Assembly: GCF_009745975.1 (NCBI RefSeq)
Contig: NZ_WHOL01000085.1
Coordinates: forward strand, 9,110 to 44,480
Direction of reading: 5' to 3'
DNA from: Actinokineospora pegani
GTDB taxonomy: Bacteria; Actinomycetota; Actinomycetes; Mycobacteriales; Pseudonocardiaceae
DNA length: 35,371 bases
A program made the translations under genes and the position numbers. Positions 1 to 35,371 of this stretch are shown here, in pieces. The first letter of the stretch is position 1; the number at the start of each line of letters is the position of its first letter. A model generated the notes under the pieces. It saw only the letters and a program-made list of their open reading frames with translations, searched no databases and was not told where the DNA came from.

Positions 1-60
1 GTAGGCGGTCGTCACCGCCGCCCCTGCCATCGTGTGCCCGCTGGACGCGGGCGGGATCAT
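1..60 (-). CDS. Partial start of an unknown gene at the end of the modification operon
   Basis: An ATG at position 60 on the minus strand overlaps the stop codon of the upstream gene in an ATGA arrangement (60-57). The same 4-bp overlap links every other gene pair in this operon. The frame stays open to the window edge and reads MIPPASSGHTMAGAAVTTAY. Only 20 residues are visible, so no family can be named. The coupling suggests it is the next gene of the DNA-modification operon. Confidence 0.4.
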   Translation of the reverse strand, partial: MIPPASSGHTMAGAAVTTAY

Positions 61-971
61 GCCGCCTCGTCCCCGCTGACTGGTTCGCCGGAGCGGCACG
101 ACCACGGCGAGCACCCGTCGGGGTCGCCATCCTCGGTGGCGGTGACCAATCGCAGGTGGCGTTTGGTGCGCGGTGGGGTGTTGAGGTCGGCTTGGTCGAG
201 TGGGACGCGGGAGCGGTGCAGGAAGTACTGCCCGCGCAGCGGAACGCCGTCGGTGGTGGCGCGCGGGTAGCCGTGGCGGATGGCTTTATCGAACTCGACG
301 GCCTCGGCCCAGCCTTGGGGGTCGTTGTCACGGACCCAGCGCCATCCGGCGTTGCCGTGGAACGGGCAGCCGACACAGGCGGACTTGACGGTGTCGCCGT
401 AGCCGCGCTCGGCCAGGTAGGTCTGGCAGGCGGCTCGGTCGAGGCCGAGGTCGAGCAGGGGGAAGACGTTGCGCAGGAAGCGTAGGCCGGAGTCCTTGGC
501 GCGGGTGACCTCGTCGGTGCTGATGCCGATGGCCTGTTCGGCATAGACCCCGTTCGGGACCCGCTGGGGGTGGGGATAGCCGAGCATCTCCCGGGCGGCC
601 CGTTTGAGTGGGACGAGCTTGTACTCCTTGGTGCACTGGCGGCGGGCGAGGCCGTGGGAACCGTCGGGGTTGAGGGTGTGCAGGGGCATGGACACGAACC
701 GGTGGGCGGGGTCGAGGGCGTCGGTGCGGATGTTTCCGACGGAGACTCGGCGCACGGGGATACCAGCCTTGGCGGCGGTCGTGCGGAGGCGGTCGAGGTT
801 GGCGTAGACGGCCTGGGGTTCCCAGCCGGTGTCGGCGAACAGGGCAGCGTCGAAGGGTGGGATCTCGCCCTCGCAGGCGAGCAACAGGACAGCGGTGCTC
901 TGCACCCCAGCGCCCAGCGACAGCAGGCGCAGCGTCGGAGCGGGGTCGACGAGTGAGAGTCGGGTGGTCAT
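57..971 (-). CDS. PAPS-reductase-like PP-loop (adenine nucleotide alpha hydrolase) protein
   Basis: A protein of 304 residues. The N-terminal PP-loop reads SLGAGVQST (residues 18-26), the variant of the ATP-pyrophosphatase loop seen in phage and plasmid proteins annotated as PAPS reductase. Downstream come an ALFADTGWE strand, an RQCTKEYK segment and a C-terminal CVGCPFH motif. These cysteines resemble the metal- or sulfur-binding cysteines of DndC-like and related thiolation enzymes. Such enzymes activate a substrate with ATP or transfer sulfur; the substrate here is unknown. The start at 971 is chosen because it forms an ATGA overlap with the cytosine methyltransferase gene, and the open frame further upstream only shadows that gene. 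Placement in a methyltransferase operon suggests a role in nucleic-acid modification. No DndD, DndE or cysteine desulfurase is visible here, so classical phosphorothioation is not shown. Confidence 0.82.
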   Translation of the reverse strand: MTTRLSLVDPAPTLRLLSLGAGVQSTAVLLLACEGEIPPFDAALFADTGWEPQAVYANLDRLRTTAAKAGIPVRRVSVGNIRTDALDPAHRFVSMPLHTLNPDGSHGLARRQCTKEYKLVPLKRAAREMLGYPHPQRVPNGVYAEQAIGISTDEVTRAKDSGLRFLRNVFPLLDLGLDRAACQTYLAERGYGDTVKSACVGCPFHGNAGWRWVRDNDPQGWAEAVEFDKAIRHGYPRATTDGVPLRGQYFLHRSRVPLDQADLNTPPRTKRHLRLVTATEDGDPDGCSPWSCRSGEPVSGDEAA

Positions 972-2044
972 GCGGCGTTCGCCTCCCGGGACGGTGTGGC
1001 GGTGGCGTGCAGGAGGGTGTTGAGGTCGTGCAGCAGCAGCGACACGGCGTGGGCGGCTTGCTGTGGGACGACGCCGTTGCCCAGGGCGCGCAGCTGTGCG
1101 GTGCGGGGCAGCGGGAGGTCGGTGACCCATCCGGCGGGCAGGCCCATGAGGTGCTCGACAAAGGCGGGGGCGAGCACCGGACGTCCGTGGGCACCGGGTT
1201 GCGTCGGGTACGGCACTGGGCGTCCGAGCACGCGCTCCCAGCGAGTGATGGCGGTCCGGTAGTCGCCCCAGTCGACCTCGGCGGCTATGCCGTGTCGTGG
1301 TTCGGCGGCAGCAGTCGGATCACCGCCGAGGGCAGCATCAGGTCGCCCTTGGTCCCGCGCTGTGCCGGGCAGCCCTTCGTCCCGTCGGTCGCTCGCGGTG
1401 TGGGCAGCAGTGTGCTTTGCCGGGTGACCAGCGGGATGACTTGCTGCGACAGCGGTGGCCAGAATCCCTCCCCCGCGTGCCTGCCCGGTGTGCCTGTGTC
1501 GGAGGCCCTGGGCGTTGGGAGCAGCGAGTCGGCGGGCGCGGGTGTGGCGGGGCCAGGCGAGCAGGAAGACGCGTTCGCGGCGGTGGGCGGCGCCGATGTC
1601 GCAGGCCCGCACGCAACGCCAGAGCGCGTCGTACCCTGCTTCGGCCAGGTCGCCGAGTACACGGTGGAGGCCGCCGTTGCGCCAGCGAAGCGCGGCGACG
1701 TTCTCCACGATGAGCAGCGCTGGTCGTAGTAGGCGAACGCCCGCCACGATGTCGGTCCACAGGCCACTGCGCGTCCCCTTCTCGATGCCCGCGCGCTTGC
1801 CCGCGGCGGAGATGTCCTGGCACGGGAACCCGGCGACGAGCACGTCCACCGGGTCGACTGCGGCCCAGTCCACGAAGCGCAGGTCGCCCAGGTTCGGTGT
1901 TCCGGGCAGGCGGGCGGCGAGCAGTTGGCGGATGTGTGGGTCGGGGTCGGCCACCCACGCGATCCGCCCGCCGCCGAGCGCGGTCAGCACGCCCATGTCG
2001 AGTCCGCCGGAGCCCGTGCACAGCGACCCGATCACCGGCGTCAT
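968..2044 (-). CDS. DNA (cytosine-5-)-methyltransferase
   Basis: A protein of 358 residues carrying the ordered motifs of a C5-cytosine methyltransferase. Motif I is SLCTGSGGLDMG near residues 7-18. Motif IV is PCQD, with the catalytic Cys at about 75. Motif VI is ENV near 114-116. Motif VIII is AHRRERVF, and motif X near the C-terminus is LGNGVVPQQA. It should transfer a methyl group from S-adenosylmethionine to C5 of cytosine in a specific DNA site. The target-recognition region lies between motifs VIII and X and does not reveal the site. Both ends overlap neighbouring genes by 4 bp (ATGA), implying translational coupling. No restriction endonuclease gene is recognisable in the visible operon, so it may be an orphan protective methylase. 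Confidence 0.93.
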   Translation of the reverse strand: MTPVIGSLCTGSGGLDMGVLTALGGGRIAWVADPDPHIRQLLAARLPGTPNLGDLRFVDWAAVDPVDVLVAGFPCQDISAAGKRAGIEKGTRSGLWTDIVAGVRLLRPALLIVENVAALRWRNGGLHRVLGDLAEAGYDALWRCVRACDIGAAHRRERVFLLAWPRHTRARRLAAPNAQGLRHRHTGQARGGGILATAVAASHPAGHPAKHTAAHTASDRRDEGLPGTARDQGRPDAALGGDPTAAAEPRHGIAAEVDWGDYRTAITRWERVLGRPVPYPTQPGAHGRPVLAPAFVEHLMGLPAGWVTDLPLPRTAQLRALGNGVVPQQAAHAVSLLLHDLNTLLHATATPSREANAA

Positions 2045-2919
2045 GCCGCCTTCTTGGTCAGGGCGGTGCGGAAGACGAGGACGTCCTCGTGGGCAATCAG
2101 GTGCAGCGGGAGCCCGGCCTCGCGCTGCTTGCGGATGAAGTCGCGTTGGAAGAACGAACCGCGGGCCACGAGGTCGGTGTCGGCGGCGCGGGCGAGCAGG
2201 GCGACGTCACGTTCGACCGGGACCAGTCCGGCGGCGCGGCCGCAGGCCAGTACCTGGGAGGGCAGGTCGATGAGCTCGGAGTGCTCGCGCCAGGGGCGGA
2301 TGGTGATGGCGATGTGCCCGCCGGGGCGCAGGAAGGTGCGCAGCCCGGCAAGGATGCGAGTGAACCCGGACAGCAGGCGGTGGTGACCGATGTTGGCGAG
2401 GTTGCCGCGATCGAGCACGTTGCCGTAGCGGTGGGAGTATTTCTGCACCCCCTCCCCCGGGACGGTCGACACCTGCCCATGCGTCGAGGGGCCGTAAGGC
2501 GGAGAGGTGACCACCAGCGCGGCTTGCCCGACGTACTGCGGTGGCAGCAGCGTCACCACCTGGCGGGCGTCACCCTCGTAGACGTTCGCGTCGATGTCGA
2601 GGCTGTCCTGGCGGGCGAGGTCCAGGTTCGCGCGGGCGACCTGCGCCCAGTGCGGCTCGTACTCGATGCCCACCGCGCGGCGCCCCAGGCGCACGGCCTC
2701 GACGAGGGTGGTGCCGATCCCGCACATCGGGTCGAGCACCAGTTCGCCCGGCGCCGTGTAGTGGGCGACGGCGTGGCGGACGACCTCGGGCAGCATCTTG
2801 GCTGGGTGCGCGGTGGACTCCGGCAAGTACCAGCCCTTGCGCTGCGCGACCGGGGACTTCTGCGCGGTCGTCCACACCGACGGGTCCTGGGGTGCGGGCG
2901 TGTTGGCGTCGGCGTTCAT
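2041..2919 (-). CDS. Site-specific DNA methyltransferase (SPPY class, N4-cytosine or N6-adenine)
   Basis: A protein of 292 residues with a class I methyltransferase fold. The SAM-binding motif I is LDPMCGIGTT (about 62-71), followed by GIEYEPHW (motif II). The catalytic motif IV is TSPPYG, with SPPY at about 139-142. SPPY fits an exocyclic amino methyltransferase acting on N4 of cytosine or N6 of adenine; the sequence alone does not decide between them. A late strand motif (FLRPGGHIAITI) and a C-terminal VLVFR strand complete the domain. Start and stop each overlap neighbours by ATGA. Its C-terminal half aligns by eye with the protein encoded immediately upstream, which lacks SPPY, suggesting an active/inactive pair. 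Confidence 0.9.
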   Translation of the reverse strand: MNADANTPAPQDPSVWTTAQKSPVAQRKGWYLPESTAHPAKMLPEVVRHAVAHYTAPGELVLDPMCGIGTTLVEAVRLGRRAVGIEYEPHWAQVARANLDLARQDSLDIDANVYEGDARQVVTLLPPQYVGQAALVVTSPPYGPSTHGQVSTVPGEGVQKYSHRYGNVLDRGNLANIGHHRLLSGFTRILAGLRTFLRPGGHIAITIRPWREHSELIDLPSQVLACGRAAGLVPVERDVALLARAADTDLVARGSFFQRDFIRKQREAGLPLHLIAHEDVLVFRTALTKKAA

Positions 2920-3875
2920 CGACGGCCTCCCTCGTGCGGCTGGGCGAAGACCTGGATGTCGGAGTGGATGCGCCGGTGCGGTGCGGGCAGGCCGCGCACG
3001 ACCGCGCGGTGCCGTGTGCGGGCCTCGTCCTGGGAGCCGTCGTCGAGGGGGAACCGGCCGTCCTTGACCGGTGTGTGCACCGCGACGACGTGCTGCAGGT
3101 AGAGCAGGTCGGCGTTCTGCCCGGCGGCGACCACGGCACCGGTCGGGTCAACCAACTCACCACCGGACCAGTCACAGTGCGTGAACACCACGAGGATGCC
3201 GCCGACCCGCAGAAGACGTGCCGCGAACAACGCGACCTGGTCGGCGGCGCGGTCGCCGGAGACCAGCGGACGCAGGCTCGTGATGACCAGGTCCGCGTCA
3301 CCAGCGATGTCGTCGGTATCGGCCGCGGGCGCGCGCTCGATGACCGCCGCGGGGATGGATCGAGGGTTGTCGACGAGGTCGGCCCAGAACGGTCGCGTGG
3401 TCGGCGCCGTGGTGTCGGGGTCGACCGCGAGGTGTTCGACGCGTGCTGTGCGGCCGAGCCGTTCGACCGTGTGCACGGCGTCGTCCAACTCCGGGCCGGG
3501 CTCGGCGCCGGGTGCGTGCTCGATGACCCCGTGAGCGCCGATCGGTGCGTGGGTGGGCGGGCTCGGCCAAGGCAGGAGCACCACCCGCGCGTCGGGTTCG
3601 CTGAACGAGGTGACGATCCGCTCGACGAACGCGCCCGGCCAGCTCGCGTCGAGGTCGACCGGTTCGTTGACCGTCCACACCGTCGCGGGTGTCGGCGTCG
3701 AGGCGGCGGGGCGCGGTCGGGTCTTGGCACCCGGCCTGGCGGGGCTGACCTTGGTGGTGGTCGGGGCGGTCGGCCACGGGCGGCGGTCGCCGCCGCGGCG
3801 CGTCTTGGGACGGGCGGTCCTCGCTGGCTGATGTGCGCGGGAGCGGCGTGCTCCGCGGTCGTCGGGCTGGGTCAT
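2916..3875 (-). CDS. Degenerate methyltransferase-like partner protein
   Basis: A protein of 319 residues. The start at 3875 is chosen because GAAGGGG precedes it at good spacing; the frame is open further upstream without such a site. The first roughly 85 residues are basic and Pro/Ala-rich, probably disordered. The C-terminal half resembles the next gene's methyltransferase. DLVITSLRPL sits where the active enzyme has LVVTSPPYG, LLRVGGILVVFT matches FLRPGGHIAITI, GGELVDPTG matches HSELIDLPS, and the endings HSDIQVFA and HEDVLVFR correspond. The catalytic SPPY is replaced by SLRP and no glycine-rich SAM motif is evident. I infer a catalytically dead paralogue that may help bind DNA or stabilise the active enzyme. 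First gene of the operon. Confidence 0.72.
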   Translation of the reverse strand: MTQPDDRGARRSRAHQPARTARPKTRRGGDRRPWPTAPTTTKVSPARPGAKTRPRPAASTPTPATVWTVNEPVDLDASWPGAFVERIVTSFSEPDARVVLLPWPSPPTHAPIGAHGVIEHAPGAEPGPELDDAVHTVERLGRTARVEHLAVDPDTTAPTTRPFWADLVDNPRSIPAAVIERAPAADTDDIAGDADLVITSLRPLVSGDRAADQVALFAARLLRVGGILVVFTHCDWSGGELVDPTGAVVAAGQNADLLYLQHVVAVHTPVKDGRFPLDDGSQDEARTRHRAVVRGLPAPHRRIHSDIQVFAQPHEGGRR

Positions 3876-3976
3876 GGAGTCCCCTTCGGGCAGACCGGGC
3901 GCGCCCTGTGCTGCGAGGCGCTGATGACGGCCCTGAACTCCGTTTCGACAGGCATCGGGGGACACACTCGGTTGAA

Positions 3977-3996
3977 ATCGCAAAGCGAGTTGCGAT
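3977..3996. promoter_or_regulatory. Perfect palindrome, operator candidate
   Basis: ATCGCAA (3977-3983) and TTGCGAT (3990-3996) form a perfect 7-bp inverted repeat with a 6-bp spacer. It lies in the divergent region between the methyltransferase operon (start 3875, minus) and the sigma-like gene heading the transfer operon (start 4162, plus). The size and placement fit a dimeric repressor site controlling one or both operons. The regulator is unknown. Confidence 0.5.
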
Positions 3997-4045
3997 GAAT
4001 TCCCAGCCACCGGATTCGCCCCTGACGCTGCGGATCTTCAGCGCC

Positions 4046-4107
4046 GGTACTAGGCCCGTACCTGCACGGACACACTTCGGTACCAGCGCGGAAAGAGTCC
4101 GGTACCA
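4046..4107 (+). promoter_or_regulatory. Cluster of GGTAC / CGGTACCA boxes upstream of the transfer operon
   Basis: Four GTAC-centred boxes occur in 62 bp: CGGTAC (4046-4050 core), GTACC (4058-4062), CGGTACCA (4078-4085) and CGGTACCA (4100-4107). The last two are identical over 8 bp and spaced 22 bp apart, about two helical turns. They lie 55-115 bp before the ATG at 4162 and could be activator or repressor sites. No clear -10/-35 pair was assigned. Confidence 0.4.
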
Positions 4108-4161
4108 CCCGACGTGACTTCCTGGTCGAGCCGTTCACGACGTCTCACCAGGAGTGATCCC

Positions 4162-5160
4162 ATGGGCTCACAACACGCATTCCCCAAGTCCGGTTTCGAC
4201 CGCGGCTCCATGCCGCTGGACGCCGCGAGGTCGTCATTCCAGTGGCTGGTCACCGGGCCCGAGCCGCTGTCGGTCGACGGGCGGACGTTCCCCGGCCTCC
4301 CGGACCGGTCGGTGCCGCTGGACGAGGTGCGCGACCGCCTGCTTCGCCGTCAGACCTCCCAGGCCACGCGCGACCGGGTGTGGGCGCACCTGGTGTTGCG
4401 CAGCCGCACCGACGGTGGCGCGTGGACGGTCGGCGCGGTCGGTGTCGCGCTGCCCGCGCTGCTGTCCATCGCGTCCACGTTGACTGCCAGGTTCGCCAAC
4501 GACCCGAGCGACATCCACGCCGCGGTGCTCACCGGTTTCGTCGCCGCGCTCGGCGAGGCCGACCTGCGTCGGCCGCGCATCATGCTGCGCCTGCGATGGG
4601 CCGCGTACCGAGCCGGGCACGCCGCGGTGCGCGAGGCGCTCGACGCCCCCGTGCCCACCGGACACGGCCTGCGCGCCTCGACCGCGCCGCCCCCGACTGG
4701 GCACCCGGACTTCGTCCTCGCCCGCGCGATCGCCGAGGGCGCCATCACCGCGACCGAGGCCGAACTCATCGGCGTTACCCGCCTCGAGGGCGCGTCCCTG
4801 GCGGCCGCCGCGGCCGACCGGAACCTGTCGTACGAGGCCGCGAAGAAGGCGCGTCAGCGCGCCGAGCACCGGCTCGTCGCCTACCTCCTCGACACCGACG
4901 ACAGCGAAGCCGATGGGCACGACCTGTCCGCCCAGGTGGCCGACACGGTCACCGTCACCAACGCCGCGCACCTCCCATTTCTGTCACGCAGCGTCACTCC
5001 CCTGGTGGCGCGGAAGGGCAGCCGGCGTGTGTCCCCCACACCCCGGCTCGACGGAGTTCAGGGTCGCGGGCGGCGTTCTGCTCCCGCGTCCACCACCTCG
5101 TCGTCCCGGTCGCCGCGGCGGCCGACGGACTCGACCTCGGGAGAGTCGCGATGCGCTTGA
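4162..5160 (+). CDS. Sigma-like helix-turn-helix protein heading the transfer operon
   Basis: A protein of 332 residues. The ATG at 4162 is preceded by AGGAGTGATCCC, a strong ribosome site, which decides the start over the upstream in-frame ATG. The middle of the protein has the all-helical look of sigma-like proteins. The segment from ATEAELIGVTRLEG to LSYEAAKKARQRAE resembles a region 4-type helix-turn-helix, with an acidic helix, a Ser/Ala-rich turn and a basic recognition helix. No convincing region 2 is seen, so it may be a degenerate sigma factor or DNA-binding regulator rather than a full sigma factor. The last roughly 50 residues are Ser/Arg/Pro-rich. The 3' end overlaps the next gene by 10 bp, so it is co-transcribed with the type IV secretion genes and may regulate them. 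Confidence 0.65.
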   Translation: MGSQHAFPKSGFDRGSMPLDAARSSFQWLVTGPEPLSVDGRTFPGLPDRSVPLDEVRDRLLRRQTSQATRDRVWAHLVLRSRTDGGAWTVGAVGVALPALLSIASTLTARFANDPSDIHAAVLTGFVAALGEADLRRPRIMLRLRWAAYRAGHAAVREALDAPVPTGHGLRASTAPPPTGHPDFVLARAIAEGAITATEAELIGVTRLEGASLAAAAADRNLSYEAAKKARQRAEHRLVAYLLDTDDSEADGHDLSAQVADTVTVTNAAHLPFLSRSVTPLVARKGSRRVSPTPRLDGVQGRGRRSAPASTTSSSRSPRRPTDSTSGESRCA

Positions 5161-5510
5161 CCCACTCTGTCCACCACCGCGCCTTCGCCCGGTGCCTGAC
5201 TTTCGCGGGCGTGCTCGCGTTGACACTGCTGTCGTCCGCGGCGATCGCGCACGCTGACACCGTGGTGCTCGCGATCGCGGGCAGCGTCGACGAAGTCCTC
5301 ACCAACATCCGCAACTGGTTGATGGGCATCCTCGCCGCGTTGGCGACCGTGTTCCTGACCATCGGCGGCGTCCGCCGAGTGTTCGGCGGTGGTGACCCGG
5401 GCGAGCAGGAGAAGTCGAAGGAGGCGTTCAAGGCCTCCGGGATCGGCTACGCCCTCGCCGCGCTCGCGCCGCTCGTCGTCACCGTCCTCAAGGGCATCGT
5501 GGGGGCCTGA
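5151..5510 (+). CDS. Small VirB2/TrbC-like pilin-type membrane protein
   Basis: A protein of 119 residues with a long N-terminal signal sequence ending near SAAIAHADT. It is followed by a short loop and two hydrophobic segments, LMGILAALATVFLTIGGVRR and YALAALAPLVVTVLKGIV, separated by a charged GGGDPGEQEKSKE loop. A signal peptide plus two membrane helices in about 110 residues is the layout of VirB2/TrbC-type conjugative pilins and their Gram-positive equivalents. The gene directly precedes the VirB6-like gene. The assignment rests on architecture and position rather than a diagnostic motif. It overlaps the upstream gene by 10 bp and is separated from the next by 3 bp. Confidence 0.62.
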   Translation: MRLTHSVHHRAFARCLTFAGVLALTLLSSAAIAHADTVVLAIAGSVDEVLTNIRNWLMGILAALATVFLTIGGVRRVFGGGDPGEQEKSKEAFKASGIGYALAALAPLVVTVLKGIVGA

Positions 5511-5513
5511 CCC

Positions 5514-7292
5514 ATGCGCACCCTCCTGGCCGTCATCCTGGGTCTCGCCATCCTGTCCGGTGGCGCGATCACCGCGGTGGCGCTCGCACCGTCCGCCGTG
5601 GCGCAACCACCAGCGCCCGCGCCTCCGCTGCCCACTGTCGAACCGGCGCCGTGCGCGCCGGGGTCGCCGCTGCCGATGTGTGGCCTGCCCACACCGATAA
5701 CAACACCGCCGCCACCGCCGTGCTCCGGTGTCGGCTGCATCCCGCAGCCCGGCACGACCGCACCGGCACCGTCCACACCCGGCACGGGCACCCCCGGCGA
5801 CGGGGAGGGGCCCGAGGCCGACGACTGCGGGATCACCGACATCGGCGCCTGTGTCACCGGGGCCATCGACACGTTCTTCCGAGGCATCGTCAGCGAAGCG
5901 CTCAACCCGCTGCTGGACCTGCTGTCCACCACGTTGCTAACCACACCGACACCGACCTCGCTGCCGCGGGTCGCCGAACTGTGGGACAACTCGTGGCAGA
6001 TCCTGCTCGTCTCCTACGGGCTGCTCGTCGTCATCGCAGGTGTCATCGGCATGGGCTATCAGACACTGCAGACCCGCCACTCCATCAAGGAGCTCGCGCC
6101 CCGCCTGGTCGTCGGCTTCCTGGCGGGAGCGTTGTCGCTATGGGCGGCGACGATGGGCATCGAGATCGCCAACGCGCTCGTCACCGCGATCATGGACGGC
6201 GGCGTCGACGCCGACAGCGCGGGCCGGGCGTTGAGCGAGCTCACGCTGGGCAGCCTCAACGGCGGCATCTGGATCGCGATCGTCGGCCTCGTCCTCGCGG
6301 GAATGCTGGTCGCCCTGCTCGTGACCTACGTGGTGCGGGTCGCGGCGACCATCATCCTCGTCGCCGGGGCGCCGCTGGCGCTGATGTTCCACGCACTGCC
6401 GCAGACCGAGGGCATCGCCTACTGGTGGTGGAAGGCCTACGCCGGTTGCCTGGGCATCCAACTGGGCCAGTCGCTGACCCTGATCACCGCCCTGAAGGTG
6501 TTCCTGGCACCCGGTGGGTTCGGTCTCTTCGGCCCGACCATGCCCGGTCTGGTCAACCTGCTGGTCGCGATCGCGCTGATCTTCATCCTGCTGAAGATCC
6601 CGGGCTGGGTGCTGTCCTCCGTGCGCGGCGGCGGGGGTGGGCGGGGGATGGTCGGGTCCGTCGTGCGCGGGTTCATCGCCTACAAGACCCTCGGCATGCT
6701 CGGTGGCCGCGGCGGTGGCAAGGGCGCGGTCACGCCACCGGTGCTTGGCGCGAGCCCAGGTGCCGGGAACGCCACCAAGCCAGGCCCCCTTGCCGGAACA
6801 CGTGCGTTGCCGGATGGCCAGTACATGCTGCCGCTGCCCGGCGTGCGGCGAACCCGCGCCTCGGCCAAGGCCGCGCCCAAGGCGGCGGCGCCGAAGGCCG
6901 GTCCGCAGGCGCGACAGCTGGCGCTCCCGTTGGGCGAGGACTGGCCGGAGAACAAGCCGGTCCTCGGCCGTGACGGGCAGTACCGGCTCCCGCTTGACGG
7001 AGTGCGGCGCGTGCCCCGCCCGGCCAACTCGACGCCACCGACACCCCGTCCGTCCGTGCGGCGCGCGACGCAACTCGAACTGCCGCTCGACCCGTACAAG
7101 GGCAACCGGGCAACCAGGGACGGGCAATACCCCCTGCCACTGGACGGACTCCGACGAACCCCGGCACCCGCTCCCCCGACGCCACCGGCAACACCGCCGC
7201 CGCGCCCGAGCAACCAACTGCGACTGCCGCTGGACCTGCCCAAGCGCACACCACCACCCGCACGACCGACACCGCGAGGAGTGAAGTCGTGA
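5514..7292 (+). CDS. VirB6/TrbL-like conjugation channel protein with a repeated Q-[LY]-x-LPL tail
   Basis: A protein of 592 residues. A signal-like N-terminus (about 1-30) leads into a Pro-rich segment with spaced cysteine pairs (for example CSGVGC and CGITDIGAC), likely extracytoplasmic and possibly disulfide-bonded. About six membrane segments follow between residues 155 and 360. The largest hydrophobic stretch reads GLVLAGMLVALLVTYVVRV, the arrangement of VirB6/TrbL channel proteins. The last roughly 225 residues, probably cytoplasmic, start Gly-rich and then carry three units. Each unit has a DGQYxLPLxGxRR motif and a QLxLPL motif separated by Pro/Ala linkers. The hexapeptides start at residues 436, 468, 489, 520, 538 and 568. 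QLxLPL resembles sliding-clamp-binding peptides. Overlaps the PrgI gene by GTGA. Confidence 0.8.
   Translation: MRTLLAVILGLAILSGGAITAVALAPSAVAQPPAPAPPLPTVEPAPCAPGSPLPMCGLPTPITTPPPPPCSGVGCIPQPGTTAPAPSTPGTGTPGDGEGPEADDCGITDIGACVTGAIDTFFRGIVSEALNPLLDLLSTTLLTTPTPTSLPRVAELWDNSWQILLVSYGLLVVIAGVIGMGYQTLQTRHSIKELAPRLVVGFLAGALSLWAATMGIEIANALVTAIMDGGVDADSAGRALSELTLGSLNGGIWIAIVGLVLAGMLVALLVTYVVRVAATIILVAGAPLALMFHALPQTEGIAYWWWKAYAGCLGIQLGQSLTLITALKVFLAPGGFGLFGPTMPGLVNLLVAIALIFILLKIPGWVLSSVRGGGGGRGMVGSVVRGFIAYKTLGMLGGRGGGKGAVTPPVLGASPGAGNATKPGPLAGTRALPDGQYMLPLPGVRRTRASAKAAPKAAAPKAGPQARQLALPLGEDWPENKPVLGRDGQYRLPLDGVRRVPRPANSTPPTPRPSVRRATQLELPLDPYKGNRATRDGQYPLPLDGLRRTPAPAPPTPPATPPPRPSNQLRLPLDLPKRTPPPARPTPRGVKS
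6819..7232 (+). repeat. Coding array of six Q-[L/Y]-x-L-P-L hexapeptides
   Basis: The hexapeptides are QYMLPL, QLALPL, QYRLPL, QLELPL, QYPLPL and QLRLPL, starting at nucleotides 6819, 6915, 6978, 7071, 7125 and 7215. They alternate Y and L forms. Y-to-L spacing is 30-32 residues and L-to-Y spacing is 18-21 residues. Codons differ between copies (CAG or CAA, CTG, CTC or TTG, CCG or CCA), so the conservation is at protein level rather than from a recent DNA duplication. Confidence 0.85.
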
Positions 7293-8338
7293 CCGCACCC
7301 GTCCGCATCCCAGCCGACGTCGACATGCACGACCGCGTGCTCGGTCCGCTGACCGCGCGCCAGGTGGCGATCCTGGCCACCGCCGCCGCGCTGCTATACC
7401 TGCTCTGGCTCGGCACCCGTTCCTTCCTGCCGTTGCCGGTCTACCTCGTCGTGGCCGGGCCGTCCGGTGTCCTGTCGGCCGTGCTCGCCCTGGGCACCCG
7501 AGACGGCGTCCCCATGGACCGGCTCGCGCTGGCCGCCTTCCGCCAACGCCTCGCGCCGCGCCACCACGTCGCCGCACCCGAGGGTGTGCGCCCCGCACCC
7601 GCCTGGCTCACCACCGACGTCGACCAGCCCGACCAGCAGGCGGCGTCCGCGCTGCGACTGCCCGCCGAGGCGGTGACCGACACCGGGGTCGTGGACCTGG
7701 GCGAGGACGGTCTGGCGGTCATCGCGGCGGCGTCCACGGTGAACTTCGCGCTGCGCACACCGGCCGAGCAGGAGGCGCTGGTCGCGTCGTTCGGCCGCTA
7801 CCTGCACTCGCTGACCGCGCCGGTGCAGGTGCTGGTGCGCACCGAGCAACTGGACCTCTCGACGCAGGTCGCGGAGCTGCGTAACCGGGCAGGCGGTCTG
7901 GCGCACCCCGCGCTGGAAGCCGCCGCGACCGAGCACGCCGACTTCCTCGTGCGGCTCGGCGAACAATCCGACCTGCTGCGCCGCCAGATCCTGCTCGTCC
8001 TGCGCGAGCCCACAGCGGTCGCCCCGCCCGACGGGCTCGGCGGAGCTGGTCCGCTCGCCCTGCTCAGGGGCAAGCGGGGGCGGCAAGCCGATCCAGGTGC
8101 CAGACGGGCAGCCGAAGCGCGGCTCGTGCGTCGCCTCGGTGAGGCGGTCGACCTGCTATCCCCGGCGGGCGTCGTCGTCACACCGCTCGACGCGGGCCAG
8201 GCCACGGCGGTGCTGTCGTCCGCGTGCGACCCCGACAGCCTCCTGCCGCCGTCGCCGGGGTTGGCCGGTGCGGACGAGGTCATCACCAGCGCCCTCGACC
8301 CCGGCTGGGGCGATCAGGACGAGAGGGACCTGTCATGA
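7289..8338 (+). CDS. PrgI-family conjugation membrane protein
   Basis: A protein of 349 residues starting at a GTG that overlaps the stop of the VirB6-like gene. The N-terminus (VRIPADVDMHDRVLGPLTAR) followed by two closely spaced membrane helices and a short positively charged stretch is typical of PrgI-family proteins. Those sit between VirB6-like and VirB4-like genes in Gram-positive type IV secretion operons, roughly corresponding to VirB3. The cytoplasmic remainder is alpha/beta-rich and longer than the minimal family. It may resemble the N-terminal domain found in VirB4 proteins or may contact VirB4. Its stop overlaps the VirB4 start by ATGA. Confidence 0.78.
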   Translation: MTAPVRIPADVDMHDRVLGPLTARQVAILATAAALLYLLWLGTRSFLPLPVYLVVAGPSGVLSAVLALGTRDGVPMDRLALAAFRQRLAPRHHVAAPEGVRPAPAWLTTDVDQPDQQAASALRLPAEAVTDTGVVDLGEDGLAVIAAASTVNFALRTPAEQEALVASFGRYLHSLTAPVQVLVRTEQLDLSTQVAELRNRAGGLAHPALEAAATEHADFLVRLGEQSDLLRRQILLVLREPTAVAPPDGLGGAGPLALLRGKRGRQADPGARRAAEARLVRRLGEAVDLLSPAGVVVTPLDAGQATAVLSSACDPDSLLPPSPGLAGADEVITSALDPGWGDQDERDLS

Positions 8339-10149
8339 GCTCACGTCTGCGCCGCGACCACGACTCGACGGCGTTCACGCCCGACGCGCTGTCGGTGGGC
8401 ATCCGGCACCTTGAGGTGGGTGGCGAGTGGGTCGCCTCGTTCGCGGTGGTGGGGTTCCCCCGCGAGGTGCACCCCGGCTGGCTGGCGCCGCTGCTGACCT
8501 ACCCCGGCCGCCTCGACGTCTCCGTCCACGTCGAGCCGATCGACCCCGCCACCTCCGCGACCCGGCTCAAGAAGCAACTGGCCAAGCTGGAAGCCGGGCG
8601 CCGGCACACCGCCGCGCACGGCCGCCTGTTCGACCCCCAGGTCGAGGCCGCGACCGAGGACGCCTACGACCTGTCCTCCCGGGTGGCCCGCGGCGAGGGC
8701 AAGCTGTTCCGCACCGGCCTGTACCTGACCATCCACGCCGCGTCGGAGGAGGCGCTCGCCGACGAGGTCGCCGCCGTGCGGGCCCTGTGCGCGAGCCTGC
8801 TGCTCGACGCCAAGCCCACCACCTACCGCAGCCTGCAGGGCTGGGTGACCACGCTGCCGATGGGCCTGGACCTCATCGGCATGCGCCGCACCTTCGACAC
8901 CAGCGCGCTCGCGGCGGCGTTCCCTTTCACCAGCCCCGACCTGCCCGCCCCCGACCCGACCAGTGTGGCGGCGCCGACCGGCGTCCTCTACGGCTACAAC
9001 ATCGGCTCGCAGGGCCTGGTGCACTGGGACCGGTTCGGCGAGGGGATGCACAACCACAACTCGGTCATCCTAGGCCGCTCCGGCGCGGGCAAGTCCTACC
9101 TGGCCAAGCTCGAACTGCTGCGCAACCTGTACCGGGGCATCGAGATCGCCGTCATCGACCCCGAGGACGAGTACGCCCGCCTGTCCGCCGCGGTCGGCGG
9201 CACCTATATCCACCTCGGTGCGAACGGCGTCCGGCTCAACCCGTTCGACCTGCCCATCCAGACCCGCGCCGACGGTCGGCGCAGCGCCCCGAAGGACGCC
9301 CTGATCCGCCGGTCGCTGTTCCTGCACACGGTCATCGCCGTCCTCATCGGCACAGAGTTGCATGCGGCCGAGCGGGCAGCCCTGGACCAGGCGATCGCCG
9401 CGACCTATCGCAGCGTGGGCATCACCGACGACGCCCGCACCTGGACCCGACCATCACCCACCCTCCGCACGCTGCGAGACCAGCTCGCGACCGCGGGCAA
9501 AGCGGGTGACCGGGCCGCGGGCGATCTCGCGGCGCGGCTGCACCCCTTCGTCGAGGGCGCGTTCTCTTCTCTGTTCGACGGGCCCAGCAGCATCCGCCCC
9601 GAGGGGCACCTGGTCGTGTTCAGCCTCCGCGACCTGCCCGACGAGCTCAAAGGGATCGGCACCCTACTGACCCTGGACTCGGTCTGGCGGCGAGTGTCCA
9701 ACCCAGCGATCCGCCGCCCCCGCCTGGTCGTGGTCGACGAGGCCTGGCTGCTGATGAAAGAGAAGGCCGGGGCCGAGTTCCTGTTCCGCATGGCCAAGGC
9801 ATCCCGCAAACACTGGGCCGGACTAACCGTCGCCACCCAGGACACCGCCGACGTCCTCGGCAGCAACCTGGGCAAGGCGGTCGTGGCCAACGCCGCGACC
9901 CAGGTGCTGCTGCGCCAGGCGTCTCAGGCCATCGACGAGATCACCCGGACCTTCGACCTGTCCGCCGGTGAGCGGGCGTTCCTGCTCTCGGCCGACCGGG
10001 GCCAAGGGCTGCTGTCCGCGGGCACCCAGCGAGTCGCGTTCCAAAGCATCGCCTCACCAACCGAGCACCAACTGGTCACCAGCGATCCGGAGTTCCTGGC
10101 GTCACTGCCGGATGTGGACGCGAGCCCCGAATGGGAAGACCTGCCATGA
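8335..10149 (+). CDS. VirB4-like conjugation ATPase
   Basis: A protein of 604 residues. The ATG at 8335 overlaps the preceding stop (ATGA); the frame is open further upstream but overlaps the PrgI gene. Walker A is GRSGAGKS at about residues 247-254, with IDPEDEYARL just after it. Walker B is LVVVDEAWLLM, with Asp-Glu near 468-469. A later TQDTADVLGS segment is typical of VirB4/TraC/ConE ATPases. The N-terminal roughly 230 residues form the alpha/beta domain characteristic of VirB4. It should energise assembly of the transfer channel at the inner face of the membrane. It ends about 900 bp before the next plus-strand gene; that gap holds an antisense gene. Confidence 0.93.
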   Translation: MSSRLRRDHDSTAFTPDALSVGIRHLEVGGEWVASFAVVGFPREVHPGWLAPLLTYPGRLDVSVHVEPIDPATSATRLKKQLAKLEAGRRHTAAHGRLFDPQVEAATEDAYDLSSRVARGEGKLFRTGLYLTIHAASEEALADEVAAVRALCASLLLDAKPTTYRSLQGWVTTLPMGLDLIGMRRTFDTSALAAAFPFTSPDLPAPDPTSVAAPTGVLYGYNIGSQGLVHWDRFGEGMHNHNSVILGRSGAGKSYLAKLELLRNLYRGIEIAVIDPEDEYARLSAAVGGTYIHLGANGVRLNPFDLPIQTRADGRRSAPKDALIRRSLFLHTVIAVLIGTELHAAERAALDQAIAATYRSVGITDDARTWTRPSPTLRTLRDQLATAGKAGDRAAGDLAARLHPFVEGAFSSLFDGPSSIRPEGHLVVFSLRDLPDELKGIGTLLTLDSVWRRVSNPAIRRPRLVVVDEAWLLMKEKAGAEFLFRMAKASRKHWAGLTVATQDTADVLGSNLGKAVVANAATQVLLRQASQAIDEITRTFDLSAGERAFLLSADRGQGLLSAGTQRVAFQSIASPTEHQLVTSDPEFLASLPDVDASPEWEDLP

Positions 10150-10184
10150 CCACGCCAACCCCGGGAACACACATGAGGTCTGCC

Positions 10185-11006
10185 TCAGGACCCGGCTCCC
10201 CCGGGAACCCTGTCCGGCTCGGCGCCCAGAACGTCAGTCTGGTCGATCCACTCAATGGCAGCGACGATCTCGACGCGGGCCTGCACCTGCCGGGCCTCGC
10301 CGACCGCTCGGTCGCGCGCCTGCTCGACCAGCACAGGCCACGGCTGATCGAAGTCGAGCGTGGTGTCGTCAAGCGGCTGCCCCACCGCGAACATCGACCC
10401 ATCGGACTCGACGCGCCACAGCTGGAAGTAGAGCGTCACCTGGTTGTGGTCGGCCAGGTCGTCGACGACGTCGAGGAGCCTGGTGGTCGGCCACACTGGC
10501 CAGCCGTTGGGAGCGCTGGTCTGGAGGCCGGCGGTCAGCGGTGGCACCACGGGGTGTCTGGCTCCGAGGTCGGTCAACGTCTGCCGCAGCACGACAGGCT
10601 CGGACCCGTCGGGCGGGTCACGGCGAGCGAGGCTGGCCCGGTAGGCGCGCGACACAGCAGGCACGGCCGAATGAACTCGTCGACGGCCGAGAACTCCGGC
10701 GGCCCACTCCCGCACGGTGTCGTGCTCGCTGTCGAGCAGGCCGACCAGGGGACGGTCGGCGCGGTGGTCGTCGAGCTCCTCGAGGATCTCGATGGCCAAC
10801 AGCTGCCCGTACCGGCTCAGCGTGGCCAGGGCGCGCACCAGCGGCTCGACGACGTCGGTGTCGTGACCGCGGCGGATCAGTTCCACCTGGGCGTCCATGG
10901 CCGCGTCGGTCGAGTCGGCGTCGAGTTGGTCGATCAGCTGTCGAACCCCGTCGATGACCAGCCCCCGTTCTCTCCCTCCGCGGTCCACCGCGACCACGGC
11001 CCACAT
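10185..11006 (-). CDS. HEAT-repeat protein encoded antisense within the transfer operon
   Basis: A protein of 273 residues if the ATG at 11006 is used; a GTG at 11045 would add 13 residues and no strong ribosome site separates the options. From about residue 15 to 130 it shows helical repeats rich in Leu, Ala, Val and Arg, such as LVRALATLSRYGQLLAIEIL and DTVREWAAGVLGRRR. These look like HEAT or PBS-lyase-like repeats, a scaffold for protein contacts. The C-terminal half is less repetitive and has conserved-looking Trp and Asp residues. The function is unknown. It is the only minus-strand gene between 4162 and 15585, lying between the VirB4 stop and the coupling-protein start. Its start is only about 40 bp from the divergent coupling gene, so at least one promoter must lie inside coding sequence. 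Confidence 0.75.
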   Translation of the reverse strand: MWAVVAVDRGGRERGLVIDGVRQLIDQLDADSTDAAMDAQVELIRRGHDTDVVEPLVRALATLSRYGQLLAIEILEELDDHRADRPLVGLLDSEHDTVREWAAGVLGRRRVHSAVPAVSRAYRASLARRDPPDGSEPVVLRQTLTDLGARHPVVPPLTAGLQTSAPNGWPVWPTTRLLDVVDDLADHNQVTLYFQLWRVESDGSMFAVGQPLDDTTLDFDQPWPVLVEQARDRAVGEARQVQARVEIVAAIEWIDQTDVLGAEPDRVPGGAGS

Positions 11007-11045
11007 GCAGGAGCCATTGTCTGCCCGGTGACGACCAGGCACCAC

Positions 11046-13559
11046 ATGTTTTCACCGGGTGGTGAGGAGTTCGGCGGCGATCGGGTCGAACTCGACGCGA
11101 TCGCCGCCGGGTGGATCGAGGACTACCTGCGCGATCCGGCGGGCGTCCTGGCCTCATCGCTCGGGCGCCTGCGGGACCTCGCGCTGGACTGGGCGCCAGT
11201 GGCGGTTCCGGCGGCGGTGGTCCTCGTCGCCGGGGTGCTGCTGGTCGGGCGATGGTGGGGGCGCCGTCGCCACGAGCTGCTGGTCGCCGATGCCCGACAG
11301 ATCACCGTGCTCGCCCCGCCCACGGTCGACCCAGCGGGTGGGGCCGCGCTGTGGTCCAACCTCGTCGGCCTGCTGCGGCCGGGATGGCGCCGCAGGTTCA
11401 CCGGCCAACCGCACATCGTGTGCGAGTACGTGTTCTCCGAGGCGGGCGTGGCGATCCGGCTCTGGGTGCCCGGTGTCATCCCGCCCGGCTTGGTCGAACG
11501 CGCCGTCGAGGCCGCCTGGCCGGGCTCGCACACCCGCGTCGGCCCCGCCGAGCCGCCGCTACCGCCACCTCGAGAGGGACGGCAGCGGGTGGTCGTCGGC
11601 GGTGAGCTGCGATTGGCCCGCCCGGAGGCGCTGCCGATCCGCAGCGCCTTCGACGCCGACCCCATCCGAGCGCTGATCGGGGCCCCGGTCGGGCTCGGCC
11701 GCGACGAGCACGCCTGCGTGCAGGTGCTGGCGCGCCCGGTGACCGGTCGCCGGGTACAGCGCGCTCGTCGAGCCGCCCGCCGGGTGCACGCCGGGTCAAC
11801 GCGACTGGTCGGCGCAGTACTCGACCTACTGACACCCGGTCCGTCCACCAAGGCAAGGAAGCGGCCAGGGACCGGGACGTTGCACAGCGACCCGCAGACC
11901 TCGCTGGAGTTCTCGGCGCAGAACCGGGCCATCGTCGGCAAGCAGCGCGGCAGCCAGTTCGAGACGGTCATCCGCTACGCCGTGGCGACCCTGCTGCCCA
12001 CCGAGGCCGACAAGGACGAGGTCCGCCAAGCCCGGGACATCGCCCGCGGCCGGGCCCACGCCCTGGCGGCGTCGTTCGCCTCCTACACCGAGCACAACCA
12101 CTACACCCGGCGCCGCGTCCGCCACCCCGGCGCCGTGGTCGACTCCCGACGACTCGGCCGTGGGGACCTGCTCTCGGTGCCCGAGCTGGCGGCGATCGCC
12201 CACCTGCCCACCGACGAGGCCATCCCCGGCATCCAACGCGCCGGGGCCCGCGCCATCGCCCCACCACCCGGCATCGCCACCCCCGGCCCGGAGGCCAAGC
12301 CCCTCGGCGTCACCGACACCGGCCACCAACGCCCCATCGCGCTGCGGGTCCCCGACGCCCGCCACCACCTGCACGTCATCGGCGCGACCGGGTCCGGCAA
12401 GTCCACCCTGCTCGGCAACATGATCCTCGCCGACGCCGAAGCAGGCCGCGGCATCGTGCTGATCGACCCCAAGGGCGACCTCGTCACCGACGTCCTCTCC
12501 CGGCTGCCGCGCGACGCCGCGGACCGGGTGGTCCTCTTCGACGCCGACAGCAAATCACGACCGCCCTGTCTCAACCCCCTAGACGGAGGCCAGACCGACC
12601 TGACCGTCGACAACCTCGTCAGCGTCTTCCGCCGCGTCTACTCAGCCTTCTGGGGACCACGCACCGACGACGTCATGCGCGCCGCCTGCCTCACCCTGCG
12701 CACCCAGGAAGGCGTCGCCACCCTCGCCGACCTACCCAAACTCCTGGTCGACGGCCCCTTCCGCAACCGGGTCACCGCCGGGGTCACCGACCCGGTCCTG
12801 CGCGGCTTCTGGGACTGGTACGAGGACCTCACCGACTCGTCACGATCCCAGGTCATCAGCCCGCTGATGAACAAACTCCGCGCCTTCCTCCTACGCCCCT
12901 TCGTCCGCGACGCCATCGCGGGCGGAGCCTCCACCGTCGACATGCCCCACGTCCTCGACGGCGGCATCTGCCTCGTCCGCATCCCCAAGGGCTCCCTCGG
13001 CGAGGAGACCACCCGCCTGGTCGGCTCCCTGGTCGTCGCCCGCACCTGGCAAGCAACCACCGGCCGCGCCCGAACCCCCCAACGCCAACGCCGCGACGCC
13101 TCCCTCGTCATCGACGAGTGCCACAACTTCCTCAACCTGCCCTACCCCATCGAGGACATGCTCGCCGAAGCCCGCGGCTTCCGCGTCGCCATGACCCTCG
13201 CCCACCAACACCTCGGCCAACTCCCCCGCGAACTCCGCGAAGGCATGTCCACCAACGCCCGCTCCAAGATCTTCTTCAACGCCTCCCCCGAAGACTCCCG
13301 CGAACTGTCCCGCCACACCACCCCACGCCTGTCCGACCACGACCTCGCCCACCTCGGCGCCTACCACGCCGCCGCCCGCTTGGTCCTCAACGGCGAGGAA
13401 GCCCAACCCTTCACCATGCTCACCCAACCCCTGCCACCCGCGGTCCCAGGTCGAGCCCGCGAGATCCGGGCCGTCGCACGCCGATCCGCCACCCGCCGCG
13501 AGGTGCCGCTTGAGCCATCACCGGGCCCGCAGCGCTCCAGTGACCCCCGACGCAGCTGA
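11046..13559 (+). CDS. Type IV coupling protein (TraD/VirD4-like ATPase)
   Basis: A protein of about 837 residues if the ATG at 11046 is used; a GTG at 11028 is also possible. The frame is open far upstream, but that part is the complement of the HEAT-repeat gene. A membrane helix (VAVPAAVVLVAGVLLVG) lies near residue 55. The ATPase domain has Walker A GATGSGKST near 446, LIDPKGDLV near 473 and a Walker B-like VIDECHNFL near 690. An AHQHLGQLP and FFNASPEDS segment near the end follows the pattern of TraD/TraG-type DNA transfer proteins. It should bring the DNA-protein substrate to the channel and help pump DNA. The long region between helix and ATPase domain is actinobacterial in style. The downstream gene is a replication-relaxation protein. 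Confidence 0.9.
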   Translation: MFSPGGEEFGGDRVELDAIAAGWIEDYLRDPAGVLASSLGRLRDLALDWAPVAVPAAVVLVAGVLLVGRWWGRRRHELLVADARQITVLAPPTVDPAGGAALWSNLVGLLRPGWRRRFTGQPHIVCEYVFSEAGVAIRLWVPGVIPPGLVERAVEAAWPGSHTRVGPAEPPLPPPREGRQRVVVGGELRLARPEALPIRSAFDADPIRALIGAPVGLGRDEHACVQVLARPVTGRRVQRARRAARRVHAGSTRLVGAVLDLLTPGPSTKARKRPGTGTLHSDPQTSLEFSAQNRAIVGKQRGSQFETVIRYAVATLLPTEADKDEVRQARDIARGRAHALAASFASYTEHNHYTRRRVRHPGAVVDSRRLGRGDLLSVPELAAIAHLPTDEAIPGIQRAGARAIAPPPGIATPGPEAKPLGVTDTGHQRPIALRVPDARHHLHVIGATGSGKSTLLGNMILADAEAGRGIVLIDPKGDLVTDVLSRLPRDAADRVVLFDADSKSRPPCLNPLDGGQTDLTVDNLVSVFRRVYSAFWGPRTDDVMRAACLTLRTQEGVATLADLPKLLVDGPFRNRVTAGVTDPVLRGFWDWYEDLTDSSRSQVISPLMNKLRAFLLRPFVRDAIAGGASTVDMPHVLDGGICLVRIPKGSLGEETTRLVGSLVVARTWQATTGRARTPQRQRRDASLVIDECHNFLNLPYPIEDMLAEARGFRVAMTLAHQHLGQLPRELREGMSTNARSKIFFNASPEDSRELSRHTTPRLSDHDLAHLGAYHAAARLVLNGEEAQPFTMLTQPLPPAVPGRAREIRAVARRSATRREVPLEPSPGPQRSSDPRRS

Positions 13560-13592
13560 CTTCTGCCCGCACGCCCTCCGGGAGGCACCGAC

Positions 13593-14603
13593 ATGATCAC
13601 CAACCCCACACGGCAACGAACCCTGCGAGGACACAAGGCTGCCCGGCCTGGCCTGCGGGCCGCGAACACCGCCGAGCACCAGGCCGTGCTCGCGTGGCGA
13701 TTGACGCCGCGGGACAAGTGGATCGCCCGGATGCTGTGGGAGCACCGGGTGCTGACCTCCCACCAGATCACCGCCCTCGCCTTCCCGTCGGCCCGGTCCG
13801 CGCGGATGCGGCTGCGCGAGCTCTTCAGCTGGGGCGTCGTCGACCGCTTCCAGCCGTTCGTCACCGTGGGCACCTCGCCCATGCACTACGTCCTCGCCCC
13901 CGCGGGCGCCGCAGTCTTGGCCGCCGAGGACGGTGTGGACGTCAAGGCGATGGGTTACCGGCACGACCGGGCCTTCGGGATCGCCCACAGCCTGCGCCTG
14001 GCCCACACCGTCGGGGTCAACGAGTGGTTCACCGCCCTCGTCGCCCGCAAGGCCGACGTCTTGGAAGCGTGGTGGTCGGAGGCTCGCTGCGCCCGCCACT
14101 TCGGTGACCTGGTCAAGCCCGACGGCTACGGCCGCTGGCAGGGCGGTGCCCGGCGGATCGAGTGGTTCCTCGAGTACGACTTCGGCACCGAGGTCCTGGG
14201 CAAGGTCGCCGCGAAGCTGACCGGGTACGCCGCCCTCGCCCAGGCCACCGGAATCACGACCCCGCTGCTGGTCTGGTTGCCCACCTCGCGGCGCGAGGCC
14301 ACCGCCCGCCAGCTGCTGACCCGAGCCTGGCGCGAGCTGGATGACCAGCGCTCGGTACCCGTCGCCACGGCAGCCGCCGAGATGCTCAACCCCGAGACGC
14401 CCCACCCCAGCCCGGCTGACGACGTCTGGCTTCCGTTGGACACTGCCAGCGGGCCTCGCCGAGGCCTATCGACCCTGCTGGACGCCTGGCCGCACATCCC
14501 GCCCCCGGCCGCGCCCACCAGCGAGGCCGACACGGCACAGCCGACCTCACCACCACCCTCGCCGATGCCACCCACGGCGCCGCGCGGGCCAGCAGGAGCG
14601 TGA
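13593..14603 (+). CDS. Replication-relaxation family protein
   Basis: A protein of 336 residues starting at an ATG preceded by GGGAGGCACCGAC. Residues about 35-110 (LTPRDKWIARMLWEHRVLTS to VVDRFQPF) form a winged-helix-like region that matches the opening of Replic_Relax proteins, which are common on actinobacterial plasmids and conjugative elements. The central part has conserved-looking aromatic and acidic residues (GVNEWFTALV, EWFLEYDFGTE). The C-terminus is Pro/Ser-rich and probably disordered. The family name suggests a part in plasmid replication or DNA relaxation, but its biochemical role is not settled. No HUH-type relaxase motif is visible here. With no other relaxase in the window, this is the best candidate for DNA processing next to the coupling protein. 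Confidence 0.78.
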   Translation: MITNPTRQRTLRGHKAARPGLRAANTAEHQAVLAWRLTPRDKWIARMLWEHRVLTSHQITALAFPSARSARMRLRELFSWGVVDRFQPFVTVGTSPMHYVLAPAGAAVLAAEDGVDVKAMGYRHDRAFGIAHSLRLAHTVGVNEWFTALVARKADVLEAWWSEARCARHFGDLVKPDGYGRWQGGARRIEWFLEYDFGTEVLGKVAAKLTGYAALAQATGITTPLLVWLPTSRREATARQLLTRAWRELDDQRSVPVATAAAEMLNPETPHPSPADDVWLPLDTASGPRRGLSTLLDAWPHIPPPAAPTSEADTAQPTSPPPSPMPPTAPRGPAGA

Positions 14604-14607
14604 GGCC

Positions 14608-15585
14608 GTGATCGTCAAGGTCGCCGTGGGGGCCGCCGCGGTCGCGCTGGTCATCCCCGTCGTGATCGGCCAAGGCGTCAGCGGCGTCGTGGACGCGCTG
14701 CTCGGCAGCTCCCCGACCAGCACCGTCGCCTGCGCGAGTTTCGTCGCCGACATCCCGAGCGAGTACTGCCACCTCTACGTCACCGCCGCCGCGGACTGCC
14801 CCGGCCTCGACTGGACCGTCCTCGCCGCCATCGGCAAGGTCGAGACCAACCACGGCCGCCTCCAAGCCCCCGGCGTGACCGACGGCGAGAACTCCGCCGG
14901 AGCTGGCGGGCCGATGCAATTCCTCGCCCCCACCTTCACCTCGGTCATCACCACCCACCAGCTACCCCCAGGCGGCGCATCACCGCCCTCCCGCTACAAC
15001 CCCCACAACGCCATCCACGCCGCAGCCTTCCTCCTCTGCGACGAAGGCGTCCGCCGAGGCGACCTCCGAGCAGCGATCTTCGCCTACAACCACGCCGACT
15101 GGTACGTCACCAAAATTCTCAACCAAGCCGCCGAGTACACCCAAGCCGCCACAACCACCCCCGGCACCGGCGACTGCAACAACCTCGAGGCCCCCAACCC
15201 CGCCGCGCTCGTCGCCCTCAACTACGCCTGCGGCCAACGAGGTCTCCCCTACGTCTGGGGTGGCAACGGTCCCGCCCAGGGCGACGCGGGCTTCGACTGC
15301 TCCGGCCTCACCACAGCCGCCTACGCGGCCGCCGGACTCGCTCTCCCCCGCACCGCCCACACCCAATTCCACGCAGGCCCACACGTACCCCCAGGCCACC
15401 CCCTCCAACCCGGCGACCTCGTCTTCTACGGCACCCCAGCTCGAATTCACCATGTCGGCCTTTACATCGGACACAACCTCATGATCAACGCCCCCACCTT
15501 CGGCCAACCAGTTCAGACCGCCCCCTACCGCTACCCCGGTGACGACTACGCAGGTGCCACGCGGCCGGTCGCAGACGAGCGTTGA
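14608..15585 (+). CDS. Lytic transglycosylase-NlpC/P60 wall hydrolase for conjugation
   Basis: A protein of 325 residues starting at GTG 14608, four bases after the previous stop, with AGGAG about 10 bases upstream. An N-terminal membrane anchor (about 5-32) leads to a soluble lysozyme-like transglycosylase domain with a catalytic-type Glu in IGKVETNHG (about residue 79) and GPMQFLAPTF. After a Thr/Gly linker comes an NlpC/P60 domain. Its catalytic Cys is in FDCSGLT (about 231) and the His in HHVGLYIG (about 281-282). The third position falls in MINAP, where Asn stands in place of the more common His. Two-domain enzymes of this type (CwlT, TcpG, VirB1-like) cut glycan and peptide bonds so the conjugation machine can cross the wall. 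Last gene of the transfer operon. Confidence 0.9.
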   Translation: MIVKVAVGAAAVALVIPVVIGQGVSGVVDALLGSSPTSTVACASFVADIPSEYCHLYVTAAADCPGLDWTVLAAIGKVETNHGRLQAPGVTDGENSAGAGGPMQFLAPTFTSVITTHQLPPGGASPPSRYNPHNAIHAAAFLLCDEGVRRGDLRAAIFAYNHADWYVTKILNQAAEYTQAATTTPGTGDCNNLEAPNPAALVALNYACGQRGLPYVWGGNGPAQGDAGFDCSGLTTAAYAAAGLALPRTAHTQFHAGPHVPPGHPLQPGDLVFYGTPARIHHVGLYIGHNLMINAPTFGQPVQTAPYRYPGDDYAGATRPVADER

Positions 15586-15610
15586 TCACCACTGATGCAG
15601 GTCCGCTGCT

Positions 15611-15631
15611 GAGATCGTCTCGCCCGATCTC
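15611..15631. other. 7-bp inverted repeat downstream of the wall hydrolase
   Basis: GAGATCG (15611-15617) pairs with CGATCTC (15625-15631) across a 7-base loop, 26 bp after the stop of the wall hydrolase gene and 166 bp before the winged-helix gene. It could be a weak terminator for the transfer operon or an operator for the next gene. No T-run follows it. Confidence 0.35.
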
Positions 15632-15796
15632 GCAGGGAAACCCCCTGGGCGGAGGAACTTGTCGACATCGCTTGACTTTGCCAGCCGAAGGAAGCGTCCA
15701 TATACCTGTGGCCCGATGAAACCGGACGCGCACCGGGGGCTGCATCGCTCCGGCCGGGGCATGACCACTCAGGAACGTCACCACTGTGAGGTAGTC

Positions 15797-16405
15797 ATGT
15801 CCACGAACACCAGCACTTGCGAACCAACTGCCGACGCCCCGACGACACGCACAGCAGCCGAGAACGCGTTGTGGCAGGCCCTGGCAACCCGGGGCGACAG
15901 CACCACCAACACGTTGGCTGTCGCAGCGGAGATCGGGAAGTCGACCGCTCAGAAGATCTTGGCGCGGTGGGGAGCGGACGGCGTTGTCGTTCGGACGTCC
16001 GGGGAAGCTGACGGCGGGCGGTGTGCCGCCGATCGGTGGTCGATCCCGGACGATGCCAGCACCGTTGACAACCAGCCCGAAACCCCGGATGACGACGACC
16101 AAACCGCCGCCGCGCCGACCAGCGACCGATCGGTGGATGACCAACCCGCACCCGCAGACGGGGCGACGACGGACTACGCCGGGAAGCGTGACCGGTTGGC
16201 ACCGGGGGCGTTGCGCGGGCTAGTCGAGGATTTTCTGCGTGACAACACCGGGGAATTCAGCCCGAACACGATCGGCAAGGCGTTGAACCGGTCGTCGGGT
16301 GCGGTCCACAACGCGCTGGAGAAGTTGGTCGCGAGCGGCTACGCGACGCGCACCAGCGACAAGCCGAAGAAGTACGCGATTGCCACCGATCCCACTGGGA
16401 ACTAG
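15797..16405 (+). CDS. Two-domain winged-helix DNA-binding protein
   Basis: A protein of 202 residues. The ATG at 15797 follows GTGAGGTAGTC and is preferred to the in-frame ATG at 15761, which lacks a clear ribosome site. An N-terminal helix-turn-helix (about 22-75, ENALWQALATRG to KILARWGADG) resembles MarR- or Lrp-like winged helices. An acidic, Asp/Pro-rich linker (about 85-130) follows. A second winged helix (about 140-200) reads ALRGLVEDFLRDN, TIGKALNRSSGAVHNALEKL, ASGYATRTSDK. The second domain strongly resembles the N-terminal domain of the AAA ATPase encoded at 18727-19893, which contains ILNRSSGAVGNACQTLQ. It is probably a regulator or DNA-targeting factor of the AAA/vWA cassette, with which it converges at two hairpins. 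Confidence 0.72.
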   Translation: MSTNTSTCEPTADAPTTRTAAENALWQALATRGDSTTNTLAVAAEIGKSTAQKILARWGADGVVVRTSGEADGGRCAADRWSIPDDASTVDNQPETPDDDDQTAAAPTSDRSVDDQPAPADGATTDYAGKRDRLAPGALRGLVEDFLRDNTGEFSPNTIGKALNRSSGAVHNALEKLVASGYATRTSDKPKKYAIATDPTGN

Positions 16406-16421
16406 CCGATCAACGCGTAGG

Positions 16422-16455
16422 GGGTGTGCCCCACGGTGGACCGTGGGGCACACCC
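16422..16455. terminator. Strong hairpin after the winged-helix gene
   Basis: GGGTGTGCCCCACGG (16422-16436) pairs perfectly with CCGTGGGGCACACCC (16441-16455) around a TGGA loop. The 15-bp GC-rich stem begins 16 bp after the stop of the winged-helix gene. There is no T-run, which is common for actinobacterial terminators. It probably ends the plus-strand transcript. Confidence 0.75.
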
Positions 16456-16496
16456 GCTATCGGCTTGCCGGTCCCGCGTTCGGCGCAACAGCACGA

Positions 16497-16539
16497 ACGG
16501 CCATGACCCCGGCAGCGGTGCTGCCGGGGTCATGGCCGT
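16497..16539. terminator. Second strong hairpin between convergent genes
   Basis: A 19-bp perfect stem runs 16497-16515 against 16521-16539 (the arms begin ACGGCCATGACCCC and end GGGGTCATGGCCGT) around a CGGTG loop. It starts 42 bp after the first hairpin and ends 5 bp before the stop of the minus-strand cysteine-rich gene. It fits a terminator for the minus-strand AAA/vWA operon, and the pair together insulate the convergent units. Confidence 0.75.
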
Positions 16540-16544
16540 GTCGG

Positions 16545-16892
16545 TCAGGGTGTTGCCGGTGCCGTCCAACGGTGGTTCTGGGCGTCCCATACGCCGTGGG
16601 TGTACAGCCTTAGCATGTCCGGGAAGCCGGGCCCGATCATCCATCCGAGACGTTCGCAATCCTGGTGGCCGGGTGACCAACCGGTCCACGCGTCGCGTCC
16701 ACAGTCGTGATCGAGATCGCACATCAACCGTTGCCGACCAGTCACCAGGCATTGGGCGACATCACACCCGCCGTCATACTCATCGTATTCGTGTTCGCCA
16801 CCAACCCCCACGTCACAGTCGGGGCATCGGTCGCGGAAGTCCATCAGCGTGAGCGGTTGCGGCGGGGGTGGGTTCGGTTCGTCAGGCGTCAC
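16545..16892 (-). CDS. Small cysteine-rich hypothetical protein
   Basis: A protein of 115 residues with a GTG start at 16892, preceded by a purine-rich GGGGAA. The first roughly 16 residues are Pro-rich. The rest holds about seven cysteines, starting with a CPDC pair, then GGCDVAQC, LMCDLDHDC and HQDC, together with several His, Trp and Asp residues. Paired Cys/His residues suggest zinc binding. An acidic stretch (EHEYDEYDGG) lies between the first pairs. No named family is recognised. It is the last gene of the operon with the AAA ATPase and vWA protein, 46 bp after the vWA stop, and reads into the 16497-16539 hairpin. Confidence 0.62.
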   Translation of the reverse strand: MTPDEPNPPPPQPLTLMDFRDRCPDCDVGVGGEHEYDEYDGGCDVAQCLVTGRQRLMCDLDHDCGRDAWTGWSPGHQDCERLGWMIGPGFPDMLRLYTHGVWDAQNHRWTAPATP

Positions 16893-16938
16893 GTCGGTTC
16901 CCCAATCTGTCCGGTGATGTTTGCGGGCTGCCCATGGA

Positions 16939-18699
16939 CTAGCGGGCGGTGGCGCGCAGCGCGGCGGTAGCGGCGCGCCCGATGGCTTGGGCGGTGTTGG
17001 TGGGGTCGCTCAACTGGTGGACCGTCGCACCGCGCATGGGGTTGTCGGTGGGGTCGGTGGTCAGCCACAGGATCGCGCACCCTGCCGCACGCAACCGGTC
17101 GAGTTGCTTTTGCCCGGCGTCGGTTTCGCTGCCGAGATAGTGCCCATCTGAAACGATGACCAGCAGGCGCGCGGCACCGGGTTGGGATAGCCCGAGTGCG
17201 CCGTCCAGCGCTGCGGCGGCAGTGGCGACGTCGTGTGCGCCGTCGTTTGCGGCGAACTCGGTCACCTGATGGGGCACGGTTCCGGGGTGGGTGACCGGTC
17301 GGACTTGTGCGCCGTAGATGACGGTGGCGGTGGTAACGGGCACGCTGGCACGATGTCCGGCGTATGCCAGGATCCACGCGGTGGATGCGACCGGCCCACT
17401 CAGGTACCCCATTGATCCGGACACGTCGCACGCCACACCCAACCGCAGCGGCGGGGCTGGCGCGGTGTGCCGGGTAATCCGGGCGAAGGGTTCGGCCGTG
17501 ACCATGGCACCGGCGGCCCGTTGCGCGTCTGCGGCGAGTGCGCCGCGCATCCGCAGCCGCCCGGGTGGCACCGGTGACGTCGACTTGACCGCCACCCGGT
17601 CGCGGACCCCGGCGGTGGACAGCGCGCGCGCAAGCACTTGGGCGGCGGCGTATTCATCGGGTGTGGGCTTGCGCTTACCCGTGATCGTGGTTCCCCCTTG
17701 ACCGTGGGGACTTAGATGCGCGCCCGAGAAAACTGTCCGTGCGGTGGCGCGGTTGGCCGCGTCGGCGGCGTCACTCGCTGCCCGTTGTGCTGCCGCCGCA
17801 TCGGCGGGGTCCTGTGGCGGCGGATCGTCCGCGACCGCTTGGGCGACGTTCGCCAGGGCTTCCCCGATGGCTTGCGTCAACACCGACGGCGGGGGTGGAC
17901 CCCCGGACCCGTTCGGCTGTCCCGGGTCCCCGGAAGTGCCCGCATCGGGGTCGTCCGGATCGATGCCAACCGCCTGACACCAGCGTTGCCCTAGGTCGAT
18001 CATCGCGTCGACGTCGTCGTCAGCGGTGCGCAGCGCTTCCCGCCACAGGTCGCACAAGTCGTTCAGTAGGTCCGCGCCGAGAACGCTTTCGACCACCCGC
18101 GCGACCGGTTCGGTTTCGGCGGCGGTCAGGATGCCGCTGTCCACCCGTGCCAACAACAACGCGGCGGTCTGGGCGGCATCTACTTTGGTCATCTGCGGTG
18201 CGCGGGCGGGGTCGGTGGCGTCGGTGTCTGCGAGAATCAACTGTGTCGCGGACGCGCGCAACCAGTGCCGGTCATCGGGGCGGCGGCGAATCTGGGCGGC
18301 TTCCATGCGTGGTTCTTCCAGCAACAACGCCGCTTGGACCACACCGGGTGGCGTGTTGTCGGGGGGTTCCCACGCAGTGTGCTTGGCATGTCCGCACTCG
18401 TGGGTGAGCAACCCCCAAACGATCTCGTAGCGGGCGCGGTCGGCTAGCTTGGCGGGATCCACGGTGGCCGGATCAACGCCTAGGTGCTTCCCATCGACTT
18501 CGATCAGTGCGCGGGCGGGGAAGAAACACGCCGGGGCACCACCACCCGCGCCGGGTGCGATCGTGACCAACAGGTCGTCGCGATCGGCGATGATCTCGAC
18601 TTCATCGGCGAGTGCCGCCGACAGCGTGAGCCAACCGGGGCGGGCGGGGAACACTGCCGCACCGGTCGCGTTCGGGTCGGCTACTAGGTGGGTCGTCAT
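16939..18699 (-). CDS. vWA-domain protein with an HExxH metallopeptidase-like domain
   Basis: A protein of 586 residues starting at an ATG preceded by AAAGGA. The N-terminal third has the zinc-protease motif HECGH at residues 100-104. A downstream LLEEPRMEA, with Glu near 128-129, could provide the third zinc ligand of a gluzincin. A Pro/Gly/Asp-rich linker (about 245-335) follows. A C-terminal von Willebrand A domain carries the MIDAS motif DVSGSM at 425-430 and a later VIVSDGHYLGS. This resembles the putative-metallopeptidase plus vWA architecture (DUF2201-like or CobT-like) that is encoded next to MoxR AAA ATPases. The ATPase gene lies 27 bp upstream in the same operon. The pair likely acts as a chaperone-like machine remodelling a target; the target is unknown. 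Confidence 0.85.
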   Translation of the reverse strand: MTTHLVADPNATGAAVFPARPGWLTLSAALADEVEIIADRDDLLVTIAPGAGGGAPACFFPARALIEVDGKHLGVDPATVDPAKLADRARYEIVWGLLTHECGHAKHTAWEPPDNTPPGVVQAALLLEEPRMEAAQIRRRPDDRHWLRASATQLILADTDATDPARAPQMTKVDAAQTAALLLARVDSGILTAAETEPVARVVESVLGADLLNDLCDLWREALRTADDDVDAMIDLGQRWCQAVGIDPDDPDAGTSGDPGQPNGSGGPPPPSVLTQAIGEALANVAQAVADDPPPQDPADAAAAQRAASDAADAANRATARTVFSGAHLSPHGQGGTTITGKRKPTPDEYAAAQVLARALSTAGVRDRVAVKSTSPVPPGRLRMRGALAADAQRAAGAMVTAEPFARITRHTAPAPPLRLGVACDVSGSMGYLSGPVASTAWILAYAGHRASVPVTTATVIYGAQVRPVTHPGTVPHQVTEFAANDGAHDVATAAAALDGALGLSQPGAARLLVIVSDGHYLGSETDAGQKQLDRLRAAGCAILWLTTDPTDNPMRGATVHQLSDPTNTAQAIGRAATAALRATAR

Positions 18700-18726
18700 C
18701 GGTCATGTCCTTTCGGGTGGCGGTTG

Positions 18727-19893
18727 TCAGATGCGCGCGCCGAGCGCAAGCGGTTGCACGGTCGTGCCGAACACGGACTTGACGGTTGCGGCGACCACTT
18801 CCCGATCTTCTTCCGGCGCGACGCCCACCAGGTTTCCGGCGGCGGCTTCCGCACCCAGAACGCCCGCGATCTTCTGGTAGGCGATCAGTTCGCGCAGTTG
18901 TGGTGCCCATCCGATTTCGCCCCGCGCTTGACGGGTGGCCAGGTTGCGCGCGACTTTGACCGCCCGCTTGTCGATCTTGAGTTGCGCGGCTAGGTCGTAG
19001 TCCGTGGACACGTGGACTTGCAGGGCGAACCGTGATGACAGCGCATCGGTCAGGATCGCGCCGTGCACCCCCGGGTTATGGCCGGCCACGACGTAGAACC
19101 CCGGCGCGGCGTCGACAACTTCCCCGGCGTTGGCTTTGACGATGATTTGACGCCGTCCGTCCATGGCGGGGTAGACGACCGCCAACACGGTCGGCGGGAT
19201 CAACGTGGCATCGTCGATGAACAGCGGCACGCCGTCGCGCATGGCGCGCACTAGTGGACCGTGCACGAACACGTAACGGCCATCGTCTGTCTGCGTGTAC
19301 TCGCCCACGAAGTCAGCGACTGTGGTGTCACCGTCGCCCTGGACCGTCAGCATGTCGGGGAATGCCGCTTCCACAACGGATGTTTTGCCCGTGCCGGGTG
19401 GTCCGTACATCAGCGCGGCGACACCGGCATCGCGCAATCGTTGCAACGCGGTCACGTCCGGCATGCCGGACAACGTCCGGGGGTGGTAGTCCATGCCGTT
19501 CGGGCGTTTGACCGGACCGGTGACGGTGACCGCCGATCCGGTCGGGGGTGCGCTTGACCCGGGTGGCGCGGGGTTGGCGGCAGGGGGCGCGGGGGCGGTC
19601 GCGCGTGGGGTCGGCGGCGGGGCGGGGGTGATCACCGATGCGGCGGCGTTCGCTGTCGTCGCGGTCGCGGTGTAGGTCAGCGGCGCGGTGGACACCGTCG
19701 CGGCTTCCCCCCGGTCCTGCAACGTCTGGCATGCGTTGCCGACCGCACCCGACGACCTGTTCAGGATGTGCGCGATGCCGCGCGGGGTCATGCCTGTGCC
19801 CGTGTTGTCGGCTAGCACCTTGGCCACCATGGCGCGTAGTTCGCCTGACCGAAGTCGGGATGGCGTGACTGCGGGCGGCATGGGCGTGGTCAT
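18727..19893 (-). CDS. MoxR/CobS-type AAA ATPase with an N-terminal winged helix
   Basis: A protein of 388 residues. The ATG at 19893 is chosen because GGAAGGAACGCGCG precedes it; the open frame continues upstream without support. Residues about 10-60 form a winged helix (ELRAMVAKVLADN, then ILNRSSGAVGNACQTL) resembling the C-terminal domain of the protein at 15797-16405. A Pro/Ala-rich linker follows. The AAA module has Walker A GPPGTGKTS, and Walker B in LFIDDAT, where Asp takes the place of the usual catalytic Glu. VVAGHNPG supplies the sensor 1 Asn and DALSSRF a likely arginine-finger region. Such ATPases work with vWA partners in CobS/CobT- and MoxR-type systems. The N-terminal DNA-binding-like domain suggests recruitment to DNA or to the small regulator. 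First gene of the operon. Confidence 0.87.
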   Translation of the reverse strand: MTTPMPPAVTPSRLRSGELRAMVAKVLADNTGTGMTPRGIAHILNRSSGAVGNACQTLQDRGEAATVSTAPLTYTATATTANAAASVITPAPPPTPRATAPAPPAANPAPPGSSAPPTGSAVTVTGPVKRPNGMDYHPRTLSGMPDVTALQRLRDAGVAALMYGPPGTGKTSVVEAAFPDMLTVQGDGDTTVADFVGEYTQTDDGRYVFVHGPLVRAMRDGVPLFIDDATLIPPTVLAVVYPAMDGRRQIIVKANAGEVVDAAPGFYVVAGHNPGVHGAILTDALSSRFALQVHVSTDYDLAAQLKIDKRAVKVARNLATRQARGEIGWAPQLRELIAYQKIAGVLGAEAAAGNLVGVAPEEDREVVAATVKSVFGTTVQPLALGARI

Positions 19894-20604
19894 CGCGCGT
19901 TCCTTCCGGATGTGCGGGTTTCCGCATTTCGATATGACTAGCGCCGGGTGTGCTATCCGTTGGCTTTCCGGTTCCCCTGGCGACAAATCAATTATTACTC
20001 TACGCCGCACGTCGCGCAATACTTTCGGCAGCTGATTTTCAAGACTCTTTAGGGCGATTCGGATTGGTCAATTCTAGAAACGGCAAAGAAATCACGAATT
20101 GCACAGACCGAGAATGGCAAAGAATCCCAAGGCGGGTAATCGAAAGGTGAGACACGAACAAGGCGGGAGTTGGCCACCCAGACTGGACCACAGGGAAAGG
20201 GCTTGAGAGCCAGCAGGCCACACGAGCCCGCCCGATGTGTTCACCGGCTTGTGGCCAAGCGAGTCTGGGATACCAGCGGATCCCTCTCCGCCTGCCCTGA
20301 CCTGCGTCTCTACTGGACCGCAGAGGTGGTGGTCTAACCGGACCCCCGAGTGGACCCCCAGTTGGATCCCCCATCGGAACCCCCGACGGAGGGGGCTGAC
20401 TCCGCATCGGCAGCGGGCGGACCGTCCCTGACCGTAGAGATGGGCAGACAACTTCAGTCGCCAATCCGACGCGCAAGCAAACAAGTCTTTCACCACCACG
20501 AGAACGCATCCAGACGGCATCACAACCCTGGGTTTCACGATAGCATCGTGCGACAGATTCAAACCAGTTCGATCGAACGACGCACGAGTCTTTCCAGAAG
20601 ACTC
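19894..20604. other. 711-bp region without a supported gene
   Basis: This stretch separates two minus-strand operons. The part at about 19950-20150 is visibly richer in A and T than the rest of the window, and GGCAAAGAA occurs twice (20082-20090 and 20116-20124). ACTGGACC also recurs (near 20180 and 20311), and the 12-bp tandem repeats lie at 20340-20387. Long frames are open on both strands, but their composition (scattered Cys and Trp, Gly/Pro runs across the repeats) does not look protein-like. It probably holds the promoter of the AAA ATPase operon near 19900-20000. It could also hold a plasmid-type site such as an origin or a transfer locus; this is not proven. Confidence 0.5.
20340..20387. 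repeat. Four tandem 12-bp GGAyCCCC repeats
   Basis: The units are GGACCCCCGAGT (20340-20351), GGACCCCCAGTT (20352-20363), GGATCCCCCATC (20364-20375) and GGAACCCCCGAC (20376-20387), followed by a partial GGA. The shared core is GGA-N-CCCC with variable last positions, head to tail with no gaps. A period of 12 bp is near one helical turn. Such arrays can be iterons, transfer-locus protein sites or operator arrays. Confidence 0.65.
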
Positions 20605-22938
20605 TCACTGCGATTTGAGTTGATTGGCGGCGTCACGGCGACGGCGCAACTGGGCGACCAAGGCAAGGGACTCAGGAGAGGGCGAATCGCCGATCTCGGC
20701 GAGACTGGCTTTCAGGAGGGCAAGCGTGCGAGGGATGGCATCCGCCTGGCCCACCCGGTCCTGCAATCGGATGATGTCGCGGTACACGAACTCGTTGTGC
20801 GGGTCGAACGACCGCGCGATCTCGAGCAGGTCGAGCGTCTGCTGGGGGTCGTGATCGACCAGTGCGCGAGCGAGCGCCGCCACCGCGTCGACGGCGTCGC
20901 GGCGCGCGGCCTCACGTGCGGTCTCGATCCACTCGGTGCTCATGCCGTCGGCCAGTGGCCCCGTGTAGGCGTTGACGATGTCGCGGTAGGCATGGGCCCG
21001 TTCCTGGTCACTCATGGCCGCGCGTCGACTGGCCACGGCAGCGGCAAAGCGGTGGTAGTCGACTTCGACCAGGTCTGGGTCCAGCTGAAAACGTCCGTCG
21101 CCCGTGAGGACCGCGTTCGCCAGGCTGTCGCCGACCGCCAACGTCAATGCGCGGCGCAGCCTGCTCACACCGGTGTTCAGCGCGTTGGTCGTGCGCTCCG
21201 GCGGGCTGGTCGGCCACAGCGCCGCGATCAGCGCCTCACGGCTCGCTCCTTCGGGATGCAGGGCGAGGAAGAGCAGCAGTTCGCGGGCGCGGGGTTGCAG
21301 TGTGGAGGTGATCTCCTGTTCGCCTTGGTCATGTCGCCACCACACCCGCAGGTGCCCGAGCAGAGTGATCCGCAACCCCGCCTTAGCGGCCCTGTTCGTG
21401 CCGGTCTCGACTGGCGGTTCTTCTGCATGGACCTCGGGCTCGGGGGATGCGCGAAGCAGGTCCTCGAGGTCGACGTCGGAACGGACGAGTGATGTACCGC
21501 GCAGAGGTTCTCCCTCACCGGGGGTGGTGGTGGAGACGGCACCGTCGTTCCCCACGTAGGCGGTCACTCCACCCGGCCAATGCCCGATAACGACCACGGT
21601 CAGACCTAGTGGCGAACCGCGCTGCAGGAGTTCGCGCAAACGCGTGTCACCGGCTCCGGGTGTCTTCGCCACGAGCAGGAGTGGCGGCCAACCAGTTGAG
21701 GGTTCCACCTCGTCGGTCCGCGACCGAAGCTCTGCGGCCACGAGTTGCAGTGCCGCGTCAAGATCCGTGACGACCTGGATGTTGAGCCGCGCGACATCCA
21801 GGTCGAACACCGGCGCGGCAGTAGCAGTGACGAGCACGCGGGCGTGGATTCGTGCGGCGGGCGAGCTGCGGGTCAGAAGGGCCGCCAGAAGCGTGTGGAC
21901 CGCGCTGGCAGTTCCATCGCCGATCAGACCCAGGCCGTGGCCAGCGGCCAGGGCCAAGGCGGTGTCGACGCCGTCGATCCGAGGTGCGGGTGGACTCTGC
22001 TCGGCCGGTGGGTCGATGCGTAGGAGTGCGTAGACCCTCAGCGCCCCGGCGGGTGGGTGGTGCTCTCTGCGGTTGCGCTGGCGGCGAGCCAGCACCATGC
22101 CAGCGCTGGCGGCGGCGACCAGCCCCACGCCGACCAGCTCCGGCGCCCAATCGAGAACTCCCGCTGAGGGAGCTACCGCAGGCGAGTCGTTCGAGAGGGG
22201 TGGCTGCGGAACCGGGGTGACAGCGCTCGGCAAGTCGACGGGTGGCTGGATCGTGGGTGCACGCGGCGGCGGCGCGAGCGGTTCCACGATGGGGGCGTCG
22301 ACCGGGAGAGCGAACGTCTGACCCGGGAAGATCAAGTCGGGGCGGGTGAGGGTGCCGTGGGGTTGTGGCTTGTCGCGGTTGAGCTCGAACACCTCGGTCC
22401 AACGCTTGCCGTCCCCCAACGTGCGCGCGGCGATACGCCACAGCGAGTCGTGGGCACCTGTGACGGGGTCGGGGGGCCGCACTACGGCGAGAGGAGTGTC
22501 CGGCGGCCGTACTGGCGGGGCGGTGGCTGCCTGAGTGGTCGCGGCGGGGGTCGCGCCTCCGACGCGCTGTCCGAGCAGCGAGATGACGAAGGCTCCGACG
22601 AACGCGGCCATGATGCGGTGGATCGGTCCTGTCCGCTGGCGGTCGATCACCACCGCGTGCCGGACGACATCGGACAGGCACCGGACGAGCTCGGTGACGA
22701 TCAGCGCCCATGTCACCCAGCCCGCGCAGGTGAGCAGGTCGATCACAACGCCGGAGGTCATTGGGTCGCGCAGCGTGGTCTGAATCTCGACCAGGTCGGG
22801 CACGTGGTCGGGCAGCGGCCAACCGATGCGTGTCAGCAGCCAAGGCGGGCCGCCGACAACACCGACGAGGACGGCGGCAGCTGGCCCGCCGCGGAGCGGC
22901 CTTGCCAGGGCGCCGTGCTGTCTAGCGCGCGATGTCAC
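20605..22938 (-). CDS. Membrane LysM-BTAD transcriptional regulator of the Tad locus
   Basis: A protein of 777 residues. The N-terminal 130 residues hold two or three membrane helices (TCAGWVTWALIVTELV, IMAAFVGAFVISLLG). A LysM-like segment follows at about 160-215 (GAHDSLWRIAARTLGDGKRW to PGQTFALP), then a Pro-rich linker and another membrane helix near 255 (LVGVGLVAAASAGMVL). The C-terminal third has a winged helix (EALIAALWP, LNTGVSRLRRAL) and a bacterial transcriptional activation domain, the SARP/BTAD arrangement. Membrane-bound LysM-BTAD proteins commonly accompany actinobacterial Tad pilus genes and may sense the envelope. Its start overlaps the small upstream gene's stop by 4 bp, so it is at the end of the pilus operon. 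Confidence 0.85.
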   Translation of the reverse strand: MTSRARQHGALARPLRGGPAAAVLVGVVGGPPWLLTRIGWPLPDHVPDLVEIQTTLRDPMTSGVVIDLLTCAGWVTWALIVTELVRCLSDVVRHAVVIDRQRTGPIHRIMAAFVGAFVISLLGQRVGGATPAATTQAATAPPVRPPDTPLAVVRPPDPVTGAHDSLWRIAARTLGDGKRWTEVFELNRDKPQPHGTLTRPDLIFPGQTFALPVDAPIVEPLAPPPRAPTIQPPVDLPSAVTPVPQPPLSNDSPAVAPSAGVLDWAPELVGVGLVAAASAGMVLARRQRNRREHHPPAGALRVYALLRIDPPAEQSPPAPRIDGVDTALALAAGHGLGLIGDGTASAVHTLLAALLTRSSPAARIHARVLVTATAAPVFDLDVARLNIQVVTDLDAALQLVAAELRSRTDEVEPSTGWPPLLLVAKTPGAGDTRLRELLQRGSPLGLTVVVIGHWPGGVTAYVGNDGAVSTTTPGEGEPLRGTSLVRSDVDLEDLLRASPEPEVHAEEPPVETGTNRAAKAGLRITLLGHLRVWWRHDQGEQEITSTLQPRARELLLFLALHPEGASREALIAALWPTSPPERTTNALNTGVSRLRRALTLAVGDSLANAVLTGDGRFQLDPDLVEVDYHRFAAAVASRRAAMSDQERAHAYRDIVNAYTGPLADGMSTEWIETAREAARRDAVDAVAALARALVDHDPQQTLDLLEIARSFDPHNEFVYRDIIRLQDRVGQADAIPRTLALLKASLAEIGDSPSPESLALVAQLRRRRDAANQLKSQ

Positions 22939-23279
22939 GGCACGCGATCAGCGGGTGGGCCTTCCGCTTCGGCCGCTGGACTCGAGGCGGGAGGGACTGC
23001 GGACTTCCTACGTCGCCGCGTCGGCTTGCGGTCGCCTCGCCACTGGCTCAGGTCGGCGGCCTTCACATCGATGAATTCGGCCAGCTCGTCCACGGTGATG
23101 ACGTCCTGGGCGTCGTCGAGGACGCTGGCGAGGGTCTGGTCGCACTCGCGGAGCTGCTCGACGAGGGTGGTACGGCGCTGGACGAGCTGACCGGCCTGCT
23201 GAGCCGCGGCTGCCCGGCGGGCGCTGCGCTTGTTGTCGTTCTCCTGCACCCGCTGGCGGATCTCATCGGAGGTGACCAT
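22935..23279 (-). CDS. Small coiled-coil protein of the Tad operon
   Basis: A protein of 114 residues, ATG at 23279 with AGGCAGGAC upstream. Residues about 5-60 form a charged, Gln/Arg/Ala-rich helix (IRQRVQENDNKRSARRA, LVEQLRECDQTLASVL) likely to be a coiled coil. ITVDELAEFIDVKAADLSQW then resembles a helix-turn-helix, followed by a basic KPTRRRRKS tract. It may be a small DNA-binding or scaffold protein. It is not recognised as a named family. It lies between the TadG-like gene and the BTAD regulator and overlaps the latter by 4 bp. Confidence 0.65.
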   Translation of the reverse strand: MVTSDEIRQRVQENDNKRSARRAAAAQQAGQLVQRRTTLVEQLRECDQTLASVLDDAQDVITVDELAEFIDVKAADLSQWRGDRKPTRRRRKSAVPPASSPAAEAEGPPADRVP

Positions 23280-23305
23280 GTCCTGCCTTTCTGCTGGGTC
23301 GCCGT

Positions 23306-23707
23306 TCAGCCTTGGCGAGGTTGCGCTGTGGCCTCGCCGTGCACGTGGAGGGAGCTGATCCCGACGAGGCCGAGCAGTTGCGTGGGGTGGGTCGCTGTGA
23401 CGACGACGGTGACGCCGCCGCTGGTGGCGGTCGCGGTGCCGGTGAGCCCCTCGGTGGCGAGGTAGGTGCGGGCCGCGGCCACGGCGTCGGCTGGGACGAG
23501 GTGGAGGGTGCCAGTCGCCCGGAATCCGGCGAGGTCGAGTTTCTGGGCGCCTGCGCGTGCGGCGGCCTCGGCTTGGCCGTTGGCGCGCACCGTCGCGGCC
23601 AAGGCGAGGCCGCCGTCGAGGACGAGTCCGGTCACGACGAGCAGGGCGGCGGTGAGCGCGGTGACAAAGGCCGTCACGCTGCCGCGGTCGTTTGCGAGTT
23701 GCGTCAT
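23306..23707 (-). CDS. TadG-like pseudopilin-type protein
   Basis: A protein of 133 residues. The N-terminus DRGSVTAFVTALTAALLVVTGLVLDGG is a short charged leader followed by one hydrophobic helix, as in TadE/TadG-related actinobacterial pilus-associated proteins. The Glu at position +5 typical of TadE is replaced by a hydrophobic residue, so processing by prepilin peptidase is less certain. The remainder is Ala/Thr-rich with beta character. Its ATG overlaps the stop of the TadE-like gene upstream (ATGA). Confidence 0.7.
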   Translation of the reverse strand: MTQLANDRGSVTAFVTALTAALLVVTGLVLDGGLALAATVRANGQAEAAARAGAQKLDLAGFRATGTLHLVPADAVAAARTYLATEGLTGTATATSGGVTVVVTATHPTQLLGLVGISSLHVHGEATAQPRQG

Positions 23708-24108
23708 CCGTCCTCCCCGTGAGTGGCTCGCCAGGTGTCGATCGGTTCGACCGCTCGGGAGTACAAGCGTTTGCGGCCGAGCGGGCCGGTCAGGTCGACC
23801 TCGCAGGAGACAGTGACGGTGACGGTCCCACCGGGACGGAACCGGCCGACGTCGAGGGAGACGCGCAGACCAGCGCAGGCCGCGTCCACTGCGTCGGCCG
23901 CTGCCGCTTGGGCTGCGGCTTCGGCGGCATGGTGGGTGCGTTGGATGCTGGCGGCCCGTGCGGCTTGGTGGGCGACGTCGTCGAGTTGGATGCGGGCTTG
24001 GGCGCCTCGTGCGGTGACGACGCCTGCCAGGACCAGGATTACGATCAGGATGGGCGCGACCAGGGTGGCCTCGACCGAGGCTGACCCGCGCTCGTCGTGC
24101 TCGACCAC
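23704..24108 (-). CDS. TadE-like pseudopilin
   Basis: A protein of 134 residues with a GTG start at 24108, four bases after the preceding gene's stop. The leader ends in ERG, followed by SASVEATLVAPILIVILVL. Cleavage after Gly would place Glu at +5, as in TadE/F pseudopilins processed by the A24 prepilin peptidase. A second TadE-like gene lies directly upstream. The C-terminal half has beta-rich sequence with one Cys pair. It probably acts as a minor pilin or assembly factor at the membrane. Confidence 0.78.
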   Translation of the reverse strand: MVEHDERGSASVEATLVAPILIVILVLAGVVTARGAQARIQLDDVAHQAARAASIQRTHHAAEAAAQAAAADAVDAACAGLRVSLDVGRFRPGGTVTVTVSCEVDLTGPLGRKRLYSRAVEPIDTWRATHGEDG

Positions 24109-24112
24109 GGTG

Positions 24113-24520
24113 TCACCCGCCCGCGACGCCGGGGGCGATCATCTCGACCGCTCCCCTCGCCTCTGCGCGTACGGAGAGCTCGATCAACGGGATGACCGGC
24201 ACAACCGCGCCCAAGACCCGCACCGCCGCGGTGTCGGCTGCGCGGTCGGCTTCGACGGTGTCCACGCGCAGCGGCCCTGCGCCCAGTCGGTCAAGCAGTC
24301 GGCGCGCGCTGGCTTCGCCTGCGGCCGGGGTGCCGCCGTGGACGCGTACCGAGGCGAGGCCCTGTGATGCCGCTGCCTGTGCGACGTGGTTGGCGTGCGC
24401 CCACAGTGCGGCTTGGACGATGAGCAGGATCAGCGTCAGCACCAAGGGGACGACGATGACCAACTCAACGGTCACAGCGCCTCGTTCGCGGTCGTCGACC
24501 TGGTCAGAAGGTGATTCCAT
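24113..24520 (-). CDS. TadE-like pseudopilin
   Basis: A protein of 135 residues. The leader DDRERG is followed by AVTVELVIVVPLVLTLILLI; Gly at the cleavage point and Glu at +5 match the TadE-type pseudopilin signal. The start overlaps the end of the Flp-like gene by 17 bp, so the two are translationally coupled. Together with the next gene it likely forms a pair of minor pilins, as TadE and TadF do in Tad systems. Confidence 0.8.
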   Translation of the reverse strand: MESPSDQVDDRERGAVTVELVIVVPLVLTLILLIVQAALWAHANHVAQAAASQGLASVRVHGGTPAAGEASARRLLDRLGAGPLRVDTVEADRAADTAAVRVLGAVVPVIPLIELSVRAEARGAVEMIAPGVAGG

Positions 24521-24698
24521 TGGCCTTCTCCATGACTTTGCCGATGATGATCGCCACCACGGCGAGCGCGGCGGCGACTAGGAGGGCGGTCACCACGACC
24601 GTCTCGGTGGCGTAGCCCCGGTCATCGGTGGTGTCGCGTAGCAGGGCCCGGATCATGGCGCGGGCCAGCGCCCAGTAGTCACTGAGGTGCTTGAGCAT
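24504..24698 (-). CDS. Flp-like major pilin candidate
   Basis: A small protein of 64 residues with an excellent ribosome site (AAGGAGAAGC) before ATG 24698. A charged N-terminal half (LARAMIRALLRDTTDDRG) precedes YATETVVVTALLVAAALAVV, a single helix, ending with KVMEKANGITF. Size, position beside TadC and TadE, and the DRG-x-E signal fit a Flp pilin. The Glu falls at +4 rather than +5 if cleavage follows Gly, a small departure from the family pattern. The strong ribosome site fits high expression, as expected of a major subunit. Confidence 0.75.
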   Translation of the reverse strand: MLKHLSDYWALARAMIRALLRDTTDDRGYATETVVVTALLVAAALAVVAIIIGKVMEKANGITF

Positions 24699-24714
24699 TG
24701 CTTCTCCTTGGGGA

Positions 24715-25494
24715 TCACAGTCCTGTGAGGACTTGGTTGATGGCCGGGTAGCCGATGAGGGCGAGGAAGCCGAGGAACAGGATGGCCACCGGCAACGACA
24801 TGCGTTCGGTTGCTGCCTGGGCGCGCTGCTCAGCCTCGGTGGTCTGGCGGGTGCGCATGGCGCGGGTCCGGGCTGCGAGGGAGGCGCGGATGCGGGCGCC
24901 CTCGCAGCCTGCGAGGCTGACCGATGCCGCCAGCTCGGCGAGGTCGCCGATGTCCAGGCGGTCGCCCAGGTCGCGCAGGGCTGACCAAGGCGAGGCGCGG
25001 GTGAGCCGGGCGGTGTCCAGCGCTCGGCGAATCTGCTCGGCGGCCCAGCCGTGGCCGTTGGTCGCGGCGCCGGTGAGGGCGCTGTCGATGCCCGCGCCTC
25101 CCGCCACCGCGATCCAGACCAGGTCGAGGTAGGCGGCGAGGGTTTGCCGGAACTCGTTCCGCAGCCTTGCGGCGTTCGCGCGTAGGAGGATGTCCGGGAG
25201 CACAAACCCTGCGACGCCCAGCGCGGCCGCGGCGACCAATGGCGCGCCGATCCCGAGGGGAAGGCCAAGCGCGAACAGGGCGGTGGCGGCCGCTCCTGGA
25301 CCGAACACACCGGCGGCGGCCAGAGCGAGCTTGCGGGCGTGGTGGTCGGAGGGCTGGCGGTTGACCAGGGCGAGGTCATGCGCGAGTCGGCCGTGGCTCT
25401 TGCCGAGTGCGAGCGACTGTGGAGGAAGGGAGTTCGCCGCCATGGCCCAGAGGCCGGCGCCGACTCCTGAGCCAAGTAGGAGTTGCAGGATCAT
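24715..25494 (-). CDS. tadC: TadC-like type II secretion F domain protein
   Basis: A protein of 259 residues. It has an N-terminal membrane helix, a pair of hydrophobic segments near residues 45-80, and the cytoplasmic four-helix core of a T2SSF domain. A C-terminal helix (MSLPVAILFLGFLALIGYPA) completes the layout. This is one of the two inner-membrane platform proteins of Tad pili. Its start overlaps the TadB-like gene by 4 bp, as expected for the TadB-TadC pair. The assignment of C rather than B follows gene order after the ATPase. Confidence 0.85.
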   Translation of the reverse strand: MILQLLLGSGVGAGLWAMAANSLPPQSLALGKSHGRLAHDLALVNRQPSDHHARKLALAAAGVFGPGAAATALFALGLPLGIGAPLVAAAALGVAGFVLPDILLRANAARLRNEFRQTLAAYLDLVWIAVAGGAGIDSALTGAATNGHGWAAEQIRRALDTARLTRASPWSALRDLGDRLDIGDLAELAASVSLAGCEGARIRASLAARTRAMRTRQTTEAEQRAQAATERMSLPVAILFLGFLALIGYPAINQVLTGL

Positions 25495-26303
25495 CGTGCT
25501 TCCCCACTGACTGGTCGGGCTCGGACCGTGTGCGCCAGCCAGGCGAAGCCGGTTGCGAACAGCGCGACGACCGCTGCGAGAACCAACTGCCCCTGGGCGC
25601 CGTTGAAGGCGTCGAGGTAGGGGCGGTTGAGGATCATCAGGGCGATGGTGAATCCCAAGGTCGTCCCGACGATGACCCGCACTGTCGTCCGTGTCCGGGC
25701 CCGCCCCGCGGCCACGCGCATCCGCATCGCGGCGTGGTCGCGAGCTGCCTCGGCGAGGGAGCCCAGCAGTTCGGCCAGACGGCGGGCCTGCTGCTCGGCC
25801 GCGACCGCCAGCGCGGTGGCGACGAGGTCGCCCACAGGGTCATCGAGGCGCTGGCCCAGCTCGCGCAGCGCGGGCGCCAGGCGGCCGCCTCGCTCGATGC
25901 CCGCGGCGACCTCGCCCAACTCGGAGCGGATGGCCTGCGGAGCGAGCGGGGTGGTGGCGAGGACCGCCTGCTCCAACCCGGCCGCCGAGGACAGCGTGTC
26001 GCGCAGCATCTCGGCCCAGGTGGCGATCGCCGCGGTGCGGGTGACGCGCCGGTCGTGCTCGCGGTCGGGCCCCAGGAGGTCGGGGAGGAACCACGCGCCG
26101 AGGGCAGCCGCGACGGCACCCGCCAGCCAGCCGGTGGACCACCAGACACCCGCGGCCACGACAACCGCCGCACCGGCCTTGAGAAACGCGCCTCGGCTGG
26201 CACGAGGTTGTCGAGGCTCCCCGGTGCCGTGCCAGGCTCGGGCGAGCACGACCAAGCCGGTACCGGCTCCTGCGCCCACGAGCGCGGAGACGACGGTGGT
26301 CAT
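25491..26303 (-). CDS. tadB: TadB-like type II secretion F domain protein
   Basis: A protein of 270 residues. The ATG at 26303 overlaps the ATPase stop (ATGA); the upstream open frame only shadows the ATPase gene. Membrane helices occur at the N-terminus, near residues 45-75 and twice at the C-terminus (TTLGFTIALMILN, LVLAAVVALFATGFAWL). Between them lies a T2SSF core (AEMLRDTLSSAAGLEQAVL, ALRELGQRL). It should form the inner-membrane platform with the TadC-like protein and couple ATP hydrolysis to pilus assembly. Confidence 0.86.
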   Translation of the reverse strand: MTTVVSALVGAGAGTGLVVLARAWHGTGEPRQPRASRGAFLKAGAAVVVAAGVWWSTGWLAGAVAAALGAWFLPDLLGPDREHDRRVTRTAAIATWAEMLRDTLSSAAGLEQAVLATTPLAPQAIRSELGEVAAGIERGGRLAPALRELGQRLDDPVGDLVATALAVAAEQQARRLAELLGSLAEAARDHAAMRMRVAAGRARTRTTVRVIVGTTLGFTIALMILNRPYLDAFNGAQGQLVLAAVVALFATGFAWLAHTVRARPVSGEAR

Positions 26304-27625
26304 GAGGTCCACCAGCCCATCGGGTTCTCCAGCATGTCGGGGTCGAACCCGACGTCGGCGAGGTCGTCGAGGGTGGCGCCGTGCAGGCTGCCCGCGACCG
26401 GGCGGGCCCGGTTGTCCGGTCCGGGTCGGTAAACCTCGTTGGTGACGACGTGGGCACCGTCGGCGGCCACGACCTCCCGAATCGAGGAGACGACCCGGCT
26501 GGCCCGGTCCTTGGTTCTGGCGAGGTGGACGACGAAGTGCAGGCCGGTGGAGACGAGCAGGTTGGTGACCTCGACGGGGAGGCGCTCGTCGCCTTGGGCG
26601 GCGTAGGCGGCGAGCCTGGCGAACGCCGCCCCGGAGGACGAGGCGTGCAGGGTCGCCAGCGAGCCGTCGTTGCCCTGGGACATGGCGTTGCACATCGGGA
26701 TGACCTCGGGGCCGCGGATCTCGCCGACGATCACGCGGTCCGGGGACATGCGCAATGCCCAGCGGAGCAGCTCGGCCTGGGAGATGGCGCCCTCGCCCTC
26801 GATGTTGGCGTCTCGCGCCTGCAGGGCGATGACGTCGATGCGGGTCGGGTCGTGCTCGAGGCCGAGTTCGAGGGTGTCCTCGATGGTGATGAGGCGCTCC
26901 GCGGCGTCGATGTCGGCGGCCATGGCGCGCAGCAGCGTGGTCTTGCCCGCGCTGGTGCCGCCGGTGATCAGGACGTTCTTCCTCGCCCGGGTGAGCGCGC
27001 TGAGGAAGGACTCCAGGCCGATGTCGACGCTGCCCCGCCTGCGCAGTTGGTGCAGGGTGGCGGTGACGTAGCCGTGGCGGCGGATGGTGAGCGCGGTCGA
27101 GCCGTCGCTGGTCAGCCCGAGAACGGCGAAGAGCCGCTGGCCGCCGGGCAGTTGGAGGTTGAGCGCGGGGGAGCCTTGGTCGAGGCGCCGCTCGTGGGTG
27201 GCTGAGCGGGCCAGGTCCCGCACGAGTTCGGTCAGTTCGTCGTTCGAGGACGCCACCGGGGCGACGCGGACCCTGCGGCCGTCGGCGTGGTGGACGACGA
27301 CGTCGTCCCACCGGTTGACCGCGATGGTCTCGACGGTCGGGTCGTCCAGCCAACGCTGGAGCCCTCCCGCGCCGATGAACTCCTTCACGATGTCCCCGAC
27401 GATGCGATGCGCTGTGCCGTCTTCGACAGGTGGCCGTCCCGCGGCCAGTTCGGCCTCGGTGTGCGTGCGCAGTGCGCTGTCGGCGATGCTGCGGGCGATA
27501 GTGCCCCGAACCTCGCCGATCGACCCGGTGTCGACGGCACCCACCTCGGCTGCGACGCGCTGCGGCAGTTCGACGGCCACCTCGTGGCGGATGGCCTGCC
27601 TGAGCCGGGTCTGCGCGGCGCTCAT
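26300..27625 (-). CDS. tadA: TadA/CpaF-type pilus assembly ATPase
   Basis: A protein of 441 residues, starting at ATG 27625, which overlaps the lipoprotein gene stop. It has the CpaF/TadA N-terminal domain and then a secretion ATPase core. Walker A is GGTSAGKTT at about 222-230, an ITIEDTLELGLEH Asp box follows, Walker B is VIVGEIRG at about 298-304, and the His box is LATLHASS near 323-330. ATP hydrolysis at the cytoplasmic face would drive polymerisation and possibly retraction of the Flp pilus. Adjacent TadB, TadC, Flp and TadE genes confirm the context. Confidence 0.94.
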   Translation of the reverse strand: MSAAQTRLRQAIRHEVAVELPQRVAAEVGAVDTGSIGEVRGTIARSIADSALRTHTEAELAAGRPPVEDGTAHRIVGDIVKEFIGAGGLQRWLDDPTVETIAVNRWDDVVVHHADGRRVRVAPVASSNDELTELVRDLARSATHERRLDQGSPALNLQLPGGQRLFAVLGLTSDGSTALTIRRHGYVTATLHQLRRRGSVDIGLESFLSALTRARKNVLITGGTSAGKTTLLRAMAADIDAAERLITIEDTLELGLEHDPTRIDVIALQARDANIEGEGAISQAELLRWALRMSPDRVIVGEIRGPEVIPMCNAMSQGNDGSLATLHASSSGAAFARLAAYAAQGDERLPVEVTNLLVSTGLHFVVHLARTKDRASRVVSSIREVVAADGAHVVTNEVYRPGPDNRARPVAGSLHGATLDDLADVGFDPDMLENPMGWWTS

Positions 27626-28284
27626 CGCGAGGCGATCGCGTTCATGAGGCCGTCGGCGACCGCGCAGGGATCGACGGACGGGAAGCGCGCGTTGGCGACG
27701 ATGACGCCGCCGGTGCCGTTGGCGAGGGTGACCAGCCCGAGGCACTGCTTGCCGAACTTGGGGTCCTCGGGACGGGGGTGGAGGAGCCCTGGCTTGCCCG
27801 CCCACTGCTTGGCGACCGAGCCAGGTTCCCTGGCCGGGTCGGCGTCGAGCTTGTCGCTCCAGAGGATGTTGGCCTGGAAGCGGCCGCCCTTCTCGGTGGG
27901 TCGGGCGCCGGGCTGAATCTCGATCTGGCCGCTGTTGCTCCAGGAGCAGCGGACCTTGATGGAGCCGCTTGCCTCTGATTGGACGGGCGGGTGGGGCTTG
28001 CCGTCGGTGGGGCGTACCGGTTCCGGGAAGTCGTCCCAGGTGACAACGGTGCACGGGTCGAACGGCGCGCCCACCTCGGAGGCGCTCTTGGGACCGTTGA
28101 GATCACCGAGGCGGAGCGAGCCCTCGGCGCGTCCGGCACGGCGGTCGACGCTGGCGGCATCGTCCTGCGCCGGGGTGCTGAACCCTGCCCCCGCGGGTCC
28201 GAGGGCGGTCTGGGTCTCGTCGTTGGTGCAGGCGGTCGCCACCGCGATCAGCGCGGCAGTCGGGATCAGGACGCGGATTTTCAT
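27622..28284 (-). CDS. DUF3558-like lipoprotein
   Basis: A protein of 220 residues, ATG 28284 preceded by GAGGAACC. The signal MKIRVLIPTAALIAVATAC ends in a lipobox-like Cys, so it is probably a lipoprotein anchored to the outer face of the membrane. The mature part has the pattern of DUF3558 proteins: FDPCTVVTWDDFPE, then KVRCSWSNS, KQCLGLVTLANG and a final DPCAVADGLMNAI, with cysteines that could pair. The function of this family is unknown; several members lie in pilus or secretion loci of Actinobacteria. It is coupled to the TadA gene by a 4-bp overlap. Confidence 0.72.
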   Translation of the reverse strand: MKIRVLIPTAALIAVATACTNDETQTALGPAGAGFSTPAQDDAASVDRRAGRAEGSLRLGDLNGPKSASEVGAPFDPCTVVTWDDFPEPVRPTDGKPHPPVQSEASGSIKVRCSWSNSGQIEIQPGARPTEKGGRFQANILWSDKLDADPAREPGSVAKQWAGKPGLLHPRPEDPKFGKQCLGLVTLANGTGGVIVANARFPSVDPCAVADGLMNAIASR

Positions 28285-28301
28285 TGGTTCCTCACTGGGG
28301 T

Positions 28302-29369
28302 TCAGCGCTGGGTAAACAGACCTTCGATTGCCTTGGTCGCGAGGTCGCAGTCGTAGGACCACGCCTTGATCAGCTGGACCGCTTCGGTCTGGGCCGGGTC
28401 GGTGAGGTCCCTGCGGACCTTGACCTCGTCGTCGGCGACCACGGTCAGGTAGCAGGTGCCAGTGCCCGCGGGGCCGCCGCCGACGTTGAGGACGGTGGAC
28501 ACGCCGGGGCGGCCCGCGACCGTGATCGGCTCGTACTTGTCGGACCCGACCTCTGAGGTGTCGCCTGTCGGGTCGTCGTCGAGGCCCACGGTGACCGTCA
28601 GGAGCCCGCCGAGCGGGTCGCCGGGTGCGGGGGTCTGCGGGTACATGGTGCAGCTGTGCGGGCCGTCGTAGCGGAACCGCACCGGCCTGCCGAAGTGCTC
28701 CACAGCGGCGTCGAGCTTGCCGCAGGGGTCGATCGCGCCGGTGCTCAACATCGGACTGGTGACCTTGTCTGACCAGGTGGCCGGGTTCTTCCAGTAGCGG
28801 GCGACGGCGCCGAGGTAGGTGGCGGCGACCTCGCACGAGTCCTTGCGCTGCTGACCGGTCGGGCGCTGACGAACACGCAGCTCCAATCCCTCGGTCTCCG
28901 ACAGCGGGTACAGGTAGCCGCACGCGTCGGCGTCCCCGGCGTCGTCGTTGAGCTTGAGCACGTCGACCCCGCCGATCGACAGCGGCGTGGCCTTCGAGCG
29001 CGTTCGCTCGTCGACCTCCCGGGCGGTGGCGTTGAGCCGCCACACGGGCAGGTCCCCTGCCTTCGGGGCGAGTTGGAGGGTGCAGGTGCTCAGATCGTCC
29101 GAGGGCATGAGGTCCTCGGCCTGCATCCCGGTCGCCTCTGCGGCGGCCGCGGGATCGTGCAGGGCGCAGGTGTCGACCATGCGCAACCGCCCCATGTCAG
29201 GCGCGACCTGATCGTCCACAGGGGTTGGGAGAGTCGCGGTGAAGGGCCCGGCCTGGACTACGTGGTTGTCAAACCAGGGTGGTTCGGGCGCGGGGTCGGC
29301 GAAGCCTGTGACCGCGGCGGCGAGCAGCATGCAGACCCTCGGCGCGAGGATGATGAACGGCTTGAACAC
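28302..29369 (-). CDS. Secreted DUF3558-like protein of the Tad locus
   Basis: A protein of 355 residues starting at GTG 29369, preceded by AAGGAGAGCCA; the open frame further upstream is not needed. A hydrophobic N-terminus (FKPFIILAPRVCMLLAAAV) acts as a signal sequence. Cysteines recur in a pattern such as VDTCALHDP, STCTLQL and DSCEVAATYLGA, then DPCGKLDAAVEHFG, GTCYLTV and YDCDLATKAIEGL. The pattern repeats the spacing of the neighbouring lipoprotein, suggesting two related domains in tandem. Probably extracytoplasmic; function unknown. Confidence 0.65.
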   Translation of the reverse strand: MFKPFIILAPRVCMLLAAAVTGFADPAPEPPWFDNHVVQAGPFTATLPTPVDDQVAPDMGRLRMVDTCALHDPAAAAEATGMQAEDLMPSDDLSTCTLQLAPKAGDLPVWRLNATAREVDERTRSKATPLSIGGVDVLKLNDDAGDADACGYLYPLSETEGLELRVRQRPTGQQRKDSCEVAATYLGAVARYWKNPATWSDKVTSPMLSTGAIDPCGKLDAAVEHFGRPVRFRYDGPHSCTMYPQTPAPGDPLGGLLTVTVGLDDDPTGDTSEVGSDKYEPITVAGRPGVSTVLNVGGGPAGTGTCYLTVVADDEVKVRRDLTDPAQTEAVQLIKAWSYDCDLATKAIEGLFTQR

Positions 29370-29388
29370 TGGCTCTCCTTCGGTTTCA

Positions 29389-29901
29389 TCAAGCTGTGGC
29401 AAGAGGACGGTCGGCGATGGCTGAGGCGACCGGCCCGACCGCGCGGCAGAGCGGGTGCGAGGACAGGTCGGCAGGGACTGATCCCGTCGCCACGGCGCGG
29501 GCGATCGCCCGCGCCCCGGTCGGGTCGAAAGGGATGCGGGCCAGTGCGGGCTGTCCTGTCGACCGTCCTGGTCCGTCGCCGACCACGAGAAGCAAGGAGC
29601 CAGGCGCCACCGTGCTGACCTCGGCGCCGCCGGGTGCGACAGCGAGGCAGACCTCGGCGCGGTTCACGACCTCATGCGCGACCGAGCCGGGGAGGGGTTG
29701 ACCGCAATCAGCCAGGATGACGAGGTCAGGGGCCTCTGCCGCGGCGACGAGGACGTCTGCGGCACGGTGGGCCGGGCACGCCTCCCAGTCGTCCGTGAGG
29801 ATCACGGCCCGCCTGGCCGGTGTGGGCCAGGTGAGCGCGAGTGCGCCGGTGATGGTGCTGACCCCAGGAGATCGTCCCAGCGAGTAGAGCGCGACCAACA
29901 T
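29389..29901 (-). CDS. CpaE-like protein with a degenerate P-loop
   Basis: A protein of 170 residues whose start (29901) overlaps the upstream stop by one base. The N-terminus MLVALYSLGRSPGVSTITGA aligns with the deviant Walker A of MinD/ParA/CpaE proteins, but both lysines of the KGGxGKT pattern are missing. APDLVILADCGQPLP resembles the DYVIIDtp strand, and VCLAVAPGGAEVS a later strand. It is much shorter than typical CpaE. I infer a non-hydrolysing CpaE-like localisation factor for the Tad system. The position between CpaB-like and secreted genes fits. Confidence 0.6.
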   Translation of the reverse strand: MLVALYSLGRSPGVSTITGALALTWPTPARRAVILTDDWEACPAHRAADVLVAAAEAPDLVILADCGQPLPGSVAHEVVNRAEVCLAVAPGGAEVSTVAPGSLLLVVGDGPGRSTGQPALARIPFDPTGARAIARAVATGSVPADLSSHPLCRAVGPVASAIADRPLATA

Positions 29902-30503
29902 TATTGGTCCTTAGTGGATAGGAGGATTAGGGAGACGCGTTCTGCGGGCAACGTCGCTACGTCGCGGGCGTCCAGCTCCGGCAGTTGCAAGGAGACGACG
30001 GTCGACTCCGAGGACAGCCGCGCCGTGTCGGCGATCGTGGCCGTCCACGCCGACGCGGGCCTGCCGGATTCGACATCGGCGAGGACGACTGAGACATTGG
30101 CCCCGGCAGTCGCGCCGGGCGGGATCCGCCCTGGCCCGAGGGCCATGGCCACCACAGCGGCGCCGTACGGAACGCGAGCCTGGCCCACCGCCGAGGCCGG
30201 GAGGATGGCACCTGCGGGCAGGCTCGTCGTAAGTGGTCGCCCGAGGACCGAGGAGATCTCGTCAGCGGGCACGATCGAAACGCCGTGCGCGTCGACGACT
30301 TCGACCTGCTTCAAATCCTCGACGTCCAGGGTATGCCCGACCGGAACGGGGTTGGACAGAGCAGCCACCAGCACCGTTCCGGGCTCCCTGGCCAACACGA
30401 CGGAACCGGTCGCGCACACGACCACCAGGAGGATTCCCACAAGAGCAAGGGGGATGTTGCGTGGTCGCAAGTCAGCGAGCCTGGAGCGAGTTCGGGCGCT
30501 CAT
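29901..30503 (-). CDS. SAF-domain CpaB/RcpC-like pilus assembly protein
   Basis: A protein of 200 residues, ATG 30503 overlapping the sigma factor stop (ATGA). A basic N-terminus precedes one membrane helix (IPLALVGILLVVVCATGSVV). A SAF domain then follows (about 50-115: NPVPVGHTLDVEDLKQVEVV, LGRPLTTSLPAGAILPASAV). CpaB/RcpC-type proteins of Tad systems have this layout and act outside the cytoplasmic membrane, perhaps guiding the pilus through the envelope. The C-terminal part has strands ending LILLSTKDQ. Confidence 0.82.
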   Translation of the reverse strand: MSARTRSRLADLRPRNIPLALVGILLVVVCATGSVVLAREPGTVLVAALSNPVPVGHTLDVEDLKQVEVVDAHGVSIVPADEISSVLGRPLTTSLPAGAILPASAVGQARVPYGAAVVAMALGPGRIPPGATAGANVSVVLADVESGRPASAWTATIADTARLSSESTVVSLQLPELDARDVATLPAERVSLILLSTKDQ

Positions 30504-31444
30504 GCGGCCCGCTCCACCCTGTTCCTGACTGCCTTGGCGATGGGAACGAGGCCAAGGCCCTCCAGGTCCTCGGCGGGCATCCCGACGAGGGCGCGCACCG
30601 CCGGACCACCGGGGTCCGTGAGCCGTGTGCGAACGGAGTGGAGTCGACGGCGAACGGTTGTCCTGGACACGCCCGTCGCAGAGGCGATCTCCCGCTCGGT
30701 CATGCCACGCGCCGCCAACGCCAGCACGTGCGCCTCCGCAGGCTGGACCGCAGCTTCGCGCAAGAGGACGAGCCAACCCTCGGGGCCGCGATGGACATCC
30801 GCCGTGAGCCGTTCGGAGCCCGGGTCCTCGATCTCGGGCGTGAGCGGAACCGCGGGCCGACGAGACCCCCTGGTCCAGCGCTCGTCATCCAGGTCCTGCT
30901 GGCTCAGGAGCGGGACCCGCGCGCGCACCTGCTCGTCGGTGGGTTCGCGGCCGAGTTCGGACAGCAGCACCGCCCGCGCAGCGGCGATGCGCGCGAAGCG
31001 GACCCGCGTCCGCGCGGGCACGCTGACAGGCGCCGAAACGCCGCCGAGTTGCCTTTTGACGTGCTCGGCGATCCAGAGCCGCAAGTAACCTGGCCCCGAG
31101 GGGCGCGTCGGGTCATACGCCCAAACACCGTGGACGACAGCGGCACGTGCCACCGCCAGCAGGTCGTCGGTGTCCACAACGGGAGTCCGTGTCCACCACG
31201 ACGCCCGAAGGGCGGCAACGGTGGCCCGAGTCAGCGGCTCGGCGAGTTCGACGAGCCTGGTCGTCGCCAGGCGGCCCGCTTCATCGCGCAGGTCCAACTC
31301 AGGCGAACCGCGACGGCCTTCGAGCCGCATCGTGGCGTGCGCACGGTGGCCATCGGCGGCTATCGGGGCCAGCGCCCGAAGCGCGGTCCTATCGAGCCGC
31401 TGGTGTCGGGAGCACTCCTCAGCGACATCGCACAAAGACAGCAT
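30500..31444 (-). CDS. Sigma-70 family RNA polymerase sigma factor
   Basis: A protein of 314 residues. ATG 31444 is chosen because AAAGGACC precedes it at good distance. Region 2-like sequence lies near 90-140 (DTDDLLAVARAAVVHGVWAY, GYLRLWIAEHVKRQL). A region 3-like helical part follows (RIAAARAVLLSELGREPTDE). Region 4 has a helix-turn-helix near 250-280 (MTEREIASATGVSRTTVRRRL). It probably directs RNA polymerase to promoters of the Tad operon, whose first structural gene it overlaps. An anti-sigma partner is not evident beside it. Confidence 0.83.
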   Translation of the reverse strand: MLSLCDVAEECSRHQRLDRTALRALAPIAADGHRAHATMRLEGRRGSPELDLRDEAGRLATTRLVELAEPLTRATVAALRASWWTRTPVVDTDDLLAVARAAVVHGVWAYDPTRPSGPGYLRLWIAEHVKRQLGGVSAPVSVPARTRVRFARIAAARAVLLSELGREPTDEQVRARVPLLSQQDLDDERWTRGSRRPAVPLTPEIEDPGSERLTADVHRGPEGWLVLLREAAVQPAEAHVLALAARGMTEREIASATGVSRTTVRRRLHSVRTRLTDPGGPAVRALVGMPAEDLEGLGLVPIAKAVRNRVERAA

Positions 31445-31558
31445 GATTTGGTCCTTTCCCTTGGGGCCCACCTTGATGAGGGCAGGGCTGATCGCCGCTG
31501 GACCCGTTCGGCGGGTGAAGCGGGGTTGGTGTTCGGTGGGGAGTGGGCTAGCGGTGGC

Positions 31559-32464
31559 TCATCCGCCGGTGTTCAGGGCTCCGACCTCGATGACCCGGGA
31601 GTTCAGGGCCGCGGTTGTGGTGAGGTCGGGCAGGGCGCCGGAGCCGGGGTCCCCTGACCAGGTGACCTGCCAGCGCACACTGACCCGGATGGTGACCTCG
31701 CCGGGCCGGGTGAACGTGTGACCGCAGGTCGGAGGCGCGACGGGGTCATCGTCGCGGTACGCCATGCCGAGGTCGGGGCAGGACACGACGACGCCGTCGA
31801 GATGCCACGTCGCCGCGATCGGTCGAGCGCTGACCGACAGCGTCATCCCCGGCACGGACGCTGACGCCGTCGTCGGGGTCTGCGACTCGACCCAGAGCCA
31901 CGTCGGCAGGCCGACGAGCAGGTCGGACCGCGGGCTGGTGCGGATCACCGGAGCGGGCAGGCGCATGCTGGCGCGCGCAGTCGCCGCAAGCACGGCCGGG
32001 TCGTGGGCCGGGCCCGTGATGACCCCGTTCGCTGTCCCGAGCACGCCGCACGAACTCGCGTCCGACACGCAGTCGGACTGGGTGGCTGCCGATGACGGAG
32101 GCCGGTCTGCAGGAACTGCTCCGGGGGCGGGTGCGGGACGGTTGTCGCTTCCCACTCCGACTTCAACCTGGCAAAGGGGCGTGGGCGCGGCATCGCACCC
32201 CGCCGAGCCCCAACCGTCGTCGGCAGTGGCAGTACCGGCAGTCAGCAGGAGGCTGACCACGGTCAGGACGATGTGAGGTCGCCTTCTCGACCTCTGCTGC
32301 GGCGCGAGGTCGATCTGGCGGCTACAGGCGCGGCTACAACTGGCAACAGGCGCATTCGTCGGCGCGAGGTCGTGCTCGCGCGTACTCGCAGGCTTCGCGA
32401 GAAGCTCACAACTAGGAGACGAACAAGCCTGGATCGCTGCCCGTCGCCGCTTTCCCGTCAGCAT
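31559..32464 (-). CDS. Secreted hypothetical protein upstream of the Tad sigma factor
   Basis: Up to 301 residues from ATG 32464. The true start may be further in, because the signal-like sequence PHIVLTVVSLLLTAGTATA begins only near residue 63 and is preceded by an Arg-rich stretch. No ribosome site clearly settles this. The mature part has a Cys-containing, Pro-rich N-terminal region and then a beta-rich domain (PTWLWVESQTPTTA, TWHLDGVVVSCPDLGM, GEVTIRVSVRWQVTWSG). This resembles secreted or surface-exposed proteins near actinobacterial Tad genes. No catalytic motif is seen. It is 114 bp upstream of the sigma factor gene on the same strand. Confidence 0.62.
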   Translation of the reverse strand: MLTGKRRRAAIQACSSPSCELLAKPASTREHDLAPTNAPVASCSRACSRQIDLAPQQRSRRRPHIVLTVVSLLLTAGTATADDGWGSAGCDAAPTPLCQVEVGVGSDNRPAPAPGAVPADRPPSSAATQSDCVSDASSCGVLGTANGVITGPAHDPAVLAATARASMRLPAPVIRTSPRSDLLVGLPTWLWVESQTPTTASASVPGMTLSVSARPIAATWHLDGVVVSCPDLGMAYRDDDPVAPPTCGHTFTRPGEVTIRVSVRWQVTWSGDPGSGALPDLTTTAALNSRVIEVGALNTGG

Positions 32465-32624
32465 GTCCCCACCGCCTGAACAGCAAAGTCGCTACCCCCA
32501 CGCATCTTGATCCAGTTCTCTGACTGTCCACAGTCGCCTACCAGAAGCTGCCGGTTGAGACCGTCGAGGCGTTCACTCATGGCTTCGAGGTTTCACCACT
32601 GGGGCGACCGGTGAGAAGGGGTCC

Positions 32625-32661
32625 GCTGTCTTCCGTTGAGGTGAAGACAGCAGAAGACAGC
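32625..32661. promoter_or_regulatory. Three copies of a 9-mer, one inverted: operator candidate
   Basis: GCTGTCTTC (32625-32633) is the perfect inverse of GAAGACAGC at 32643-32651, across 9 bases. GAAGACAGC recurs directly at 32653-32661 after a single A. The site lies 69 bp before the ATG of the flavoprotein gene, in the divergent region facing the Tad locus. It fits a dimeric regulator site with an extra half-site. Confidence 0.55.
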
Positions 32662-32729
32662 AGGGGCTGACGCGAGGGCCAAGCCCTGGCACAGTTGGTG
32701 AGGCAGTGTCGCGAACAAGGGGGTGTCGC

Positions 32730-33920
32730 ATGTCCAGCGAACCGATCACCGACGGGCCGGTCTTCGACGCCGCGTCCGACGACTTCGGCCACCACGTCCA
32801 CCACGTCCCACGCGGGGTGTTGACCCCCACCACGGTCGACGAGCTCGCCGACGCCGTCGCCTACGCCTGCAACAGGGGCTTGCCGCTGTTGGCCCGCGGC
32901 CAGGGCCACTCCACGGCCGGGCAGTCGCAGGTGGCGGACGGCATCGTCATCGACATGCGGAACCGGACCAGGGTCCTGGAGGTCACCGACCAGGAGGTGA
33001 CCGTCGAGGCAGGCGCCACCTGGTACCAGGTCCTCGACGCCACGATCGCCCACGGCCTGACCCCACCCGTGCTCACCGACTACCTCGGCCTCTCCGTCGG
33101 CGGCACCCTCTCCGTCGGCGGCGTCGGCGGCGCCAGCCACCGCCACGGCGCCCAAACCGACAACGTGCTCGCCCTCAACGCCGTCACCGACCAGGGCCTG
33201 ACCACTTGCTCGCCCACCACCGACACCACCCTGTTCGACCAGATCCGCGCCGGACGAGGCCGCCACGGCATCATCGCCACCGCCCGCATCCCCCTCGTCC
33301 CCGCACCCACCACCGCCCGCGTCCACACCCTCCACTACACCTCGCTCGACACCTTCCTCGACGACCAACGCCACGCCATGACCCTCCCCGACGCCGACTA
33401 CCTCGAAGGTCAAGCAAAGTGGACCGGCACCGGCTGGCGCTACGAACTCGAACTCGTCCAGTACGTCAACAACGACCACCCGCCCGCCGACCTGAACGAC
33501 CTGCAGTACAACGACCACGAATTCGCCGAACGCGACTACTACGACTTCGCCACCCGCCTCCGCGCAGGCGAAGAACTCCTGCGCCAACTCGGCGACTGGC
33601 TCCAACCCCACCCCTGGGTCAACTACCTCGTCCCCGCCCCCAAGGCAGAACAAGTCATCGACCACGTCCTCGCCACCACCACCCTCGACGACATCGGCGT
33701 GCGCGGCACCGTCCTGACCTACCCCTACCCCCGCGCCCGCATGCGCACCCCCGCCATGCCCCTGCCCGCCGGAGACGACGACTTCCACATCATCGCCCTC
33801 CTGCGCACCGCCCTCCCCGACGCGCCGGTCAGCCACCACCAGATGCTCGAAGCCAACAACCGCCTCGACCACCACGTCACCACCAACGGCGGCACCATCT
33901 ACCTAGGCCGCCTGACCTAA
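32730..33920 (+). CDS. Cytokinin-dehydrogenase-like FAD-linked oxidoreductase
   Basis: A protein of 396 residues; ATG 32730 follows AAGGGGG. The FAD-binding domain begins with TPTTVDELADAVAYA and LPLLARGQGHSTAGQS. The GHS motif (about residues 59-61) is where cytokinin dehydrogenases attach FAD to His. YLGLSVGGTLSVGG and ASHRHGAQTDNVLAL continue the PP-binding fold. The C-terminal HPWVNYLVP matches the HPWLNLFVP-like motif of cytokinin dehydrogenases. It is shorter than plant enzymes (about 500 residues). It probably oxidises an amine or a related small molecule; the substrate cannot be told. It has no obvious tie to pilus assembly. Confidence 0.82.
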   Translation: MSSEPITDGPVFDAASDDFGHHVHHVPRGVLTPTTVDELADAVAYACNRGLPLLARGQGHSTAGQSQVADGIVIDMRNRTRVLEVTDQEVTVEAGATWYQVLDATIAHGLTPPVLTDYLGLSVGGTLSVGGVGGASHRHGAQTDNVLALNAVTDQGLTTCSPTTDTTLFDQIRAGRGRHGIIATARIPLVPAPTTARVHTLHYTSLDTFLDDQRHAMTLPDADYLEGQAKWTGTGWRYELELVQYVNNDHPPADLNDLQYNDHEFAERDYYDFATRLRAGEELLRQLGDWLQPHPWVNYLVPAPKAEQVIDHVLATTTLDDIGVRGTVLTYPYPRARMRTPAMPLPAGDDDFHIIALLRTALPDAPVSHHQMLEANNRLDHHVTTNGGTIYLGRLT

Positions 33921-33960
33921 CAGGGGCCCACCACAGCCACAACGCGTTATACGACAAGGA

Positions 33961-34554
33961 ATGAATCTCCTCATCCCCACCTGGGGACTCCTCGGCGCAA
34001 CCCTCGGCGCCGTCATCAACACCCACATCCGCCCCCTGCTTCAACACAACCCCACAGGCCCCTGGAAAACCCCGCTGACAGCCGCCCTGACCGGCATCCT
34101 GTTCACCGCCACAGCAGCCCTTACCCCCACCACCGAAGCCCGAACCGCCATCAGCGCCGTCATCACCGTCGGCGTCCCCCTCGCCGCGATCGACCTCACC
34201 GAACTACGACTCCCCACCCCCCTCATCACCGCCGGACTCACCACAACCATCACCGCGACCCTCGCCACCGGCACCTGGACCGCCCCCACCCGAGCAATCA
34301 CCGCCGCCTTCCTCGTCACCGCCCTCTACCTCACCCTCGCCCACACCACAGGCGGCCTCGGCCCAGGCGACATCCGCCTCGGAGCCCTCCTAGCCACCCT
34401 CACCGCCTGGACCACCTGGACAGCCCTCGCCACCAGCCTCATCCTCAGCTGGACCACCCTCGCCCTCCAACACACCACCCACCACGACAACACCCCCATC
34501 CCCGCAGGCCCAGCCCTCATCCTCGGCACCATCATCACCACCCTCAGCACATAG
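33961..34554 (+). CDS. A24-family prepilin peptidase (TadV/CpaA-like)
   Basis: A protein of 197 residues made almost wholly of membrane helices. The two catalytic aspartates of the A24 family are visible: Asp78 in AAIDLTELRLP and Asp137 in GGLGPGDIRL (the GxGD motif). It lacks the cytoplasmic N-methyltransferase domain of larger prepilin peptidases, as in TadV/CpaA. It would cleave the leaders of the Flp- and TadE-like proteins encoded at 23704-24698. AAGGA lies directly before the ATG, an unusually short spacing. It is 40 bp downstream of the flavoprotein and on the opposite strand to the other Tad genes. Confidence 0.86.
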   Translation: MNLLIPTWGLLGATLGAVINTHIRPLLQHNPTGPWKTPLTAALTGILFTATAALTPTTEARTAISAVITVGVPLAAIDLTELRLPTPLITAGLTTTITATLATGTWTAPTRAITAAFLVTALYLTLAHTTGGLGPGDIRLGALLATLTAWTTWTALATSLILSWTTLALQHTTHHDNTPIPAGPALILGTIITTLST

Positions 34555-34860
34555 ACCACACGAGCTGCCCTCACCGCAGACCTTTGAAAGTGGATGAGGA
34601 ACACCCGACCGACCAGAAGACCCGCAGGTCAAGAAGGGCCTTGCCCGCGCGAGCGGGGCAGCCCGTGGGACAGGTAGGTCATGGCGCGGCGGTGGGGGTT
34701 GTCTTCTCGCGCGTGCGGGCTCGCCTCGGCTACAGCTGGCATCCTGTAGCTGGACGAGCACACGATCGTTCGAGCGCACATGCTCACCCACAGGCTCACA
34801 ATCGCGCTAAAACGGCCCCGCGACCACGGCCGATCTCTAGGACCGTGTCCTGCATGGTGA
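34555..34860. other. 306-bp intergenic region between convergent genes
   Basis: No gene is supported here. GCTACAG and CTGTAGC (near 34728-34750) form a 7-bp stem with an 8-base loop, a possible terminator for either convergent gene. Nothing else stands out. Confidence 0.45.
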
Positions 34861-35371
34861 TCAGTTGGCGTCCAGCTCGCTCCGCCAGCGGGCGAGGTTG
34901 TGGCGGGTGGTGAGGGTGGTGGGGTGGTCGGGACCCAACACCCGCAACGCATCGGTGAGCAGGCCCTCGAACGCCGCCACAGCACCAGCGGGATCACCCG
35001 CCAGTCCACGCCAGTAGGCGAGGTTGTGGCGGGTGGCGAGGGTGTCGGGGTGGTCAGGGCCCAACACCCGCAACCGGTCGGCGAGCACACCCTCAAACGC
35101 CGTCACGGCACCAGCGGGATCACCCGCCGCACCACGCCAGCGGGCGAGGTTGTCGCGGGTGGCGAGAGTGTCGGGGTGGTCGGGACCCAACACCCGCAAC
35201 CGGTCTGCGAGCAGGCCCTCGAACGCCGCTACAGCACCAGCGGGATCACCCGCCTCACCACGCCAGCGGGTGAGGTTGTGGCGGGTGGTGAGGGTGCCGG
35301 GGTGGTCCGGACCCAACACCCGCAACGCATCGGTGAGCAGGCCCTCGAACGCCGCCACAGCACCAGCGGAA
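34861..35371 (-). CDS. Tetratricopeptide repeat protein, C-terminal part
   Basis: The stop is at 34861 and the frame runs off the window edge. The visible 170 residues are four near-identical 42-residue units. Each has the pattern GDPAGAVAAFEGLL, LRVLGPDHPDTL, TRHNLARWRG, which is the TPR_10/TPR_12 type found in actinobacterial NB-ARC/TPR regulators and kinesin-light-chain-like proteins. Such repeats usually form a solenoid for protein binding. The N-terminal domain that would tell its function lies outside the window. The nearly identical units suggest recent expansion or gene conversion. Confidence 0.85.
   Translation of the reverse strand, partial: SAGAVAAFEGLLTDALRVLGPDHPGTLTTRHNLTRWRGEAGDPAGAVAAFEGLLADRLRVLGPDHPDTLATRDNLARWRGAAGDPAGAVTAFEGVLADRLRVLGPDHPDTLATRHNLAYWRGLAGDPAGAVAAFEGLLTDALRVLGPDHPTTLTTRHNLARWRSELDAN
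34892..35371 (-). repeat. Tandem 126-bp coding repeats
   Basis: The 126-bp unit begins with GCGAGGTTGTGGCGGG on the plus strand at 34892 and recurs at 35018, 35144 and 35270. Each encodes a 42-residue TPR unit. Differences between copies are few and often third-codon. Confidence 0.85.

Follow-up and report, generated by a model that had tools for sequence, protein, structure and literature searches.

VirB6/TrbL proteins have four to six hydrophobic helices, according to an excerpt of PMC12857230, and the VirB6 of plasmid R388 (TrwI; PDB 7O3V, 8RTD) places only two helices in the membrane, its bulk being periplasmic (excerpts of PMC12857230 and PMC9259494). The extended VirB6 homologues of the Gram-positive MPF-FA systems, for example Orf15 of Tn916, are large and carry extra unstructured domains, the role of which is not yet known according to the 2025 review; the excerpt of that review (PMC12857230) does not mention a clamp-like motif array. 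Binding of the host clamp by proteins of mobile elements is known from IS transposases, soluble enzymes with one QLxLF-like motif near the C terminus, sometimes with a potential second one, the motif often lying in unstructured sequence (excerpt of PMC4549789). The clamp-binding consensus is given as pentameric QLxLF or hexameric QLxLxL (excerpt of PMC4564189). The Hda hexapeptide QLSLPL binds the clamp (excerpts of PMC3836487 and PMC12309361) and does so tightly, an epsilon variant with QLSLPL having a KD of 0.38 uM (PMC12309361); published motifs also include QL[SP]LPL and, in HdaA, QFKLPL (PMC3836487).

The VirB6-like protein described here, from Actinokineospora pegani, is likewise large and predicted to be partly unstructured. 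Compared with R388 VirB6, whose aligned part ends at residue 272, it adds an N-terminal region with several Cys residues and a 198-residue tail bearing a motif array, and no such array is mentioned for the MPF-FA proteins in the review excerpt. Unlike the IS transposases, it is a membrane channel protein, and most array-bearing loci carry 6–10 motifs. The class A tail motifs resemble the hexapeptide of Hda, which, in contrast, has a single copy in its N-terminal region and controls replication initiation rather than serving in transfer. Among the titles of open-access PMC texts listed in literature searches, outside which most subscription papers lie, none describes a clamp-type peptide tail on VirB6.

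The VirB6-like protein and its motif array

The window, which is the whole 35,371-nucleotide stretch analysed (contig NZ_WHOL01000085.1), contains an actinobacterial conjugation-type T4SS with its genes in one run:

5151..5510, plus strand: T4SS pilin (VirB2-like), upstream neighbour (PF18895)
5514..7292, plus strand: TrbL/VirB6-like membrane protein, 592 aa (precomputed PF19590.5; best fold match R388 VirB6)
5841..6695, plus strand: its VirB6-like helical part, residues 110–394 (AlphaFold2 pLDDT mostly about 70–85, with dips to 57–59)
6696..7289, plus strand: its tail, residues 395–592 (198 residues), predicted disordered, basic and Cys-free (composition, AlphaFold2)
7289..8338, plus strand: PrgI-family (VirB3-like) protein, downstream neighbour (PF12666)
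8326..10149, plus strand: VirB4-like ATPase, start approximate (profile match)
11040..13559, plus strand: VirD4/TraG-like coupling ATPase, start approximate (profile match)
13593..14603, plus strand: Replication-relaxation protein (PF13814)
14566..15585, plus strand: SLT and NlpC/P60 wall hydrolase (VirB1-like), start approximate (profile match)

An earlier note on this DNA had named the protein VirB6-like, and both the predicted fold and the neighbouring genes bear this out. Homologues comprised the best 120 of 798 matches and, from another search, the best 120 of 481 (79 of these 120 new); alignment A1 retained 33 of 120 rows and alignment A2 105 rows. The AlphaFold model built from 33 rows gave weak fold matches and the 105-row model better ones. 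The best match is R388 VirB6, residues 131–374 of the model aligning to VirB6 residues 2–272. Five long helices are predicted between residues 151 and 372 in the 105-row model, and the hydropathy peaks agree with the 4–6 helices of VirB6 proteins. A sequence search of solved structures with the 105-row A2 alignment returned no match, and hmmscan returned no Pfam and no NCBIfam family. PF19590.5 is a precomputed assignment on the window protein and its listed relatives; PF19590 is presumably TrbL_3.

The tail carries six peptides of two alternating classes, separated by linkers:

6819..6836, plus strand: B1 motif QYMLPL, residue 436 (sequence; B slot class conserved)
6915..6932, plus strand: A2 motif QLALPL, residue 468 (sequence; Q in 84/84 of the main clade, pentapeptide in 69/71 sister tails)
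6933..6974, plus strand: conserved A-B linker GEDWPENKPVLGRD (homologue consensus, near-invariant columns)
6978..6995, plus strand: B2 motif QYRLPL, residue 489 (sequence; columns 489–494 near-invariant)
7071..7088, plus strand: A3 motif QLELPL, residue 520 (sequence; A-mid slot Q 160/169)
7089..7121, plus strand: conserved A-B linker DPYKGNRATRD (homologue consensus)
7125..7142, plus strand: B3 motif QYPLPL, residue 538 (sequence; B slot Q 198/198)
7215..7232, plus strand: A-last motif QLRLPL, residue 568 (sequence; Q 82/83)

The six alternating Q[LY]xLPL peptides at 6819..7232 had been reported in the earlier note, and their coordinates and alternation are exact. When stop-to-stop frames of at least 60 aa in the window were scanned with Q[LYFMPI]x[LMIVF]P[LFWMI], matches were confined to the open reading frame at 5514–7292. 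The 198-residue tail has six strict motifs, compared with a mean of 0.0024 and a maximum of one in 20,000 shuffles; for loose motifs the tail again has six, and the shuffles a mean of 0.063 and a maximum of two. The codons of the copies are unlike one another within this reading frame and also across species.

Pilin, PrgI and VirB4 matches lie on the same strand as TrbL in most of the 80 loci compared, strand being the property scored. A VirB4 gene occurs in 9 of 12 same-genus relatives, in one or two copies each. Eleven same-genus TrbL loci inspected comprise eight with Q-type tails, one G-type (L100), one F-type (L101) and L102, a distant locus with an internal stop to which no tail type was given. 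Across the class, 118 genomes were sampled, and 39 of them have a VirB4 match at E 0.001, in many cases a weak one. The distribution is patchy and mobile-element-like.

A search with the tail only yielded 43 proteins of 179–321 aa. Separate tail-only genes were considered and provisionally set aside, as most of the 14 proteins inspected start within or beyond the final VirB6 helix and may be fragments, products of split genes or cases of an alternative start. Proteins P0223–P0232, about 300 aa long and several of them named Saccharopolyspora, contain the last VirB6 helix and the array only, as from a split gene or misplaced start. In P0097, P0110 and P0119 the motifs are lost part-way and followed by unrelated Arg/Ala-rich sequence, in a frameshift-like manner.

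Conservation and variation of the array

Tails were taken from 199 proteins, nine of which were without the tail anchor; removal of 29 redundant tails from the remaining 190 left 90 main-clade and 71 sister-clade tails, all from the listed homologues. The plan of the tail in relatives is B-(A-B)n-A with conserved linkers, where class A is QLxLP[LF] and class B is GQYxLPL followed by Arg. Within a unit, the A-B linkers are of the WPENKP or DPYxGNRP type. The array is broader than first described, with 6–10 copies in 46 of the 56 Q-labelled loci and 2–5 in the other ten.

For the main-clade Q counts, slots were located through their flanking sequence alone. Among the 90 non-redundant main-clade tails, Q occupies slot A2 in 84/84 cases, slot A-last in 82/83, the A-mid slots in 160/169 and the B slots, counted at DPY-type linkers only, in 198/198. 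Position 3 of the motif varies where Q is constant. Thus the conserved Q and LPL positions that the earlier note proposed to look for are present in the main clade, and drift of these positions with only Pro richness retained is not what the main clade displays. The note had also proposed selection on the peptide, which agrees with the near-invariant Q, L, P and L at flank-located slots combined with synonymous codon variation: Leu at P4 of A2 is encoded by CTG 25 times, TTG 13 times and CTC once (n = 39). In the codon analysis, where the core control comprised 24 of 41 rows, low pN at the slots is partly built in because the slot patterns demand the motif. Likewise, the variant lists were compiled with patterns that demand Q at P1 and are therefore useful for variants only, not for Q conservation.

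The two classes differ in how closely they follow the clamp consensus. The likeness proposed in the earlier note holds for class A, in which QLxLPL and QLSLF forms occur and Q and the hydrophobic positions are conserved. It is weaker for class B, most instances of which have Tyr or Phe at P2 together with Pro at position 5, and which belongs to a larger conserved module, DPYxxxR...GQYxLPLxxxR, that goes beyond the needs of a clamp motif. Class A is itself variable: inner copies have decayed to QLKFPA- or QTKLPA-like forms in some clades, and QLSLPL itself is found in the tails of some relatives. QL[SP]LPL is present in 46 of the 71 sister tails and in 10 of the 90 main-clade tails from the listed homologues.

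Among the listed homologues, 71 non-redundant tails belong to the sister clade, and 69 of them have at the A2 slot the canonical clamp pentapeptide or a near variant, Q[LMTP][SP][LM][FL] (QLSLF 41, QMSLF 20, QLSMF 3, QLSLL 2, QTSLF 2 and QLPLF 1). The two exceptions are P0151, with QQSLF, and P0197, a record named partial, with a single Q. These counts rest on a separate scan of the 71 tails because the broader flank-type sister patterns, with 184, 175 and 124 instances, pick up unrelated sequence as well. At the D slot of the sister clade, Q (68 of 128 cases) alternates with Gly (60 cases), and hence that repeat is independent of Q. Eight Nocardia tails diverge further: a loose pattern anchored on Q has 23 matches there, 12 of them QLAFDF, and A motifs also take the forms QLAFEF and QLTFDF. 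Six of these tails have QLMLPL as B1, the other two QLILPL or QMMLPL. B1 is QLLLPL in Frankia L068 and Protofrankia L082. QLAFDF, which retains Q, L and two hydrophobic positions, indicates that the motif can do without Pro at P5, and since the slot can lose Pro it is unlike a proline-specific docking motif. The exchange of QLxLPL for QLSLF, QMSLF or QLAFDF keeps the slot within known clamp-ligand space.

Tail exchange and the proposed partner of the array

Of 81 loci examined, one gave no TrbL frame; the remaining 80 were labelled as 56 Q, 13 F, 3 G, 4 other and 4 unreadable or truncated, the Q label including the doubtful L007 and L032 (two motifs each, L032 with a short tail) and the hybrids L046, L051 and L067. 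F-type tails have repeats ending in FxxP, and G-type tails have GMLPLxLRR repeats. The array is not universal, its place being taken entirely by other peptides in some relatives, and the T4SSs with F- and G-type tails (13 and 3 of 80) manage without it. The F-type tails (L037, L065, L071, L077 and others), Streptomyces-type and some others, are short FxxP peptide arrays; some Q-type tails also have, close to their end, a single FxxP copy such as PVFSSPP. The TrbL tail of the Embleya plasmid L006 has a different repeat, GRHRRP.

Four strict clamp patterns have no match in PrgI (71), VirB4 (70), VirD4 (67), ReplRelax (66) or NlpC (57) proteins, in the aligned parts or in the whole open frames, and match one of 80 VirB6 bodies. 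The loose QxxLF pattern is found in frames of PrgI (2/71), VirB4 (5/70), ReplRelax (1/66) and NlpC (1/57) and in none of 67 VirD4 frames; these matches are chance. A loose hexapeptide occurs in 2 of 66 ReplRelax frames. A scan with five patterns has no match in the 13 F-type tails, and a single QxxLF turns up in one of the three G-type tails.

On a VirB4 tree of 68 rows, built by a quick method, the Q label requires seven changes, six of them forced by well-supported branches. Shuffled labels require a mean of 14.6 changes, and none of 500 shuffles was as low as seven; thus the label is clustered yet has switched repeatedly. The count stays at seven without L007 and falls to six without L007 and the rows labelled other. 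The VirB4 of the F-tailed Parafrankia L079 is 93% identical to that of the Q-tailed Frankia L068 and 77% to the nearest F row, its closest F-tailed kin, L078, being left out of this comparison as VirB4 is absent from its short contig. Similarly, the VirB4 of the F-tailed Saccharothrix L037 is 89% identical to that of the Q-tailed L012 and 77% to the nearest F row. PrgI runs the other way, L079 being 85% identical to F-tailed L078 versus 81% to Q-tailed L068. Because close VirB4 kin bear different tail types, the partner of the tail is probably not one of the conserved channel proteins. A co-evolving T4SS neighbour is disfavoured as the partner on the same grounds, the tail-type switches on the tree and the identity table.

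The host encodes two DnaN-like proteins, the second 34% identical to DnaN (L002 and L003/L087; contigs C74 and C65); the ORF list of the 18-kb surroundings of the second gene includes no obvious T4SS gene. A tblastn search with host DnaN and its paralogue found no DnaN gene in the window or in the TrbL loci (up to 10 kb a side), which fits host DnaN as the partner. An element-encoded clamp was rejected as a candidate for the stretches searched, the only match, L087, being the paralogue's own locus. The likely clamp motifs of host proteins, named here by our own assignment, differ from those of the tail: two DnaE proteins have QFDLF, an ImuB-like protein has QLGLW, a DinB-like protein QLALDA and NucS a C-terminal FRLF, none of which is of the QLxLPL form. 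The available part of a third DnaE, also so named here, has no clamp motif.

We favour, with somewhat better than even confidence, the reading of the tail as a multivalent platform that docks host DnaN on the cytoplasmic side of a VirB6-type conjugation channel protein. Binding of the A motifs to the clamp appears to be the best explanation, and we hold it slightly more probable than not. The peptide pocket of the clamp would receive the A motifs (QLxLP[LF], QLSLF, QLAFDF), and the B motifs (GQYxLPL) might either bind the clamp less strongly or belong, with A, to a larger docking unit. Were VirB6 to form pentamers like that of R388, a channel would display 30 motif copies here and up to 50 in relatives. 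The channel mouth could then hold clamps together with the DNA they encircle, and freshly replicated or replicating element DNA would be kept beside the export machine in the donor, to the possible benefit of transfer. If true, this would be a direct and cheaply testable physical link from the replisome to the transfer channel. The coupling of conjugative DNA export to replication in the donor is, to our knowledge, poorly known, and such coupling is a step beyond clamp binding that we put forward only tentatively; the link to rolling-circle or second-strand synthesis suggested in the earlier note is of the same tentative kind. In its fullest, equally speculative form, the channel may be a clamp hub, in which each VirB6 pentamer, with about 30–50 peptides, collects host clamps loaded on DNA. 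The machine would thereby sense or capture new element DNA and link the synthesis of the replacement strand to export, and the tail would be a module swapped between elements for other docking arrays.

Alternatively, the A-linker-B unit of about 30 residues may dock a different partner in the cytoplasm, either a protein of the host or one encoded far away on the element, its likeness to clamp ligands being convergence; we consider this possible, at a good deal less than an even chance. The conserved WPENKP and DPYxGNRP linkers agree with such a unit, as do the near-invariant G-Q-Y and trailing Arg of class B and the LP or LL cores that the D slot and the G-type tails retain without Q. The same-slot exchange of QLxLPL for QLSLF/QMSLF or QLAFDF is not predicted by it. 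Moreover, no gene of the T4SS operon is restricted to array-bearing loci in the compared stretches (L012 and L022 versus L037; L068 versus L079), in a list blurred by shadow ORFs; an element gene could sit more than 4 kb upstream of L037 or more than 0.5 kb upstream of L079, beyond these stretches.

Membrane side of the tail

Docking to DnaN requires a cytoplasmic tail, and the membrane side, which we infer, is the main way in which the clamp idea could fail. After the signal segment, the N-terminal region is net negative in 103 of 105 rows (mean -8.4) and has on average 6.1 Cys. The loops have mean charges of +1.4 (183–198), -1.1 (223–249), +0.5 (295–310) and -0.3 (332–345) over the 105 rows. 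Beyond the last helix, the adjoining segment (mean +5.0) and the tail (mean +28.3) each carry a net positive charge in all 105 rows; the tail averages 0.09 Cys, with Cys in 9 of 105 rows. These loop-charge signs and the Cys distribution suggest an outside N terminus, five crossings and a cytoplasmic tail.

An invariant Arg in the long helix 251–294 (+1.0 in 272–277) fits the five-crossing reading poorly, and were this helix to form two crossings, the sixth crossing would place the tail outside. The tail could also be outside because the bulk of R388 VirB6, which the predicted fold resembles, is periplasmic, and the element encodes a wall hydrolase. A tail in the cell wall would be a basic Pro-rich spacer or an adhesin whose repeats bind wall or pilus parts. 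The positive post-helix segment and the contrast between a negative, Cys-containing N-terminal region and a positive, nearly Cys-free tail speak against this arrangement, which we regard as improbable. That the tail is low-complexity Pro-rich filler with no sequence-specific function would agree with the varying length and composition of the linkers between repeats and with the replacement of the array in F- and G-type tails, but it is largely refuted by the near-invariant Q/L/P/L at flank-located slots with synonymous codon variation, and we give it hardly any weight.

Further features lie elsewhere in the window and its contig. On the minus strand, 24715–28054 holds Tad-pilus-like genes for a type II/IV secretion ATPase and T2SSF, and on the plus strand 32706–33920 encodes a FAD-binding protein with a cytokinin-dehydrogenase-like domain. 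A tandem repeat of 126 bases (34883–35369; 3.9 copies, 87% matches) lies within an open minus-strand frame and gives repeated peptide units. Upstream of the window on the same contig (C85), L088 contains two CRISPR-like arrays at 1065–1790 and 4713–5582, with 10 and 12 direct-repeat copies at 72–76-base spacing.
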